Origin: Thalassobacillus devorans MSP14
GTDB taxonomy: Bacteria > Bacillota > Bacilli > Bacillales > Halobacillaceae
DNA length: 64,000 nucleotides
Direction: 5' to 3'
NCBI RefSeq assembly: GCF_000496835.1
Contig: NZ_KI543237.1
Location: forward strand, 390,364 to 454,363
Shown: in pieces, positions 1-64,000 of the stretch
Position numbering within the stretch: position 1 is the stretch's first letter
Layout of the letters: each line of letters starts with the position of its first letter
Program-made: the position numbers and the translations under genes
Notes under the pieces: model-generated
The model's input: the letters and a program-made list of their open reading frames with translations, nothing else
The model's database searches: none
What the model was told of the DNA's origin: nothing

Positions 1-939
1 TTCTGCTTCTGGAGAGAATATCCTTCCTAAATGAGCTAACCGTTCAATTGCAAATTCTTTACTGAACTCCAGCACTGCGGGTAAAAGCATTGCATTCGAA
101 TATCCATGAGGAACGTGGAACAGTGCCCCAATTGGCCTCGACATTCCATGCACGAGACATACAGAAGAATTGGAAAAAGCTATTCCTGCTTGCAATGCAC
201 CTAAAGACATTGCCTCTCGGGCGTCTACATTCTCTCCATCTTGATATGCAGTCTTAATGTTTTTCACAATCAATTTCATGGCAGAGAGTGCCATCGAATC
301 TGTCATCGGATGAGACTTGTTTGATATATACCCCTCTACCGCATGGCTTAGGGCATCAACTCCTGTTGCAGCAGTGACATGCTGCGGCGAAGAGATAGTC
401 AGTAACGGATCTACAATCGCTGCATCAGGCAAATAAGCCGGCTGCTTGATCATCATTTTGACATCATTGCTCGTATTGGTAATAACTGTAACATCTGTTG
501 CTTCTGATCCTGTCCCGGCTGTTGTCGGGATAGCAATGTGAGGGGCAGGCTTTTGATCAGCTATTTTCTTTCCTCCCATATAGTCACTGATATATCCACC
601 ATTGGATGACAGGACTGCCACTGCTTTAGCAGTATCAATACAGCTTCCACCCCCTATTGAAATCACTACATCACAATCTTCCTTTTCAAATAAATCAAGG
701 GCCTCTTCAACATAGACATCTGTCGGTTCTGATTCGACACCTAAATAGACAGCGCTTTCAACATTAGCTTTGGTTAAATAATCACGTCCTTCACTGACAT
801 ATCCCAGCTTTTCCATGATTTTATCACTGACAATAAGTGCTTTCTTTCCTCTTTGAGCGGCTTCTTTTCCTAGCGTTTCAAAAGATTGGCGGCCATAGTT
901 GATGGTGCCAGGCATTTGAAAGACAGCATAACTTTCCAT
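1..939 (-). CDS. Iron-containing alcohol dehydrogenase (partial, 3' end outside window)
   Basis: Translating the minus strand from the ATG at 939 gives an open frame running off the window edge (313 codons seen), starting MESYAVFQMPGTINYG. It shows the group III (iron-type) alcohol dehydrogenase pattern: a nucleotide-binding GGGS segment (ISIGGGSCIDTAK), the TTAGTGSE motif, DPLLT, the ATGVDALSHAVEGY segment and the metal-ligand stretch VHGMSRPIGALFHVPHG with its two histidines. The family reduces aldehydes or oxidises alcohols with NAD(P)H in the cytoplasm. The gene lies behind a sigma-54 promoter and beside a sigma-54 activator, so it is probably induced by a specific alcohol, aldehyde or diol. 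The substrate cannot be told; a 1,3-propanediol or butanol type enzyme are both possible. Confidence 0.9.
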   Translation of the reverse strand, partial: MESYAVFQMPGTINYGRQSFETLGKEAAQRGKKALIVSDKIMEKLGYVSEGRDYLTKANVESAVYLGVESEPTDVYVEEALDLFEKEDCDVVISIGGGSCIDTAKAVAVLSSNGGYISDYMGGKKIADQKPAPHIAIPTTAGTGSEATDVTVITNTSNDVKMMIKQPAYLPDAAIVDPLLTISSPQHVTAATGVDALSHAVEGYISNKSHPMTDSMALSAMKLIVKNIKTAYQDGENVDAREAMSLGALQAGIAFSNSSVCLVHGMSRPIGALFHVPHGYSNAMLLPAVLEFSKEFAIERLAHLGRIFSPEAE

Positions 940-976
940 TTAACTCACACCCTTTTTTTAGTCTTCAATTACTTTA

Positions 977-994
977 ATGCAAAAAGCGTGCCAA
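977..994 (-). promoter_or_regulatory. Sigma-54 (-24/-12) promoter of the alcohol dehydrogenase
   Basis: The minus strand reads TTGGCACGCTTTTTGCAT. TGGCACG and TTGCAT match the sigma-54 consensus, and the invariant GG and GC doublets are exactly 12 bases apart. It lies 38 bases upstream of the ATG at 939. The neighbouring gene encodes a sigma-54-dependent activator, which independently supports the call. Confidence 0.9.
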
Positions 995-1034
995 GTTGAA
1001 TAGACTGTTATATGGCTAATTGCCACAACTATTG

Positions 1035-1052
1035 TGTAGTTTTAACGCTACA
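1035..1052. promoter_or_regulatory. Inverted repeat, probable upstream activator site
   Basis: TGTAG and CTACA form a perfect 5-base inverted repeat with an 8-base spacer, about 45-60 bases upstream of the -24 element. A further CTACACTACA lies at 1070-1079, overlapping the end of the activator gene. The position suits binding by the adjacent sigma-54 activator. This is inference from placement and symmetry. Confidence 0.5.
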
Positions 1053-1073
1053 TTTTGATGAATTTAACCTACA

Positions 1074-2858
1074 CTACAGTTCCTTCAGTTGATATTTTTT
1101 TATTTTCTGATATAAAGTCGTGCGATGAATCCCCAATTGTTTTGCTGCTTGTGACTTATTTCCTCCTGTTTTTCTCAATACACTGCGAATAAGCTCCATT
1201 TCTTTTTCATTTCCAATATTTCTGGCTTGATGCATAAGTGTGACTGGTTCATTTTGTTGCTCTTTAACCATACTTTTCTCAATCATATTGGCTGGGAGAT
1301 GGTGAACATCAATGATAGCTTGATCTACTATAACGACTAACTTTTCAAGGGTATTGATCAGCTCTCTTATGTTGCCGGGCCAACTATATCGCATAAATAA
1401 AGCCATCGCTTCAGAAGTAAGCATTTTTTGAGGTAGTTCATACTTTTTACAAAGGTTATTTAAATAATAGGAAACTAGTTGAGGTATGTCTTCTGTTCTG
1501 TCACGAAGAGGCGGAATCGGAATTTCAATGATGTTCAGCCGGTAGTATAAATCTTCACGGAAATCTCCTGCTTCCACCATTTTCTGAAGATTACGATTGG
1601 TAGCAGCTATGATTCTGGAATTAATCTCATATTCATGCAGTCCTCCGACACGCCCAACTCGTTTTTCTTGCAGGACACGCAGAAGTTTCGCTTGCATTAA
1701 AACAGGCATTTCACCAATTTCATCTAAAAATAATGTTCCGTTTTCCGACAATTCAAATCTTCCGGGCTTACCTCCTTTTCTAGCCCCTGTAAATGCGCCT
1801 TCTTCATAACCGAATAATTCTGATTCAAATAAATGTTCCGGAATAGCACCACAGTTGACACTGACAAACGGACCTGATGAGAATGGACTTAAGTGATGAA
1901 TTCCTCTTGCATACATCTCCTTTCCTGTCCCGCTCTCCCCTGTGATTAAAACAGTCGCACTCGTTTTAGCCACTTTTCGTGCCAGCCTCTTCCTATCAGA
2001 AGTGCTTTCACTATCACCGATAATCTGATCAAGGGTCATGATATTTTTATTTTTTGGTGGGACCGATTTCACTGGTTGAGGATCTTGAATTTGCCGATTG
2101 TTTTCCTGCAGCCTCTCATAAATACGATAAACTTCTGTTACCCCTTCGAAAATTAATATTCCAATTGCTCCAACTACTTTGTTATTCTTCCAAATTGGTA
2201 TACGATGAACAATCATGGCCTGCCCCTGGATATATTGGATAACACCCCGTTCCGGCATCCCCGTTTTCAACGTTTCCGGCAATTTCGTATTATCGATCAC
2301 CTCTTCCACATGGCGCCCAATGGCATTCTCTGGAGAAATACCTGTAAAACGACTATAAGCATCATTAAATTCCTGAATAATCCCCTGCTCATCTACAACC
2401 GCAACGCCTTCATAAGCACTTTCCAGTATCACATTCAGTATGTCAGCTGAATGTTCAATCTCATTTATATAGAAAGCAAGTCCTTTCAAAATTTCGTTTT
2501 TTGATAGCCTACCGACCAACTTCCCTTGTTCATCAACTACAAAGAAATGTTTTGCAGGGAGTGATATAAGATTCAATATTGATTCATTTAGATGAGTGGT
2601 AACTCTTTCATTTTCTTGCCATACCAATGCTTTATCATCGATAAAACCTTCAAGGACACCTCTAAAAGTGACCATTCCTACAGGCTTCAGTTCCTGGTCG
2701 ACCACCGGCAAGCACTCTAGCTGTTGACTGACCATTGTCTTTGCAGCTTCTCGAAGCGAAGCATCATTTATTAAATAGGAAGGCTTTGGTTCCATCCAGT
2801 TTACGACTTTCAATCTTTCTTCTTTTTCCTGGTTCTCCTTAATAAAACCCTCTATCAT
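1074..2858 (-). CDS. Sigma-54-dependent transcriptional activator with CBS pair and PAS domain
   Basis: Residue numbers here follow an in-frame TTG at 2873. Domains in order are a tandem CBS pair (about 25-135), a PAS domain (about 140-255), an AAA+ sigma-54 interaction domain (about 283-510) with Walker A GESGTGKE and the sigma-54 contact loop GAFTGA, and a C-terminal Fis-type helix-turn-helix (about 555-598, [17 protein letters not shown]). I prefer the ATG at 2858 because GGAGGGAGAGGG lies just before it; the TTG is inside that ribosome binding site. The protein should hydrolyse ATP to open sigma-54 promoters such as the one at 977-994. CBS domains often bind adenylates and PAS a small ligand, so it may read energy state plus substrate. 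The ligand is unknown. Confidence 0.93.
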
Positions 2859-2925
2859 TCCCTCTCCCTCCAAGCTGATGTTACGTTAGTTATTTATTAA
2901 TTGTAACAGAAAAAAATCCATTTTA

Positions 2926-2941
2926 TGGAGGACCTGGGGTG
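2926..2941 (+). repeat. Solitary half-copy of the CCCCGGG hairpin repeat
   Basis: TGGAGGACCTGGGGTG is identical to one arm of the composite copies near 54386 and 62743, but no partner arm lies nearby. It sits in the gap between the activator and GH3 genes. It looks like a decayed copy of the hairpin family described in the findings. Confidence 0.6.
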
Positions 2942-2961
2942 CTGGCCGCGAATTAACCAAA

Positions 2962-2993
2962 AAATGCTGCTCCTTTAAGAAGGAACAGCATTT
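2962..2993 (-). terminator. Terminator after the GH3 gene
   Basis: AAATGCTG and CAGCATTT arms with further inner pairing (TCCTT/AAGGA) form a hairpin. On the minus strand it is followed by a run of T, directly after the stop of the gene at 3004. Confidence 0.85.
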
Positions 2994-3003
2994 CCCTATA
3001 TTT

Positions 3004-4779
3004 TTAATAAGATAATCCGTGACCGTATGGGTAAAGCTCCGGAATCGTAACCGGCAGTTTACCTGTCGGATTGACTTCACCGGTCAGCACTTTCGCTAAA
3101 GCTTCTACGGAAACATCACGGAATCCGTATGTCAGCACGTTGGCATCAACCTCCGGGAAGGCCATAATATCGTATGGGTTCCGCATGGAAGAGACGACCA
3201 CTTCTTTTCCTGCTGCTTTCAACTCACTCACCAGTCGCTGCTGTGCTGAATTTGTATTAGCGGTATAGGTGGTGACGATGACAGTTTCGAAATCTGCTGC
3301 CCGCTCGACGGCATTAGCTATTTGGGTAGAAGAAGGGCTTGTGCTGGTTGCATAAGCATCTGCTGTAATTCCCCGTTCACCTAATAAATCAGCAAGCATG
3401 CCAGGACTTCCAATCGATGGCCCAGTCACAAATACATTATTCTCAGAGGCTAGCGGCAAAACACCCTCATTTTTAACTAGAGTGATACTATCCTCTGTCA
3501 TTTGGTCAGCGAGCGCAAGATTTTCCTCTAACCCGATATTTTCGATAGCGTCAGGCGATACACCCGCTTCGTGGAAAAGCCCGCGCTTAAACTTCGTCTC
3601 TAAGATACGGAAAACAGATTCATCTAACCGTTCTTCAGAAATCTCACCACTCTTCACCGCATCAAGCATCGCATTATAGGCAAGCGGAACGTTCGGCGGA
3701 TTCAGTAAAATGTCAGCACCTGCTTTGAATGCTTCGACCGGAACACGATCGGCAGGTACGACATTCGCTCCTGACATGCCCAGGCTGTCTGTTATGATCA
3801 CCCCGTCAAACCCCATTTCCTCACGAAGCAAGTCAGTCAGAATCGGTTTTGATAAAGTTGCTGGAAGTCCGGAATCATCTAGAGCTGGAACAACGATATG
3901 TGCTGGCATGATCGCGTCAATTCCTGCATCAATCGCAGCTTTGAACGGCTTCAAGTCGACTTCATGCAACGTCTCTAAATCATGGTTGATAATCGGTAAA
4001 CCATAATGGGAGTCGACATTGGTATCTCCGTGCCCTGGGAAGTGCTTAGCTGTCGCCATCACGTTTTTATTTTGATAGCCTTGCACTTGTGCTGCCCCCA
4101 TATCAGCAACCAAGTCAGGATTTTCAGAATAAGAACGGACACCGATGACCGGATTCTCAGGATTCACATTGACGTCGAGTACGGGAGCAAGGTCCATATT
4201 GATTCCAAGGTTCATCAATTCCATACCCATGATCTCCGAAGATTGACGGGCATATTCCGTCGATCTTGTTGCTCCAAGTGCCATGTTTCCTGGAAAAACA
4301 GTAGCCGGCTCGGTTACCCGCGCTACCACACCACCCTCCTGATCCGTAGCGATCATCAACGGAATCGGCATCCGCTGATCCATAGCAATATCCTGTAATC
4401 CATTCGATAAAGCATTAACCTGCTCAAAATCTATCGGTGTACCGATGTTCGCGGTCCAATTAAAATAAATCACTCCGCCGATATGGTATTTCTCAATCAT
4501 TTCTTTAAAGTTCTTCGCACCACGGTTACGGCTTAGATTAGTATCTTCATAGTTTGGATCGGTCGGCGTTTTTCCATAAACATGGACCATGAACAGCTGA
4601 CCGATTTTTTCTTCCAGGGTCATATGTTGAATTTTACTTTGGATCCATCCTTTTCGGGCTTCTTCATCATCCCATCCAGGTTTGGTCGCATCATCCCATG
4701 AGGCATGAGCAAAGCTTGGCAGCAACATGACGAACGCCATTAAGACTACAAATATTTGATAAAATTTTTTCATAATCAT
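3004..4779 (-). CDS. Secreted glycoside hydrolase family 3, beta-N-acetylhexosaminidase-like
   Basis: 591 residues with a signal peptide (cleavage likely after SFAHA, about residue 26). The GH3 N-terminal barrel carries the hexosaminidase signature KHFPGHGDT with a following DSH around residues 245-260; in NagZ-type enzymes the His-Asp pair is the acid/base. The nucleophile Asp lies in GVIITDSLGMSG near residue 330. A GH3 C-terminal domain ends PYGHGLSY. Family members remove GlcNAc from muropeptides or chitin fragments. The ATG overlaps the upstream gene's TGA (ATGA at 4776-4779), so translation is probably coupled. It resembles secreted Bacillus NagZ, but no muropeptide amidase or murQ neighbour is present. 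Confidence 0.9.
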   Translation of the reverse strand: MIMKKFYQIFVVLMAFVMLLPSFAHASWDDATKPGWDDEEARKGWIQSKIQHMTLEEKIGQLFMVHVYGKTPTDPNYEDTNLSRNRGAKNFKEMIEKYHIGGVIYFNWTANIGTPIDFEQVNALSNGLQDIAMDQRMPIPLMIATDQEGGVVARVTEPATVFPGNMALGATRSTEYARQSSEIMGMELMNLGINMDLAPVLDVNVNPENPVIGVRSYSENPDLVADMGAAQVQGYQNKNVMATAKHFPGHGDTNVDSHYGLPIINHDLETLHEVDLKPFKAAIDAGIDAIMPAHIVVPALDDSGLPATLSKPILTDLLREEMGFDGVIITDSLGMSGANVVPADRVPVEAFKAGADILLNPPNVPLAYNAMLDAVKSGEISEERLDESVFRILETKFKRGLFHEAGVSPDAIENIGLEENLALADQMTEDSITLVKNEGVLPLASENNVFVTGPSIGSPGMLADLLGERGITADAYATSTSPSSTQIANAVERAADFETVIVTTYTANTNSAQQRLVSELKAAGKEVVVSSMRNPYDIMAFPEVDANVLTYGFRDVSVEALAKVLTGEVNPTGKLPVTIPELYPYGHGLSY

Positions 4780-5669
4780 TCACTCCCCTCGATAATATGA
4801 CCGTTTTCACCGCGGTTCAGGGTCAGATCCGCTACCACCGGCAAATGGTCAGATGCTAACGTGTCAATGACTTCGGCATTTTTCACCCCAATAGAATCAG
4901 AAGCAAAAATATAATCGATTCGCTTACCCGGAGACAAAGCAGAATAAGTATATCCCGGCTTGTCACTCACCATATCCCAAGTGTCAGTAAAGCGTTCAAA
5001 TAACGGGGCAAGTTCAGGTGCACCTGGCGTAGCGTTCATATCGCCAAGCAATACCTTTTCACCTTCCTGCTCATCAAAAATATTCAGCATATCTTCTACT
5101 TGCATGATTCTTACGGTAGGGTCTCCTCGGTAATCCAGATGGGTGGAATAAAAAGGTACAAGCGCACCTTTTACATTGATGATGGCTTCTGCAAATCCTG
5201 GGGATGGGGCAGGTTCTGGTGTGGCATTTTGTGTGGAAAGTCTGGTGATATCATGGTTGGTGGCTTGTACAATCGGATACTTACTCAGAATGGCTACTCC
5301 AAATTGCCTTCTTGGATCGCCTTCGATATAAGGATCCATGTCATAGATCGGCGCAAAAAAGGAATGCATGTCCAAACGTTCGGCTAAATCAGCAAGGATG
5401 TCATCATAATTGCTCCTTGTTCCCCAATGAACATCCACTTCCTGCAAGGCAACAACTTCAGCTCCGGAATCCTCAATGACTTGAGCGATCCGCTCTGTGT
5501 CATAGACACCATCAGAGCCGATGCCAGCATGAATGTTGTAGCTCATGACCCGGACGTCTACTTTTTCAGCCATAGATCCATCGTCTGCAAAACTTATCTC
5601 CGGTCCACCAATCAAACCAAATACTACAATAACGAACAAAACAAGACGAAACTTCATTTTCACATACAC
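4776..5669 (-). CDS. Secreted endonuclease/exonuclease/phosphatase (EEP) family protein
   Basis: The motifs of the Mg-dependent EEP fold appear in order: MSYNIHAG, ALQEVDVHWG, STHLDYRGD, LLGDMNATPG, KRIDYIFAS and ASDHLPVVAD, giving the catalytic Asn, Glu, Asp-x-Asn, Asp and Asp-His residues. The start is probably GTG at 5669, eight bases after an AGGGAGAGG site; ATG at 5657 is an alternative and a longer frame reaches 5744. A hydrophobic signal segment (FRLVLFVIVVFGLIGG) precedes the domain. The substrate could be nucleic acid, phospholipid or a sugar-phosphate ester and cannot be told from the motifs. It is co-transcribed with the GH3 gene through a 4-base overlap. Confidence 0.85.
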   Translation of the reverse strand: MYVKMKFRLVLFVIVVFGLIGGPEISFADDGSMAEKVDVRVMSYNIHAGIGSDGVYDTERIAQVIEDSGAEVVALQEVDVHWGTRSNYDDILADLAERLDMHSFFAPIYDMDPYIEGDPRRQFGVAILSKYPIVQATNHDITRLSTQNATPEPAPSPGFAEAIINVKGALVPFYSTHLDYRGDPTVRIMQVEDMLNIFDEQEGEKVLLGDMNATPGAPELAPLFERFTDTWDMVSDKPGYTYSALSPGKRIDYIFASDSIGVKNAEVIDTLASDHLPVVADLTLNRGENGHIIEGSE

Positions 5670-5870
5670 GAATTTCACCTCTCCCTTCCTGTTAAATAGC
5701 TTACAATTTAAGTGTAGCAAGTAGTGTTCTAGTGGTCTATACAACTATATACCTTACTTCCTCCGTCTAAACTACTACACCCCGTTTTCATGTTGTATTT
5801 TTTTTTGAATAGTTGAGTGTCCTGTATATGAGCCTTCATCGACTTAAAATACGACTTTTTCCTCCACATA

Positions 5871-5918
5871 AAAAAAAGCAGGTTACACTATAAAAAAACG
5901 AACAGACTCTTCACCTGC
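5871..5918 (-). terminator. Possible terminator after the lipase gene
   Basis: AGCAGGT (5877-5883) and ACCTGC (5913-5918) can pair around a long loop. On the minus strand the second arm is followed by about eight T, just downstream of the stop at 5947. The short stem makes this a moderate call. Confidence 0.45.
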
Positions 5919-5946
5919 CCGCTTCTCGTATATATTCTATAAAATT

Positions 5947-6801
5947 TTAATAAATACTTTGGACCGCCCGTTCAGGATCGGCCGGTCCCTCATGTGCAAG
6001 CGCATCAAACACAAACTTGAACGACAGCGGATCGTAAGCAATCGCCTGGTGATCTGCCATATTGAGAGGATAGTAGTCTTGTATCGTAATGTTTGAGACT
6101 TGCGTGGAAGGTCCTTCAATAAAGGCAGAACTATACGGGATTACTACCTCATCGGTTTTAGTCGTAATCACCGTGTAATCGACCTGACCCGGGGTTTCAT
6201 CACCCTGGATCAAATTTTCCAGAAATTCTGATCCGACCAGTTGCTGCTGACAGGCAATACAGGAAGCCATGTCAGATACGTCATCAGTTAACCTATGAAA
6301 ACCTAAAAAGCCTACAGTTCCATGATTAGAAGGAACCAGGGCAATGAGATTATCTACATGCTTCGCTCCCCCAAGGTTCTTGATATAATAACGAGGCATC
6401 ATACCACCTTGGCTGTGTCCTATAATGTCCACCTGCTCTGCTTCGGTCAGCTGCAGTACGTTGTCAATAAAATCCTTCAGTTCTTGAGCCGATTCTTCAA
6501 TTGGTCCGGTTGAAGCTCCCGCATGGGTAAAGCCATAATTTAATGCGTACACACAGTTTCCTTTACCTGCAAGCATTGGAGACAACTCTGCCCAATTTTG
6601 CGCACTCCGTTCAAAGGTGCCAGGAACAAGAATGATCGGCTTTGGTTTATCCTCAGAAGGTTCGCATGCAGGGTCATTGGCTCCAGGAGGCGGAGCACCT
6701 TGTTCCAGTAAGAAGTCTGTATCACTTTCGGCGCTAGCCAGATTCGGCAAGGTTAACAATATAAAGCAAAACAAAATCAGTGTACTATAATTTTTTTTCA
6801 T
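5947..6801 (-). CDS. Secreted triacylglycerol lipase (alpha/beta hydrolase)
   Basis: 284 residues with a signal peptide (KNYSTLILFCFILLTLPNLASA). The segment PIILVPGTFE provides the oxyanion-hole strand and GHSQGGM, near residue 128, is the nucleophile elbow with Ser. Cysteine pairs (DPACEP, GNCVYA, CIACQ) suit an extracellular disulphide-bonded enzyme. The arrangement resembles the lipase class 2/EstB-like group that cleaves acylglycerols. An Asp and a His for the triad are present in the C-terminal half (TDEVVIP, MADHQAI). It is transcribed alone, upstream of and in the same direction as the EEP gene, with a candidate terminator between. Confidence 0.85.
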   Translation of the reverse strand: MKKNYSTLILFCFILLTLPNLASAESDTDFLLEQGAPPPGANDPACEPSEDKPKPIILVPGTFERSAQNWAELSPMLAGKGNCVYALNYGFTHAGASTGPIEESAQELKDFIDNVLQLTEAEQVDIIGHSQGGMMPRYYIKNLGGAKHVDNLIALVPSNHGTVGFLGFHRLTDDVSDMASCIACQQQLVGSEFLENLIQGDETPGQVDYTVITTKTDEVVIPYSSAFIEGPSTQVSNITIQDYYPLNMADHQAIAYDPLSFKFVFDALAHEGPADPERAVQSIY

Positions 6802-6848
6802 ACCTTCTCCCCTTTATTTCCTTAGCAAAACAGCCCCCTCAAAATAAT

Positions 6849-7008
6849 GAACAGCGCGAGCCGAAGATCCACTTGGTCAAGTGATCTTCTTGACCAAGTT
6901 AGCTGAGGCCGTGCCCGCGTCAAGCATCCACCGATAAGCGACTCGTGAGAATCAACAACAAACGTTGACAACCCTTTTAGGTTATAAAGGACTTTTTCAG
7001 TGGCCTCA
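6849..7008. repeat. Degenerate Bacillaceae intergenic repeat
   Basis: It shares GAACAGC-CGAG-GAAGA and GCTGAGGCCGTGCCCGCG blocks with the fuller copy at 29271-29553. An internal perfect 10-base stem (ACTTGGTCAA/TTGACCAAGT, 6871-6899) replaces the usual middle. It fills most of the 300-base gap between the lipase and lyase genes; no gene is seen there. Confidence 0.6.
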
Positions 7009-7058
7009 AAACTTCTATTTCCTTTTTTTAAGTATGGATTGCTGCTACAAAGTCATTT

Positions 7059-7103
7059 AAAAAGCAAGAAGGGCCAAAGGGTGACATTCCCCCTTGACCC
7101 TTC
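7059..7103 (-). terminator. Terminator of the ROK/ABC/lyase operon
   Basis: GAAGGGCCAAAGGG (7068-7081) pairs with CCCTTGACCCTTC (7091-7103). On the minus strand a T-rich tail follows. It lies directly after the stop of the lyase gene. Confidence 0.85.
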
Positions 7104-7108
7104 CATAC

Positions 7109-8590
7109 TCATTTTGAATTAACTAACGAATTTTTACTACGCGAAACCTTTTCCTGATATTTTTTCACCTCTTCAGATAGATTTGTCCAATCTTCTCTTC
7201 TCTGCTCGATCATTGCCTCAACCACTTTACTATTCGGGCCTCCTGTGATCTTCCTTCGTTCCACAAACTGTACCGGATCGACTATCGCTTCCCAATCTTC
7301 TTGAGCCAGGTCAACCACTTGCAGCCATGCATTGACTTCTTCTACATTTACGTCATATAATTCCTTACCTAAACTATCCACTTTTTCACTTAATTGACTG
7401 GATAATTTATGGGCTTTACGGAAAGGAACCTCGTAATCACGCGCAAGAACATCAGCTAATTCCGTAATCGTAATCATGTTTTTACCAGCCTGCTTTCGAG
7501 CTCGTTCTTTATTGAAGCTCATTGTTGAAACAACCGCATTCATTAATTTGACTACTCTATTAGCTTTGCTGAACCCATTATATAGATGGGGCTGGAGGTC
7601 GTCCTCTGTATCTACGATATCACCATATGGCGTATTGTGCAGCATTTGGATGACAGTCAGCCCTTCACCTACTGCACTGCTTGCCAGTGCACGTGAGTGT
7701 TCGATAGAAACTGGATTTCTTTTTTGCGGCATGATACTGCTCACTTGTACATAGGCATCCGAGACTTTCAACAATCCCACTTCATTGGATGCCATACGCA
7801 GGAATTCCTGAATCCATCTGCCCATATTCGTCATCGTACTGACAATGGTGAATGCAGTTTCTAATAGATAATCTCCTGCACCGATCGCATCATAGGAATT
7901 CTCCATCACTGTTTCAAATCCTAATAACCCGGCAACACGTTCCCGGTTAATATTAAATCCGGAAGTTGTGATGGCAGCAGCTCCCATCGGTGATTGATTA
8001 ACAGTATGATACGCATTCCATAAACGTTTGACATCTCTCGAGAGGTTATCTGAAATAGCCAGTAAATAGTGACCAAATGTAGTAGGCTGGGCAGGTTGTG
8101 TATGAGTATGAGCGGGCATGATGGTATTGACATGGTCAGCAGCCTGCTTGACAAGAGAATCCCCTAATTTCTGCACATTAGAAATCAAGTCAAGGAGGTG
8201 GTCTCTTATTACCAGGCGATACATAGCTTCTCCCATATCATTACGGCTTTTTGCAATATGCATTTTCCCTGCATTTTCTTCGCCAATCAAGTCAGCAATT
8301 TTTGCTTCGACATAAAAGAAGAGGTCTTCAAACTCAGGGGTGTAACACAAGGATTGATGTTCAATTTTTGACACCTCTTCTACACCCCGCAGTATTTGTT
8401 CCGCATCCTGTTCGCTTATAATTCCTTGTTCTTTCAACATCGTGGTATGTGCCCGGTGTATCATAAACATAGCATCGAACAGATAGTCCCTTTGGTCGTC
8501 AAAAACCGGCTTCAATAACTCATTGACATAGGTTTTCCCTGGAAAATGAAAGCCATCATCTTTTTCAAAGGTTTCCTTCATTTCACTCAT
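7109..8590 (-). CDS. Argininosuccinate lyase-like C-N lyase
   Basis: 493 residues of the fumarase/aspartase superfamily, argininosuccinate lyase branch. The three conserved regions are present: AKSRNDM (about 113-119), HTHTQPAQPTTF (about 161-172, with the conserved His) and SSIMPQKRNP (about 284-293, with the catalytic-loop Ser). Such enzymes eliminate an amine from a substituted succinate, releasing fumarate. The context argues against arginine biosynthesis: argG is absent and the gene is last in an operon with an ABC importer and ROK repressor. It more likely degrades an imported N-succinyl-type compound, as EDDS lyase, another argininosuccinate lyase relative, does. The exact substrate is unknown. 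ATG at 8590 follows an AGAGGTG site. Confidence 0.88.
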   Translation of the reverse strand: MSEMKETFEKDDGFHFPGKTYVNELLKPVFDDQRDYLFDAMFMIHRAHTTMLKEQGIISEQDAEQILRGVEEVSKIEHQSLCYTPEFEDLFFYVEAKIADLIGEENAGKMHIAKSRNDMGEAMYRLVIRDHLLDLISNVQKLGDSLVKQAADHVNTIMPAHTHTQPAQPTTFGHYLLAISDNLSRDVKRLWNAYHTVNQSPMGAAAITTSGFNINRERVAGLLGFETVMENSYDAIGAGDYLLETAFTIVSTMTNMGRWIQEFLRMASNEVGLLKVSDAYVQVSSIMPQKRNPVSIEHSRALASSAVGEGLTVIQMLHNTPYGDIVDTEDDLQPHLYNGFSKANRVVKLMNAVVSTMSFNKERARKQAGKNMITITELADVLARDYEVPFRKAHKLSSQLSEKVDSLGKELYDVNVEEVNAWLQVVDLAQEDWEAIVDPVQFVERRKITGGPNSKVVEAMIEQRREDWTNLSEEVKKYQEKVSRSKNSLVNSK

Positions 8591-8605
8591 AATGACACCT
8601 CTACT

Positions 8606-10288
8606 TTATAACGTATTTTCAGATTTAACCCCGAAAAACTTATAGGACACGAACATGACAATTGCAATCAAGCCTACCTGAATCATCCCGTACGCCGCAG
8701 CCTGTCCCAGATTGAACATCCTTAATTGGTTCATGATTTCAATTGAGATAGGCCGGTTGTCGATTGTATATAACAAAACAGATGTTGGAAACTCACCTAC
8801 CGCCTGGACAAATGCAAGTAAAGTACCACTCAATACACCGGGCATGATAATAGGCAACACGACTCTCCGAAATGTATATAACCATTTGGCACCCAGATTT
8901 TGAGCAGCTTCTTCTATCGAATCGTCCATTTGTTCTAACACGGCATTCGTCGATCGTACTACTAAAGGGATGAATCTAACGAAATAGGCTAATGGGAGAA
9001 TCCAATAGGTGCCTACCAGAACTTTTCCAAAAGAAAATGGTGAAGGCTGATTGAATGCCAGAATCAAATTCATCCCTACAACTGTCGCAGGTAAAGCCCA
9101 AGGAATCATTACTAGAATATCTAATAGATTTTTGCCGATAAACTTTCTTTTCACTAATGCATAAGAAGTAATCATTCCGAAAATAAAACATCCTAAGCAG
9201 GCGACAAACGCCATAAACAAACTGTTTCTGACCGGATCCCAAATATTTGGATCTTCAAATAATAACCGGAAGTTTTCAAGGTTGAATGCAGTCGGATATG
9301 TCTGCCATGTCCAGGATCCTTCAGGAACTAAAGACAATATCGCCAAAGTCGCATGGGGAAGCAGTAAAATGATCATCGCGATAATACCGATGGTAACCAT
9401 CGTCCATTTTATTAACGGATGACTTACTTCACTTCGATGCGCACCCAATCCTTTTGTCCCCATGCGGTAATCTTTGCGGTTTTGAAACCATCTCATAAAT
9501 AATAGGAAAGATATCGAAACGACTGACAAAATGACGGACTGAGTTGCAGCCATTTCTAAGTTTCCGTTGATTTTAGAAAAATAGATTTGCAGGCTCAACA
9601 CTCGGTACCCGCCCGCTAACAGGAACGGCGCACTGAAGGAGGCCATCGATACCATGAAAACAAGCAGTGAAGCAGCTACCAATGCCGGTGTCAATAAAGG
9701 GAAAGTGACTTTCCAGAATACCCCCAAACGGTTCGATCCTAAATTCGCAGCTGCTTCCTCCAGGGAAGAGTCCACATTATTCAAGGCAGATGAGACAGTC
9801 ATATAAAAATAGGGGTACATGGTATAAGCGTGAACTAATAATATCCCGGAAACCCCTCCAAGTGTAAATGGGACTTCCTCAAGTCCAAATAAATCTTTGA
9901 TCATATTCGGGACTAATCCGGCTTCCCCATAAAGGAACATGAATGCCATGACACCTACTAAGGAAGGAAGGACAATCGGCATGATAGCAACTCCTGAGAA
10001 GAAAGAGCGCCCCGGAAAGTCGTAACGATTAAAAATGAAGGCCAGGGGAACGCCAATCAGTGCACTGAATAGTACCGATAACACAGAGATATAAACGGAG
10101 TTCCATAACGCCTCCAGGTTCGCATGTGCCTTAGGGCCAAAAAAGTCAATATAATTCTGAAAGGTAAAGATGCCTTCCTGTCTAAAACTTTCTAACATAG
10201 TCTCAAAGGATGGGTATAGAACGTATCCAGTCAAAACAATGACGATCGGAATGAGCAACAGAATGGTTTTTCTTTTTTCCGCATTCAT
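8606..10288 (-). CDS. ABC importer permease, two fused permease domains (FbpB type)
   Basis: 560 residues with about 12 membrane segments in two homologous halves. Each half carries an EAA loop that docks on the ATPase: EEAAANLGSNRLGVFWKVTFP and EEAAQNLGAKWLYTFRRVVLP. Fused permeases of this form occur in ferric-iron and 2-aminoethylphosphonate type importers. It lies between the ATPase gene (7-base gap upstream) and the lyase gene (15-base gap downstream), so one message is likely. Substrate class cannot be fixed from the sequence. Confidence 0.92.
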   Translation of the reverse strand: MNAEKRKTILLLIPIVIVLTGYVLYPSFETMLESFRQEGIFTFQNYIDFFGPKAHANLEALWNSVYISVLSVLFSALIGVPLAFIFNRYDFPGRSFFSGVAIMPIVLPSLVGVMAFMFLYGEAGLVPNMIKDLFGLEEVPFTLGGVSGILLVHAYTMYPYFYMTVSSALNNVDSSLEEAAANLGSNRLGVFWKVTFPLLTPALVAASLLVFMVSMASFSAPFLLAGGYRVLSLQIYFSKINGNLEMAATQSVILSVVSISFLLFMRWFQNRKDYRMGTKGLGAHRSEVSHPLIKWTMVTIGIIAMIILLLPHATLAILSLVPEGSWTWQTYPTAFNLENFRLLFEDPNIWDPVRNSLFMAFVACLGCFIFGMITSYALVKRKFIGKNLLDILVMIPWALPATVVGMNLILAFNQPSPFSFGKVLVGTYWILPLAYFVRFIPLVVRSTNAVLEQMDDSIEEAAQNLGAKWLYTFRRVVLPIIMPGVLSGTLLAFVQAVGEFPTSVLLYTIDNRPISIEIMNQLRMFNLGQAAAYGMIQVGLIAIVMFVSYKFFGVKSENTL

Positions 10289-10295
10289 CGATCAA

Positions 10296-11393
10296 TCACC
10301 TCTTCACCTTTGGAACGATTCGAATTTGTTCAGAAGGCAATCTCACATAAACTTCTTCACCTTCATTCAAATATGTGCTCGGTCCCCGATTAAGGTCCGT
10401 TGCTTTCAATGTGATATTTTCATTCAACTCAATAAATGTGTGAACAGCTTCTCCTGTAAATTGGACCATTTTCACTTTACCTTGAATGGTATTCTCATTT
10501 TCAGAAACAGTTTTTTTAACATCAATTGCTTCAGGGCGGATCGACATTCTTAATTGATCATTCTCCTGGCAGGCTGCTATTTGTTTAGGTGTATTATCCA
10601 CATAAATATTTGTATCCAAACTGGAATTAAAGAACCGTAACTTTTCGGGCTCATCACTTTCTAATTCCACATCGAAAAGATTGGTTTCTCCAATAAATTC
10701 AGCGACAAAATCATTGACAGGCTGGTTATAAATTTCAGTGGGGCTTCCAATTTGTTGACATTTCCCAGCATTGAACACCGCAATTCGATCACTCATGGAT
10801 AAAGCCTCTACCTGATCGTGGGTGACATAAACGGTGGTAATGCCATACTCTCTTTGGAGCCTCAAAATTTCATTTCTCATCTCATCTCTTAACCTTGCAT
10901 CCAGATTACTGAGCGGCTCATCCAATAAAAGAATGTCCGGCTCTATGACAAGGGCACGGGCCAATGCCACGCGTTGCTGCTGTCCGCCACTCAATTGACT
11001 GACTTGACGATCAATAAACTGTTTTAAATATACTTTTTCCAGAACATCTTCCACACGACGTTTAATTTCAGGCTTCTTTGTTTTTCTAACCTTAAGTCCA
11101 AAGGCTACATTTTCAAATACGGTCATATGAGGAAAAAGGGCATAGTTTTGAAACACCATGCCCGTATTCCTTTTTTCTGGGGAGACAGTTGTCATGTCCC
11201 TGTCATTGAATTTAACTTTTCCTTTTGATGGATAGTAAAACCCGGCAATGATTCTAAGCGTTGTAGTCTTCCCACAGCCGCTTGGTCCCAAAAAAGTGAA
11301 AAATTCACCTTCATTTATAATCAGATCTAATTCTTTTACTGCAGTAAAATCTCCAAATTTTTTCGTGATATTTGATAGATTCACAGATGACAT
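10296..11393 (-). CDS. ABC importer ATP-binding protein (FbpC/PotA type)
   Basis: The start is the ATG at 11393 (MSSVNLSNITKKFGD), nine bases after AGAGGAG; the open frame reaches 11666 but that extension overlaps the binding-protein gene and is not real. Walker A is GPSGCGKTT, the Q-loop is MVFQNYALFPHM, the signature is LSGGQQQR, Walker B is ILLLDEPLSNLD and the switch His is in VYVTHD. A C-terminal TOBE-like region (about 235-365) follows. It powers the importer of which the neighbours are the permease and binding protein. Confidence 0.93.
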   Translation of the reverse strand: MSSVNLSNITKKFGDFTAVKELDLIINEGEFFTFLGPSGCGKTTTLRIIAGFYYPSKGKVKFNDRDMTTVSPEKRNTGMVFQNYALFPHMTVFENVAFGLKVRKTKKPEIKRRVEDVLEKVYLKQFIDRQVSQLSGGQQQRVALARALVIEPDILLLDEPLSNLDARLRDEMRNEILRLQREYGITTVYVTHDQVEALSMSDRIAVFNAGKCQQIGSPTEIYNQPVNDFVAEFIGETNLFDVELESDEPEKLRFFNSSLDTNIYVDNTPKQIAACQENDQLRMSIRPEAIDVKKTVSENENTIQGKVKMVQFTGEAVHTFIELNENITLKATDLNRGPSTYLNEGEEVYVRLPSEQIRIVPKVKR

Positions 11394-11412
11394 GACGAAC
11401 AACTCCTCTGTG

Positions 11413-12528
11413 TTATTCTCCAGTTTCTTTTTCGCTATTTTTAATGTTCTGATCCCAGTACTCCATCCAGTCATCAGACTTTTCCTGGAAAACGGACCAA
11501 TCGATATCCATCGGTTTGATATCCGTATTTTTGATCCATTCCGGAAGTTCTTCCACATCGTTTCTGGTCGGGATACGATAAAATTTTTCAGCCAGCAGCT
11601 TAGCTGCTTCCTTAGTGTTAACGAACTCATAAAAAGCTTTTGCGGCTTCCGGATGAGGCGCCCCATCTACGATTGCGATGCCTTCAGTCAAAACAGGAGT
11701 ACCGCTTTCCGGTATGACATAGCTAAAAGGATAGCCTTTCTCTTCAGCAAGCATGACGGTATCAGGCATATTCCAAACAGAAACCGTTCCTACACCCTTA
11801 GCAACCTGGTTATACATTATTTCCGGGTTGGCTGCATACTCTTTTGTGTTTTCATCCAGTTTTTGCAACCATTCATAACCTGCTTCTGGACTCTTTGTTT
11901 CTTTATAATCACGGTAAATCATAGCAGAATAAATTGTTCGCATCGTACCAGACGCAAGCGGGTAACGGATGATGATTTCATCTTTCCATTTTGGATCTAC
12001 CAGATCGTCCCAGTCTTTTGGTGCTTCTTCTTTTGTAAGTTCTTTATTGTTATACAGGATTACCTCCGGTGTCTGGGAAGTACCAGTCCAGAACCAATCT
12101 TCATCATGATACATATCATCTAAAGCATCAGCGTAGGATGGTTTATATTTTTGCAAAAGCTCATCGTTCTTTGCTTCATCAAACATTACCTGTGGCGCTC
12201 CCCACCAAATATCAGCTTGTGTGTTATTTTTTTCAGAGCGGACACGGTCAAGAATTTCTTGAGAACCCATGTCAAGGAATTCCATGTCGACGTCATATTC
12301 TGCTTCGAATTGCTTTTCGAATTCCCCAAGAATATCTTTACCATGCGGAGAATAGACGACTACTTTATCTTCGAGTTCTTTCCCTTCAGAATTAGTAGAT
12401 TCCCCTCCTCCTTCACTGTCGCTGCCTCCTGATGCCTGCTTGTCATCTCCCGCCATACAACCGGCCAATAGGAATGACAATGATAATGCCAAAGCCAGTA
12501 TTATCATCCAACGTTTCTTGAATTTCAT
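11413..12528 (-). CDS. Extracellular solute-binding lipoprotein of the ABC importer
   Basis: 371 residues. A lipoprotein signal ends in the lipobox LLAGC, followed by an acidic Gly/Ser linker. The mature part starts VVVYSPHGKDILGEFEKQFEAEYD, typical of the AfuA/FutA iron- and phosphonate-type binding proteins (class II fold). Cys is lipid-anchored and the domain captures substrate outside the membrane. RBS GAGGGGG precedes the ATG. The strongly acidic mature N-terminus fits a halophile. The ligand is unknown; the operon enzymes point away from plain iron uptake. Confidence 0.9.
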   Translation of the reverse strand: MKFKKRWMIILALALSLSFLLAGCMAGDDKQASGGSDSEGGGESTNSEGKELEDKVVVYSPHGKDILGEFEKQFEAEYDVDMEFLDMGSQEILDRVRSEKNNTQADIWWGAPQVMFDEAKNDELLQKYKPSYADALDDMYHDEDWFWTGTSQTPEVILYNNKELTKEEAPKDWDDLVDPKWKDEIIIRYPLASGTMRTIYSAMIYRDYKETKSPEAGYEWLQKLDENTKEYAANPEIMYNQVAKGVGTVSVWNMPDTVMLAEEKGYPFSYVIPESGTPVLTEGIAIVDGAPHPEAAKAFYEFVNTKEAAKLLAEKFYRIPTRNDVEELPEWIKNTDIKPMDIDWSVFQEKSDDWMEYWDQNIKNSEKETGE

Positions 12529-12543
12529 ATAGGTACCCCCTCT

Positions 12544-13707
12544 TCAAATTTTAAAAATGGAATCATACTCTTTTAAAAACAATGCTACCGCTCCGATTAC
12601 ACCTGCTTCTTTTCCAAATGTGGAAGGAACTACTTTACATTTCTTAGGAGTAAACCGTTCTAGGATGTCATCTAACTGGTTCTTGAACTCACTGAATGCT
12701 CCGCTGACACCACCTCCTAAAATGACAATTTCAGGATCAAATAATGAAACATAATTAGCGATCCCTAATCCTAAGTTTTCAATAGCAGTTTCGACAACTT
12801 TCCTGGCATCTGGATCACCCGCCTTTACAAGTTCAAATGCTTCCTTTGCGGTGATTGTACGATTTTTGATTTTTGATAGTTTATTGCCAATCGATGATCC
12901 GCTTGCCACACTTTCCAGAAACCCATACCCTTCAAACACGGGATGATAGTGGTTTGCTAGTTCCCTGTCTGTTACCAGGTAGCCCATTTCGCCCGCACTG
13001 TAATTGCTGCCTCGATACAGCTGTCCATTAATGATAAGACCACTGCCGATCCCTGTTCCAATAGCAATATAAATAAGATTATCTTTTTGCTGACCGGCAC
13101 CAAGCCAGTGTTCACCAAGCACACTTGTATTGACATCATTTTCGATATAGATAGGAAAATTAAAATATTTTTCAGCATTTTCTCTTGCAGAAAAATATTT
13201 CCATTGCAAGGCAGGAGCATCGATAACTAACCCTTGGGTCACATCAGTCACGCCTGGCACTCCAATGCCCATTCCTAAAATATCCTGATCTCTTATATTC
13301 AGTTCTTTCATCATTTCAGCAACATCATTATGTAAGCGCTTAAATAAGCTGCGATTTAAAAAGTCCTGTGTAGGAAATTCCCGGGAAGCATACACACGAC
13401 CATCCAAATCTACTATTCCTGAAGCAACTTTCGTCCCCCCGATATCTACCCCTACAACATAGGCTGCTTTCGGGTTGAAGATGAGATTGACCGGCTTCCT
13501 TCCGCCGCTGAGGGAAGATTGACCAGGACCAGTTTCAGTAATCCAATTTTCTTTCAAAAGCTGATCTACAAGAAGTGATACCGTGGGCTTGCTAATATTG
13601 ACTTTTTTAGATATTTCTGACCGGGATATCGGAGCATGGTCTTTAATGCATGTTAAGACCAGCTGTTTATTCATATTTTTTATGTAAGCTGCATCGCCCT
13701 TCTGCAT
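12544..13707 (-). CDS. ROK-family transcriptional repressor
   Basis: 387 residues. An N-terminal winged helix-turn-helix (about 12-65, ISRSEISKKVNISKPTVSLLVDQLL) precedes a ROK kinase-like domain with the phosphate-binding VVGVDIGGTKVASGIVD, ENDVNTSVLGE and AIGTGIGSGLI motifs. The usual ROK zinc motif (CxCGxxGCxE) is absent: after SAGEMGYLV the chain runs into NHYHPVFEGYGFLES without cysteines. Family members repress sugar genes and release DNA on binding a sugar or sugar phosphate. It is first in the ABC/lyase operon, 15 bases before the binding protein, and divergent from the PIG-L gene. Operator-like palindromes lie before both transcripts. Confidence 0.92.
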   Translation of the reverse strand: MQKGDAAYIKNMNKQLVLTCIKDHAPISRSEISKKVNISKPTVSLLVDQLLKENWITETGPGQSSLSGGRKPVNLIFNPKAAYVVGVDIGGTKVASGIVDLDGRVYASREFPTQDFLNRSLFKRLHNDVAEMMKELNIRDQDILGMGIGVPGVTDVTQGLVIDAPALQWKYFSARENAEKYFNFPIYIENDVNTSVLGEHWLGAGQQKDNLIYIAIGTGIGSGLIINGQLYRGSNYSAGEMGYLVTDRELANHYHPVFEGYGFLESVASGSSIGNKLSKIKNRTITAKEAFELVKAGDPDARKVVETAIENLGLGIANYVSLFDPEIVILGGGVSGAFSEFKNQLDDILERFTPKKCKVVPSTFGKEAGVIGAVALFLKEYDSIFKI

Positions 13708-13740
13708 CGTTTGAGCCCCTTTTCCAAATAATAAAAGGTT

Positions 13741-13765
13741 TTAGTTAGTTAAGATTACTTACCAA
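13741..13765. promoter_or_regulatory. ROK-type operator before the repressor operon
   Basis: TTAGTTAG, a 9-base spacer, then CTTACCAA (6 of 8 matches to the perfect arm CTAACTAA). It lies 34 bases upstream of the repressor ATG and shares spacing and the left arm with the perfect site at 14035-14059. It probably mediates autorepression. Confidence 0.6.
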
Positions 13766-14024
13766 CCGGTTACCTTTATTTATAAATGATGGTAAATATA
13801 ATGTAAAATGGCAAAATCAGATAATTATTAGCTTAAAACATACTTTTTATATATTTTACTTCCATTTGCTTCCTTTATCTAAATTTTAGAAAATTTAAAC
13901 AGTTATGCTCACACCTGTACTATAATAAATTTAAACCTGATATATAAGCACTTTCATTGAAAGCACATCTTTTTTACTATAAAAATAGCCCAATAGTAAG
14001 TTCCATTTTATGGGTTATAACTAG

Positions 14025-14030
14025 TATAAT
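14025..14030 (+). promoter_or_regulatory. -10 element of the PIG-L gene
   Basis: A perfect TATAAT (14025-14030) lies 60 bases before the start codon, with no good -35 at 16-18 bases. Transcription would begin near 14037, inside the operator palindrome. The rest of the 382-base divergent gap (13708-14089) is AT-rich and shows no other gene. Confidence 0.55.
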
Positions 14031-14034
14031 TGAA

Positions 14035-14059
14035 TTAGTTAGGAACCTTAACTAACTAA
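14035..14059. promoter_or_regulatory. ROK-type operator before the PIG-L gene
   Basis: Perfect 8-base arms TTAGTTAG and CTAACTAA with a 9-base spacer. Size, 25-base span and outer TTAGTT...AACTAA resemble the XylR operator of Bacillus, also a ROK protein. It overlaps the expected transcription start, an ideal place for repression. Confidence 0.75.
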
Positions 14060-14062
14060 AAT

Positions 14063-14076
14063 TGAAAACGATTACA
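14063..14076. promoter_or_regulatory. CcpA cre site of the PIG-L gene
   Basis: TGAAAACGATTACA matches the cre consensus TGWAANCGNTNWCA at every position and lies directly before the ribosome binding site. Binding of CcpA here should block transcription when preferred sugars are present. Confidence 0.8.
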
Positions 14077-14089
14077 AAGGAGGATTCAT

Positions 14090-16615
14090 TTGAAAAAAGT
14101 AGCACAGTTACTGTTAAGTTTCGTATTGTTGCTCGCTGCATTTATCCCCGGAGTCAGTCGGGCAGAAGAAACTCCTGACCCTGCTTTAGACCTTTGGGAA
14201 GCCGTCGTACCATTGACTACAACTGTCAGTTTTATGAACACAGGAGCCCACCCGGACGATGAGCGAAGTCAGTTTTTAGCTTACCTGTCCAGAGGACTTG
14301 GTGTACAAACTTCCTTCCTTCTTTCTACACGAGGGCAAGGAGGTCAAAATGAGATTGGTCCGGAACTCGGCGACCCGCTCGGTATGATTCGGACTAGAGA
14401 ACTTCAAGCTTCCTCGAAAGTATTAGGAATCGATATCTTCTTCTTGAACCAAAGCTTCGACGATAGCGTAAAAGACTTTGGTTTTTCCAAATCACCTGAA
14501 GAAACCCTGCAAAAATGGGGAGAATCCCAAACCTACGAAAGACTTATCCGGTATATTCGTGAATTCAAACCGGATATCATCATGCCTTCCTTCCGTAACG
14601 TAGATACACAACACGGCCATCACCGCGCTATGAACTTATTGACGAAAAGAGCCTTTGAAGATGCAGCAGATCCTTCTGTGTTCCCAGAGCAGTTAGAAGA
14701 AGGACTGACGACATGGCAAATCAAAAAGCTATACTTGCCAGCAGAAACAGAAGAACAGACAACTACTACAATTGAAATTGGAATCAAAGATGAGAAATAT
14801 GACATGACATACCCTCAACTGGGAGAAAAAGCAAGATACCTGCATGAATCTCAAGGAATGGGCCGAGATGTGGGTGAGGGATCGGTAACAGTCAATCTTG
14901 AGCTCGTTGCATCTACTGTAGGTGACATTCCTGAACAAGAAGACAGTATTTTCACCGACCTGCCATATGATTTCAGTGACTTTGCAAAAAAGATGTCCAA
15001 GGGCGGAAATGCATATAAAAACAAGCTTGTCCGCTTACAAGATCAGTTGGAAAATGTAAAAGAAGCATACCCTTCTCATGAACAGGTGTTAGATAACGCA
15101 CAGCAAACACTGACAGACTTACGTAAACTCGAAGAAAAAATTTCTAAAGGAACACAACTTTCTGAAGAGTTGAAGACTACTTTGCTCCAGAAGTTGCAAG
15201 TCAAAGAGAAACAGCTGACAGAGACTATTTTCACTGCAGCTCAACTGGAAGTAGAAATTCAGGTAGAAGATTCTCAATTGACTGAGGCAGATCAAACAGG
15301 AGTAAATATTACTGTCTCAAACAACGGGATGGATTCCATCAAGGGATTAGATGGAGAATTGACTACCCCGGAAAATTGGGAGATTGAAGGAAATCCTGGC
15401 GCTATCAATCTTGAACCTGGTAAACAGCAGACTTTCAATTATAAAGTGACTGTACATGGAAATGACTTTTATGATGCCTATGACAAGCCAGCTATTTCAG
15501 CTGAACTAAGCTTTTCCACAGAAAAAACCGAAGTAGAAAAGGTTTTCTACCCGGATGAACGAGTAGCACTGCTTCCGAAAGTTTCTTTACAAGTCGATCC
15601 TGAAAACCTGGTGATCAATACAGCTGATGTGCGAGATAACATTCCAGTAGAAGTAACAATCGAAAAATTTGCTGAAGGGGAACTTGATACGGAAGTTGCA
15701 CTGCAATTACCGGAGAATTGGAGTTCTGAACCAGCATCAAAATCGGTGAGCTTTTCTGCTGATGAAAGTGAGAAAACAGTGACTTTCACACTGACGCCGC
15801 CACCATCTGTGGTAGAAGGTTCATTTACCATCACTCCTGAGGCTGAAATCAATGGGTCAGTGGTTAGTACATCCGTACAAACCATCCAATATCCACATAT
15901 CGGTACAGATTATTACTTGTATAATGCTAAAGTAGACGGGGTATCTTTCCCATTACACTACCCGGAAAACTTGAAAGTAGGCTATGTAGATAGTGGGTTT
16001 GATAAAGTTGCAGACCAGCTTTCTAATATCGGAATCGATATAACCAAACTTTCCGAGGAAGACTTAGCCAGCGGAAATCTCTCCCAATACGATACGATTG
16101 TCACTGGGATCAGAGCATATTTGTCCCGGGAAGATTTACTTGCAAACAATTCACGACTTTTGGAATACGTCAACCAGGGAGGTCATTTAGTAGTCCAGTA
16201 CAATAAACCATGGGATAACTGGAATTCAGACACAACAGCACCATACAAATTGGTCATCGGCCAGCCCTCTATTGAATGGCGTGTTACACATGAAGATGCA
16301 CCAATCACTGTCTTGAAACCTGAATCTCCTTTGTTCAACTACCCGAATACGATCAAACAATCTGATTGGGAGGGTTGGGTACAAGAACGCGGCCTATACT
16401 TTCCAATGGAATGGGCAGACGAATATGAAACATTCGTAAGTGTCGGTGATCCAGGAGAAGATGAATTCACAGGCGGCATTTTGAAAGCAGATTATGGCGA
16501 GGGAACCTATATCTATAGCAACCTGGTGTGGTACCGCCAGATTCAAAATCAGGTTCCTGGAGGATACCGTATCTTTACTAACCTGATCAGCCAGCCTTAC
16601 TACCAGGCAGAATAA
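14090..16615 (+). CDS. Secreted multidomain PIG-L family deacetylase
   Basis: 841 residues from a TTG start six bases after AAAGGAGG. A signal peptide ends near residue 25 (GVSRAEE). The PIG-L/LmbE domain (about 45-250) has the metal-binding AHPDDE at 53-58 and a downstream HGHHR near 173, the expected zinc ligands. Family members remove N-acetyl groups from GlcNAc-type sugars. Then follow a helical linker (about 300-380), two NEW3-like beta-sandwich domains (about 385-480 and 495-600) and a C-terminal alpha/beta domain of glutamine-amidotransferase-like layout (about 605-835, GGHLVVQYN). It is far larger than BshB-type cytosolic enzymes (about 230 residues) and acts outside the cell. ROK operator and cre lie upstream, so it is an induced catabolic enzyme. 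Confidence 0.9.
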   Translation: MKKVAQLLLSFVLLLAAFIPGVSRAEETPDPALDLWEAVVPLTTTVSFMNTGAHPDDERSQFLAYLSRGLGVQTSFLLSTRGQGGQNEIGPELGDPLGMIRTRELQASSKVLGIDIFFLNQSFDDSVKDFGFSKSPEETLQKWGESQTYERLIRYIREFKPDIIMPSFRNVDTQHGHHRAMNLLTKRAFEDAADPSVFPEQLEEGLTTWQIKKLYLPAETEEQTTTTIEIGIKDEKYDMTYPQLGEKARYLHESQGMGRDVGEGSVTVNLELVASTVGDIPEQEDSIFTDLPYDFSDFAKKMSKGGNAYKNKLVRLQDQLENVKEAYPSHEQVLDNAQQTLTDLRKLEEKISKGTQLSEELKTTLLQKLQVKEKQLTETIFTAAQLEVEIQVEDSQLTEADQTGVNITVSNNGMDSIKGLDGELTTPENWEIEGNPGAINLEPGKQQTFNYKVTVHGNDFYDAYDKPAISAELSFSTEKTEVEKVFYPDERVALLPKVSLQVDPENLVINTADVRDNIPVEVTIEKFAEGELDTEVALQLPENWSSEPASKSVSFSADESEKTVTFTLTPPPSVVEGSFTITPEAEINGSVVSTSVQTIQYPHIGTDYYLYNAKVDGVSFPLHYPENLKVGYVDSGFDKVADQLSNIGIDITKLSEEDLASGNLSQYDTIVTGIRAYLSREDLLANNSRLLEYVNQGGHLVVQYNKPWDNWNSDTTAPYKLVIGQPSIEWRVTHEDAPITVLKPESPLFNYPNTIKQSDWEGWVQERGLYFPMEWADEYETFVSVGDPGEDEFTGGILKADYGEGTYIYSNLVWYRQIQNQVPGGYRIFTNLISQPYYQAE

Positions 16616-16621
16616 TCATTA

Positions 16622-16658
16622 CACCCCGGGTCCTCCAATATCTGGAGGACCCGGGGTG
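16622..16658. terminator. CCCCGGG hairpin repeat acting as terminator
   Basis: CACCCCGGGTCCTCCA pairs perfectly with TGGAGGACCCGGGGTG around a 5-base loop. On the plus strand it is followed by TAATTTATTTTTT, just after the PIG-L stop. It also reads from the minus strand and so separates this gene from the small gene at 16688. Member of a dispersed family. Confidence 0.85.
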
Positions 16659-16687
16659 TAATTTATTTTTTATTTCTATTAGTTCTA

Positions 16688-16795
16688 TCAGGATAAAAAC
16701 AGTTGGTCCATGAGAACAAGAAAGCCGCCAAGATATCCCATGATAGCAACAACCGTTAAGAAGGCTATTCCTAATACTCTAAAGAGGCGTTCCAT
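16688..16795 (-). CDS. 35-residue single-pass membrane protein
   Basis: The minus strand encodes 35 residues, starting MERLFRVLGIAFLTVVAI and ending MDQLFLS. One hydrophobic helix (about residues 7-28) contains a GYLGG motif. The ATG at 16795 has GGGAG nine bases upstream, and a good sigma-A promoter lies at 16839-16868 with hairpin terminators on both sides, so this is an independent small transcription unit. I do not recognise a family. Roles of such proteins include modulating a membrane transporter or enzyme, but nothing here shows which. The coding call rests on promoter, RBS, hydrophobicity and flanking terminators. Confidence 0.65.
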   Translation of the reverse strand: MERLFRVLGIAFLTVVAIMGYLGGFLVLMDQLFLS

Positions 16796-16838
16796 TATGC
16801 TTGGCTCCCTTCTATTAATACATTGTAATTCAAACGTT

Positions 16839-16868
16839 ATATTAGTAATATTTCCGCAATATTGTCAA
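16839..16868 (-). promoter_or_regulatory. Sigma-A promoter of the small membrane protein gene
   Basis: The minus strand has TTGACA (16868-16863), 18 bases, then TAATAT (16844-16839). The spacer holds a short symmetric element AATATT-N5-AATATT (16849-16865 region) that could be an operator. About 44 bases separate the -10 from the ATG. Confidence 0.75.
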
Positions 16869-16899
16869 GTTAAACTCCATTCAGCATTGCTCAGAATAA

Positions 16900-16946
16900 A
16901 ATAAGACCCCGGGACATCCAGAAAATGGATGTCCCGGGGTCTTATT
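16900..16946. terminator. CCCCGGG hairpin repeat, terminator of the carbamoylase operon
   Basis: A 21-base perfect stem with arms starting AATAAGACCCCGGGACATCCA and a 5-base loop. T-rich tails occur on both strands. It lies 12 bases after the carbamoylase stop. Inner stem bases differ from the 16622 copy in a compensating way. Confidence 0.85.
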
Positions 16947-16958
16947 ATTAATTCATTA

Positions 16959-18254
16959 TCAATCGATTGACTCAATGTATGTTTTTAGCACATGTACCCC
17001 TTGGACGATATCATTTAAAGAGGACCATTCTTCTGGGTTATGACTGACTCCATTTTTGCTGTTAACAAACAACATTGCAACTGGAAGGTGATGACCGATG
17101 ATAAGAGCGTCATGCCCCGCCCCACTTGGAATTTCCACTGGCTTAATATCGTGTTTTTCCAATGCCAGGCTTAGAAGCTGTTTCCTTTCATCGTCAATTG
17201 GAACCGGGGTTACTTCAAGGTTTTGCTGGTGGTTTGCTTTTACCCCGCAATTGTCAGCAATCCGTTCTGCTTCTTCGATTATTCTAAGCGTAAGTTCATT
17301 CCTTGTATCTGCATAGATATCGCGGATATCAACAATCAGGGATACTTTTCCTGGAATCACATTCGCTCCATTAGGGTGGACATGAAGCTTTCCGACTGTA
17401 GCAACCGCGGAGTCGCTCACTTTTCCCGGCAACTGATGTATCGTACGGACAAAGTCACCTGCTGCCACCAAAGCATCCTGCCTTTCTGTCATCGGCGTGT
17501 TCCCTGCATGACCGGCAACTCCAATAAAATCGACTTCCAGCCACGCCGGGCCAGCAATTCCCGAGACAATACCTACGGGCAGGTTTTGTGCTTCTAATTT
17601 AGCCCCCTGTTCAATATGTATCTCTACATAAGTCTTGATGCCGCTTAAATCCCGGGCTGCTTCAGCGAAGCTTTCCTCAGACAGACCGATATCTTCCATG
17701 ACTTTTGCAAAAGAATTGCCATCCTGATCGACAAGTGTTCTTTGCAATTCCATATCGACTTCTCCTGCCATGGCCCGGCTTCCGGTCAGCCCGCTATTGA
17801 AGCGTGCCCCCTCTTCATCTGAAAAAATAGCTATTTCATAGGAATGGTTCGGCTGGTATCCTGTTTCCTTCCATGCTTCGACCACCTCCAGAGCAGAAAG
17901 TACCCCGAGCGGGCTATCGAAATGACCACCATTCGGGACACTATCTACATGGCCACCACTCATAATCGCAGGTAAAGAATGATCTTTCCCCTCTAAACGT
18001 CCAAACACATTTCCTGCTCCATCTTCCGACACGTTCAAACCGGCTTCTTTCATCCAAATTTTCATTAGATCTTTCGCTTGTTTTTCTTCCTTTGAAAAAC
18101 CGATACGCCTGCTCCCGCCATCATCTGTCAGTCCGATTTCCGATATGGCATGGAACCGCTTGGCAAGCCTGTCTCCATTGATGCCTTCATACGTATAGTT
18201 TCCATCATAATCCTTGATTAATCTACCATATAAATCCCATTCTTCTGCTGCCAT
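16959..18254 (-). CDS. M20 family Zn-dependent hydantoinase/N-carbamoylase
   Basis: 431 residues. Metal-ligand segments are SGGHVDSVPNGGHFDSPLGV (usually G-S-H-x-D) and FSDEEGARFNSGLTGSRAM with the paired Glu; later VEIHIEQGAKLE and the C-terminal PSGAGHDALIIG are typical of the allantoate amidohydrolase / N-carbamoyl-L-amino acid hydrolase group. It hydrolyses carbamoyl or similar amides in the cytoplasm with two metal ions. The ATG is four bases after the amidohydrolase stop, so the two are coupled. With the transporter and GAF-PucR regulator upstream it likely acts in uptake and breakdown of an N-substituted amino acid, hydantoin or ureide. The substrate is not determined. Confidence 0.9.
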   Translation of the reverse strand: MAAEEWDLYGRLIKDYDGNYTYEGINGDRLAKRFHAISEIGLTDDGGSRRIGFSKEEKQAKDLMKIWMKEAGLNVSEDGAGNVFGRLEGKDHSLPAIMSGGHVDSVPNGGHFDSPLGVLSALEVVEAWKETGYQPNHSYEIAIFSDEEGARFNSGLTGSRAMAGEVDMELQRTLVDQDGNSFAKVMEDIGLSEESFAEAARDLSGIKTYVEIHIEQGAKLEAQNLPVGIVSGIAGPAWLEVDFIGVAGHAGNTPMTERQDALVAAGDFVRTIHQLPGKVSDSAVATVGKLHVHPNGANVIPGKVSLIVDIRDIYADTRNELTLRIIEEAERIADNCGVKANHQQNLEVTPVPIDDERKQLLSLALEKHDIKPVEIPSGAGHDALIIGHHLPVAMLFVNSKNGVSHNPEEWSSLNDIVQGVHVLKTYIESID

Positions 18255-18258
18255 GTTA

Positions 18259-19503
18259 TCACCTTTCTGTCAGATCTTTATAAATCTTGCCGTCTTTCAT
18301 GACCATCACGATCCGGTCACTGTCTTCCAATGCGCGTATATCTGATAGAGGATCGACATCGGTCAAAATGATATCTGAAATTTTTCCTTCTTCCACTGTT
18401 CCGACTTTATCTTCCCATCCCAGGCACTCAGCAGCTGTTTTGGTAGTAGCGACCAGTGCTTCCATCGGAGACATGCCGATATCACACATCAGTCCAAGTT
18501 CTCTGAGATTGGTACCATGAGCCATCACACCTGCATCTGTTCCCATAGCAATTTTCACTCCTGCCTGGTATGCTTTCGCGATACTCTCTTTGTGAGCTTC
18601 AATGACTTCTTTTGATTTTGCAACAGCATAAGGCGCCATGCGGTCATTTTCTTTGCTGGACTCCAGCACGGACACAGGCGCAAGAAGAGTCGGTACTAAA
18701 AATGTACCGTTTTCCAGCATCAGTTCGATCGCTTCGTCATCGATATAGATGCCGTGTTCGATAGAATAGATACCTGCCCGGATTGCATTTTTGATCCCTT
18801 CCGCTCCCTGAGCATGAGCCATAACCTTTATCCCTTTTCGGAACTGCGCTTCTTCTACCATGACCTCCAGTTCCTCCAGGGAAAATTGCGTGAACTCAGG
18901 ATGATCCGTCGGGCTTGAGACACCGCCCGTCGCATGGACTTTAATAACGTCCGCCCCTGCACGCAGCATTTGACGTACCGTCTTTCTTACTTCTTCTCTT
19001 CCGTCACAAATGGCATATGGCATCCCCGGATAAGTCTGCATCGTCGTATCGAACCCGGACCGATTCCAGTTGTCACCATGACCGCCAGTAGTCGTAATAG
19101 GATTGATGCTTACTTGCATGCGGGGGCCTTCGACCACTCCATCTTCCACTGCTTTTTTCATACCGAGATCGGAAAAACCGGCATCGCGAACCGATGTGAT
19201 TCCAACATCGAGCGTCCTTTTCATATAGTGGACACTTTCATAAAAACGATAAGAAAACGGCGTCAGGATCGTGTCCTGGATGCTTTTTAATTCCATTGCC
19301 ATATGGACATGGGTATCAATCAAACCAGGTAAAATATATTTTCCTTCCGCATCGATGACTTTGGCATCCTCCGGGACTTTTACATCAGTTACTGATCCAA
19401 CCTGTTCAATTTTGTTTCCATTAATTAAAACAGCTGCTTCCTGAACTGGCTCGTTCCCTTTCCCATCTATCAACGTTCCATTTGTAATCAATGTGTAAGA
19501 CAT
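18259..19503 (-). CDS. Metal-dependent amidohydrolase (imidazolonepropionase/prolidase-like)
   Basis: 414 residues of the amidohydrolase superfamily. LPGLIDTHVHMAMEL gives the HxH ligands near residue 65, VIKVHATGGVSSPTDHPEF holds the bridging Lys region, MAHAQG and SIEHG provide the two later histidines, and MGTDAGVMAHGTN the catalytic Asp. Relatives include Xaa-Pro/Xaa-Arg dipeptidases and imidazolonepropionase-like enzymes. It is the second gene of the operon transporter-amidohydrolase-carbamoylase, consistent with sequential hydrolysis of a cyclic or acylated amino acid. RBS GGAG precedes the ATG at 19503. Confidence 0.9.
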   Translation of the reverse strand: MSYTLITNGTLIDGKGNEPVQEAAVLINGNKIEQVGSVTDVKVPEDAKVIDAEGKYILPGLIDTHVHMAMELKSIQDTILTPFSYRFYESVHYMKRTLDVGITSVRDAGFSDLGMKKAVEDGVVEGPRMQVSINPITTTGGHGDNWNRSGFDTTMQTYPGMPYAICDGREEVRKTVRQMLRAGADVIKVHATGGVSSPTDHPEFTQFSLEELEVMVEEAQFRKGIKVMAHAQGAEGIKNAIRAGIYSIEHGIYIDDEAIELMLENGTFLVPTLLAPVSVLESSKENDRMAPYAVAKSKEVIEAHKESIAKAYQAGVKIAMGTDAGVMAHGTNLRELGLMCDIGMSPMEALVATTKTAAECLGWEDKVGTVEEGKISDIILTDVDPLSDIRALEDSDRIVMVMKDGKIYKDLTER

Positions 19504-19520
19504 ATTATCATTCTCCTTTT

Positions 19521-20690
19521 TTATAGCGTTCCTATTAAAATACTTGCGATAACAATGGAGCCTATCGTGACAGAAGTGAACCCGCCGATCAGCATGGGTG
19601 CTACGAGTTCATTCATAATCCGTCGCTGCTCCGCTTCATTGCGTCCAACACTTCTGCTCACTTCTTCTACTATCAGATAATCACCAGGAAAACCGTATAG
19701 TGCTGTTAACACGACAGGAATCGATTTCGTCGGTTTCCATTTAAAAATTTTTCCGCCAATAATGCCGCCGATGATAAGACCAGTTGTACCGATGACAATA
19801 ATGAAGATAACAGGCAATAAAGCCGATACGACCTGATCCCAGGTGATGCCCACAAGGGAATTGATGACTACGATGATCAATGCCACCATGGCAAGACCGG
19901 TACTATTCGATTTATCAAGAGCACGGTCTGGATAAAAGCGAAACGCAGAGCCCGCTACCCCAATTGCCAGTGACCAGAGGCTGTAGTTGATGCCAGTGAT
20001 ACTGCCAAGCCAGGTAGCCAGAGCACCTCCAATGAATAACAGGAAGAGGATGAAAAAGTGACTTTGCATGAAGCGTGCTGGTATAATCAGCTTTTTATCT
20101 GGATCCGCTGCCAATGGACTGTCTGGCTGTTCTGTGGTTGCTACTGCTTCATCAGCCAGACTATCACGAATGCTTAGCGCATATTTACTCAATAAAATCG
20201 AAGTGAGCGGCATGCCGACAAGGTTTTGCAGAGCAAAAACAACTACCGGTATAGCTGCAATGGAGGTGTAGCCTGCTGCAGTCAAACCTTCTGAAGTCAC
20301 GATGTAGGCGATGATCCCCCCTGTCAGTGGACCAGCACCAGCTACAGCAGTACTGTAATCGAAAAACAGCGTTATGAGAGAAAGCATAGTCACGACCGAA
20401 ATAATTAATCCTATTACGGTAATGAGTACTGCCTGGTACTGTTTTTTTATCACTGGTAATGGAATTAATGTCCCCAGGTGTACAATTAAGACCGGAACAA
20501 GCACACTACCGGCAGCAACAAATGTAGATGCTTCAATGTATGATTCAGGCAAAATACCTGTCTGAAGCAATACGAATGTTGTGGCGATGACCACCAATAA
20601 GGTGGGAATCTTCGCTCTCGTAGATAACGAAAGTACTTCCCCTAATGCGATGATGGCAACAAGTAACAAAACAATATAAATGGGCTGCAT
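19521..20690 (-). CDS. Multi-pass transporter, possibly GltS/ESS-like
   Basis: 389 residues with about 10-11 hydrophobic segments and a central hydrophilic loop (about 185-205). Two glycine-rich re-entrant-like stretches, AGAGPLTGGIIAYIVTSEG and TALYGFPGDYLIVEEVSRS, resemble the layout of Na+/glutamate symporters (ESS family), but I do not see a decisive signature, so the family is tentative. It is first in the operon with the amidohydrolase and carbamoylase, so it probably imports their substrate. Confidence 0.7.
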   Translation of the reverse strand: MQPIYIVLLLVAIIALGEVLSLSTRAKIPTLLVVIATTFVLLQTGILPESYIEASTFVAAGSVLVPVLIVHLGTLIPLPVIKKQYQAVLITVIGLIISVVTMLSLITLFFDYSTAVAGAGPLTGGIIAYIVTSEGLTAAGYTSIAAIPVVVFALQNLVGMPLTSILLSKYALSIRDSLADEAVATTEQPDSPLAADPDKKLIIPARFMQSHFFILFLLFIGGALATWLGSITGINYSLWSLAIGVAGSAFRFYPDRALDKSNSTGLAMVALIIVVINSLVGITWDQVVSALLPVIFIIVIGTTGLIIGGIIGGKIFKWKPTKSIPVVLTALYGFPGDYLIVEEVSRSVGRNEAEQRRIMNELVAPMLIGGFTSVTIGSIVIASILIGTL

Positions 20691-20722
20691 AAATTCACGT
20701 CCTCTTTGATGTAATAGTCAAA

Positions 20723-20728
20723 ATTATA
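20723..20728 (-). promoter_or_regulatory. -10 element of the transporter/amidohydrolase operon
   Basis: On the minus strand a perfect TATAAT lies 33 bases before the transporter ATG. No good -35 is found 16-18 bases upstream, which points to an activator-dependent promoter; the inverted repeat at 20755-20796 lies in the activator position. Confidence 0.5.
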
Positions 20729-20754
20729 AGATAATTCAGGACGATAAAACATAT

Positions 20755-20796
20755 GGGTAACCGACAAATATAAACAATTATTTTTGTCGGTTACCC
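20755..20796. promoter_or_regulatory. Long inverted repeat, operator or terminator
   Basis: GGGTAACCGACAAA and TTTGTCGGTTACCC are perfect 14-base arms with a 14-base AT-rich loop. It lies between the regulator stop and the transporter promoter. Neither strand has a clear run of T after the stem, so binding by the GAF-PucR protein is at least as likely as termination. Confidence 0.6.
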
Positions 20797-20808
20797 ACAA
20801 TCTTGATT

Positions 20809-22584
20809 CTATTCATCTAAATATTCTAAAATACTCAATCCAAGCTGAAGTTCAAAGGCTTTTTGCCCATTTAATTTTTCCAAACCCAATTGCTCGTATA
20901 TAGTTTTTAAACGATATTTGATGGTATTGACGTGGACATACAGTTTCTTGGCACTTTGAGTCATGCTTTGATTCGTATCTAAATAAGTTTTCAAAGTTTT
21001 TAGCAGTTCTGTTTCATTTCTATTATCGTATCTTTTGATTACCCCTAAAACATCATTAGTATATTCGCGTAATTCTTTCCGATCCATTTTCAAGAAAAGA
21101 CGATAAGGCCCAAGTTGTTGGTAATTCAGCATGTATTTCTCCTTATACGTCGATTGCAAAAACTCTATACAACGCCTGGCATCGTGATAGGAAATACGCA
21201 CATCTTTCAACTTTTCTACCACCTGACCGAATCCTACGTTATTGGTGAGCTCCAACTGCTCTGCTCCCAGCTTGATTATGGTTTCAAATAGACTTTCCAA
21301 CTGATGATAAACCTGGTTTTCATCTAATCTTGCGGAAACGGTGAACATCATCGTCACTTCCAGATTGCGGTCATATACCAGTGTTTTATATGGTAAACGG
21401 GAAACTTCCCGGTAAATAATCCGCATCATTTGCTGTTTCTTATCAGCGATTTTTTCAAAAGCGAGCAATGGATGTTTAATATAAAGCTGGGCCACTACAT
21501 AATGATGGTGATCCAATTCCGGGAAATTAATTTTAGCAAGGTTAATTGATGATAAATCGTCATACGGGTCATGGATCAGTCGCTCTAATATGGTACCTGA
21601 ATAACTGAAATCCTCTGCAACCAGACGCTCCTGCCGATCGATTTCCATAGCGAACACCGTAACCGCCTGCTCAATTGCGAAACGATCCAGAGGGTCAAGA
21701 CTGGTACCCTTTTCAACCAGTATCGTAAGCAGTCCAAACGAACGCACCTCTGTGTGTATGGGGAAAAAATAGACCAGGTATTCCTTATCTTTGAGGAAGA
21801 TCAGCTGAGAATTCAGTTTTGTTTGAAATACAGATTCATCCAGTAACGAAGTATAATTGTTCTTTAAATCTTTGGCTAAAGAGACAATAGGCTGCTCTGA
21901 AACAGCCAGCGTTTCCAATACTTCATTAAATACCATAACCGGCTTTTCAATCAGGTTGGAAAGGGAAACAGTAATGTCTTTTAGTCCACCTTTTGACAAG
22001 GATACCCTGGAGAGCTCTTCATGAATCCGTTTAGTCCGTTCATTTTGAGAAAATAATGTAGCATTTTCAATAGCAATGGTCGCCTGGCCTGCAAATGTTT
22101 CAAGTAATTGCAGATCGGAATCATCGAATTGTATATCTTCTTCGAAAATATCTACGGTCAGAACGCCGATACACTCCCCATTAGTGATTAATGGCACACA
22201 AATAGCACTGACCGGATATTCCATTCTTCCTAAGGAGCTCGCGTAAGTCTGCTCTGTTTTTGATGATATATTAGACATACCATAAGCTGTATCGGAGGGA
22301 GAAGAGAAAATTCTACCTTCCTTAGATAAGAATGTCCGTCCACTCATGCCTTCGCCTGGGCGTAATTTTATTTCTTGCATATAATCCATATCAAAGCCGA
22401 TAGCACTTTTAGCATAGAGCATGTCCGATTGTTCGTCGTAAAGGAACAGCACGCTTGCATTCGCGCCACCAATCACATTAAGTACCTCTCTGATCAACTG
22501 CTCCAATACCTCGGAAAGGTCGCGCGTTGAATTTAACACTCGGACTGAATTTATTAAACTCATCAACCGTTTTTCACTTTCCAT
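20809..22584 (-). CDS. GAF domain / PucR-type transcriptional regulator
   Basis: About 591 residues. An N-terminal GAF domain (about 20-180, with ASVLFLYDE, GEGMSGRTF and FAGQATIAIENATLF) is followed by a middle sensory region and a C-terminal PucR helix-turn-helix (about 535-590, YLDTNQSMTQSAKKLYVHVNTIKYRLKTI). ATG at 22584 is preferred over the TTG one codon earlier, seven bases after GGGAGGGGG. PucR-type proteins usually activate purine, amino acid or sugar acid catabolism. It lies upstream of and in line with the transporter-amidohydrolase-carbamoylase operon, its likely target. A close relative sits at 33989-35809 beside another transporter/M20 operon. Confidence 0.88.
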   Translation of the reverse strand: MESEKRLMSLINSVRVLNSTRDLSEVLEQLIREVLNVIGGANASVLFLYDEQSDMLYAKSAIGFDMDYMQEIKLRPGEGMSGRTFLSKEGRIFSSPSDTAYGMSNISSKTEQTYASSLGRMEYPVSAICVPLITNGECIGVLTVDIFEEDIQFDDSDLQLLETFAGQATIAIENATLFSQNERTKRIHEELSRVSLSKGGLKDITVSLSNLIEKPVMVFNEVLETLAVSEQPIVSLAKDLKNNYTSLLDESVFQTKLNSQLIFLKDKEYLVYFFPIHTEVRSFGLLTILVEKGTSLDPLDRFAIEQAVTVFAMEIDRQERLVAEDFSYSGTILERLIHDPYDDLSSINLAKINFPELDHHHYVVAQLYIKHPLLAFEKIADKKQQMMRIIYREVSRLPYKTLVYDRNLEVTMMFTVSARLDENQVYHQLESLFETIIKLGAEQLELTNNVGFGQVVEKLKDVRISYHDARRCIEFLQSTYKEKYMLNYQQLGPYRLFLKMDRKELREYTNDVLGVIKRYDNRNETELLKTLKTYLDTNQSMTQSAKKLYVHVNTIKYRLKTIYEQLGLEKLNGQKAFELQLGLSILEYLDE

Positions 22585-22703
22585 CAAATTGCCCCCTCCC
22601 TATTTCCACCAACTATTATCGACAAGCATACGTTATCCTCTCTTTATGGTAAAGGGGTTTTCCAAAACCCAGGTCGCGTTCCTGGTTACACTTCCTCAAA
22701 AAA

Positions 22704-22730
22704 AGCGAGCAGACATCTAATCTGCTCGCT
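22704..22730 (-). terminator. Terminator after the PTS gene
   Basis: AGCGAGCAGA pairs with TCTGCTCGCT; on the minus strand a run of seven to eight T follows. It lies seven bases after the EIIBCA stop. Confidence 0.92.
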
Positions 22731-22736
22731 TCCTTC

Positions 22737-24695
22737 TTACCGTATCGTTTCCAACAAACGATAAGCCTCTTCTCTCGTCTCCACATTCAGTAACTCATCT
22801 CTGAACTTCTCATCCATCAAGCGACGTGATAGCATTTGTAAGATCTTCAAATGGTCATCGCCCTGGCGCTCTTTTGGCACAGCAATCATGAAGATGAGTT
22901 TCGCATCGGTACCATCCATGCTGTTCCAGTCGACACCGTCACGCTTGATACCGAACACGACGGCTGGCTTTTTGACAGCAGTTGATTTTCCATGCGGGAT
23001 GGCGATGTTCATGCCAAGTCCTGTGCTGCTTTCCTGTTCACGATCCAGGATCGCTTGTTTGAAATCTGCCTGTGAATCGAGTATGCCTTCTGCATTCAAT
23101 GTGTCAATCAGTTCATCAATGACGTCATCACGACTCGTTCCTGCCAAATCGATATTAATTAATTCAGGTGTTGTGATGTCCGTCAGTTTCGTAATTTCTT
23201 TTGGCTGTTCTGGCTTCTCAGCTTCAATATCTGTAGCTTCTGCATCAGGTTTTTCAACAGATTCATCCTCCACAGCTGTTTCTCCAGCTGGCATACCAGT
23301 TACGGCCACATCTTTTTTCAAGAAGTTGACCATGAACGCGGTGACGACGACCCCGACAGCTAATGCAACAAAGAACATCAACACGTTGTCTACTGCTCCC
23401 AAGACCGCCACAATCGGGCCGCCGTGGGCGACACGGTCACCGACATTGCTCAGCATCGCGATTACGGACCCTGTCATCGAACCGACAACAATACTCGGAA
23501 TGACGCGGAGCGGATCCTGAGCCGCGAATGGAATTGCGCCTTCGGTGATACCGAATAATCCCATCGTAAACGATGCTTTACCCGTTTCGCGCTCGGCCTG
23601 CTGGTATTTCTTTTTATTGATGAAAGTGGCCAATCCCATGCCGATTGGCGGGATAGCGATGGCAACTGCGATTGGTCCCATGATGCCATAGTTACCTTCT
23701 GCGATCATGGCAGCACCGAATAAGAACGCAACTTTGTTAAATGGTCCACCCATATCGACAGCGATCATGGCACCAAGAATCATCGCCAATACAATTGAAC
23801 TTGTACCCTGCATGCCTTCAAGCCATCCGGTCAGTCCTTCAAATACACTGGCAACCGGTGCACCGATCACAAAGATGAACAGCAATCCGACAACCAGGGA
23901 CGCCAGAATCGGAATGAAAATAATCGGCATGACTGGCTGTACAGCCTGCGGTACTTTGATTTTCTTGATAGCTAAAACAACATAACCTGCTAAGAACCCG
24001 GCGATGATACCACCAATGAAACCGGCTCCTGCTTCACTTCCATAAAAACTTCCATTGGCAGCGATATACCCGCCGATGACACCCGGCGCTAAACCAGGAC
24101 GGTCAGCAATACTGACAGCAATGAAACCGGCCAAAATCGGTACCATGAATGTAAACGATGCTCCACCTAATGCTTCAATCTGCTTCCAGAATGAATCCTC
24201 TGGAATCTTAAGACCTCCAGGTGTCTGTTCACCGCCTAGTGCTAATGCGAGCGCTATCAAAAGTCCCCCGACAACGATAAACGGAATCATGTAGGATACC
24301 CCGTTCATCAAGTGACGATAAATTGGATTTTCTTTTTCCTTCTTTTGTTTTTTCACATCATTTACGGAAGCCGCACCCGCTTTGTAAACGGATACATTTC
24401 CTTCCTGAATACGCTGGATCAGCGCTTTAGGATCACGGATTCCTTCCTGTACGCCTACGACTACGAGTTTCTTCCCGATAAAACGTTCCTTGGAAACTTC
24501 TTTGTCACTGGCGATGATGATGCCGTCTGCTTCCTCGATATCTTTATCGGTCAGCGCGTTCTCAACACCTATCGAACCTTGTGTCTCCACTTTGATATCA
24601 ACGCCCATTTCTTCGCCTGCTTTTTGCAAGTTTTCAGCAGCCATATACGTATGAGCGATTCCAACCGGACACGCGGTTACAGCTAGTATTTTCAT
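22737..24695 (-). CDS. PTS fructose-type transporter EIIBCA
   Basis: 652 residues from ATG 24695, which follows GAGGTGG by six bases; a GTG five codons upstream overlaps that site. Order is EIIB (about 1-100, phosphocysteine in TACPVGIAHTYMAAE), EIIC (about 125-470, about 9 membrane segments) and EIIA (about 505-650, phosphohistidine in MNIAIPHGKS). The enzyme phosphorylates an incoming hexose at the membrane with phosphate from PEP via EI and HPr. The linker between EIIC and EIIA is acidic. No 1-phosphofructokinase or isomerase gene is adjacent, so the sugar could be fructose, mannose or a mannosyl derivative. The next gene upstream encodes its probable PRD activator. Confidence 0.92.
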   Translation of the reverse strand: MKILAVTACPVGIAHTYMAAENLQKAGEEMGVDIKVETQGSIGVENALTDKDIEEADGIIIASDKEVSKERFIGKKLVVVGVQEGIRDPKALIQRIQEGNVSVYKAGAASVNDVKKQKKEKENPIYRHLMNGVSYMIPFIVVGGLLIALALALGGEQTPGGLKIPEDSFWKQIEALGGASFTFMVPILAGFIAVSIADRPGLAPGVIGGYIAANGSFYGSEAGAGFIGGIIAGFLAGYVVLAIKKIKVPQAVQPVMPIIFIPILASLVVGLLFIFVIGAPVASVFEGLTGWLEGMQGTSSIVLAMILGAMIAVDMGGPFNKVAFLFGAAMIAEGNYGIMGPIAVAIAIPPIGMGLATFINKKKYQQAERETGKASFTMGLFGITEGAIPFAAQDPLRVIPSIVVGSMTGSVIAMLSNVGDRVAHGGPIVAVLGAVDNVLMFFVALAVGVVVTAFMVNFLKKDVAVTGMPAGETAVEDESVEKPDAEATDIEAEKPEQPKEITKLTDITTPELINIDLAGTSRDDVIDELIDTLNAEGILDSQADFKQAILDREQESSTGLGMNIAIPHGKSTAVKKPAVVFGIKRDGVDWNSMDGTDAKLIFMIAVPKERQGDDHLKILQMLSRRLMDEKFRDELLNVETREEAYRLLETIR

Positions 24696-24756
24696 GTGTT
24701 TCCACCTCACTCTTTTTTATTTGTAACCTTATGATACGACAATTTTCGCCATAAAA

Positions 24757-24798
24757 AATAATTCATTTTTACCGTAGCTCCGGTAAAAATGAATTATT
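24757..24798 (-). terminator. Terminator after the PRD regulator gene
   Basis: Perfect 18-base arms (AATAATTCATTTTTACCG and its complement) around a 6-base loop, overlapping the regulator stop codon. On the minus strand TTTTTTAT follows. It uncouples the regulator from the PTS gene. Confidence 0.85.
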
Positions 24799-26710
24799 GA
24801 TCGAGCAGCCACATAATTTCCGTGGCATCTCCTGCTTCTGTTAACCTATGGACTAATTCATGGTTTTCACTAATGGTGGATATCGCCTGGATAAGTGGCT
24901 TCGTCATCACCTGGTCATCCTTTGCTATCGCCAAAAGAAACACAACGGAAACCTGTTCCCTTCCCCATTCCAATGGTTCACGCAGCACAGCCATCGCGAC
25001 AGTGGAACGGTGCACCTCCTCCGAGTGGGCATGGGGAATAGCGATGCCGCCACCAATGGATGTCGCAGACGAACGTTCCCTGGCTAACGCGCTATGCGGG
25101 AAAACCGAGGTTACCCTTCCTTGTTCCATTAATCCATTGGCAAGCAGTTCGACAACTTCAAACCGGTGCTCTTGCTGGACACCTAAATAAATGAATTTTT
25201 CATCGATCAGCTCGATAAGTGTGTCCATCGCCTGATCGGCTTGGACCTCGTTTTCCATCGATTGCAAGAACTCATCGAGACGCTTTTTATCCTTACCTTC
25301 TAACAACGGGGAAACGACCAGGTTGGGTACATCGACCTCTGGAAGCGGTTTGGTCGAGACGATTAAATCAACCGGCTGTTCCCGCAGGGTTTCTTCCAGC
25401 TGCCATTCCCCTACAGCAGCTATCACATCAAATCCTGTATACGACTGTTCAAGTTTTGCCTGCAGTAAATGGGACATACCGACACCGAGATCGCAGACGA
25501 TCAGCACTTTTTTTGCTTGATTCCGTTTCCTATGCAATCGTTCGACGGCTGCCTGGAAGTGAAGCACCAGGTAAGCTGCTTCTTCTTCCGGAAAAGTCAG
25601 ATGATATTCTGTTTCTACCTCTTCCAATGCAAGCATGACCATACTGAACATGTAAGGATACTTTTTCTTAATCTCGCTGAGCAGTGGGTTCTGGATTGTG
25701 AACCCGAACCGGATCCGGCTGATCGTCGGTTCCATATGGGTGTGAAGTCCGGCCATCAGCGTCTGATCGGCAGAAAAATCAACCAGCGTAAGCTTCTGCA
25801 ATTTTGAAGTTAATTCTTCAACGATTTCCGTTACCCCGGAGCCCTTTGCTTGGTTAAAGGGATGGTGGGTTCCTCTGCTGCTTAATAGATGTAACGCAAA
25901 GTAAACACGTTCTTCTTCCGGAAATGGCATGTTAAGCGTTCGCTCCAACCGCTTCAAAAACCAGGTCGCTATCCCGTATTCTTCTGTCTCTGCCACATTA
26001 GCTTCCCCGGCGCTTTCCAGCTGAATCGGTGCACGCTGGGCTGTGCGTTTGATCATGACTAAGGCATGAATCAGGAGACTTTCGAAGTCTCCTTCTCCCT
26101 TTAGCACAGAAAAATGGTGCTGCATTTCCTTGAGAAACTGCCGGACAATGTTCACCTCATAGGAAGGAAACAAGTTTACTATCTCTTTATTGTTCCCTGC
26201 ACTGGAAGAAACGAGTTCCGGAAGACGGGCTAACGCATTCCGTTTCTGCAGCTCCCCGCCCTGGATGATATGACCGAGGCGCTGCCGGGAGGTCAATTCA
26301 AGATTAAATCGTTCCAGCCAGCGGGCAATCATGGCTAAATCATTTTTAATTACATTTTTGTTGACGAAATAGGTATCAGCCAATTGCGTCAAGGTAACAG
26401 GCCGGTCATTGACCAGCAAATGGTAAGTTATTTCAAGCAGGCGGTCGTCGGGAGACTTAATTTCCGAGTGATACAACTGGTCAAATAACCGGGACTTTTC
26501 TTCCTGTTTAATAGATAAACGAACGCCCAGTCCAGGCTTACGGATAAGCGAAGCGGCAGGATAAGCTTGCAAAAAAACCTCGACTGCTTTCAGATCGTTG
26601 CGCACCGTTTTTTCTGAACAATCCAGTTCACCCGCAAGCTCCTTCACCTGTTTGTAGCCGTCGGAATGCAACGCTAATATTCGTATCAATTCTTTTTGTC
26701 TGTCGTTCAT
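24794..26710 (-). CDS. PRD-containing transcriptional activator with EIIB- and EIIA-like domains (MtlR/ManR type)
   Basis: About 638 residues. The start is probably ATG 26710 (MNDRQKELI), five bases after GCAGGTGG; GTG 26719 is an alternative. Domains are an N-terminal HTH (about 5-65), a second HTH region (about 80-170), two PTS regulation domains (about 190-395), an EIIB-like domain with the phosphorylatable Cys in VLIVCDLGVGMSHLL (about 405-490) and a C-terminal EIIA domain with His in GGGIAIPHAHSEE (about 500-640). The activator is tuned by phosphorylation from HPr and the cognate EIIB. It most likely switches on the adjacent EIIBCA gene. Confidence 0.9.
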   Translation of the reverse strand: MNDRQKELIRILALHSDGYKQVKELAGELDCSEKTVRNDLKAVEVFLQAYPAASLIRKPGLGVRLSIKQEEKSRLFDQLYHSEIKSPDDRLLEITYHLLVNDRPVTLTQLADTYFVNKNVIKNDLAMIARWLERFNLELTSRQRLGHIIQGGELQKRNALARLPELVSSSAGNNKEIVNLFPSYEVNIVRQFLKEMQHHFSVLKGEGDFESLLIHALVMIKRTAQRAPIQLESAGEANVAETEEYGIATWFLKRLERTLNMPFPEEERVYFALHLLSSRGTHHPFNQAKGSGVTEIVEELTSKLQKLTLVDFSADQTLMAGLHTHMEPTISRIRFGFTIQNPLLSEIKKKYPYMFSMVMLALEEVETEYHLTFPEEEAAYLVLHFQAAVERLHRKRNQAKKVLIVCDLGVGMSHLLQAKLEQSYTGFDVIAAVGEWQLEETLREQPVDLIVSTKPLPEVDVPNLVVSPLLEGKDKKRLDEFLQSMENEVQADQAMDTLIELIDEKFIYLGVQQEHRFEVVELLANGLMEQGRVTSVFPHSALARERSSATSIGGGIAIPHAHSEEVHRSTVAMAVLREPLEWGREQVSVVFLLAIAKDDQVMTKPLIQAISTISENHELVHRLTEAGDATEIMWLLDQ

Positions 26711-26833
26711 ATCAACCACCTGCTGCCTTCGTTTGAAATCATTTTCATTCTAACCCATAGCAAGTCAATCAACAAATCAGCGTCTCTTCCTCTATTAAAA
26801 GTGCTCATTTTATTAATATATACGAATAAAAGT

Positions 26834-26862
26834 ATGACACAATAAAATTAATGTGTTATACT
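26834..26862 (+). promoter_or_regulatory. Sigma-A promoter of the PEP synthase gene
   Basis: ATGACA (26834-26839), 17 bases, TATACT (26857-26862). The ribosome binding site GGAGGAG follows at 26881. An ACACA...TGTGT pair inside the spacer is a weak possible operator. Confidence 0.65.
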
Positions 26863-26894
26863 AAATTGCAAATCTGATATGGAGGAGATAGAAA

Positions 26895-29258
26895 TTGATT
26901 AAGCAGCCGTATATTCGTTGGTTTGAAGAAATTCACAAGGAAGACATCCCCCTCGTTGGCGGGAAAGGTGCTAACCTGGGTGAACTGATAAACGGAGGTG
27001 TCAAGGTCCCTCCTGGTTTTTGCGTCACTGCCAAAGCATACAGTGACTTTATTGCCGAGCGTAACCTGGATAAGTACATACTCGAGTTGATCAATGGGCT
27101 GGATATTGAGAATCATGAACAGCTTCAAATTACGAGTGCTGAAATCAGAAACCTGATCCTTAAAACCGATATTTTAGAACCGATCGACAAGGAAATCCGT
27201 GAAGCATACGCACAATTCCAACGCAACCTTCAAGTGGATGACCTGTTTGTAGCAGTTCGCAGTTCTGCCACAGCAGAGGATTTACCGGAAGCCTCCTTCG
27301 CTGGCCAGCAGGATACGTACCTTGAGATTGAAGGAATTACAGAAGTCATTCACCACATAAAAAAATGCTGGGCCTCTCTTTGGACAGCACGTGCGATCTA
27401 CTATCGTGAAAAACAGCATTTTGATCACTTTGATGTTTCGTTATCCGCTGTCGTGCAGAAAATGGTGAACAGTAAAAAAGCAGGAGTTTTATTCACCTCG
27501 AATCCAATAACGGAAGACCATAATCAAATGATGATCAATGCCAGCTGGGGATTAGGTGAATCCGTGGTGTCGGGGATGGTCTCCCCGGATGAATACATCG
27601 TTGATAAACGAGACAACCAGGTAATAGAAAAACATATTGCTACGAAAAATTTTTTGATCGTGAAAAATGAAAAATCCGTTGGAACTACCAAAGTCGCTGT
27701 TAAAGAATTTTTAGGAGAGGATCTCGTGACCCAACAGTGCCTGACGGAAACAGAAATCGATCAGCTATCTACCGACGCCCTTCGGATTGAAAGGTTATAC
27801 AATTCCCCGCAGGATATTGAGTGGGCGATCGATAGCGACACGGATGAACTATATATTCTACAAGCACGACCGATCACCACATTAAAAGAGGAGGAAACAA
27901 CTGTGATAGAACAAGCTCAAGCAGAATCGAACCGAGTGTCACTGTTACGCGGACTGGCTGCTTCTCCAGGAACAGGAAGTGGAAAGGTACGAAAAATCAA
28001 AGATATCACGGAAATATCCAAGGTGGAAGATGGTGATATTCTGGTTACCATCATGACGAACCCGGATATGATGCCTGCCATGAAAAAAGCAGCGGCCGTG
28101 GTTACAAATGAAGGTGGACGGACGTGCCACGCAGCTATCGTTTCACGGGAATTCGGCATACCTTGTATCGTCGGTTCAAACAACGCGACTGACGTCCTGG
28201 CAGAAGGTATGGAAGTGACCGTTGATGCGACCCGGGGTGTAGTCTATCAGGGAATTTTGGAAGACAAACAGGAAGAAACTAAGAATGATAGAAACATAGA
28301 GTCATCTGGGACAGAACAAATTAACCTGCACCAGCTGGCCCCGATTACAGGGACGAAAGTTTATATGAACCTTGGTGAACCTGATTTAATCGGCAAGTAC
28401 AAGAACCTTCCTTTTGATGGCATCGGTTTGATGCGTACCGAGTTCATTTTCACTCACCTGGTCGGCGCCCATCCGATGTACCTGTTAAAGAACGGCGAAG
28501 AAAAACAATTTATCGATAAAATGGCAGAGGGAATAACAAAGGTAGCCCAGGACATCTATCCAAAGCCGATCGTCGTTCGTCTAAGCGACTTCCGGTCCAA
28601 TGAATTCCGGGGTCTAAAAGGCGGCGAGGAAGTAGAACCGATTGAAGCAAATCCAATGATTGGCTGGCGTGGGGTTTCCCGCTACATCTCTCCTGAATAC
28701 GAGGAAGGTTTCCGTCTGGAATGCCGGGCCATTAAAAAAGTCCGTGACGAATACGGCTTAGTCAACGTCTGGACGATGCTTCCTTTCGTCCGCACGACCT
28801 GGGAAGTAGAACGCGTCAAAGAAATTATGGCTGAAGAAGGTCTGAAGCAGGACCAGCAGTTCAAAATATGGATCATGGCAGAAGTACCATCTGTCATCTT
28901 CCAGGCCGAGGATTTCGCCCAATTAGTCGACGGATTCAGCATCGGAAGCAATGACCTGACCCAGTTGATTCTTGGCTCAGACCGCGATTCCGGCATTTTG
29001 AACACGATGGGATATTTCGATGAGCGTAACCCTGCTGTCAAACAAGCGATCAAAATGTTGATCCATGCTGCGCATAAACATGATAAAACCGTTTCGATTT
29101 GTGGTCAGGGACCATCTTTATACCCTGAATTCACAGAATTCCTGATCCAGGAAGGGATTGATAGTGTAAGTATCAACCCGGATACGGTGGCTGACACAAG
29201 AAGGCTGGTAGCATCTGTTGAGCAGCGGTTAATCCTCAACAAATTGAGATCTATATAA
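26895..29258 (+). CDS. ppsA: Phosphoenolpyruvate synthase
   Basis: 787 residues from a TTG start after GGAGGAG. The N-terminal ATP-binding domain (about 15-335) has VGGKGANLGELINGG, VRSSATAEDLPEASFAGQQDT and DIEWAIDSD. The mobile domain carries the phospho-histidine in TNEGGRTCHAAIVSREFGIPCIVG (about 400-425). The C-terminal PEP/pyruvate barrel has GLMRTEFIF, MAEVPS and the catalytic Cys region VSICGQGPS. It converts pyruvate and ATP to PEP, AMP and phosphate for gluconeogenesis, fitting growth on glycolate, acids or amino acids. It stands alone with its own promoter. Confidence 0.93.
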   Translation: MIKQPYIRWFEEIHKEDIPLVGGKGANLGELINGGVKVPPGFCVTAKAYSDFIAERNLDKYILELINGLDIENHEQLQITSAEIRNLILKTDILEPIDKEIREAYAQFQRNLQVDDLFVAVRSSATAEDLPEASFAGQQDTYLEIEGITEVIHHIKKCWASLWTARAIYYREKQHFDHFDVSLSAVVQKMVNSKKAGVLFTSNPITEDHNQMMINASWGLGESVVSGMVSPDEYIVDKRDNQVIEKHIATKNFLIVKNEKSVGTTKVAVKEFLGEDLVTQQCLTETEIDQLSTDALRIERLYNSPQDIEWAIDSDTDELYILQARPITTLKEEETTVIEQAQAESNRVSLLRGLAASPGTGSGKVRKIKDITEISKVEDGDILVTIMTNPDMMPAMKKAAAVVTNEGGRTCHAAIVSREFGIPCIVGSNNATDVLAEGMEVTVDATRGVVYQGILEDKQEETKNDRNIESSGTEQINLHQLAPITGTKVYMNLGEPDLIGKYKNLPFDGIGLMRTEFIFTHLVGAHPMYLLKNGEEKQFIDKMAEGITKVAQDIYPKPIVVRLSDFRSNEFRGLKGGEEVEPIEANPMIGWRGVSRYISPEYEEGFRLECRAIKKVRDEYGLVNVWTMLPFVRTTWEVERVKEIMAEEGLKQDQQFKIWIMAEVPSVIFQAEDFAQLVDGFSIGSNDLTQLILGSDRDSGILNTMGYFDERNPAVKQAIKMLIHAAHKHDKTVSICGQGPSLYPEFTEFLIQEGIDSVSINPDTVADTRRLVASVEQRLILNKLRSI

Positions 29259-29270
29259 TAGAAGAAACTA

Positions 29271-29553
29271 GTAAAGAGACTGAGACAAAAGTATATCGGT
29301 TAACAGAAAAGACAATTTGAGAAGGGTAAGAGTGAGCGTAGTCAAAATACGTAGACTCCTGGGGGAACAGCACGAGTCTGAAGACCCCGGAAGAAAGCGG
29401 TCTGTGTTTTCTGAGGAGGCTGAGGCCGTGCCCGCGGAAAGCGAAGTATTTTGACGAAGCGGTCCTTCATATATTGTTGAATAAATAAATCCCGAACAAT
29501 TCAGTGGAATTTGTTCGGGATTTATTTAAATTATATTCTTTTTGCCCCAGCCT
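29271..29553. repeat. Dispersed Bacillaceae intergenic repeat (fuller copy)
   Basis: The left end AGAGACTGAGACAAAA and the right end TTTTTGCCCCAGCCTCTTT are imperfect inverted repeats. Between them lie GGGGGAACAGCACGAG, GAAGACCCCGG, GAGGAGGCTGAGGCCGTGCCCGCGG and GCGAAGTATTTTGACG blocks typical of a GC-rich intergenic repeat of Bacillaceae. No coding frame is credible. It fills the gap between ppsA and glcF; a degraded relative lies at 6849-7008. Confidence 0.8.
29483..29527. terminator. Hairpin between convergent ppsA and glcF
   Basis: Perfect 17-base arms AAATAAATCCCGAACAA and TTGTTCGGGATTTATTT with an 11-base loop, inside the repeat element and between convergent genes. It probably ends transcription from both sides. 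Confidence 0.7.
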
Positions 29554-29562
29554 CTTTTTTCA

Positions 29563-30861
29563 TTATTTCACGCACGGCCCCGCCTCTAGCAAAAGATCGA
29601 CCAGATGGACAGCATCCATTGTGTCTGTTGCACCTTCCCGCTCGATTCCAAGCTTCATCTGCAACAGACACCCTGGATTAGTAGTAATGATAGATTCCGG
29701 ATCCGTCCCACACACATCTTTCATTTTCACATCCAATATTTCCATGGAATCCTCATAATTGATAATATTATAGATACCTGCTGAGCCACAGCAAAAGTCC
29801 GGCCTGTCCAATTCTTTCAACGTAATTCCGGGTATTTTTTTGATCAGCTCCAGTGGCGGCGTTTTAACACCTTGTACATTGGTCATATGACAGGAAGGCT
29901 GATAGGTTACCGTACGGTTAATCGGTTTAGTGAATTCCAGTTCTTCCACTTCTATAAGAATCTGCGAAATATCTTTTACTTTAGAAACAAACCGCTTCGC
30001 CCGTTCATACCAGTCGGACCCTTCCTCAAATAAATGGTGGTACTCGATCAAACGGGCGCCGCAGCCTCCCGCATTGTTAATAATATAAGCTGCCTCCGAT
30101 TCCTCGAACGCTTCGATATTACGTTTTGCCAAATTTCTGGAGTCGTCGATTTTACCTGCATGCGCATGAAGAGCCCCGCAGCATGTCTGCTCCTCTGGCA
30201 GAATGACTTCCAGCCCGCATCGAACTAAAAGTTCAATGGTATGCTGATTGGTTTCAAAGAACATCCCATCCATGACACAGCCGGTAAAAAAAGCAACTGT
30301 AGCTGTCGCTGGAATCTCTGGTTGATAGTGGTTCGCACGCTTTGCCCGCATTTTTGGGGAAGGCTGTGCCGGTATTACCCGCTCAAACTTTTCTAAATGA
30401 AGTGGGGCAGCCTGTGTGAGCGATAATCGGTTGGCAACAGCCTGCAAGCCTGACCTTTGATAAAACCAGGTCAGATTCCCGAGTGTATGCATCCATTTTC
30501 CAGAAGGAAAGAACGACTCAAATAAAAAATCCTCTATTCTACTTCGCTCTCCTGCTTCAGAACGTTGATCCTCAATGACTTCTTTTGCTCCTTCTAAAAT
30601 CTGACCATACTGTACGTTAGTCGGACAAACCGTGGTACATGCCATACAGCCCAGGCATTTTTCAATCGGTTCCCGTAAATCTTCAATCGAAGCCTTATTT
30701 TCTGCCACCAGCTTCACCAAATTGATACGCCCCCTTGGCGAATGGGTTTCCCGTTCCATCGTTTCGTAAGTAGGGCAGGCCGGCAGACAATAGCCGCATT
30801 GCACACAGTCAAACGTTTTATCGTAATTGATTTTTTCCTGGAGACTCAATATATCAGTCAT
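29563..30861 (-). CDS. glcF: Glycolate oxidase iron-sulfur subunit
   Basis: 432 residues. Two 4Fe-4S motifs near the N-terminus (CVQCGYCLPACPTY and CLGCMACTTVCPTNV) are followed by two cysteine-rich CCG domains (CCGALHAH and CCGSAGIYN). The subunit passes electrons from the flavoprotein GlcD to the membrane chain. Its ATG overlaps the glcD stop by eight bases (ATGACTGA), so the two are coupled. No glcE follows, matching the two-gene arrangement of Bacillus. It ends convergent to ppsA. Confidence 0.9.
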   Translation of the reverse strand: MTDILSLQEKINYDKTFDCVQCGYCLPACPTYETMERETHSPRGRINLVKLVAENKASIEDLREPIEKCLGCMACTTVCPTNVQYGQILEGAKEVIEDQRSEAGERSRIEDFLFESFFPSGKWMHTLGNLTWFYQRSGLQAVANRLSLTQAAPLHLEKFERVIPAQPSPKMRAKRANHYQPEIPATATVAFFTGCVMDGMFFETNQHTIELLVRCGLEVILPEEQTCCGALHAHAGKIDDSRNLAKRNIEAFEESEAAYIINNAGGCGARLIEYHHLFEEGSDWYERAKRFVSKVKDISQILIEVEELEFTKPINRTVTYQPSCHMTNVQGVKTPPLELIKKIPGITLKELDRPDFCCGSAGIYNIINYEDSMEILDVKMKDVCGTDPESIITTNPGCLLQMKLGIEREGATDTMDAVHLVDLLLEAGPCVK

Positions 30862-32257
30862 CCGTCAACACCAGCTTTTGCCCTTTTTCTGCGAAAATTT
30901 TCCCGGGATTCATGATATGGTTCGGATCCCAGCTGTCTTTGATCCGCTTCATCATTTCAACTCCCACGGCTCCTAATTCATTTTCCATAAAAGGAGCTTT
31001 CATTGTGCCGATTCCATGCTCCCCAGATAAAGTTCCACCGAGATCGATGGCTGCTTCGAAAATCGCTTCCACCGCCTGCTCCACCCGGCGCATTTCTTCC
31101 TTATCCCGTTGGTCACATAAAATATTCGGATGAAGATTGCCATCACCGGCATGCCCAAAAACGACAAGCTCTACATTGTACTTTTCCCTAATTTCATTTA
31201 AGCGGTCCATCATATCAGGAATTTTACTGCGGGGAACGGTAGCATCTTCTGACACTTTCGTTGGTTTGATTTTAGCAATGGCAGGTGATACTTGTTTTCT
31301 GGATTGCCAGATTTGATTGGCCTCTTCCTTCGTTTTTGGGATCAAAATATCCTTAGCACCGATTTCATTCATAATCTCCCGGACCAGATCTGTTTCTATT
31401 TCGAGCGTCTGCGAGTGGCCATCGAGTTCAATGATGACGATAGCCTCTGCATCAACCGGCAGACCTGCTGGTTGAAAACTTTCCACTGCACGGATGCAGG
31501 CCTGGTCCATGATTTCCATTTTTGATGGCAGAATTCCTGATGTTAACACTTGGGATATTGCAAGTCCGGCCGTACGGACCTCATCAAATGAAATCGTCAC
31601 CGTTTGCTCAGCCCGGGGTTTTGGCATCAGTTTCAGGGTTGCTTCTGTAATGACGCCAAGGGTGCCCTCGGATCCCACAATCAACTTCGTTAAATCATAC
31701 CCTGTGACATTTTTGATGGTCTGCCCTCCTGTCCGGATAATTTCTCCTTCCGGTGTCACCAGCTCAAGGCCCAACACATGGTCTTTCGTTACACCATACT
31801 TGAGACCACGCGGCCCTCCGGAATTTTCTCCGAGGTTCCCTCCGATGGTGGCTACATGGGCACTGCTTGGATCAGGCGCATACATCAGGCCGTGTTTTTC
31901 CGCTTCTTTGTTGATATTCGCCGTCAATACGCTGGGCGATACGTTGACGGTAAGGTCTTCTACATTAAGGTCAATTTTTTCCGGCCATTGAGAAAGGTCG
32001 AGCACGATTCCTCCATGCACCGGCAACGGGCCGCCACTCAGACATGTCCCCTGCCCCCGGGGATAAACCGGCACCTTATATCGGTTGGCGATACGCACAA
32101 TTTGGACGACTTCTTCTTTACTTTTTGCTTGTACCACCACCTCAGGCAAATGCTCCCCGAAAGAAGCATCAAAGCTGTAACTATATCGGTCTGCTAACTC
32201 CGTCAATATCCGCTGTTCAGGGATATTACTTTTCAACTCCATCATCCAATCACTCAT
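30854..32257 (-). CDS. glcD: Glycolate/lactate oxidase FAD-linked subunit
   Basis: 467 residues with the FAD-binding type 4 fold (about 40-220): PVYPRGQGTCLSGG, PDPSSAHVATIGGNLGENSGGPRGLKYG and EGTLGVITEATLKL. The C-terminal FAD-oxidase domain carries HAGDGNLHPNI and SGEHGIGTMKAPF with the catalytic-region histidines. It oxidises glycolate or D-lactate-like 2-hydroxy acids to 2-oxo acids. glcF follows with an 8-base overlap. A short upstream open frame (32250-32453) overlaps its start in the same way. Confidence 0.9.
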   Translation of the reverse strand: MSDWMMELKSNIPEQRILTELADRYSYSFDASFGEHLPEVVVQAKSKEEVVQIVRIANRYKVPVYPRGQGTCLSGGPLPVHGGIVLDLSQWPEKIDLNVEDLTVNVSPSVLTANINKEAEKHGLMYAPDPSSAHVATIGGNLGENSGGPRGLKYGVTKDHVLGLELVTPEGEIIRTGGQTIKNVTGYDLTKLIVGSEGTLGVITEATLKLMPKPRAEQTVTISFDEVRTAGLAISQVLTSGILPSKMEIMDQACIRAVESFQPAGLPVDAEAIVIIELDGHSQTLEIETDLVREIMNEIGAKDILIPKTKEEANQIWQSRKQVSPAIAKIKPTKVSEDATVPRSKIPDMMDRLNEIREKYNVELVVFGHAGDGNLHPNILCDQRDKEEMRRVEQAVEAIFEAAIDLGGTLSGEHGIGTMKAPFMENELGAVGVEMMKRIKDSWDPNHIMNPGKIFAEKGQKLVLTDD

Positions 32258-32453
32258 TTCTCCACGCTCCTACTGTCGAAATATTCTGTACCCTTATTGT
32301 ATAATGAGCTGGTGACAGGTTTCCAATTTGCACACCCAAAACCGGACAGGTTTTGTCGAAGGTGCCTCTTTTCACTCGCCATATGTCGTTTTCATCCATT
32401 AATTTAGCTCCTGGATCAATCGTTTGATCAATAAATTTTTTTTGCAAAATCAC
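32250..32453 (-). CDS. Possible small protein upstream of and overlapping glcD
   Basis: A 67-codon frame from GTG 32453 (AAGGTAAG three bases upstream) to a TGA that overlaps glcD by eight bases (ATGAGTGA), the same geometry as the glcD-glcF junction. A weak TTTAGA-18-TATAAA promoter lies just before. The product has no hydrophobic helix; it reads DENDIWRVKRGTFDKTCPVLG in the middle. I recognise no family. The coupling geometry is the main support; it could also be chance or a leader frame. Confidence 0.35.
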   Translation of the reverse strand: MILQKKFIDQTIDPGAKLMDENDIWRVKRGTFDKTCPVLGVQIGNLSPAHYTIRVQNISTVGAWRNE

Positions 32454-32532
32454 GGACTTACCTTCTTATCTTTATAGTAATTTCGCCTCTAATCTCTAAA
32501 GTTGTTGAAATAGCGCAAACCATGACTAATAG

Positions 32533-32578
32533 AAAAGCAAGCAGAGCACCTGTATGTTGCAGGGCTTTGCTTGCTTTT
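32533..32578 (-). terminator. Terminator after purU
   Basis: AAAAGCAAGCA (32533-32543) pairs with TGCTTGCTTTT (32568-32578) with further inner pairing; on the minus strand TTTTC follows. It lies about 70 bases after the purU stop, before the glcD transcript. Confidence 0.7.
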
Positions 32579-32645
32579 ACAAAATTATTTTTACACTTTG
32601 AGTGGGCTTACCACCACTTCTTCCCGAGCCGGTGACTGCCAGCGA

Positions 32646-33515
32646 TCAGGTAAATACAATCGTCTTATTACCATGCACGATGATTCTATCTTCAAGCTGC
32701 CAGGATACCGCTTGAGCAAGCACGCTTCTTTCCACGTGACGCCCGGATGTTTTCAGATCCTCCGTGGTATAGCGGTGATCGACTTGCTGTACATCCTGAT
32801 GGATAATCGGACCTTCATCGAGGTCATTTGTGACATAATGAGCAGTTGCCCCGATTAACTTGACACCACGGTTGAATGCCCGCGCATAAGGGTTAGCGCC
32901 CACAAATGCCGGTAAAAATGAATGATGGATATTAATAATCTGATTAGGAAAGTGGGAAATGAAATTCGGAGAAAGAATTTGCATATACCTTGCCAGGACA
33001 ACAAAATCCACTTTCCCTTTCAGCAATTCCAAAGCTTGTTGTTCAGCCTGGGCCTTCGTTTCCTTCGTCACTGGAATGTAGTAATAAGGGATACCATAAG
33101 ACTCGACTTCCTCTTTCAAATCCGGATGATTGCTAATAACCATCGGGATATCTACCGGGAGTTCGTTTGAGCGCCATCGCCAGATCAGCTCCATCAGGCA
33201 ATGATCCATCTTTGAAACAAAGATGGCCATTCGCTTTCGTTCTTTACTACTGCTTAACTCCCATTCCATCGGATATTCTTCGGCTAACCCATGCATATCT
33301 TCCTTTATTTTCCCAAAAGAATCTTCATAATCCTTTAATTCAAACTCAGCCCTCATGAAAAAAATGCCATCTTGAGGGTCTGTGGTATGCTGATCGAATG
33401 TAACGATATTTGCATGGTGATCAGCCAATATACTCGTCACATCTGATATAATGCCCGGTTTCTCTGGACAGGTAATTAATAACCTCGCTCGATATCTATT
33501 CCCATTCGTATTCAC
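32646..33515 (-). CDS. purU: Formyltetrahydrofolate deformylase
   Basis: 289 residues from GTG 33515, seven bases after AAAGGAGG; the longer frame to 33623 runs into the riboswitch terminator. An N-terminal ACT domain (about 10-80, RLLITCPEKPGIISDVTSILADHHANI) precedes the formyltransferase fold (about 90-285) with VLARYMQILSP, NIHHSFLPAF and the catalytic Asn/His/Asp set including GATAHYVTNDLDEGPII. It hydrolyses 10-formyl-tetrahydrofolate to formate and tetrahydrofolate. A tandem glycine riboswitch lies in the leader, which makes sense because tetrahydrofolate is needed by the glycine cleavage system. Confidence 0.93.
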   Translation of the reverse strand: MNTNGNRYRARLLITCPEKPGIISDVTSILADHHANIVTFDQHTTDPQDGIFFMRAEFELKDYEDSFGKIKEDMHGLAEEYPMEWELSSSKERKRMAIFVSKMDHCLMELIWRWRSNELPVDIPMVISNHPDLKEEVESYGIPYYYIPVTKETKAQAEQQALELLKGKVDFVVLARYMQILSPNFISHFPNQIINIHHSFLPAFVGANPYARAFNRGVKLIGATAHYVTNDLDEGPIIHQDVQQVDHRYTTEDLKTSGRHVERSVLAQAVSWQLEDRIIVHGNKTIVFT

Positions 33516-33574
33516 TGTCGTTCCTCCTTTGATAAATTGATTTAAACTTGCAAGTCTCTCCAAGTTTGCCCATA

Positions 33575-33620
33575 CAAAAAAGGACAAAAAAAGGTAGTGT
33601 TCTACCCTTCTCTGTCCTTT
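33575..33620 (-). terminator. Riboswitch expression-platform terminator
   Basis: On the minus strand AGGACA...TGTCCT and GGTAG/CTACC form a stem followed by six T. The 5' side of the stem overlaps the last aptamer strand, so glycine binding should prevent it forming and allow purU transcription. Confidence 0.8.
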
Positions 33621-33800
33621 CACCTGAGAGTTTAAGCTTCATTGTCCATGTGAAGTCTTCCCCTTTGGTGGCGTAATCATTCTTACGCTCTCTCCAGAGA
33701 TGCGTCACGCTGCAGTTCTGTATACCTGAGAGATTGGCTCCAAGGGTCATTTTTGGAATTTGCTCCTTCGGCGGCAGCTTCATCCTGCCTCTCCTACAAC
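33613..33800 (-). ncRNA. Tandem glycine riboswitch
   Basis: On the minus strand two consecutive aptamers are visible, each with the glycine-aptamer GGAGAG... and CTCTCAGG... pair: the first from GGAGAGGC (33794) to CTCTCAGGTA (about 33725), the second from GGAGAGAGC (about 33700) to CTCTCAGGTGAAAGGACAGAG (about 33612). The short linker and a terminator after the second aptamer are typical. It controls purU and is probably an ON switch. Confidence 0.93.
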
Positions 33801-33831
33801 GGTCATCCGCTTTGAAATTGTAATTATTTTC

Positions 33832-33860
33832 AGATTAATCGGTTGACAGGAGGATGTCAA
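33832..33860 (-). promoter_or_regulatory. Sigma-A promoter of the riboswitch-purU transcript
   Basis: The minus strand has TTGACA (33860-33855), 17 bases, TAATCT (33837-33832). Transcription would start about 30 bases before the first aptamer. Confidence 0.75.
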
Positions 33861-33866
33861 GCATAA

Positions 33867-33880
33867 TGTAAGCGTTAGCA
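33867..33880. promoter_or_regulatory. cre-like site next to the purU promoter
   Basis: TGTAAGCGTTAGCA matches the CcpA cre consensus except at one position (G for A/T). It lies six bases upstream of the purU -35. CcpA control of purU is possible but unproven. Confidence 0.4.
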
Positions 33881-33988
33881 TTATTCTTGTAAACTTTTAT
33901 TCTTATATCTTTTGTTTGAATAAGGAACGCGAACGGTCTTTCTATTTGGTTCAATCTAAAAACTCTTTTAAGATGGACTGCCTTCCCT

Positions 33989-35809
33989 TTATTCATGAAA
34001 GGTTTGGTACAGATAGACAGAGAGCTGAACTTTCAAATAGTCTTTATACTCATTCAAAGTTATATTAAGGAGTTCCTCAATTTTTTTGATCCGGTGGTAG
34101 AGGGTATTCGTATGGATATGAAGGTCTTTAGCAGTTACTGCCATGGAGCGGTTATTCTGGACATAGGTGCATAGGGTGTGGAAGAGATCAGAATGCTTGT
34201 CGCCTTCTGTCCATAACGGTGCAAGCGTCTCATGCAGGAACATATCGATATCCTCTGGCGGATGGTTGATAAACAAGCGGCTGATTCCAATATCACGGTA
34301 ATGGAGGACCCCTTTCTTATTCTGTTTTTTTAAGTATAAAAGAGCCTGCTCTGCTTTCTCCTGGTTTTTCTTAGCCTGACCTGGAATATAGTCACCCGAG
34401 CTGATGCCTGCCCTCGCTGATACGGTATAACGCTCATTCCACCATTCTATGCTTTCTTGAATAGCCTTTCTCATGTATGCTCCACTGCTTGCATTGTCAG
34501 TTGAATAAAAAAAGGTGATTTTGTTGTTATAGCTGAATAGCAGGCTGTTTTTGGCGCCGACCTTGCTTTTCAGATGTGCGAGTAAAAGCAGTGTTTCGTT
34601 TTCCAAAGCGTGGAGATCAACATTGCCGTCCAGTTCAATGATGGTCGTCTGAATATATGAGTGCAGGGATATACCCAGATCATTTGCTGCCATTTCTGCT
34701 TGTTGAGGATTGTTGATGCTTAAAAATTGATGGTAACGTTCATACGTTTTTTTATACTTGATCTCTGTCTGTGATCGCTGCTTCATGACTTCCAGCGCAA
34801 GAATAGGTACGCCTTGTTCAATAATGAGTCGGTCAAGCTGAGATAAGGCGGTGCCTTTTATTGTCATAATACATCCAAGAAAGACAGTGCCCGATCGAAT
34901 GGGATGTACATAATACGTAGTCTCCCATTGGCCATCGACCGTGACATAAGCAGGTTCTGTCCGGCCGGCAAATAGAAGGAAAATATCATCCAGGCATTCT
35001 GTCATGGGTCGCTTATGTTGAGGATGGTGTTTTCCTTCGAGATAATCTGCATAAATGACGCTGTTTTCCATCATTTGATTCATCTCTGTTAAGACCACAT
35101 TCAATCCTTTGTTCTGAATAGATAATCGTGTAAGGAGATTATGGATTTCTGTTCTTCTTGCCAGCAGATCATTGGCTTCCTGGAGTTTTTCAGACAGGCT
35201 GGTGATTTCGTTCAAGCTTTCCTGTACATCCGAATGAAGCTGCGCATTATGAATCGCGATAGCCGCCTGGGAAGTGAAACTTTGCAGGAGCAGGAGGTCG
35301 GTTTCGCTCAGCCCTTCCTCTGTGTCGTAACAATGAAGTGTCATTACGCCGATTCGCTTTGAACGGTAGGAGATAGGTACGGACATAAGCGATTTTATAT
35401 CTTGTCTATATAGTTGGGCTTTTTGAAGGTGGTCGAAGTTTTCTTTGCTTAAATTATCCATGCTGCCATAAATCTCTTTTTCCGTATAAATGAGTTTGAC
35501 AAACCCGTCTTTGAAGACTTTTCCGGTAATGGATTCACCTACTCTTACTTTGAACGATTGAATGTTCTCGTTAAAACCGGTATACGCCTTGACAACCAAT
35601 TTTTCGGAAACTGAATCGTACAGCTGAATATAGCCTGCATTGGCTGACTTAAATATATCGGTAGTAAAGCACATGATTTTTTTCAGTACTTCTTCCAGAT
35701 TAAGCGTCGAGCTGATTGCCTGAAAACTTTCCATGAGGTTCATCATATCACGGTGAGCCTTTTGGTATTCTTCTTTTAATTGCTGAAGGGATCCTTCCAT
35801 GTTTTTCAT
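33989..35809 (-). CDS. GAF domain / PucR-type transcriptional regulator (second copy)
   Basis: 606 residues, built like the regulator at 20809-22584. A coiled N-terminus precedes a GAF domain (about 25-185, with VRVGESITGKVF and SFTSQAAIAIHNAQL), a coiled linker, a middle sensory region and a C-terminal PucR helix-turn-helix (about 550-604, YVQNNRSMAVTAKDLHIHTNTLYHRIKKI). ATG at 35809 follows AGGAGGAG. It is divergent from the DUF5058/M20 operon, with two inverted repeats in the shared 210-base region, so it is probably both autoregulated and the operon's control protein. Confidence 0.88.
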   Translation of the reverse strand: MKNMEGSLQQLKEEYQKAHRDMMNLMESFQAISSTLNLEEVLKKIMCFTTDIFKSANAGYIQLYDSVSEKLVVKAYTGFNENIQSFKVRVGESITGKVFKDGFVKLIYTEKEIYGSMDNLSKENFDHLQKAQLYRQDIKSLMSVPISYRSKRIGVMTLHCYDTEEGLSETDLLLLQSFTSQAAIAIHNAQLHSDVQESLNEITSLSEKLQEANDLLARRTEIHNLLTRLSIQNKGLNVVLTEMNQMMENSVIYADYLEGKHHPQHKRPMTECLDDIFLLFAGRTEPAYVTVDGQWETTYYVHPIRSGTVFLGCIMTIKGTALSQLDRLIIEQGVPILALEVMKQRSQTEIKYKKTYERYHQFLSINNPQQAEMAANDLGISLHSYIQTTIIELDGNVDLHALENETLLLLAHLKSKVGAKNSLLFSYNNKITFFYSTDNASSGAYMRKAIQESIEWWNERYTVSARAGISSGDYIPGQAKKNQEKAEQALLYLKKQNKKGVLHYRDIGISRLFINHPPEDIDMFLHETLAPLWTEGDKHSDLFHTLCTYVQNNRSMAVTAKDLHIHTNTLYHRIKKIEELLNITLNEYKDYLKVQLSVYLYQTFHE

Positions 35810-35827
35810 CGTCTCCTCCTAAATATG

Positions 35828-35868
35828 TGGATATCAACAATAATTTTACAGAATATTGTTGATATCCA
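35828..35868. promoter_or_regulatory. Inverted repeat 1 in the divergent regulatory region
   Basis: Perfect 15-base arms TGGATATCAACAATA and TATTGTTGATATCCA with an 11-base spacer, 19 bases from the regulator start. Likely a binding site of the GAF-PucR protein. Confidence 0.65.
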
Positions 35869-35878
35869 TATTGATACT

Positions 35879-35907
35879 TTATCTGAAATTATATACTATT
35901 CAGATAA
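35879..35907. promoter_or_regulatory. Inverted repeat 2 in the divergent regulatory region
   Basis: Perfect 9-base arms TTATCTGAA and TTCAGATAA with an 11-base spacer, the same spacer length as the neighbouring repeat. The arm sequence differs from repeat 1, so a second regulator or a promoter element is possible. Confidence 0.55.
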
Positions 35908-36019
35908 TATTGAAAATTAATATTCAAAAATCTCTAAAGTCGGGTGGTGAGTATTTTTACATACAACGTGGTCTTTGTTGGAGAACGTGTGCTTTTTGCA
36001 GGACAAGGAGGAAAAATTC

Positions 36020-36727
36020 ATGGAAAACGTGATGGAATTAGCCAATAGCACCGGGCTTTGGATTTTCGCTTTACTCGTTGCTGGAATTGTTGTGTTTCAG
36101 GCAATCACATTTATCCGGCTTGCGACGAAAACAAGTGCTTCTGTCGGAATGACTCCAGATGAGGTGAGAGCAGCGATAAGGACTGGAGCAATCAGCTCGT
36201 TAGGCCCTTCGTTAGCGATTGTATTTGTTGTCATTTCCTTCATGACATTGATAGGAGATCCTATATCCCTTATGCGCATTGGAATTATTGGTTCAGCTGC
36301 AATAGAAACCGTAGGCGCAAGCCTGGGTTCAGAAGCAGCTGGAGCAGGCTTAGGCTCTGAGAATTTTACCGGGCAGGCGTTTACGAATGCTGTATGGGTG
36401 ATGTGCCTCGGTGGCATAGGATGGATGTTATTTGTCGCGTTATTCACGAAGTCACTAGGAAAAATTCAGCATAAAGCCGCAGCCAAAAACAAAAATGTAA
36501 ACGCTTTAAAGGCTGTCTCAACTGCCGCAATGATAGGCGCCTTCAGCTATCTTGGAGGCAGGGAAATGGTAAAAGGATTCAGTGAATCTATCGTCCTGGT
36601 AGCAGCGTTCATTGTAATGCCGATCATTATGTGGATATCCCATAAATTGAACTGGGCCTGGTTAAGAGAGTGGTCACTGGGTCTAGTCATCATAGTCGGA
36701 ATAGCTGTCGGCTATTTTATATCTTAA
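36020..36727 (+). CDS. DUF5058 family membrane protein, probable transporter subunit
   Basis: 235 residues from ATG 36020, eight bases after AAGGAGG; an upstream ATG at 35975 lacks a site. About six hydrophobic helices, a glycine-rich stretch (GASLGSEAAGAGLGSENFTG) between helices 3 and 4, and LSSLGPSLAIVFVVIS-like segments resemble DUF5058. Function is not established for the family. It is followed by a second membrane protein and an M20 amidase, suggesting a two-part importer for the amidase substrate. Confidence 0.75.
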   Translation: MENVMELANSTGLWIFALLVAGIVVFQAITFIRLATKTSASVGMTPDEVRAAIRTGAISSLGPSLAIVFVVISFMTLIGDPISLMRIGIIGSAAIETVGASLGSEAAGAGLGSENFTGQAFTNAVWVMCLGGIGWMLFVALFTKSLGKIQHKAAAKNKNVNALKAVSTAAMIGAFSYLGGREMVKGFSESIVLVAAFIVMPIIMWISHKLNWAWLREWSLGLVIIVGIAVGYFIS

Positions 36728-36748
36728 CTAGAAAGGAAGGCGATGAAT

Positions 36749-37480
36749 ATGTCTATTCCTGCAGGACGAAATCAGGTTAGCGAAAGCACGATCGATACCC
36801 GGGAAACCTCTGAAGAAACGATACTTGATTTTGAAACTTTTCATACGAAATCTCATTTTTGGGGACGTTTGACGATTTGGTCCGTGATCACTTTAACATT
36901 AATGGTCCCACTTTATCTTTCATTTGTGCTTGGTTTTCATCCTGGATGGTCTGCGATTCTTTCCGGTTTTGCTGCCTATGCCTCGATCATTGCAATCGTA
37001 TGGGTGGTCGAACCTATCAGTTATTATCCGGTATTAGGTGTATCTGGGACATATCTCGCCTTTTTAACCGGTAATATCGGAAACATGTGCCTTCCCTGTG
37101 CCTCTGTTGCTCAAAGCGTTGTTGGCGCTGAACCTGGTACAAAAAAAGGAGAAATCACTTCCACTTTAGCGATGGCCGCCGCATCTTTCGTCAATATTAT
37201 GATCATTTTATTCGTTATCCTGGGCGGCTCTTACTTATTATCACTTCTTCCTGCGTCTATCACAGATTCGTTTCGGTTTGTTCTTCCAGCCATTTTTGGA
37301 GGGGTGATCGCGCAATTCGCTATTCAAAAACCTTCGTGGGGAGCGATTGGAATAGCGTTTGGGTTATTCGTGAATATCGGTCCAATACCCAGGGCTTTCC
37401 AAACCTTTTTGTGTGTCCTCGGCACCATTGTCGTTTGCATGCTTTTGCAGAAAATGAAGGAACAAAAAGATAAAGCATGA
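36749..37480 (+). CDS. Membrane protein, probable partner of the DUF5058 protein
   Basis: About 243 residues; ATG 36749 is eight bases after GGAAGG, and ATG 36743 is only two bases away and less likely. A polar N-terminus (about 35 residues) precedes six or more hydrophobic segments, with a conserved-looking GNIGNMCLPCASVAQSVVGAEPGTKKGE loop containing two Cys. I do not recognise a named family. Its location, 21 bases after the DUF5058 gene, suggests the two form one transporter. Confidence 0.7.
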   Translation: MSIPAGRNQVSESTIDTRETSEETILDFETFHTKSHFWGRLTIWSVITLTLMVPLYLSFVLGFHPGWSAILSGFAAYASIIAIVWVVEPISYYPVLGVSGTYLAFLTGNIGNMCLPCASVAQSVVGAEPGTKKGEITSTLAMAAASFVNIMIILFVILGGSYLLSLLPASITDSFRFVLPAIFGGVIAQFAIQKPSWGAIGIAFGLFVNIGPIPRAFQTFLCVLGTIVVCMLLQKMKEQKDKA

Positions 37481-37522
37481 TGATTGATCCACTAAATTTA
37501 TTTATATTGGAGTGACAAAGCG

Positions 37523-38908
37523 ATGAGTAAACAACAGTTGATTGATGTGATGGAAAGCTTTCAATCGGAGTTTAGTGACATGGCCAAAGATATATGGGAA
37601 CACCCGCAATTGGCTTACGAAGAAACATATGCTTCCAATTTACAGCGATCTAAACTAAAAGAAGAAGGATTCCAGATAAGAAACATAGATGGAATGGAAA
37701 CAGCATTTATTGCTGAATATGGTAACGGAAAACCGGTAATTGGCGTTCTCGGTGAATATGATGCCTTAGAAGGATTATCGCAAAAAGTTAGTACCGCTAA
37801 GGAAGAACAGTCTCCAAACGGGTCCGGACACGGATGCGGTCATAATCTGCTTGGCACAGCAGGAGTCGAAGCCGTTTCAGCATTAAAAAAAGTGATGGAA
37901 GACAATCGTCTTGAAGGTACGATCCGCTACTACGGCTGTCCCGCAGAAGAAGTGCTGTCAGGAAAAACATTCATGGCCAGGGCAGGCGTTTTTGACGATC
38001 TGGATTGTGCATTGACCTGGCATCCGGGCTCTGCCAATCAAACTATGAATAAAAGTTTACAAGCTTTAGTATCTATTAAGTTCCATTTCAAAGGAACCCC
38101 GGCCCATGCTGCTGCTTCTCCTCATGCAGGAAGAAGTGCTTTGGATGCCGTAGAGCTGATGAATACCGGTGCAAACTACCTGCGCGAGCATATATTGGAC
38201 GGCTCACGTATTCATTACGTCATATCAAATGGAGGAGCAGCTCCTAATATTGTTCCGGAAGATGCCAGTGTATGGTATTATTTGCGGGCGAAAAATAGCA
38301 AAGAAGTGCATCATATGCTGGAACGATTGAAGAAAATTGCTCAGGGAGCTGCTTTAATGACAGAAACAGAATTCCATTCTGAAATCTCTGCTTCTGCTTA
38401 TGAAACGCTGCCAAACTATAACTTGAATGATCTGATGTATGAAAATATGACAGCCTTCAACAACATGACCTTTACCGATGAAGAACAGCATTTTGCGAAG
38501 GAGCTGGTAACATCCCTCGATCCCAACCTTCATTCCGAAACAGAAGAAGTCCAACTGCTGCCAGTTGAATGTCAAAATAATGAATGGGAAAAAGGCCAAA
38601 CATTTACAGCTTCTACAGATGTTGGGGATGTCTCGTGGATTACGCCGACAGGGTCCGTTTTTACGACTTGTTCACCAGCAGGCGTCCAACTCCATTCCTG
38701 GCAGGCTACCGCTTCTTTTGGTTCTACGATCGGATTAAAAGGGATGCACCTCGCAGCAAGAACGTTGGCCCTGACCGCTTATGATCTACTCACAAATCCT
38801 AATAATATTTTAGAGAAAGCAAAAGAAGAATTCCATAAAAGCACGGAAGGAAGGTCTTATGAACCTGGAATCCCGGATGAAGTAAAACCTCCTTCCATCG
38901 GTGAATAA
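37523..38908 (+). CDS. M20 family amidohydrolase, AbgB-like
   Basis: 461 residues. Metal-binding segments GEYDALEGLSQ, SGHGCGHNLLG, YGCPAEEVLSGKTFMARAG and LTWHPGS match the M20D (aminobenzoyl-glutamate hydrolase B / indole-acetyl-amino-acid hydrolase) group. A dimerisation domain (about 190-300) begins KGTPAHAAASPHAGRSALDAVELM. It hydrolyses an amide bond of an N-acyl amino acid in the cytoplasm. It is the last gene of the operon and is followed by a clear terminator. There is no AbgA partner, so the true substrate may differ from p-aminobenzoyl-glutamate. Confidence 0.88.
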   Translation: MSKQQLIDVMESFQSEFSDMAKDIWEHPQLAYEETYASNLQRSKLKEEGFQIRNIDGMETAFIAEYGNGKPVIGVLGEYDALEGLSQKVSTAKEEQSPNGSGHGCGHNLLGTAGVEAVSALKKVMEDNRLEGTIRYYGCPAEEVLSGKTFMARAGVFDDLDCALTWHPGSANQTMNKSLQALVSIKFHFKGTPAHAAASPHAGRSALDAVELMNTGANYLREHILDGSRIHYVISNGGAAPNIVPEDASVWYYLRAKNSKEVHHMLERLKKIAQGAALMTETEFHSEISASAYETLPNYNLNDLMYENMTAFNNMTFTDEEQHFAKELVTSLDPNLHSETEEVQLLPVECQNNEWEKGQTFTASTDVGDVSWITPTGSVFTTCSPAGVQLHSWQATASFGSTIGLKGMHLAARTLALTAYDLLTNPNNILEKAKEEFHKSTEGRSYEPGIPDEVKPPSIGE

Positions 38909-39023
38909 CCATTTAAAAACCTTTGCTTTCAAACACCTGGAAGGATGAAGTTAATTAATCAGCTTCAAAGAAAAGCCCCCACGAAAGCCCCGTCAATATA
39001 TTTTTGTTCCATAAAATTAATGA

Positions 39024-39063
39024 AAACCCTGGGATCTAAAATAATAGATTCCCAGGTTTTTTT
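39024..39063 (+). terminator. Terminator of the DUF5058/M20 operon
   Basis: AAACCCTGGGATCTA pairs with TAGATTCCCAGGTTT (one mismatch) followed by a run of seven T. The surrounding gap 38909-39284 holds this, the dehydratase promoter and a micro frame, and no other gene. Confidence 0.92.
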
Positions 39064-39129
39064 AATTTCTTTGCATCTTTCCAGCACTGGAAAAGTTAAA
39101 AAAATACTAAGATACCTATATTTTTTCTA

Positions 39130-39158
39130 GAGACTTTAACTAGTCAGAAAATTATAAT
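39130..39158 (+). promoter_or_regulatory. Activator-type promoter of the dehydratase operon
   Basis: A perfect TATAAT (39153-39158) is preceded at 17 bases by GAGACT, a poor -35 (3 of 6). The weak -35 fits activation by the AraC-type response regulator encoded at 46022. The long leader (about 120 bases) includes a ribosome binding site-like GGAGTGAGG. Confidence 0.5.
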
Positions 39159-39185
39159 AAATATAAATAATATAGGAGTGAGGAC

Positions 39186-39194
39186 ATGATTTAA
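39186..39194 (+). other. Two-codon micro frame (ATG ATT TAA) in the dehydratase leader
   Basis: ATG at 39186, followed by one Ile codon and TAA, lies two bases after GGAGTGAGG, a better ribosome binding site than the one before the dehydratase start (39285). Such start-stop elements can load and release ribosomes or be relics. Function is unknown. Confidence 0.3.
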
Positions 39195-39284
39195 CTACTA
39201 ATCCTAAGAAGTATTTGATGGTGAAAAAACAACGTTATTCTCCTATTATTACCAAATATATATTGAAAGAGGGTTATTTCTATT

Positions 39285-40952
39285 ATGTTGCAGTCTAAAC
39301 GATTTGAAATTTTGAAAGAAAGACCTGTCAATAAAGATGGATTTGTAACAGAATGGCCTGAAATGGGCTTCGTAGCCATGTCAAGCCCTAATGATCCAAA
39401 GCCTTCTATAAAGGTTAAAGATGGAAAGATTATAGAATTGGATGAAAAAAAGCGGGAAGATTTTGATATGTTAGACCAGTTTATAGCGGATTATACAATC
39501 GACCCTTCTTCAGCTGAAGAAGTCATGAAACTTGACAGCATGGATATCTCTCGAAAACTTGTCGATATAAATGTATCTCGTGCAGAAATACTGGAAATCT
39601 CCAAAGGGATGACTCCGGCTAAGGTACTAGAGGTGCTCAATCATATGAATGTGGTAGAAATGATGATGGCCTTGCAAAAAATGAGGGCAAGAAAAACCCC
39701 ATCTAACCAGTGCCATGTTACAAACACTCGTGATAACCCAATATTGATGGCAGCAGATGCTGCAGAAGCCGGCCTCTATGGTTTTGATGAACAGGAAACG
39801 ACTGTAGGAGTTGTCAGATATGCTCCTTTCAACGCATTAGCACTCCTCGTCGGCTCTCAAACGGCCCGAGGTGGAATCTTAACCCAGGACTCACTAGAAG
39901 AAGCGACAGAACTACGCTTGGCAATGCTTGGTTTAACCTCTTACGCTGAAACAATTTCCATTTACGGCACAGAGCCTGTGTTCATTGATGGGGATGACAC
40001 GCCATGGTCAAAATCATTTTTAGCCTCCGCATATGCTTCCCGTGGAGCAAAGATGCGTTTCACATCAGGAACAGGCTCAGAAGTCCAAATGGCTGGCGCA
40101 GAAGGTAAATCGATGCTCTATTTAGAAATACGCTGCGTGATGATGGCCAAGGGTGTAGGCGTACAAGGTTTACAAAATGGTTCGATTAGCTGTATTGGTA
40201 TACCTGCTTCTGTACCAAGTGGGATCAGGGCTGTACTGGCTGAAAACTTAGCAACTACTTTGTTCGATATGGAAGTTGCCTCTGGTAATGATCAGACATT
40301 TTCGCATTCCGAAATAAGACGAAGTGCCAAAATGCTTTGTCAAATGCTGCCAGGAACTGATTTTATTTTCTCAGGTTTCAGCGCTGTCCCAAATAACGAA
40401 GATATGTTTGCAGGGTCGAACATGGATTCAAGTGATCTTGACGACTACTTGATTATTCAGCGAGACATGATGGTAGACGGGGGACTCAAGCCAGTAAATG
40501 AGGAGGATGTGATTGAAGTCCGCTACCAGGCTGCAAAATCATTACAAGCCATCTTTGAAGAATTCGGCTTTCCTGCTATTACGGACGAAGAAGTCGATGC
40601 CGCAACTTATGCTAACAGCAGTGAAGATATGCCTCAAAGAAATGTTGTAGAAGATCTTAAAGCTGCTGAGCGTATCTTACAAGATGGAATTTCAGGATTT
40701 GATGTAGCACTCGCCCTTGCACACCGCGGATATGAAACAACTGCTGAACGAATTTTTAGTTTGTTGAAACAAAGAGTTGCAGGAGATTATTTACACACTT
40801 CGGCCATTATCAATAAAGATAATGTCGTTGTAAGTGCGGTAAATGATGAAAACGATTACAAAGGTCCGGGTACAGGGTACAGGCTTAGTCCCGAGAGATG
40901 GGATGAAATAAAAAATATTCGTCAAGCGATCAGTCCGAGAGACTTTGACTAA
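39285..40952 (+). CDS. dhaB1: B12-dependent glycerol/diol dehydratase large subunit
   Basis: 555 residues, the same length as Klebsiella DhaB1 and very similar through SKRFEILKERPVNKDGFVTEWPE, CHVTNTRDNPILMAADAAEAG, SGTGSEVQMAGAEGKSMLYLE, MLPGTDFIFSGFSAVPN and MFAGSN. The TIM barrel binds substrate and a divalent metal between itself and adenosylcobalamin. The enzyme converts glycerol to 3-hydroxypropionaldehyde or 1,2-propanediol to propionaldehyde by a radical mechanism. It is followed 15 bases on by the medium subunit. Substrate preference cannot be fixed from sequence alone. A cre-like 14-mer occurs within the gene at 40847-40860. Confidence 0.93.
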   Translation: MLQSKRFEILKERPVNKDGFVTEWPEMGFVAMSSPNDPKPSIKVKDGKIIELDEKKREDFDMLDQFIADYTIDPSSAEEVMKLDSMDISRKLVDINVSRAEILEISKGMTPAKVLEVLNHMNVVEMMMALQKMRARKTPSNQCHVTNTRDNPILMAADAAEAGLYGFDEQETTVGVVRYAPFNALALLVGSQTARGGILTQDSLEEATELRLAMLGLTSYAETISIYGTEPVFIDGDDTPWSKSFLASAYASRGAKMRFTSGTGSEVQMAGAEGKSMLYLEIRCVMMAKGVGVQGLQNGSISCIGIPASVPSGIRAVLAENLATTLFDMEVASGNDQTFSHSEIRRSAKMLCQMLPGTDFIFSGFSAVPNNEDMFAGSNMDSSDLDDYLIIQRDMMVDGGLKPVNEEDVIEVRYQAAKSLQAIFEEFGFPAITDEEVDAATYANSSEDMPQRNVVEDLKAAERILQDGISGFDVALALAHRGYETTAERIFSLLKQRVAGDYLHTSAIINKDNVVVSAVNDENDYKGPGTGYRLSPERWDEIKNIRQAISPRDFD

Positions 40953-40967
40953 ACAGGAGGAACAAAG

Positions 40968-41546
40968 ATGCCAACAGAAACTTTTTCTATTGAAATGAAC
41001 ATGACGGAAATTGGACCAGCTGCCAAAGGAACCAACCCTAAAGAAGTAATTGTTGCCATCGCCCCTGCTTTTGGTAAAGACATGAACAAAACGATTGTGG
41101 GTGTTGACCATATTTCCGTTCTTCGGGAAATACTTTCAGGAATTGAAGAGCAAGGCGCTGTTCCAAGGGTCATCCGCAGCATGAGCACAGCAGATCTAGC
41201 GTTCATGGGACATGGTGCTGCTAAACTAAGCGGTTCTGGTATAGCTATAGGATTGCAGTCGAGGGGGACAACGGTAATCCATCAACGCGACCTCGATCCC
41301 CTTAGTAACTTTGAATTATTCCCTCAATCGCCATTAATTACATTAGAAACATATCGAATGATTGGCAGAAATGCCGCTTCTTATGCATTAGGAGAAAGTC
41401 CAAATCCAGTACCTGTAGTAAATGACCAAATGGCTCGTCCTAAATACCAGGCTGCCGCGGCTCTGCTTTATTTAAAAGAATGCAAATCACTGGTGAAAAA
41501 TAAGAAACCAATGGAATTAAAGGTAGAATTTTCAATTAAAGCATAA
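40968..41546 (+). CDS. dhaB2: Glycerol/diol dehydratase medium subunit
   Basis: 192 residues. The cobalamin-contact fold shows VVAIAPAFGKDMNKTIVGVDHISVLREILSGIEEQG, VIRSMSTADLAFMGHGAAKLSGSGIAIGLQSRGTTVIHQRDL. The length matches Klebsiella DhaB2 (about 194) rather than PduD (about 224), so the N-terminal extension that targets diol dehydratase to microcompartments is absent. RBS AGGAGG precedes the ATG. Part of the alpha2-beta2-gamma2 dehydratase. Confidence 0.92.
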   Translation: MPTETFSIEMNMTEIGPAAKGTNPKEVIVAIAPAFGKDMNKTIVGVDHISVLREILSGIEEQGAVPRVIRSMSTADLAFMGHGAAKLSGSGIAIGLQSRGTTVIHQRDLDPLSNFELFPQSPLITLETYRMIGRNAASYALGESPNPVPVVNDQMARPKYQAAAALLYLKECKSLVKNKKPMELKVEFSIKA

Positions 41547-41560
41547 TAGGAGGAAAGCAA

Positions 41561-41983
41561 ATGAAAAATTTAACAAGAGAAGACTACCCACTCGGTCAAA
41601 ATAGACCTGATTTATTATACACACCTAAGGAAAAAGCTTATAACGATCTAACTTTAGATGCTGCCCTTCATGGAGAAATAACATCTGCTGATTTACGTAT
41701 CAGTCCCAAGACCCTTGAAATGCATGCTGAAATCAGTGAAAGCTTAGGAAGGACACAACTTGCTAAAAATTTTCGCCGGGCTGCAGAAATGATTAATATA
41801 TCTGACTCCTGTATTTTAGAAATTTATAATTCCCTTAGACCTAACCGGTCAACCAAGGAAGAACTTTTAATGATTGCCGATGAGTTAGAAGAGGAATATG
41901 CTGCAAAAGAAAATGCAGAGCTGATTCGAGAAGCAGCAGATGTATACGAAAGACGAGGAACTTTAAGGAAAAGTGAGGATTAG
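41561..41983 (+). CDS. dhaB3: Glycerol/diol dehydratase small subunit
   Basis: 140 residues starting MKNLTREDYPLGQNRPDLLYTPKEKAYNDLT, an all-helical gamma subunit ending RRGTLRKSED. The length matches Klebsiella DhaB3 (about 141) and is shorter than PduE (about 173), again without a targeting extension. AGGAGG lies before the ATG. The reactivase gene starts six bases after its stop. Confidence 0.92.
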   Translation: MKNLTREDYPLGQNRPDLLYTPKEKAYNDLTLDAALHGEITSADLRISPKTLEMHAEISESLGRTQLAKNFRRAAEMINISDSCILEIYNSLRPNRSTKEELLMIADELEEEYAAKENAELIREAADVYERRGTLRKSED

Positions 41984-41988
41984 TTACA

Positions 41989-43824
41989 TTGGATAAATTT
42001 TTGGCTGGCGTAGACATCGGCAATTCATCTACAGAAGTAGCGATTGCAAAAGTACAGGGGACACAGCTTCATTTTGTTTCCCAATACTTAGTTAAAACGA
42101 CAGGTATAAAAGGAACGATAGACAATGTCAAGGGTATCCGCTTTGCTTTAACGGAAGCCGCGAAGAAGGCCGAGATCCATTTTCATGATATTGAGCTGAT
42201 TCGTCTGAATGATGCTGTTCCGGTCATTGGAGACTTAGCTATGGATCTTATAAGTGAAACGATCATAACCGAATCCTCAATGATCGGTCATAACCCGGAT
42301 ACACCTGGTGGAGCAGGGTTGGGAATAGGTACCACCATCTTAATTGACCAGCTGGAAAAAGTTGAAAAATCAGATAAGGAGTTTATCGTTGTAGTACCTA
42401 ATCCATTCGATTATGAAATCGTCGCCCATCTGATTAACAGAGCTATGGATCAAGGAACTGCTATTACCGGAGCGGTTGTACAAAAAGACGATGGCGTGCT
42501 GATCCACAACCGCTTGAACAAAAAAATTCCTATTGTGGATGAAGTTGCTCTCATTGAAAAAGTTCCACTATCTAAATTGGCTGCCGTCGAAGTTGCTTTG
42601 CCAGGACATGTCATACGTACATTGAGCAATCCCTATGGGCTTGCTACCGTCTTCGACCTGGATTCAGACCAGACGAAACAAATCTCTTTAGTGGCTAAAG
42701 CATTAGTCGGCAACCGATCCGCTGTAGTGATTCGAACTCCCCAGGGTGAAGTAGTCGAACGGAAAATCGAAGCAGGAAAAGTTTTTTTAAAAGGCTCGAA
42801 TAATCAGCAGCTTAGTGTTTCCATTAATGATGGAGCTGAAACCTTGATGCAAACGTATGAAAAGCTCGAAAGTTTGATCGATGTCCAGGGAGAAACAGGG
42901 ACAAATGTCGGCGGAATGTTCAATGGACTGCGGCAAGACCTTTCCTTGCTTACTGATCAATCCCCTGAAGAAATCAAAATCTCTGACTTCCTGGCTGTTG
43001 ATGCAGTTATTCCTACTTCCATCAGTGGATCGATGGCCGGTGAGCTTTCCATGGAGAGCGGCGTCGCTTTAGCATCCATGGTAAAAACAGATCGTATTCC
43101 TGTCGAAAGAGTAGCTGCTCAATTAAAAAAAGATACAGGCATACCAGTAGAAGTCGGCGGGATAGAAGCAGAAATGGCAATACGTGGAGCTCTGACCACC
43201 CCTGGCACAGGAAAGCCTATTGTGATACTTGATATGGGCGGTGGTTCAACGGATGCGGCTATGATGACAGAAACAGGAAAACTCACATCGACCCACCTGG
43301 CAGGTGCTGGTGACATGGTTACGATGCTTATTAATTCTGAACTGGCACTGGAAAATCTGGAACTAGCTGAAAAAATCAAAAAGAATCCTCTAGGAAAAGT
43401 GGTCAGTCTGTTTCATATGCAACTGGAAGACGGGACCACGTTGTTTTCTGACACTCCTTTCCCCCCCTACACATTCGGAAGAGTTGTGATTCGGGAAGAA
43501 AAGGAACTGACTCCTATATCATCAAAAGCATCCATGGAAAAAATCAGAGATATTCGCCGTAGTGCGAAGCGAAGGGTTTTCGTTACCAATGCCTTACGCT
43601 CTCTTAAAAAAATCCTGCCGACAGGTAATTTAAAACATATTTCTTCTGTAGTAATGCTTGGAGGATCTGCATTAGACTTTGAAATACCACAAATGATTAC
43701 GGAAGAACTGGGTAAGTATGGAATCGTTGCCGGCTTCGCCAATATTCGTGGATCAGAAGGCCCCCGAAATGCAGTTGCTACCGGCCTGGTACTTTCTTCT
43801 ATCCATAAAGAGGTATTAAGATAA
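41989..43824 (+). CDS. Dehydratase reactivase large subunit
   Basis: 611 residues from a TTG start (MDKFLAGVDIGNSSTEVAIAK). The ASKHA/actin-like ATPase motifs are present: GVDIGNSSTEV near the N-terminus and VILDMGGGSTDAAMM around residue 410, with VMLGGSALDFEIP near the end. It matches the DdrA/GdrA/PduG group, which exchanges damaged, tightly bound cobalamin from inactivated dehydratase with ATP hydrolysis. The small subunit gene follows with a 1-base overlap (TAATG). Confidence 0.92.
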   Translation: MDKFLAGVDIGNSSTEVAIAKVQGTQLHFVSQYLVKTTGIKGTIDNVKGIRFALTEAAKKAEIHFHDIELIRLNDAVPVIGDLAMDLISETIITESSMIGHNPDTPGGAGLGIGTTILIDQLEKVEKSDKEFIVVVPNPFDYEIVAHLINRAMDQGTAITGAVVQKDDGVLIHNRLNKKIPIVDEVALIEKVPLSKLAAVEVALPGHVIRTLSNPYGLATVFDLDSDQTKQISLVAKALVGNRSAVVIRTPQGEVVERKIEAGKVFLKGSNNQQLSVSINDGAETLMQTYEKLESLIDVQGETGTNVGGMFNGLRQDLSLLTDQSPEEIKISDFLAVDAVIPTSISGSMAGELSMESGVALASMVKTDRIPVERVAAQLKKDTGIPVEVGGIEAEMAIRGALTTPGTGKPIVILDMGGGSTDAAMMTETGKLTSTHLAGAGDMVTMLINSELALENLELAEKIKKNPLGKVVSLFHMQLEDGTTLFSDTPFPPYTFGRVVIREEKELTPISSKASMEKIRDIRRSAKRRVFVTNALRSLKKILPTGNLKHISSVVMLGGSALDFEIPQMITEELGKYGIVAGFANIRGSEGPRNAVATGLVLSSIHKEVLR

Positions 43825-44156
43825 TGAATAATCAGAAAGTTTATATTACAATTTTTTATGCACGTACCCTCCCTTCTGTACAAATTAAAGAAGTGGTTGC
43901 AGGATTGGAGGAAGAAGGAGTCCCTTTTTTACTACAAAAAAGCGATCCATCCATTAACTTTATTGAACTTGGATGGAATGCTGCAATGAGTTCACCTTTG
44001 CAAGTAGGCATAGGTATTGATCAGCATCATCACATTTGTGTGCACCATCAGAAGTTGAATCAGACACACCCATATTTGAAAAATACGCTTCAAAATGGAC
44101 GAAAGTTTGGCCAATATGCTGCTCGTATAGTAAAAGGGCTGCCATTATATTATTGA
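43824..44156 (+). CDS. Dehydratase reactivase small subunit
   Basis: 110 residues. VYITIFYARTLPSVQIKEVVAGLEEEGVPF, SPLQVGIGIDQHHHICVHHQKLNQTHPYL and FGQYAARIVKGLPLYY match the DdrB/PduH group. It forms the reactivase with the large subunit by mimicking the dehydratase medium subunit. The start overlaps the large-subunit stop, so translation is coupled. Confidence 0.88.
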   Translation: MNNQKVYITIFYARTLPSVQIKEVVAGLEEEGVPFLLQKSDPSINFIELGWNAAMSSPLQVGIGIDQHHHICVHHQKLNQTHPYLKNTLQNGRKFGQYAARIVKGLPLYY

Positions 44157-44172
44157 TAAAGGAGAATCCCAT

Positions 44173-44601
44173 ATGGATCAAATTAATTTAGAAATAGCAA
44201 AAAAGCTGATTGATAAATCAGAGAAAGAAGCTGAACAAATCGGAGTCCCTATGGTAATCAGTATCGTTGATGCTGGGGGCAATTTAATAGCCTGTCATCG
44301 CATGGATGACGCACTCCTGGTAAGTGTGGATATTGCACAAAATAAAGCATGGACTTCAGTAGCAATGAAAATGCCAACGGCAGAATTAGCTGAATCAGCA
44401 GGAGCGGGAAAAGACCTTTACGGTATTAATACTACCAATAATGGCCGGGTTGTCGTATTCGGAGGCGGCATTCCGTTAAAAAAGGATGATAGAATCATTG
44501 GAGCAGTAGGTGTAAGCGGCGGAGCGGTTGATCAGGATATACGAGTGGCCCAGGCAGCGGTAGATATATTAGAAGAATCCATAGCATTTTCCAGTCAATG
44601 A
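44173..44601 (+). CDS. GlcG/HbpS (PduO C-terminal-like, DUF336) protein
   Basis: 142 residues, with MVISIVDAGGNLIACHRMDDALLVSVDIAQNKAWTSVAM and GGGIPLKKDDRIIGAVGVSGGAVDQDIRVAQAAVDIL typical of DUF336. In PduO this fold is the C-terminal heme-binding domain following a cobalamin adenosyltransferase domain; here the adenosyltransferase domain is absent. As last gene of the dehydratase operon it may assist cobalamin handling or redox, which is inferred only from context. A terminator follows at 44633. Confidence 0.85.
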   Translation: MDQINLEIAKKLIDKSEKEAEQIGVPMVISIVDAGGNLIACHRMDDALLVSVDIAQNKAWTSVAMKMPTAELAESAGAGKDLYGINTTNNGRVVVFGGGIPLKKDDRIIGAVGVSGGAVDQDIRVAQAAVDILEESIAFSSQ

Positions 44602-44632
44602 CGAAGAATCTTAAAATCTAAAAAATTATTTT

Positions 44633-44677
44633 AACCCCTCAAGGATCCGTTAATCTTTTTTCCGATCCTAAGGGGTT
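44633..44677 (+). terminator. Terminator of the dehydratase operon
   Basis: AACCCCT and AGGGGTT with inner GGATC/GATCC pairing, then TTATT. It separates the dehydratase operon from the two-component genes. Confidence 0.85.
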
Positions 44678-44783
44678 TTATTATGGTCACCACCATTTTA
44701 TGTTAGCGCTTGCAAAAAGAATCATATATAATAAGATTCAAGAAAAAATCCCACAAAATGGAGAAGAAAAAGGAGGCAGGCTG

Positions 44784-46007
44784 TTGAGTGTATTGACTTT
44801 ACGTAACGTTGTGGATGTAGAAATCCTTCAGGAAATACAGGAACGGTTCTCAGAGGCAACAGGCTTTGCTGTTATCATTGCAGATGATGATGGCGTCCCT
44901 GTTACAGAACCTACTAATTTCACAAGTTTTTGTACGCAGATACGCTCTTCTGCTGAAGGCTCACACCGTTGTATCCTTTCTGATAAAAAAGTAGGTTTGA
45001 TGGCAGCAGAACAAGGTAAAGCAGTCAGACATTACTGTCACTCCGGATTAGTAGATATGGCAGCGCCTATTGTCCTAAATGGAAAATATCTTGGATCTGT
45101 TCTATGCGGCCAGGTTTTAATTGAAGGTCAGGATGAAAATGTAATAACTGATATACGAGAGAAAATGAAATCTTTACCAATTGACCAAAATCTCCTAAAG
45201 CTATTCCTTGAAAAAATTGAATTTACCAGTGAGCAACGGATCCAATCTGCTACTGGCATGCTGCAGCTTGTTGCTAATTACATTATTAAATTTGGTGCTG
45301 ATCAAATTGCCCAAGAAGAAGTAAACAGAAAAAATCAAATGTTGATGAAAGAAATGAAGCTTCGTTCCAAGTTGGAAAATCTTCTTCAAGAGGCACAACT
45401 GAAAATATTACAATCACAGATCAACCCGCACTTCTTATTCAATACACTCAACACCCTGTCTCGCCTTGCTTATTTAGAAAACGCGGAGCAAACCCAGCAC
45501 CTGACCTACTCTTTAGCCAAAATAATGAGATACAGTCTCAGAAATATAGATCAACTTGTTACTTTGAAAGAGGAGTTAGAATACACCGGAAATTATTTGA
45601 ATATTCAGCAATACCGTTTTCAAAACCGAATCCAATTTGAGCAAACAATAGCGATTGATACAGAAACCATTAAATTGCCCATACTTACCATTCAACCTAT
45701 TATAGAAAATGCTATCATACATGGTTTTGAGCCACAGGATGGAAGTGTAGTCATAAAAATTCATGGGTATTTAGATAATAACCATTTTATATTGGAAATT
45801 GCTGATACAGGAGCAGGGATGACTGAGGAAAAATTGTCTACTATTTTTTCTGAAACAAACAGCAGCAAAAAGAGTCATACTACAGGAATCGGTTTGAATA
45901 ATGTCCATAAAAGAATACAGTATTACTTTGGGGAAGATCATGGCATTACAGCAATTAACAGCAGGCTCGGAGACGGCACAACAGTCCGTATTGTAATACC
46001 AGTTTAG
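44784..46007 (+). CDS. PocR-domain sensor histidine kinase (LytS/YesM-type kinase)
   Basis: 407 residues from TTG 44784, seven bases after AGGAGG; the frame extends to 44700 but without a site. The PocR ligand domain (about 10-185) shows FCTQIRSSAEGSHRCILSD and VRHYCHSGLVDMAAPIVLNGKYLGSVLCGQVL with its conserved Cys/His. A coiled linker leads to the kinase region QSQINPHFLFNTLNTLSRL (phospho-His) and an ATPase domain with IQPIIENAIIHGF and DTGAGM. No membrane segment is present, so it senses an internal ligand, probably a diol, glycerol or derivative. It is paired with the response regulator downstream. Confidence 0.9.
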   Translation: MSVLTLRNVVDVEILQEIQERFSEATGFAVIIADDDGVPVTEPTNFTSFCTQIRSSAEGSHRCILSDKKVGLMAAEQGKAVRHYCHSGLVDMAAPIVLNGKYLGSVLCGQVLIEGQDENVITDIREKMKSLPIDQNLLKLFLEKIEFTSEQRIQSATGMLQLVANYIIKFGADQIAQEEVNRKNQMLMKEMKLRSKLENLLQEAQLKILQSQINPHFLFNTLNTLSRLAYLENAEQTQHLTYSLAKIMRYSLRNIDQLVTLKEELEYTGNYLNIQQYRFQNRIQFEQTIAIDTETIKLPILTIQPIIENAIIHGFEPQDGSVVIKIHGYLDNNHFILEIADTGAGMTEEKLSTIFSETNSSKKSHTTGIGLNNVHKRIQYYFGEDHGITAINSRLGDGTTVRIVIPV

Positions 46008-46021
46008 GAGGCATTTTCACT

Positions 46022-46783
46022 TTGAAGGTATTGGTTGCAGATGATGAACAATTAGAACGTAAAGTGCTTAAATTGATAATAAAAAAGGAAAACCTGGATA
46101 TAAGTCAAGTGTACACCGCAGAAAATGGAGCTGAAGCTATTAAGCAAGTAAGGAAGGAGAGCATCGACCTTCTCCTGATGGATATTAAAATGCCTGTAAT
46201 GGACGGCTTAATGGCAGCAAAAATAATAAAAAGAGACTTTCCAGACTGCCGCATCATCTTTCTAACTGCGTACGATGAGTTCGACTTTGCCTATCAGTCT
46301 ATAAAATTAGGAGTGGAGGACTACCTGTTAAAACCAGCACAGCCAAGTGAGGTCAAAAAAGCATTAATGAAATATATCCCCGAAGCTAATCACCCGCTTC
46401 CAATTACGTTAGAAGATTCTTGTTCTCATGTACAAAGTGTAATCAATTATATTGAAGAAAACCTCCACCTGAATATAAGCATTGAAACGTTAGCTGAATT
46501 TGTCCACCTTAGTAGTCAATATTTAAGCCGGCTGTTTAAACAAGAAACTGGTTTTACAATCACGCAGTATATAACAATAAAAAGATTGGATAAAGCAAAA
46601 GAATATTTAAGAAGCAATCAGAACACCGTGATGGAAATAAGCGAGAAATGCGGATTCACCGATTCGAATTATTTTGCTCGAGTATTTAAAAAATACGAAG
46701 GAATCACCCCTACACAATATCAGCATCAGTCTCTTATGACTAGAAAGAAAAAAATGAATTCCTTTAATAATTTTGTAATGTAA
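46022..46783 (+). CDS. AraC-type response regulator
   Basis: 253 residues from a TTG start. The receiver domain (about 1-120) has ADDEQLERKVL, the phospho-acceptor LLLMDIKMPVMDG (Asp near 54), LTAYDEFDF and LLKPA. The C-terminal AraC double helix-turn-helix (about 145-245) reads LETLAEFVHLSSQYLSRLFKQETG-like and EISEKCGFTDSNYFARVFKKYEG. It is 14 bases after the PocR kinase and most likely activates the dehydratase promoter near 39153. It ends convergent to dhaM with a shared hairpin. Confidence 0.9.
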   Translation: MKVLVADDEQLERKVLKLIIKKENLDISQVYTAENGAEAIKQVRKESIDLLLMDIKMPVMDGLMAAKIIKRDFPDCRIIFLTAYDEFDFAYQSIKLGVEDYLLKPAQPSEVKKALMKYIPEANHPLPITLEDSCSHVQSVINYIEENLHLNISIETLAEFVHLSSQYLSRLFKQETGFTITQYITIKRLDKAKEYLRSNQNTVMEISEKCGFTDSNYFARVFKKYEGITPTQYQHQSLMTRKKKMNSFNNFVM

Positions 46784-46812
46784 ATTTTGGCAATAAATAT
46801 TATAAAGCAAAA

Positions 46813-46851
46813 AACAGGCATAGCAGGAATTTCATTCCCCTTATGCCTGTT
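46813..46851. terminator. Bidirectional terminator between the response regulator and dhaM
   Basis: AACAGGCATA and TATGCCTGTT form a 10-base stem with a 19-base loop. It is flanked by T/A-rich sequence on both sides and lies between convergent genes. Confidence 0.8.
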
Positions 46852-46879
46852 ACACTTATATTCTCAAGGCAAATTAAAA

Positions 46880-47251
46880 TCAAAACTCTTTTTCTAATGC
46901 CTTCACAATTTCCTTAAGCGATTTTCCCATGCTCGCTTCCACAGCCGCCAGATAAGCACCTTCCAATACAGGAGCTTCCGCCAGATGAACGTTTTCCAAC
47001 TCCAGCATTTCGATTGCCATCTCGGCATTCATTTTAGCACTTCCCAGATCATAAAACATAACTACACCCTGATCGTTATGGACATGCTGGATAGCTGCCT
47101 GGATTTTCTCAAGGCTGGTGCCGATTTCGCCATCTTCCAGCCCGCCTGCCGCTTCGACTGCAACCTTTCCAACTGCCTGATCCACGATTTCTTTAATGCC
47201 TTCGGCTGCTTTTTCACTGTGTGATATCACGACGATTCCTACGTTAGCCAT
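46880..47251 (-). CDS. dhaM: PTS-dependent dihydroxyacetone kinase phosphotransferase subunit
   Basis: 123 residues of the EIIA-mannose fold: NVGIVVISHSEKAAEGI with the phospho-His near residue 10, then GVVMFYDLGSAKMNAEM and EAPVLEGAYLAAVEAS. It is the short, single-domain form that takes phosphate from HPr and passes it to DhaL-bound ADP. It lies three bases after the dhaL stop and ends the glpFK-dhaKLM cluster. Confidence 0.92.
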   Translation of the reverse strand: MANVGIVVISHSEKAAEGIKEIVDQAVGKVAVEAAGGLEDGEIGTSLEKIQAAIQHVHNDQGVVMFYDLGSAKMNAEMAIEMLELENVHLAEAPVLEGAYLAAVEASMGKSLKEIVKALEKEF

Positions 47252-47254
47252 GTC

Positions 47255-47875
47255 TTATCCTTCCCCTTCGAGCGTTTCTGCCAATGCAGCAAATAGATAA
47301 TAAGAAGAGACGGAGCCAGGATCCAGGTGTCCTTTGGAACGCTCTTTCAAATAAGCAGCTCTTCCTTTTGTCGCCACAATATCTTTCGTAGCTTCCATCG
47401 CTGACTCTGCAGTGTCACGGAGTACCCCGGCTTCCACAGTCTGGGCCTCGTTCATCTTTTCAACAACAGGAGCCCAGACGTCGATCATCGTCTTTTCTCC
47501 TTCTTCTGCTTTCCCACGCTGCTTGATGCCGGCAAGCGCATCTTCCAATGCTTCTACAAACGTCTTATCATCTACCTCCGCTTCGCCTTTTACGGCCATC
47601 GACATTTTCAAAAGAGCAGTACCGAACAATGGACCGGATGCTCCTCCTACTTTTGACATCAATGTCATGGCGCTTTCTTTCCATACGTCGGCAACCTGCT
47701 CGTAGTCATTATTGCCAAGTTTATTCATTACCGCATCAAATCCTCGGGCCATGTTGATGCCATGGTCACCATCACCGATCGCCTGATCCAGTGAGCTGAG
47801 GTAATCCTTGTTATCTTGTATTTTTTGGTTGGCTTTTGTCATCCAGTCTATCGCCAGATCGGCTGTAAATTTCAC
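47255..47875 (-). CDS. dhaL: Dihydroxyacetone kinase subunit L (ADP-binding)
   Basis: 206 residues. LDQAIGDGDHGINMARGF supplies the Asp residues that hold Mg-ADP, and GGASGPLFGTALLKMSMA and DPGSVSSYYLFAALAETL are family hallmarks. It transfers phosphate from DhaM to dihydroxyacetone bound on DhaK. RBS AAGGAGGAG-like sequence precedes the ATG, 24 bases after dhaK. Confidence 0.92.
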   Translation of the reverse strand: MKFTADLAIDWMTKANQKIQDNKDYLSSLDQAIGDGDHGINMARGFDAVMNKLGNNDYEQVADVWKESAMTLMSKVGGASGPLFGTALLKMSMAVKGEAEVDDKTFVEALEDALAGIKQRGKAEEGEKTMIDVWAPVVEKMNEAQTVEAGVLRDTAESAMEATKDIVATKGRAAYLKERSKGHLDPGSVSSYYLFAALAETLEGEG

Positions 47876-47899
47876 AATAAACTCCTCCTTCTATCCCCT

Positions 47900-48880
47900 T
47901 TAAAATGCCGGTGCGGTCGTCGGACTATCCAGTAATTCCTTCATATCGGCGTCCAATTTCAGCAGTGTCACAGAGCATCCCGCCATTTCCAATGATGTCA
48001 TGTATTCACCAACGAAAGTCTTATGTGTATTTATTCCTTTTTCCTGTAAAATCGCCTGGACTTTTCGATTAACCAGCTGAAGCTCCATTTCAGGAGTAGC
48101 ACCCATGCCATTTACCATCACGGCAACGTCATCCGACTCGGCCAATTCCATGTCAGCAAGAATATGATCCATTAATTCAGCAGCAATATCATCGGCAGAA
48201 CCGAGCGGTTTACGTTCGGTTCCAGGCTCGCCATGGATGCCGATACCAATCTCCATTTCATCGTCATCGAGCTCAAATCCAGGCTTGCCGGACGCCGGCA
48301 TGATACAAGGTGTCAAAGCAACGCCCATCGACCTGACATTCGCGATCACTTTTTCGGCTGCTGCTTTAACTTCCTCCAGGGACGCTCCTGCCTCTGCTTT
48401 TGCCCCTGCGATTTTATGAACAAAGATAGTACCGGCGACCCCTCTGCGACCATCTCTCTCTTCGATGGCCACATCATCCTTGACAATCACCTGCGCCACA
48501 TCGATACCTTCTGCTTCCGCCATTTCAGCAGCCATCTCAAAGTTCATGACATCCCCACTGTAATTTTTAATGACAAGCAACACCCCGGAGCCCCCATCGA
48601 CCGCCTTGATCGCTTCAAATACCTGGTCCGGAGTTGGAGAAGTGAAAACTTCGCCAGCTACAGCAGCATCAAGCATCCCCTTACCTATGTAGCCGGCATG
48701 GGCTGGTTCATGGCCACTGCCCCCACCGCTGACAATACCTACCTTATTTTGAACAGGAGCATCTTTTTTTGTTACAACGGTAGTATCAGGTATCCGCTTG
48801 ATTTGGTCCGGGTATGCGGCAACTACTCCATCCAGCATTTCGGTTACAACTTGATTCGGATCGTTGATGATTTTCTTCAT
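47900..48880 (-). CDS. dhaK: Dihydroxyacetone kinase subunit K (substrate-binding)
   Basis: 326 residues. VSGGGSGHEPAHAGYIGKGMLDAAVAGEVFTSP is the substrate-binding region and IGIGIHGEPGTERKPLGSAD holds the His that binds dihydroxyacetone covalently (about 218). It receives phosphate from DhaL and makes dihydroxyacetone phosphate. AGGAGGAG precedes the ATG. A hairpin lies between this gene and glpK upstream, so its expression may be partly separated. Confidence 0.93.
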   Translation of the reverse strand: MKKIINDPNQVVTEMLDGVVAAYPDQIKRIPDTTVVTKKDAPVQNKVGIVSGGGSGHEPAHAGYIGKGMLDAAVAGEVFTSPTPDQVFEAIKAVDGGSGVLLVIKNYSGDVMNFEMAAEMAEAEGIDVAQVIVKDDVAIEERDGRRGVAGTIFVHKIAGAKAEAGASLEEVKAAAEKVIANVRSMGVALTPCIMPASGKPGFELDDDEMEIGIGIHGEPGTERKPLGSADDIAAELMDHILADMELAESDDVAVMVNGMGATPEMELQLVNRKVQAILQEKGINTHKTFVGEYMTSLEMAGCSVTLLKLDADMKELLDSPTTAPAF

Positions 48881-48902
48881 ATGAATACTCCTCCTATTAA
48901 AT

Positions 48903-48932
48903 CAGGCACCTCTTATTAACAAAAGGTGCCTG
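48903..48932 (-). terminator. Hairpin between glpK and dhaK
   Basis: CAGGCACCT and AGGTGCCTG pair around a 12-base loop. On the minus strand only ATTTAAT follows, so termination would be partial; it may lower dhaKLM relative to glpFK or stabilise mRNA. Confidence 0.6.
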
Positions 48933-48943
48933 TCATTATTGGT

Positions 48944-51297
<2,354 letters not shown>

Positions 51298-51335
51298 GCC
51301 AGCACACTCCTTTTTAAGTTGGATTTAACAGGAAC

Positions 51336-51399
51336 AAAAAAGACCCACACTTCCAGCCCGCACTTCCCCCCAGGGAAAGTACTTGCTCAGTGTGAGTCT
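51336..51399 (-). terminator. Leader terminator of glpF, GlpP antitermination target
   Basis: On the minus strand AGACTCACACT and AGTGTGGGTCT pair and are followed by about six T, about 40 bases before the glpF ATG. Bacillus glp leaders hold just such an inverted repeat that GlpP with glycerol-3-phosphate prevents from terminating. The GlpP gene is outside the window. Confidence 0.8.
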
Positions 51400-51449
51400 C
51401 CATGTCTCCGTCACTTAGTTAACTTGTTATCTATTAACCTAACCTATCA

Positions 51450-51463
51450 TGAAAGCGTTGTCA
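51450..51463. promoter_or_regulatory. CcpA cre site upstream of glpF
   Basis: TGAAAGCGTTGTCA fits TGWAANCGNTNWCA at every position, about 50 bases before the leader hairpin. It should repress the glpFK-dhaKLM cluster on preferred carbon sources. The remaining gap to 51719 is AT-rich with no gene seen. Confidence 0.8.
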
Positions 51464-51719
51464 ATGATTTTCACAAAATAGTTTTGAGTTTGTAATCTGT
51501 TTTTAACAAAACATCCCTTAAACTTCTATGTATTTCCTTTTAATGATTCTTTGGGTAGCTGAATCAAAACCGTCTAGTCTGCAATAATACCCGTCCAGTA
51601 CCAGTTGCACATTGTTTGGAATAACCTCTATTTTCACAAAACGCTAAATGGACCAGGTGGTTAAATATGGATAATCAGGGCACCCTAACCCATAACTCAC
51701 TACATAGGAGGTCATAGCC

Positions 51720-52583
51720 ATGCCGAATAAAAAGAAGGAAATACAACCTAAGCAGCACCAGGACCGACAGCCCGGCTTTGAATATGAAATGAAGCCACAG
51801 CCGGAATATGTAAATAACGCTTATATAGGCAGCGGAAAGTTAAGTGGAAAAGTCGCCGTCATTACCGGTGGTGACAGCGGGATTGGAAGAGCGGTCAGTC
51901 TGTATTTTGCCAAAGAAGGTGCTGATGTTGCGATTCTTTATTTGAATGAACAGGAAGATGCTGACAAGACAAAACAACTTGTGGAAGCGGAGGGTAGAAA
52001 ATGCGAATTGATTACTGGGGATATTGGAGACCCGGCCCATTGCGAATCTTCCGTTACACAAGTCGTCCATACAATGGGAAAAATCGATATCCTTGTGAAT
52101 AACGCAGCCATCCAGTATCCGAAAGCGAATTTTCTCGACATTACCAATGAGCAGATGGCAGAAACGTTTCGTGTGAATTTCTTTTCTTATTTTTATATGA
52201 CGAAAGCCGTCCTGCCTCATATGAAAAAAGGCAGCACGATCATCAACACCTCTTCTGTAACAGCTTACGAAGGAAACGAACAGCTGATAGATTACGCGTC
52301 AACCAAGGGGGCCATTACTGCTTTCACCCGCTCTCTGGCAAAGTCATTAGTCGGGAAAGGCATCCGTGTCAACGGCGTTGCGCCTGGTCCGATTTGGACA
52401 CCTCTTATTCCGGCCAGTTTCGATAAACAGAAAGTGGCAGAATTCGGTTCCGATAATCCGATGGGACGACCAGGACAGCCACGGGAGCTCGCTCCCGCTT
52501 ATGTCTATTTAGCCAGTGATGACTCAAGCTACGTAACCGGTCAGATGATCCATATAAACGGCGGCATTCCCGTGAATGGATAG
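51720..52583 (+). CDS. SDR family oxidoreductase (YdaD/YhdF-like stress protein)
   Basis: 287 residues. A charged N-terminal extension (PKQHQDRQPGFEYEMKPQPEY, about 1-40) precedes the Rossmann fold with the nucleotide motif VITGGDSGIGRAV, the NNAA motif, the catalytic Ser in NTSSVTAYEG, the YASTKG Tyr-x-x-x-Lys motif and APGPIWTPL. Proteins of this form in Bacillus are linked to general stress and NAD(P)-dependent redox. The 5' region holds AGGAGG before the ATG, and no certain sigma-B promoter could be drawn. A hairpin repeat follows as terminator. Confidence 0.9.
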   Translation: MPNKKKEIQPKQHQDRQPGFEYEMKPQPEYVNNAYIGSGKLSGKVAVITGGDSGIGRAVSLYFAKEGADVAILYLNEQEDADKTKQLVEAEGRKCELITGDIGDPAHCESSVTQVVHTMGKIDILVNNAAIQYPKANFLDITNEQMAETFRVNFFSYFYMTKAVLPHMKKGSTIINTSSVTAYEGNEQLIDYASTKGAITAFTRSLAKSLVGKGIRVNGVAPGPIWTPLIPASFDKQKVAEFGSDNPMGRPGQPRELAPAYVYLASDDSSYVTGQMIHINGGIPVNG

Positions 52584-52592
52584 ACAGTTGAA

Positions 52593-52629
52593 CACCCCGG
52601 GACATCCATTATCTGGATGTCCCGGGGTG
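52593..52629. terminator. CCCCGGG hairpin repeat between convergent genes
   Basis: CACCCCGGGACATCCA pairs perfectly with TGGATGTCCCGGGGTG around a 5-base loop, between the SDR and Old Yellow Enzyme genes. It probably ends both transcripts. The inner stem is the ACATCCA type seen also at 16900-16946. Confidence 0.8.
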
Positions 52630-52639
52630 CAGCCTAACA

Positions 52640-53743
52640 TTAATATAATTTTTTAAGTGATTCCTTATCAAATGGCAATAAATCGTCTACTCTGCCATCA
52701 CGTACTTTTTTCACCCATTCAGGATCCATTAATAGAGAACGGCCGATCGCTACAAGGTCAAACTCTTCCTTATCAAGCTTTTCCAACAGACCGTCAAGGC
52801 TGGTGGTTTTGGCGCCCTGAAAGCTGGTGAATTCCCCATCAAGTCCGACAGAGCCCACAGAAATTACCGGCTTCCCAGTCAATTTCTTTGTCCAGCCAGC
52901 CAAATTAAGGTTCGATCCTTCAAATTCGGGCTCCCAGAAACGGCGGGTGGAACAATGAAAAATATCTACGCCTGCATCAACCAGGGGCTGCAGAAAATCT
53001 TGAAGCTCCTGCGGGTTATTAGCAAGTTTCGCTTGGTAATCATTCATTTTCCATTGGGAAAAGCGGAAAATGATCGGAAAGTCTGGTCCAACTTCACGCC
53101 TGCACGCTTCTATTATTTCAACTGCAAAACGTGTGCGTGCAATGAGATCGCCGCCATATTGATCGGTACGCTGATTTGTTTGTTCCCAGAAGAATTGATC
53201 AATCAAATAACCATGTGCGCCGTGGAGTTCAATCCCGTCAAAACCAATACGTTTTGCGTCAGCTGCCGACTGTGCATATGCTTCAACCAGATCAGTAATC
53301 TCCTCTTCAGTTAGCGGCTCCGTTACTTTATCACCGTCTAAATTTAATCCAGAAGGGCCTACAGGATCTGCTTCTTCATTAGGCAGGTCTCCCTTTTTGC
53401 GGGTCATCCCGACATGCCAAAGCTGAGGCACAATCTTACCGCCAGCTTCATGAACCTCTTCCACCACTTGAGCCCAGCCGTTCAAAGCAGCTTCTCCATA
53501 AAAAACAGGAATACTGGCACCTGAAACTGAAGCCGGGTGATTGATTCCGGTTCCTTCCGTTACAATTAAACCGACTTCATTTTCCGCACGACGCCGGTAA
53601 TAGGCAGCTACATCCTCTCCCGGTACTCCACCTGGTGAAAACCCACGCGTCATCGGCGCCATCACCGTACGGTTGGGCAGATTTAGTTTTTCACTTTGGA
53701 ATGGCCTGAATAATGCTTCGGTAGTTAAGTTTGTATGATTCAA
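52640..53743 (-). CDS. Old Yellow Enzyme family NADH:flavin oxidoreductase
   Basis: 367 residues. FMN barrel motifs are VMAPMTRGFSPGGVPG, GLIVTEGTGI, PQLWHVGM, the substrate-binding HGAHGYLIDQFFWEQTNQRTDQYGG and LVAIGRSLLMDPEWVKKVR. These enzymes reduce activated alkenes or other electrophiles with NAD(P)H. GGAGG lies before the ATG. The upstream gap to 54041 holds a long hairpin and no gene. Confidence 0.9.
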   Translation of the reverse strand: MNHTNLTTEALFRPFQSEKLNLPNRTVMAPMTRGFSPGGVPGEDVAAYYRRRAENEVGLIVTEGTGINHPASVSGASIPVFYGEAALNGWAQVVEEVHEAGGKIVPQLWHVGMTRKKGDLPNEEADPVGPSGLNLDGDKVTEPLTEEEITDLVEAYAQSAADAKRIGFDGIELHGAHGYLIDQFFWEQTNQRTDQYGGDLIARTRFAVEIIEACRREVGPDFPIIFRFSQWKMNDYQAKLANNPQELQDFLQPLVDAGVDIFHCSTRRFWEPEFEGSNLNLAGWTKKLTGKPVISVGSVGLDGEFTSFQGAKTTSLDGLLEKLDKEEFDLVAIGRSLLMDPEWVKKVRDGRVDDLLPFDKESLKKLY

Positions 53744-53938
53744 ATCATTTCCTCCTTATCTTAAACACACTATGTATTATTTCAAATTGGATAATTGAAG
53801 GAAAATCATCTGTTTGGAAAAACGTATTTCATCTGGCATCACCTTAATTCTAAGGTTTTCATTATCATTTCAGGACTTTCCGCTCAGAAAACTACTAATT
53901 AAGCCTCTGATGAATGATAGCTTTTTTTGTTAAACTGC

Positions 53939-53996
53939 AAATAAGAAGACAGCAATTACCAGACCTCCCCCTACACTGGCCGCTGTCTTCTTATTT
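53939..53996. terminator. Long hairpin with C-rich loop
   Basis: Perfect 15-base arms AAATAAGAAGACAGC and GCTGTCTTCTTATTT around a 28-base loop with ACCTCCCCCT on the plus strand. On the minus strand it could terminate the gene at 54041, though it lies about 45 bases after the stop. The pyrimidine-rich loop could instead pair with ribosome binding sites, so a small RNA is an alternative. Confidence 0.6.
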
Positions 53997-54040
53997 TAAT
54001 ACTTACAATTTGAGAACCGACGGACCTGCGCAGGTAAGAA

Positions 54041-54310
54041 TTACTCCGCGAGATGTCCGTTGCTTTCTTTGATTATTGATGCGACTCGGTCATAATCCTC
54101 TTCACTTATATCCGCAGTCAGTACTTGTCTTTGATGATTATCCTTTTCTTCTCTCGGTGAAAAAATTCCCTGTAAAAGATCGGTCATTTCACTGTTTTCC
54201 TCAGGTATCGGTTCTACGGAAACACGATCTGCTCTTAACGCCTGCAGCTTCGCCCTGACACCTTCCGCCTGGTCCTCGTTTTGAAAATACGCCTGGATTC
54301 TTTTCATCAT
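54041..54310 (-). CDS. Small hypothetical protein
   Basis: 89 residues from ATG 54310 (MMKRIQAYFQNEDQAEG), six bases after AGGAGG; the longer frame to 54472 overlaps the upstream gene and lacks a site. It is soluble, acidic and of alternating helix/strand character (alpha-beta-type), with VRAKLQALRADRVSVEPIP and a C-terminal ISEEDYDRVASIIKESNGHL. It looks like a short ACT- or YflT-like stress-related domain but I do not recognise the family. A hairpin repeat separates it from the hydrolase gene. Confidence 0.7.
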   Translation of the reverse strand: MMKRIQAYFQNEDQAEGVRAKLQALRADRVSVEPIPEENSEMTDLLQGIFSPREEKDNHQRQVLTADISEEDYDRVASIIKESNGHLAE

Positions 54311-54385
54311 CAATAGCCTCCTGTCATTGTTATACCACTTATCTTCCCCATTCTTCCTTCCCTTAACACTTATAATACCCATTAT

Positions 54386-54450
54386 CTGGAGGACCTGGGG
54401 TATAAAATAAAACACCCCGGAGCCCTCCAAATTCTGGAGGACCCGGGGTA
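54386..54450. repeat. Composite CCCCGGG hairpin repeat (three arms)
   Basis: Arms in order are CTGGAGGACCTGGGGTA (54386-54402), CACCCCGGAGCCCTCCA (54413-54429) and CTGGAGGACCCGGGGTA (54434-54450). The middle arm can pair with either neighbour, so two alternative hairpins are possible. It lies between the hydrolase gene and the small protein gene. Confidence 0.8.
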
Positions 54451-54468
54451 ACGACTTCAAGGCTGTCA

Positions 54469-55320
54469 TCATTGATTAATTTCCTGCCATGTACGTACTA
54501 ATCCATCCACCATCTTGTCAATCACAGCATTTTCTTCATCGTACTGATGATGGGAAAGGGGATTCCAGCTGGTCAGCGCACCTCCTGCATTGACCTGGAT
54601 GTCTTCCGTTACCGCTGCCTGGTATTGTTCGTTCAGGTTTTTCAGCGGGTATGCGAGGATATCGTCTTTATCGTAAAAATTCAGCCATTCTCCCTTCACT
54701 TCTGGATGATGGTGGTGAAGGTTAGGTGCGGGCACCTGGATTGGCAATCCAAAACCGCCGAAGCGGAGTGACCACAAAGCCATGGGGCTGCCCATCGTGT
54801 AGAAATTAGCCAGGGTTTCGCCGTTTTCCAGTGGGGTGTTCTTAATACGACGCCATGTCCGGGTGCCGATATTCGACTGTTTCACTTGGAGATCATAAAA
54901 ATAGTTGCTGGCAATAACTGAACCCAGACTGTGGCTGATGACACATAATGGCGCGTCCTTCCCCGCTTTTTCTTCTATGTGACTCAGCGTTGCCGCTAGA
55001 AGCTCATGCACTTTATCATAATTATTATCATCGACAGATGCAGGCTGGTAGGCGATCGCATCAGCAAGGAATTCGACAGTAAAGCCCCGGAGCCGCTGAT
55101 AATCGAGATCCGTATCCATATGTACCCGCTCCCACAGCCGCTCTTGCTCTGCTGCGAAAATTTTTGACCACCACACTGGTTCAAACACCAACGCTCCTTC
55201 TGCTTGAGCTCCAGCTTTTTTCCTGAACCGTTCTGTTATTTTTTTAATGATTTCTACGGCAAAATCGTCACCTGGCGTTCCTGCGCCATGTAATATCATT
55301 ACTGCTATTTTATTTGTCAT
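54469..55320 (-). CDS. Alpha/beta hydrolase fold protein
   Basis: 283 residues without a signal peptide. AVMILHGAGTPGDDFA gives the oxyanion-strand region and PLCVISHSLGSVIAS the nucleophile elbow with Ser near residue 134. NFYTMGSPMALW and a late His (PLSHHQYDEE) are consistent with a lipase-like triad. The substrate is unknown. GGAGG lies before the ATG. No operon partner is apparent apart from the downstream small gene. Confidence 0.8.
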   Translation of the reverse strand: MTNKIAVMILHGAGTPGDDFAVEIIKKITERFRKKAGAQAEGALVFEPVWWSKIFAAEQERLWERVHMDTDLDYQRLRGFTVEFLADAIAYQPASVDDNNYDKVHELLAATLSHIEEKAGKDAPLCVISHSLGSVIASNYFYDLQVKQSNIGTRTWRRIKNTPLENGETLANFYTMGSPMALWSLRFGGFGLPIQVPAPNLHHHHPEVKGEWLNFYDKDDILAYPLKNLNEQYQAAVTEDIQVNAGGALTSWNPLSHHQYDEENAVIDKMVDGLVRTWQEINQ

Positions 55321-55550
55321 GGACTTTCCTCCTCAACCGGGGAGTTTCATATATAATTTCACTAGTATAAGATGATTTTAACTGATTTTCTGAAGTTAAG
55401 GCAAAGTTGCGTTTATTTTTTTCTAGTATGTTGAATGACCCCTCTTAATTTCTCCGTAATTTGTAGTGGGGAGTACTGTGTTGACCGTCCTGCCTATTAC
55501 AGATATTCTCTCGAGGGATCACCATCTTCCACTCATTACAAGCTTTAATT

Positions 55551-55580
55551 AAAAGGGACATGGAATAACCCATGCCCCTT
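55551..55580. terminator. Terminator after panD
   Basis: AAAGGGACATGG and CCCATGCCCCTTT pair with a short AATAA loop, flanked by T runs on the plus strand and TTTTAATT on the minus strand. It lies ten bases after the panD stop. The rest of the gap 55321-55590 shows no gene. Confidence 0.75.
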
Positions 55581-55590
55581 TTTTCGATAT

Positions 55591-55980
55591 TTATTTAACA
55601 CCTTCCGGCCAATGAAGGTCATGTTCTTCCACAGAAGTAATCGCATTCGCTCCATCGACAAACACGACCCTTGGTCTTAACGTTTCAATTTCTTCATCGG
55701 TCATTTGCGCCATGCTCAAAATGATGACGATGTCTCCTGGTGAGAACAAATGAGCTGGTGGTCCATTCAGACAAATTCTCCCCGAGCCCTCTGGAGCAGG
55801 AATCGCATACGTTTTCCATCTCGTCGCATTCTTCAGACTGGTCACCTGGACCATTTCGTACGGCTTGATATCGGCTTCTTTCATTAACTTTTGATCGATA
55901 GTTATACTTCCGACATAATCCAGTTCTGCCTCTGTTACGGTTGCACGATGTATTTTTCCTTTGCACATCAATCGCTGCAT
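55591..55980 (-). CDS. panD: Aspartate 1-decarboxylase
   Basis: 129 residues from ATG 55980, eight bases after AAAGGAGG; the longer frame to 56046 is not needed. MCKGKIHRATVTEAELDYVGSITID contains the Gly-Ser bond that self-cleaves to create the pyruvoyl group, followed by YAIPAPEGSGRICLNGPPAHLFSPGD. It makes beta-alanine from aspartate for pantothenate synthesis. It stands alone, without panB or panC nearby. Confidence 0.93.
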   Translation of the reverse strand: MQRLMCKGKIHRATVTEAELDYVGSITIDQKLMKEADIKPYEMVQVTSLKNATRWKTYAIPAPEGSGRICLNGPPAHLFSPGDIVIILSMAQMTDEEIETLRPRVVFVDGANAITSVEEHDLHWPEGVK

Positions 55981-56058
55981 GGAACTCTCCTCCTTTGTTG
56001 ATACTACAACCGTATAACAATCTATTAAAATATTCAAAATATGCATCCTGCATTTTCA

Positions 56059-56583
56059 CTAATCTTCTAATCCAATAAAAGTAACAACCCTATTCATTTT
56101 TTCCTGCAAAGGTTCGTCGAACGTAACAAAAGGTCTCTCATTAAGGTAAAGCAAACCAATGAATAAAGGAATCAGAACGATAAAATAGAGACCAGGATAT
56201 TTGAGGTGACTACGGTTTCGGATGATAAAAAATAATAGAAGCGGCACCAGTAAGCCGACGGTTACTCCTGCCATGTTCGCAATAGCATCGAACAACTCCG
56301 CACTCCGGGCTGGTGCAAAATATTGCCTGTATTCCTCTACTATTCCAACAATGACCAAAGCCATCCAAAGCGTGCCTGCCCTGCGATATATGGTCTGTCG
56401 ATCAGATACCAATACTAAAATCATGCCACACAGTAAAGATACTAAAGCAAAACTAATCACATGAAGCTGTTTGTCTACTCCAAATATCAATTGGTAGTCC
56501 CACTGCACTCCCATCACCCTCTCTATCACTAGCTTTACCAGTGATAGAGTTCCATAGACCTGTGTAAGGAAAGTTTTATTCAT
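56059..56583 (-). CDS. VanZ-like family membrane protein
   Basis: 174 residues with four to five membrane segments. FGVDKQLHVISFALVSLLCG (Asp-Lys-x-x-His) and GIVEEYRQYFAPARSAELFDAIANMAGVTVG (Glu-x-x-Gln and Asp-x-x-x-Asn-x-x-Gly) are the VanZ signatures. The general function is unknown; VanZ itself is linked to teicoplanin resistance. It precedes panD in the same direction with a gap of 78 bases. Confidence 0.85.
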   Translation of the reverse strand: MNKTFLTQVYGTLSLVKLVIERVMGVQWDYQLIFGVDKQLHVISFALVSLLCGMILVLVSDRQTIYRRAGTLWMALVIVGIVEEYRQYFAPARSAELFDAIANMAGVTVGLLVPLLLFFIIRNRSHLKYPGLYFIVLIPLFIGLLYLNERPFVTFDEPLQEKMNRVVTFIGLED

Positions 56584-56873
56584 ATTGTGAAAAAAGCCCC
56601 GGTGACGTCAATTGTCTACCCTGTGATACTCTTTATAAAAGTCGGCGTACATCCTAAAGGTACTTATGTAGCGAACGTGTAAGTTGCCGAACTGTATTTT
56701 TTCATTATACGATTCGGTCTGCTGATTAATGTGTTATTTTATTATGTTTCTCTCCTATTATTTTTCCTGCTTCCTACACGGTATAACGAACGATGGAAAA
56801 CCTGGAGTTATATGTTAATTTATAGAAATCTTATTTGCGCTGGCCACTTGTATTTTGACTGAATATGTTGTAT

Positions 56874-56890
56874 CGTTCTATTTAAAGAAC
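56874..56890. promoter_or_regulatory. Conserved palindrome before the first DUF2334 gene
   Basis: TCGTTCTATTTAAAGAACGA, a 7-base-arm palindrome at 56873-56892 with core CGTTCT...AAAGAAC. The same core, with the same 17-base span, recurs before the second DUF2334 gene (58558). It is 46 bases upstream of the start codon. The rest of the 352-base gap (56584-56935) is AT-rich with no gene seen. Confidence 0.6.
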
Positions 56891-56935
56891 GACACTTTCG
56901 TTATAACACTACTAAAATTGAAAGGAGGCAAGTGA

Positions 56936-58534
56936 TTGAAACGACTGAAGAAACTTATTTGCTGCTTCTATCTTTGTCTGGCAATACTGTATGTCCCCTG
57001 GAGCTTTTCGTACGTTTATGCTGAAGTAAATGCCAGCCAGGAACCTGTCATAACCGTTGTATATTCTTCACCAGACAACAAAATCGGAGAACATCAAAGA
57101 AGTCTCGACATGCTGCTCAGTCATTTCAGTCAACCAGTTACGTTTATAAATGCATCCGACCTGGAGGAATCGGACCTCAACTCCACGACACACCTTTTTT
57201 ACTACGGCCAAGTGAAGGATGAATTACCTGCTGAGGCGGTTAATATCCTGAATCAATTTAAAGGTACTAAAGTTGTCATCGGCTACAACCAGGAACAGTT
57301 TACCGATTTTGAATTTGTAAAGGGCAATGGGGAACCAGGGGTAAGCAAACTAACGTTAACCTCCCAGGAAAAAGAAATCCAACTTCCTGAAGACCACCAA
57401 ATTTTTAATGTAAAAGACAGTAATGTCACCCATACGTGGATCTCCGCTCAGGGGAAGAATGAGTCCTATCCATTATTCATCCAAAATCAATCCAACTACT
57501 ATTATGCTGACTATAACCTTGCCATTTCCGATGCAATCCTGTTAGGCGAAGTGCTGCATGAAGTGTTTGATGTCGAACACCAAAACATCCATCCTGCTGC
57601 GATGCGGCTGGAAGACGTCAATCCTTTACTTGATCCTGATTTATTAAGCCAATCTGCAAATGTCCTGTTTGAAAAAGGAATTCCTTTCATGGTATCTGTC
57701 ACACCCATCTATAAAGACCCCGCCACCGGTGAAAATTATTATTTATCAGATTCGCCTGGACTGGTGTCAGTCCTTCAACACTTGCAGCAGAAGGGCGCAA
57801 CTATTCTTCTCCACGGCTATACAGATCAATCAGCCCTGGGAAAGTCAGGGGACGGTTTCGAATTTTGGAGTCCTAACGACACTTCAGAAAAAAAGGACAA
57901 AACATACGTCAAGAATCGAATTAAAAAAGGAATCATCGAGTTACAAAAGAACGGTCTGAATCCTTATGCGTTTGAAACACCCCATTATGCTATTTCACAA
58001 GAAGGCTACGAGGCAGTGGCAGATTTTTTCCCTACTTACATTGGACAACTGCAGCTCTCAAACGAAAACTGGAAACACATGGAGGAATCACCTTTTCTGA
58101 CCCGGCCATCCTTTATCCATGGCATGCAACTGTTGCCAGAAACTTTACGCTACATTCAGGATGGTGAACCTCACTCGATCACCGACGTGATGTCACGTGC
58201 AGAACATTTATCATTAGCGAGAGACAGTGTGATGAGTGCCTTCTACCATCCCTACTTAGGCGCTGAAGGATTAGAAGAAATGTTGGAGTATATGACAACA
58301 ATTCCAAATCTCGATTGGATAGACCTTGCTGCTGTCGGCGATCCTGCCCCTTATTTAAATGACACAGAGACCGGTACTCAAAGACTATCGCAGGTAGACT
58401 CAGCGCGAATAACTGATTATCTATTCCTTATGAATCCATTGTGGCTGCCACTGTTAGTGGGTGGAGTAACTGCCGGATTGATGCTGCTGGTTTCTTACCT
58501 TTTGGCAATAAAGATAAGGCACGAGGAAAAATGA
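56936..58534 (+). CDS. DUF2334 polysaccharide deacetylase-like membrane-anchored protein
   Basis: 532 residues from a TTG start with AAAGGAGG upstream. A signal segment (about 8-30) precedes an N-terminal Rossmann-like region (about 38-205) and a DUF2334 domain (about 225-470) with RLEDVNP, ILLHGYTD, FETPHYAISQEGY and AFYHPYLGAE, a carbohydrate-deacetylase-type barrel with Asp and His metal ligands. A C-terminal helix (about 500-525) anchors it outside the membrane. It is 40% or so like the next gene by eye. With the GT2 synthase downstream it probably deacetylates a nascent extracellular polysaccharide. Confidence 0.83.
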   Translation: MKRLKKLICCFYLCLAILYVPWSFSYVYAEVNASQEPVITVVYSSPDNKIGEHQRSLDMLLSHFSQPVTFINASDLEESDLNSTTHLFYYGQVKDELPAEAVNILNQFKGTKVVIGYNQEQFTDFEFVKGNGEPGVSKLTLTSQEKEIQLPEDHQIFNVKDSNVTHTWISAQGKNESYPLFIQNQSNYYYADYNLAISDAILLGEVLHEVFDVEHQNIHPAAMRLEDVNPLLDPDLLSQSANVLFEKGIPFMVSVTPIYKDPATGENYYLSDSPGLVSVLQHLQQKGATILLHGYTDQSALGKSGDGFEFWSPNDTSEKKDKTYVKNRIKKGIIELQKNGLNPYAFETPHYAISQEGYEAVADFFPTYIGQLQLSNENWKHMEESPFLTRPSFIHGMQLLPETLRYIQDGEPHSITDVMSRAEHLSLARDSVMSAFYHPYLGAEGLEEMLEYMTTIPNLDWIDLAAVGDPAPYLNDTETGTQRLSQVDSARITDYLFLMNPLWLPLLVGGVTAGLMLLVSYLLAIKIRHEEK

Positions 58535-58557
58535 CAGCATCTCTTTTTTTAACAATA

Positions 58558-58574
58558 CGTTCTTAATAAAGAAC
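58558..58574. promoter_or_regulatory. Conserved palindrome before the second DUF2334 gene
   Basis: CGTTCTTAATAAAGAAC: the outer CGTTCT and TAAAGAAC are identical to the site at 56874-56890 and only three central bases differ. Arms GTTCTT/AAGAAC are perfect. It is 30 bases before the start codon, so it may control a promoter inside the cluster. Confidence 0.6.
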
Positions 58575-58603
58575 TTAATTATCAAAAAGAAAGGAGAAAG
58601 TCG

Positions 58604-60334
58604 ATGCTACGTTCGCTGATCACCTGTCTGATGCTATTGCTTGGGTCGATGGCCACAACCTTCCCTGCCTTTGCGGAAGGTAGTGAAGCACAGTCTCCTA
58701 ATGTTCTGGTGGTCTATTCCAATGAGGATAACGAAATAGATGAGTACCAACGGATGCTGGATATGTTAATCGGTCACTTCACTACCCGCATTCAATTCGT
58801 CTCCACCCGGAATTTTCAGGCAGAGCAATTAAAAGGGATCACCCATTTATTTTACCAGGGAATCAAACAGGAAGAACTTCCTGATGATCTCCGTGACGAA
58901 CTGGAAAGGTTTCCCGGAACAGTGGTTGCATCAGGGCATAACATCGAACAATTAGGACCCGCTTTCTCATTCGCTGAGCCACTCGCTGTAAAAAAGTTCA
59001 ATGAGATGTACGTATCGTCCGATCCTGATAGAAAAATCAGGATTGCTCTCCACGAAGTGCAGAATATCAATCCTGATAAAAGCTCCTCCGTATTAGCATG
59101 GGCCAAGGGGGGGCACACTGCTTACCCGTTAATTACCAAAAAAGAAAGGTATTTTTATGTAGGTTTAAGTAAAATCGACTACAATTCATCACTATTACTG
59201 GCGGAAGTGTTCCATGAAGTTTTTGATGCACCTCACAAACGACAGCATCCTGGCTATATCCGTTTAGAGGATGTCCATCCGATGGTTGACCCGGTGAAAT
59301 TGAAGCAAGTGGCTGAAGTTTTAAAAGAAAAAGAGATTCCTTATATGATTGCCGTCATTCCGGTCTATGTCAATCCTGAAACAGGGGAACAATTTCATAT
59401 GTCGGACTACCCGAAGGTCCTGGAAGTGTTGAAATATATGCAGAAAAACGGGGGAAGTATCGTCCAGCACGGATATACGCATCAGTATCGTTCGACAGAG
59501 ACCGGTGAAGGTTTCGAATTTTGGGACGTGGAGAACAACACACCGATTTACAAAAATGCAACAGATCCAGCCCCTTTGAAAGGTCCCAATAATTTTAAGA
59601 ATGATCAGGAGTATGAAGCTTACCTGCAAGAACTTCTATCCTTTGAACAGGAATATGTGACAAAGAAGGTGACAAAAGGCATCAATGAACTCAATGGGTT
59701 CGGACTTCAGCCGCTGGCATTCGAGGCGCCGCACTATACCATGTCACAAAATGGTTACCAAACGGTTGCCAGCCACTACTCCACCTATGTTGGGCAGGTG
59801 CAATTAAGCGACAAAGATTGGAAAACGATGGATTCCACTCCATATATCACTCGCCCATCCTTCCTTCATGGGATGACCTTGCTGCCAGAGACACTGGGCT
59901 ATGTCCAGCCGGAAGACCCGCAAGCACTCGAAACGATCGTTGCAAAAGCAGAAAACCAATTGATCGTAAGAGACGGTATAGTATCCCTTTTCTACCATCC
60001 TTACTTAGGAGTAGAAAAGTTCAAAGAACTTTTAGAGCACCTGGAAAATTTACCTGACATCGAATGGATTGACCTGAAGCAGGAAACAGCTACTGCTTCT
60101 ACCTCTGAAGTAATGATTGCGGCCAAGAACGGAAAGATTCACACATCCAGAGATACATTCGGAGCAATGACGGATTCTAAAGAGAGTTTTAATTACCATA
60201 TGAAAACTGCTGTGGATAAAATAACATGGGCCATGGTCGGAACAGGGACATTGGCTGTTATTTTTTTCACCATTTATACCATCGTGTCCTACCGGCGTCT
60301 GGCTAAAGAAGAATGGAGGGATAAAGTTGGCTGA
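58604..60334 (+). CDS. DUF2334 polysaccharide deacetylase-like protein (paralog)
   Basis: 576 residues with a signal peptide (about 1-24). It parallels the previous protein: VVYSNEDNEIDEYQRMLDMLIGHF, RLEDVHPMVDPVKL, IVQHGYTHQY, FEAPHYTMSQNGY and LFYHPYLGVEKF. It has a longer insertion around residues 330-355 and a C-terminal anchor helix (about 540-562) followed by a positive tail. The GT2 gene starts within its last eight bases, so translation is coupled. Duplication of the deacetylase suggests distinct substrates or a heteromer; this is inference. Confidence 0.83.
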   Translation: MLRSLITCLMLLLGSMATTFPAFAEGSEAQSPNVLVVYSNEDNEIDEYQRMLDMLIGHFTTRIQFVSTRNFQAEQLKGITHLFYQGIKQEELPDDLRDELERFPGTVVASGHNIEQLGPAFSFAEPLAVKKFNEMYVSSDPDRKIRIALHEVQNINPDKSSSVLAWAKGGHTAYPLITKKERYFYVGLSKIDYNSSLLLAEVFHEVFDAPHKRQHPGYIRLEDVHPMVDPVKLKQVAEVLKEKEIPYMIAVIPVYVNPETGEQFHMSDYPKVLEVLKYMQKNGGSIVQHGYTHQYRSTETGEGFEFWDVENNTPIYKNATDPAPLKGPNNFKNDQEYEAYLQELLSFEQEYVTKKVTKGINELNGFGLQPLAFEAPHYTMSQNGYQTVASHYSTYVGQVQLSDKDWKTMDSTPYITRPSFLHGMTLLPETLGYVQPEDPQALETIVAKAENQLIVRDGIVSLFYHPYLGVEKFKELLEHLENLPDIEWIDLKQETATASTSEVMIAAKNGKIHTSRDTFGAMTDSKESFNYHMKTAVDKITWAMVGTGTLAVIFFTIYTIVSYRRLAKEEWRDKVG

Positions 60335-61607
60335 TATCTTCATCTATATATCACTATTTTTAATATGGTTCATGCTGTTCTACCATATGTTTTTGATGCA
60401 AGGCGGCTACCTTCACTCACTCAATTATAAAAAGACGGCAATAAAATGGAGCAGACGTAGTGGCGAACTCCCCACCGTAAGTGTCCTGATACCTGCCCAT
60501 AATGAAGAGGTAGTCATTGAAAATACACTGAATGCGATGCTCCAGTTGAAATACCCCAGACACAAACTCGAAGTAATCGTAATCAATGACAACTCCAGTG
60601 ATGGAACTGGAGAAATAGCAGACACTTATGCACGAAAATTTCCAGTAATCAAGGTGGTCCACACCAGGCCGCCACATGCAGGAAAAGGTAAATCAGGCGC
60701 CTTGAACCAAGGGTTGAAGGCTTCTAACGGTGAAGTCATTGTCGTATATGATGCCGATAACACCCCGGAGCCCGATGCGGTCATAAATCTGGCCCTGGGA
60801 TTGCAAAATGACCCGAAAGCCGGAGCGGTTGTCGGCAAGTTTCGGGTTATCAATGCCAATAGGAACCTGTTGACCCGTCTGATCAACATCGAAACGCTCA
60901 CCTTCCAATGGCTCGCCCAGGCAGGCCGCTGGTTCTGGTTCAAAATGAGCACCATTCCAGGAACGAACTTTGCCATAAGACGTTCCATCCTTGAAGAACT
61001 AGGCGGTTGGGATGAAAGGGCTCTTTCCGAGGATACCGAATTAAGTTTCCGGGTTTATAATCTCGGCTATCATATCCGTTTTTTCCCCGCTGCCATCACC
61101 TGGGAACAGGAGCCTGAAACACTGAAGGTCTGGTGGAAGCAGCGGACGCGCTGGGCACGAGGTAATGAGTACGTCATCCTGAAGTACCTGCTTGGATTTC
61201 ATAAATTAAAGAGGAAAAAGATCGCAATCGACCTTACGTACTTCCTGTTCACTTACTTACTGTTTTTCGCAGGAGTCATCATATCCCACACGATATTCAT
61301 CCTGAATTTGTTTCTTGATTTGCAACTTTCCGTAGGACCCGTCTCTTTTATTCTGCTGGTGCTGGGCTTCTTATTATTTGTAACAGAAGTGACTTTAGCT
61401 CTCAGCTTTGAAAAGGGTCAGTTGACCTGGAAGAATGTCTCGATTGTAGTATTTATGTATTTCACCTATTCCCAGCTTTGGATTCTTCTCGTCATTTATG
61501 CTACGTACTTGGAAACTAAGCGTGTCTTATTCCGACAGGAGGTAACCTGGTATAAAACACAACGGTTCAAAGGTAAACAGGCGAATGAAAATCGATCAGT
61601 CTCGTAG
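60327..61607 (+). CDS. Membrane glycosyltransferase family 2 (processive polysaccharide synthase-like)
   Basis: 426 residues from TTG 60327. An N-terminal membrane segment precedes the GT-A domain: VSVLIPAHNEEVVIE, VIVINDNSSDGTGE, VVYDADNTPEPD (UDP/metal DxD), WDERALSEDTELSFR (ED) and the processive-synthase QRTRWARG motif (Q-x-x-R-W). Three or four C-terminal membrane helices follow. This layout resembles PgaC/IcaA and other synthases that polymerise and export at once. Upstream deacetylases and a downstream GH8-like hydrolase complete the set. Confidence 0.9.
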   Translation: MADIFIYISLFLIWFMLFYHMFLMQGGYLHSLNYKKTAIKWSRRSGELPTVSVLIPAHNEEVVIENTLNAMLQLKYPRHKLEVIVINDNSSDGTGEIADTYARKFPVIKVVHTRPPHAGKGKSGALNQGLKASNGEVIVVYDADNTPEPDAVINLALGLQNDPKAGAVVGKFRVINANRNLLTRLINIETLTFQWLAQAGRWFWFKMSTIPGTNFAIRRSILEELGGWDERALSEDTELSFRVYNLGYHIRFFPAAITWEQEPETLKVWWKQRTRWARGNEYVILKYLLGFHKLKRKKIAIDLTYFLFTYLLFFAGVIISHTIFILNLFLDLQLSVGPVSFILLVLGFLLFVTEVTLALSFEKGQLTWKNVSIVVFMYFTYSQLWILLVIYATYLETKRVLFRQEVTWYKTQRFKGKQANENRSVS

Positions 61608-61631
61608 TGCAAGGGTAAAGGTGAAGAGGAG

Positions 61632-62726
61632 TTGAAAAAGATACTGATGTTGCTGATGTTTCTTGTAGTGGCTGTCAACATCGCTTTCTTTACAAGAGGA
61701 GCAATTGGGAAGGCAGACAACGAAGACACCGTTCAATTCATTAATGAATGGATGCGTAATGATAATGGAACTTTCGCTACTTATTTAAAGGAAACGATTG
61801 AAAAGGATGAAGATAAAGTTCAGGGAAGGGAAGCCTTATCCGAATCCCTTGGTCTGTGGATGCTTTATGCGATTGAAAATGATGATGAAGCCATGTTTGA
61901 AGAGAGGTTCCGCTTATTGAAAACCTACTTCATGACGGGAGAGGGATTCATATCCTGGAAACTGCCTGAGACGGGAGAGTCCGATGTACAGACCAACGCA
62001 CTGATCGATGATCTGCGAATCTACAAAGCTTTGATTCTGGCTTATCGCCAATGGGGAGCGACTGAATATCTGACAGCAGCTGATAAGGTTGGAACATTTC
62101 TTGGCAGCAACCTTATCTATCAATCAGTCCTGGTTGATTTTTATGATAGGTTTTATGACTATCAGACCCAAACGATTACACTTTCCTACCTGGACCCTGA
62201 GGCGATTAAAATGCTGGAGCAACACGGCCACATAACTCCGTCCAGCTACAAGAAAATGACGGCGCTATTACAGGAAGTCCCATTGAAGAATGGCTTTTAC
62301 CCTAAGTCTTACAACGTGCAAACGAAAAAAATGGTGTTTGATGAAGAAATAAACTTGATCGACCAGCTGTTAGTGGCCATCAATCGTTCCCAGCTTGATT
62401 TTAATTCTGATGAATTGCTCATATTTATTAAAAAGGAATTAGAACAAAGAGGCGTCTTGAACGGAAGATACAGTATAACTACCCGTTCACCAATGGTAGC
62501 GTATGAGTCTCCGGCGATATATGGATTCGTTATCCTATATGCGATTGAAATCAAGGATAGGGAGCTCGCACTTCAAGCCTATCAACGGATGATTGACTTC
62601 CGGGTCAACCGCTCCAAGTTTCGAGGAGCTTATTCCATCAACGAAGACCAAAACACCCATATATTCGATAATCTCGTCCCATTATTAGCAATACAAAAAC
62701 TCAAGAATGCCCAATGGATCAGCTAA
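61632..62726 (+). CDS. GH8-like secreted/anchored glycoside hydrolase
   Basis: 364 residues from TTG 61632, with AAAGGTG seven bases upstream. An N-terminal hydrophobic anchor (about 3-24) precedes an alpha/alpha-barrel-type domain. REALSESLGLWMLYAIENDDEAMFEERF fits the GH8 catalytic Glu region and VQTNALIDDLRIYKALILAY the second acidic motif. GH8 enzymes such as BcsZ trim the polymer of a linked synthase. The GH8 call is by motif pattern only; other six-hairpin hydrolases remain possible. Confidence 0.75.
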   Translation: MKKILMLLMFLVVAVNIAFFTRGAIGKADNEDTVQFINEWMRNDNGTFATYLKETIEKDEDKVQGREALSESLGLWMLYAIENDDEAMFEERFRLLKTYFMTGEGFISWKLPETGESDVQTNALIDDLRIYKALILAYRQWGATEYLTAADKVGTFLGSNLIYQSVLVDFYDRFYDYQTQTITLSYLDPEAIKMLEQHGHITPSSYKKMTALLQEVPLKNGFYPKSYNVQTKKMVFDEEINLIDQLLVAINRSQLDFNSDELLIFIKKELEQRGVLNGRYSITTRSPMVAYESPAIYGFVILYAIEIKDRELALQAYQRMIDFRVNRSKFRGAYSINEDQNTHIFDNLVPLLAIQKLKNAQWIS

Positions 62727-62741
62727 CTTTTTTTACAATAT

Positions 62742-62806
62742 CTGGAGGACCTGGGGTGCAAACAAAAGCACCCCGGGTCCTCCATTTTTGGAGGGCTCCG
62801 GGGTGG
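62742..62806. repeat. Composite CCCCGGG hairpin repeat after the exopolysaccharide operon
   Basis: Arms in order are CTGGAGGACCTGGGGTGC (62742-62759), GCACCCCGGGTCCTCCA (62768-62784) and TGGAGGGCTCCGGGGTG (62789-62805). The middle arm can pair with either. It separates convergent genes and likely terminates both. Confidence 0.82.
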
Positions 62807-62812
62807 GTCACT

Positions 62813-64000
62813 TTATTTAAGCTTTTTTATTTTCTCTAACGCTTCTGTAAGCTGCTTGGAGGCTGTTTTGTCTGCATTTTTCTTGCCTGCATCTTCCAGC
62901 AACTTCTCCAAACTACGCTCGATCTGTTCCACAGCTGTTTCAACAGCTCGTGCTTTGCCGGTTTGCTTTTCTTCTTTGTCCTCATTTAAGAATACTTCCA
63001 ATACAATATCCTTAATTTCTGCCGGTTTCATTTCGCCTGCTGCAGTCAGATCCATCATGGTTCCGGCATCTTGTGCAGCAGAAACTTTACCAGCTAGGAA
63101 ATCTTCGGTATTGAATTGAACCAGCTCTTCCGGTGTCAGCGGTTCATTCGCTTTACGGTTTTCCATTTTGATGACGACGGTTGTCAGCGGCTCGATAGTC
63201 AGTGTATCTTCCGTCATTTCAAAACCGGATCGTTCGTCCACTGATTCAGCACCAGCTTCGTCACTGTCTACCAGCACATCGCCGCCACGGAAGTTATAAT
63301 CACCTAGTGTCAGGCTGCGTGCTTGATCATCGGCATTGACGAATACATAATAGTTGCCCGTTTCGTCGGTCGACACTGCTTCATAACCGATCAACAAGTC
63401 ATTCTCCTGCATTTCGGGGAATTCCAGCAAGGAAACATTTTCATTGACCAGCGATTGTTCGCCCAACCTAAATGCATTGGTAGATTTACGCAGTTCAATC
63501 ATGCCTGCTGTGAAGTCCCTCGTCGTTGTATTAACCGCATATTTCTCTTCGTTGGTCGCTTTTTCCCAGTCAAACATGTTTATGGCATCAGAAGAATCAT
63601 AGGAATCATGGATGAAGTAGCCAAATGGATCGCCACTGTCATCAGTCAATTCATGATACTTCTGTTCCGGTACACCTTCACCGAGCCATTGCTTGGTACG
63701 ACCGTACTCCTGGCCGGAATGGATGAAAGCTGTACCCTGGGAGGTCAAAATCATCGAATTCCCTAGACGAATCCGTTTATGAATTTCTAAATCGTTTTCC
63801 GGTATGGCCGGATCCTTTTTAATTGACTGGGCGATGACATCATACAACGGCAGGTTATCGTGTGCCGCAATGTACTGGACCATATCGCCTGGATCGTCTT
63901 CCGCCGTATTGGAAGGCTGACCTTTGATGTTGTTGAAAATGACATCGAGATCACGTGCTCCCCCGGTCAGGAAGCGAGGCTCCCCTTCAGAACCGAAACC
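62813..64000 (-). CDS. Pullulanase-type GH13 enzyme (partial, C-terminal part)
   Basis: The minus frame stays open to the window edge (395 codons seen, N-terminus missing). VQYIAAHDNLPLYDVI corresponds to conserved region IV of GH13 with its HDN, and SQGTAFIHSGQEYGRTKQ is the following barrel strand motif. Then come an all-beta C domain and a C-terminal helical, charged tail (about 90 residues, KARAVETAVEQIERSLEKLLED). The LTSQG-IHSGQE pattern fits secreted pullulanases. Acidic composition suits a halophile. It cleaves alpha-1,6 links in starch or pullulan if the type is right. Confidence 0.88.
   Translation of the reverse strand, partial: GFGSEGEPRFLTGGARDLDVIFNNIKGQPSNTAEDDPGDMVQYIAAHDNLPLYDVIAQSIKKDPAIPENDLEIHKRIRLGNSMILTSQGTAFIHSGQEYGRTKQWLGEGVPEQKYHELTDDSGDPFGYFIHDSYDSSDAINMFDWEKATNEEKYAVNTTTRDFTAGMIELRKSTNAFRLGEQSLVNENVSLLEFPEMQENDLLIGYEAVSTDETGNYYVFVNADDQARSLTLGDYNFRGGDVLVDSDEAGAESVDERSGFEMTEDTLTIEPLTTVVIKMENRKANEPLTPEELVQFNTEDFLAGKVSAAQDAGTMMDLTAAGEMKPAEIKDIVLEVFLNEDKEEKQTGKARAVETAVEQIERSLEKLLEDAGKKNADKTASKQLTEALEKIKKLK

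Follow-up and report, generated by a model that had tools for sequence, protein, structure and literature searches.

The window, a stretch of 64,000 nt from the salt-loving bacterium Thalassobacillus devorans MSP14 (GCF_000496835.1, contig NZ_KI543237.1, positions 390,364-454,363 of the forward strand), contains a cluster of six divergently arranged genes. On the minus strand, a gene for a ROK-family repressor with a winged helix-turn-helix (HTH) domain (12544..13707) is followed by the genes of an ABC importer, namely a solute-binding protein that is a lipoprotein by eye (11413..12528; PF13416, PF13343), an ATPase with a TOBE domain (10296..11396; PF00005, PF08402) and a fused two-domain permease (8606..10288; PF00528 in two stretches). 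The last gene of the group encodes a lyase of the argininosuccinate lyase (ASL) superfamily (7109..8590; PF00206, PF14698), a second copy that is not the main ArgH of the genome. On the plus strand, pigL (14090..16615) encodes an 841-aa amidase of the PIG-L/LmbE type (PF02585, 66.7 bits, cut-off 28.2) with an NPCBM_assoc (NEW3) domain (PF10633, 48.7 bits) that is probably secreted. Profile searches confirmed all of these gene assignments of the original prediction.

The best PDB sequences for the solute-binding protein are 6wce and 4r72. The ATPase scores above the cut-off of the broad potA subfamily (TIGR01187, 369.9 vs 355.6). The top NCBIfam model of the permease is PhnU2 (208 bits, far short of the PhnU2 cut-off), and the modB model TIGR02141 is passed when the two stretches are summed (200.1 vs 182.6). 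The names of the importer models are mixed (2-aminoethylphosphonate, polyamine, molybdate), which counts against the interpretation preferred below. Nor did a scan of ORFs around the cluster in the window reveal a kinase, NagB or BshB2, which likewise speaks against it. In its favor, the genome encodes one NagB and has BshC.

Predicted operators of the ROK repressor

Two palindromes are located between rok and pigL. The first (14035..14059, plus strand) has perfect arms, TTAGTTAG GAACCTTAA CTAACTAA, and the second (13741..13765), TTAGTTAG TTAAGATTA CTTACCAA, precedes the rok-importer-lyase operon and deviates from the search pattern TTAGTTAG-N9-CTAACTAA at two positions of the right arm. Both putative ROK operators are thus present as originally described, except that the first does not lie over the PIG-L start: it comes just after a -10-like TATAAT (14025-14030) and ends 30 bp upstream of the TTG start codon at 14090. 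The second is found 33 bp upstream of the rok ATG, past a minus-strand TTTACA-17-TATAAA. When the two are read in opposite directions, 21 of 25 bases are common to both by eye, spacer counted. Possible promoters were assigned by eye to pigL (14001..14030, plus strand, TTCCAT-18-TATAAT) and rok (13779..13807, minus strand, TTTACA-17-TATAAA), each in a block that is largely conserved in near relatives. A consensus promoter scan listed neither of them, and promoter-like sites were no commoner than in shuffles. Row L108, which cut into coding sequence, was left out of the upstream DNA alignment of relatives.

Three matches to the operator pattern with ≤3 mismatches were found in the window, one of them being the perfect site in a 4-bp shifted register, where dinucleotide shuffles average 0.33. 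Across the 3.94-Mb genome, three places match with ≤2 mismatches, and two of these are the 13741 and 14035 sites. At three mismatches, the genome holds 10 forward matches, fewer than the reversed-pattern control (42). A wider regulon in this genome is not claimed, because the 3-mismatch pattern is not enriched genome-wide. This missing enrichment would also suit palindromes that are chance AT-rich repeats without a regulatory part, an explanation of almost negligible probability that is contradicted by the comparison with relatives. The site is kept in 51 of 62 rok/pigL upstream regions of relatives vs 1 of 443 control regions. It also occurs upstream of two pigL copies that are not linked to the lyase (genomes G131 and G050, in which the operator was examined; a third unlinked copy is found in G095). 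Furthermore, it is present in 38/52 loci with a ROK gene vs 0/17 without one, counts that leave out a duplicate (L209, equal to L019) and eight loci whose retrieved stretch may not reach the ROK position (L022, L100, L213-L216, L218, L219; L100 is the sole one with a site). The remaining 14 of the 52 ROK-bearing loci, in two of which the available region was too short for the scan, have no operator at ≤3 mismatches and count against our reading. Some of the 17 ROK-less loci look GC-rich, and an AT-rich site is less likely there anyway.

Taken together, the comparison strongly supports the predicted joint control of both transcripts by the ROK protein, and a ROK regulon uniting secreted PIG-L, importer and lyase is predicted with high confidence.

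A cre element near pigL had also been proposed, and the segment 14062..14076 (plus strand) perfectly matches the cre consensus. It is not conserved, as perfect matches occur in only 1/47 pigL and 2/28 rok upstream regions of relatives (L211 counted in both tallies). With ≤1 mismatch, a weak enrichment is seen upstream of pigL (16/47 regions vs 120/826 controls).

The ROK protein combines a ROK domain (PF00480, 193 bits) with an N-terminal winged HTH of the MarR type (PF01047, 38.3 bits), both above cut-off, and its PDB matches spanning the HTH are 5f7p/5f7r (Lmo0178) and 4ija (XylR). A Cys zinc cluster is typical of NagC, Mlc and XylR without strictly defining them; by eye, the corresponding stretch of this ROK protein has no Cys, which sets it apart from XylR. 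NagC is the ROK repressor of GlcNAc/GlcN catabolism. The present system has the ROK repressor in common with it and, in the clusters of relatives, an amino-sugar kinase and NagB; its outside amidase and fumarate lyase set it apart. The likeness to XylR and other Firmicutes ROK repressors lies in the ROK and winged HTH domains, a promoter-proximal palindrome with GTT/AAC arms, and a nearby cre. The XylR site is given as GTTT-N7-AAAC (PMC9104551), in contrast to the arms TTAGTTAG/CTAACTAA found here, and the targets here are amidase, importer and lyase rather than xylose genes.

Amidase and lyase

The metal ligands of the PIG-L domain (H54, D56, D57, H175, H177 and H178, i.e. HPDD and the distal His residues) are invariant in 11/11 sequences. 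Its top NCBIfam match is Mca (47.0 bits, far under the cut-off of 277.15), and no match to the BshB2 model is listed at E 0.001. The protein shares the PIG-L/LmbE catalytic domain with BshB2/Bca and Mca of bacillithiol and mycothiol metabolism. It differs from them in its length of 841 aa, a signal peptide read by eye, and the additional NPCBM_assoc and C-terminal parts. According to PMC4101496, all PIG-L/LmbE enzymes identified by 2014 act on N-acylglucosamine cores, and thiol-conjugate amidases are described among PIG-L and BshB2 relatives (PMC4101496, PMC4360819).

The lyase scores above the ArgH cut-off (TIGR00838, 353.4 bits vs 279.5), as does the main ArgH encoded elsewhere in the genome, which reaches 650.9 bits. 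It keeps the shared catalytic motifs, and GDIVDTEDDLQP, the family-consensus segment at this position, replaces YNKDMQEDKE of the main ArgH, which we take to be an arginine contact. Likewise, NPD is mostly NPV in the lyase family, with V in 94% of family sequences. Lyase and ArgH were compared at 17 differing columns, except L26 and P28, as the ArgH sequence began at an internal Met. With a separate main ArgH in the genome and the ArgH-type segment replaced, a plain ArgH function was rated low.

Characterised close relatives of the lyase are cutters of C-N bonds, which counts against the C-O elimination proposed below. The sequence family, the SSIMPQK(R)NP signature and the TH and SRND motifs are shared with ArgH and with the EDDS lyase of Chelativorans, and release of fumarate would be expected. 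The closest solved sequences are 6rx8 and 6g3d-6g3i, of which 6G3H is described as EDDS lyase, a C-N lyase, with substrate contacts R112, N113, Q159, N288, D290 and Y320 (PMC12363623). In a phmmer alignment, R112, N113 and N288 are kept, whereas Q159, D290 and Y320 pair with H163, V294 and D324 of the lyase, the last beside a gap.

Gene neighborhoods in relatives and candidate substrates

The set of genes is kept together in relatives. In an order-level search of 299 genomes, 31 carry this PIG-L, and the lyase is located within 10 kb of it in 28 of these (coordinates by eye). Neighbors of the lyase were recorded in 98 distinct ASL loci that were chosen for diversity and not at random, are related by kinship and are truncated by stretch ends; counts over this set are neither frequencies nor independent. 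Because simple ORF calling breaks down where loci are GC-rich, tblastn tables served for counting.

A gene for a NagK-like (GlcNAc-kinase-like) protein is found on the same strand within 400 bp of the lyase in 24 of the 98 loci, and in L202 the two genes overlap by 8 bp (by eye). NagB adjoins the lyase in two of the 98 loci (L118 and L185, both above the TIGR00502 cut-off), and L231, added after the count, has a NagB-like gene below the cut-off. In L202 and L230, a separate paralogue of the bacillithiol deacetylase BshB2, above cut-off, is accompanied by lyase, kinase and YojF/DUF1806. Within the family of G539, BshB2 is found beside the lyase in two of seven ASL-bearing genomes (G539 and G1075); its absence there in the other five counts against the preferred reading. 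The two lyase-adjacent copies are 73% identical to each other, and the closest other BshB2 copy shows 57% (G539) and 54% (G1075) identity to the query.

Because NagK-like kinases, NagB and BshB2 paralogues adjoin the lyase in relatives, we read the substrate as a glucosamine-C4-diacid conjugate. The original idea of a conjugate that is deacetylated outside, taken up and then cleaved would fit the conserved set of secreted PIG-L, importer and lyase; its identification as N-succinyl-like gives way to this reading. Most likely, the conjugate would be an O-linked glucosamine-malate of the bacillithiol type, bacillithiol being Cys-GlcN-malate (PMC4360819). Genes and switch are well supported, and the exact molecule is still a guess.

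In the proposed mechanism, the ROK protein would bind the two XylR-like operators just past each -10 and shut off both transcripts until a sugar-type inducer lifts the repression. Outside the cell, secreted PIG-L would then remove the N-acyl group from an N-acylglucosamine-malate compound by hydrolysis, candidates being bacillithiol, its S-conjugates and GlcNAc-malate. The anionic glucosamine-malate would enter via the ABC importer, and the non-ArgH lyase would eliminate fumarate to leave free glucosamine. Kinase and NagB would pass this on to glycolysis; many relatives have the kinase gene within the cluster, whereas here it presumably lies elsewhere. From sequence comparison we infer repression, secretion, substrate and the C-O elimination alike. 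Glucosamine and fumarate are the probable products, while the chance that the substrate is a bacillithiol-type compound falls just short of even. It is about an even bet that the two divergent transcripts form a ROK-repressed catabolic regulon which scavenges an N-acylglucosamine-malate compound to these products. More tentatively, a dedicated pathway for scavenging and catabolism of bacillithiol may exist across Firmicutes, including organisms in which BshC was not found. Its parts would be a secreted thiol-conjugate amidase, an importer of glucosaminyl-malate and a new enzyme of the ASL superfamily, a glucosaminyl-malate lyase whose elimination of fumarate breaks a glycosidic C-O bond.

If true, a conserved operon that yields glucosamine and fumarate from the glucosamine-malate backbone would be a thiol-scavenging route for its carriers and a new reaction for the superfamily. 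Even with another substrate, the limits of the regulon are clear enough to assay each step directly, and annotations naming the lyase ArgH would be corrected. Among the open-access matches listed, no paper on bacillithiol breakdown as a nutrient was found, which is a weak negative; a literature search that combined the two enzyme families with the ROK family yielded a single unrelated paper.

Several neighborhoods count against the glucosamine-malate pathway. None of importer, long PIG-L and kinase is present in 18/98 ASL loci. A GH4 glycosidase, carried by two Virgibacillus loci and by L231, could itself split a GlcN-malate glycoside, so that the lyase would be redundant. Creatininase-family genes (5/98 loci) and Amidohydro_2 genes (4/98) find no explanation in the proposed pathway.

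The regulon and the order of steps would be the same if the conjugate were instead an aspartate N-linked to an amino sugar, of the opine or Heyns type; the enzyme would then act as a true C-N lyase, with fumarate and an amino sugar as its products. The resemblance to the solved EDDS lyase (PMC12363623) argues for this linkage, and NagK-like kinases and NagB are compatible with either. It is nevertheless unlikely, as it leaves unexplained the preference of PIG-L enzymes for N-acylglucosamine reported in PMC4101496 as well as the BshB2 paralogues of G539 and G1075, and three of the EDDS-lyase contacts are replaced here.

It is quite improbable that the cluster recycles bacillithiol made by the cell itself and does not scavenge outside material. 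BshC was found in 37 of 45 cluster-bearing genomes tested, and Bca is presumed to allow recycling of GlcN-Mal (PMC4101496). Against it stand the large PIG-L with its signal peptide, the conserved importer and the eight carriers in which no BshC was found (two of them <90% complete). These carriers also count against the preferred reading, since the substrate may come from other cells or be something other than bacillithiol.

Next in order, and very improbable, is a C-S lyase that would free fumarate from S-succinated thiols (S-succino-bacillithiol, S-succinocysteine) after the amidase cut. The thiol-conjugate amidases among PIG-L and BshB2 relatives (PMC4101496, PMC4360819) are in its favor, yet the kinase and NagB beside the lyase would then be of use just for the other half of the molecule. 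The least probable pathway is an aminopolycarboxylate or metallophore system, in which a chelator would enter through an Fe/phosphonate-type importer and be broken by an EDDS-lyase-like enzyme; suggested by the sequence resemblances of importer and lyase, it was rated low in view of the ROK control, the kinase and NagB neighbors, and the sugar-type CUT1 importer found in 20/98 ASL loci.

Gene cluster and its distribution

On the minus strand, five genes are arranged head to tail: rok (12544-13707; ROK with a winged HTH), the genes of a solute-binding protein (SBP_bac_8/6), an importer ATPase (ABC_tran plus TOBE_2) and a fused permease (BPD_transp_1), and an ASL-type lyase gene (Lyase_1 plus ASL_C2) with its lower end at 7109. 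pigL (14090-16615; PIG-L plus NPCBM_assoc) is encoded on the plus strand, opposite to the rok operon. All domains were assigned by domain search. The importer matches models of mixed names, with 2-aminoethylphosphonate below its cut-off and the broad polyamine and molybdate models above theirs.

Several further elements were seen in and around the cluster. A terminator-like stem-loop is located on the minus strand within the rok-pigL intergenic region (13948-13966; one found versus 0.1 expected). Two strong inverted repeats, both rich in GC and with a CCCGGG core in common, were recognized by eye as likely terminators; the first lies directly 3' of pigL (16618-16662), the second at 16903-16943. 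A separate minus-strand gene set follows downstream of the pigL region (16959-22587). It includes an M20 hydantoinase/carbamoylase-type hydrolase, an amidohydrolase with Xaa-Pro dipeptidase as nearest model (below cut-off), a 389-aa membrane-like protein that matches neither Pfam nor NCBIfam, and a regulator-like protein of PucR/CdaR-type appearance by eye.

A contig scan reaching close relatives only yielded 14 related loci in Halobacillus, Alkalihalobacillus, Pseudalkalibacillus, Virgibacillus or Bacillus, and 11 of them contain ROK, importer, lyase and PIG-L. L022, which starts within the cluster at a contig end, has the importer ATPase and permease, lyase and PIG-L. The Virgibacillus loci L023 and L024 keep PIG-L, lyase and ROK; their importer is of the CUT1 sugar type and a GH4 glycosidase is also present. 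Among 299 genomes sampled at the order level, the lyase was found in 58 (E to 1e-120) and PIG-L in 31 (E to 1e-40), with a lyase ≤10 kb from PIG-L in 28 of these 31 when coordinates were compared by eye. A broader lyase profile matches 73 of 398 genomes in the class sample (E to 1e-115), and PIG-L matches 9 of 398 in the phylum sample (E to 1e-30). PIG-L is unevenly distributed in the family to which the window belongs (7/44 genomes). The long PIG-L (the 841-aa type of the window) is broken into two pieces in L197 (5292-7868) and L183 (8868-11425), and a tandem pair precedes the lyase in L213 and L214. The importer ATPase of L014 (6297-7372) also matches as two pieces, which may reflect an interrupted reading frame in that record.

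Operator sites and probable ROK control

A pattern scan located a perfect palindrome at 14035-14059 and a copy with two mismatches at 13741-13765; these are two of only three places in the whole 3.94-Mb assembly with ≤2 mismatches. Across 36 cluster-bearing neighbourhoods of relatives, the pattern (≤3 mismatches) occurs in 51 of 62 regions upstream of rok or pigL, a count in which divergent-pair regions overlap and the loci share common ancestry, versus 1/443 upstream regions of other ORFs in these neighbourhoods and 1/310 shuffled regions. Both genomes examined with a pigL unlinked to the cluster keep the site (L112, one mismatch; L114, three). When more loci were included, a site (≤3 mismatches) was present in 38 of the 52 that have a full-length ROK gene, compared with 0/17 loci with the operon start in view and no ROK gene (Fisher p 4e-8, under an independence that does not hold for these loci). 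Palindromes were also sought in nine clusters whose ROK genes are more distant. Three have a palindrome with the same TTAGTTA/TAACTAA core (L197, L208, L222), three a weaker form (L221, L227, L228), L220 has none of this kind in the upstream sequence examined, and the stretches of L195 and L215 include too little upstream sequence.

We take the ROK protein to be the regulator of both transcripts, the rok operon and pigL. Its action would be repression, as we infer from where the sites lie: each directly follows a -10-like box recognized by eye.

Eleven perfect cre matches (9 places) occur in the window versus 0-2 in five mononucleotide shuffles; those at 14062-14076 and 40846-40860 are near-identical, each matching the reverse strand too.

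Lyase identity and neighbourhood

The lyase scores 353 bits against the ArgH model, versus 651 for the other copy in the genome. Across 62 family sequences, 55 columns, superfamily signature included, are at least 97% invariant and common to that higher-scoring ArgH; 17 are invariant in the family but unlike ArgH (15 of 17 comparable). Where ArgH has the segment YNKDMQEDKE, the family consensus reads GDIVDTEDDLQP. The closest solved sequences are entries of EDDS lyase (6G3H; PMC12363623), and three of its six listed contact residues are not kept in the alignment. Fumarate release is therefore expected from sequence, and argininosuccinate is an unlikely substrate.

Lyase neighbourhoods were counted at 98 distinct loci, selected to be diverse and truncated where the available sequence ends. 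A nearby importer is found in 74 (54 Fe/phosphonate type, 20 CUT1), a long PIG-L in 57 and a ROK gene, glucokinase-like members counted in, in 56; importer, long PIG-L and kinase are all absent from view in 18. A NagK-like kinase lies ≤400 bp away on the same strand in 24 loci, those scored matching the NagK model far below cut-off, and NagB adjoins the lyase in two (L118 and L185, both over the curated cut-off). Less frequent neighbours are a short PIG-L or BshB2 (12 loci; of the two scored, L202 passes the BshB2 cut-off and L195 fails), a creatininase-family gene (5), Amidohydro_2 (4) and GH4 (2). The lyase occurs in 7 of the 41 genomes in G539's family, and two of these seven (G539, G1075) carry a single row of genes for lyase, kinase, YojF (DUF1806) and BshB2. 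The in-row BshB2 proteins are 73% identical to each other, versus 57% between the query and G539's closest other copy, which marks the in-row BshB2, by sequence, as a separate paralogue.

Two loci have unusual arrangements. In L230 (2307-17991), CUT1 and Fe/phosphonate importers together surround lyase, kinase, YojF, BshB2 and a creatininase-family gene. In L231 (8029-16546), outside the 98-locus count, the lyase adjoins on a single strand a NagB-like gene (below the NagB cut-off), GH4, two NagK-like kinases, a GNAT acetyltransferase and a second GH4.

Candidate substrate

LmbE-like enzymes identified by 2014 are described as acting on N-acylglucosamine cores, and the BshB substrate as GlcNAc-Mal, printed with 'maleate' (PMC4101496); bacillithiol is given as Cys-GlcN-malate (PMC4360819). 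On GlcN-malate, the lyase would produce fumarate and glucosamine, and a kinase and then NagB would carry out the next two steps. Because these substrates, the make-up of bacillithiol, the predicted products and the kinase, NagB and BshB2 neighbours fit together, the substrate may be a bacillithiol-type GlcN-malate compound. Neither kinase nor NagB was seen among the ORFs of the window's own cluster, and one NagB is present elsewhere in its genome. The conjugate may instead be C-N or C-S linked.

Of the 45 cluster carriers checked for BshC, 37 have it, and none was found in the other eight (G377, G343, G875, G884, G856, G738, G776, G990), among which the assembly of G884 has 84% completeness and that of G856 89%. 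A substrate other than bacillithiol also fits these eight carriers. If bacillithiol is the substrate, the same carriers favour scavenging rather than recycling.
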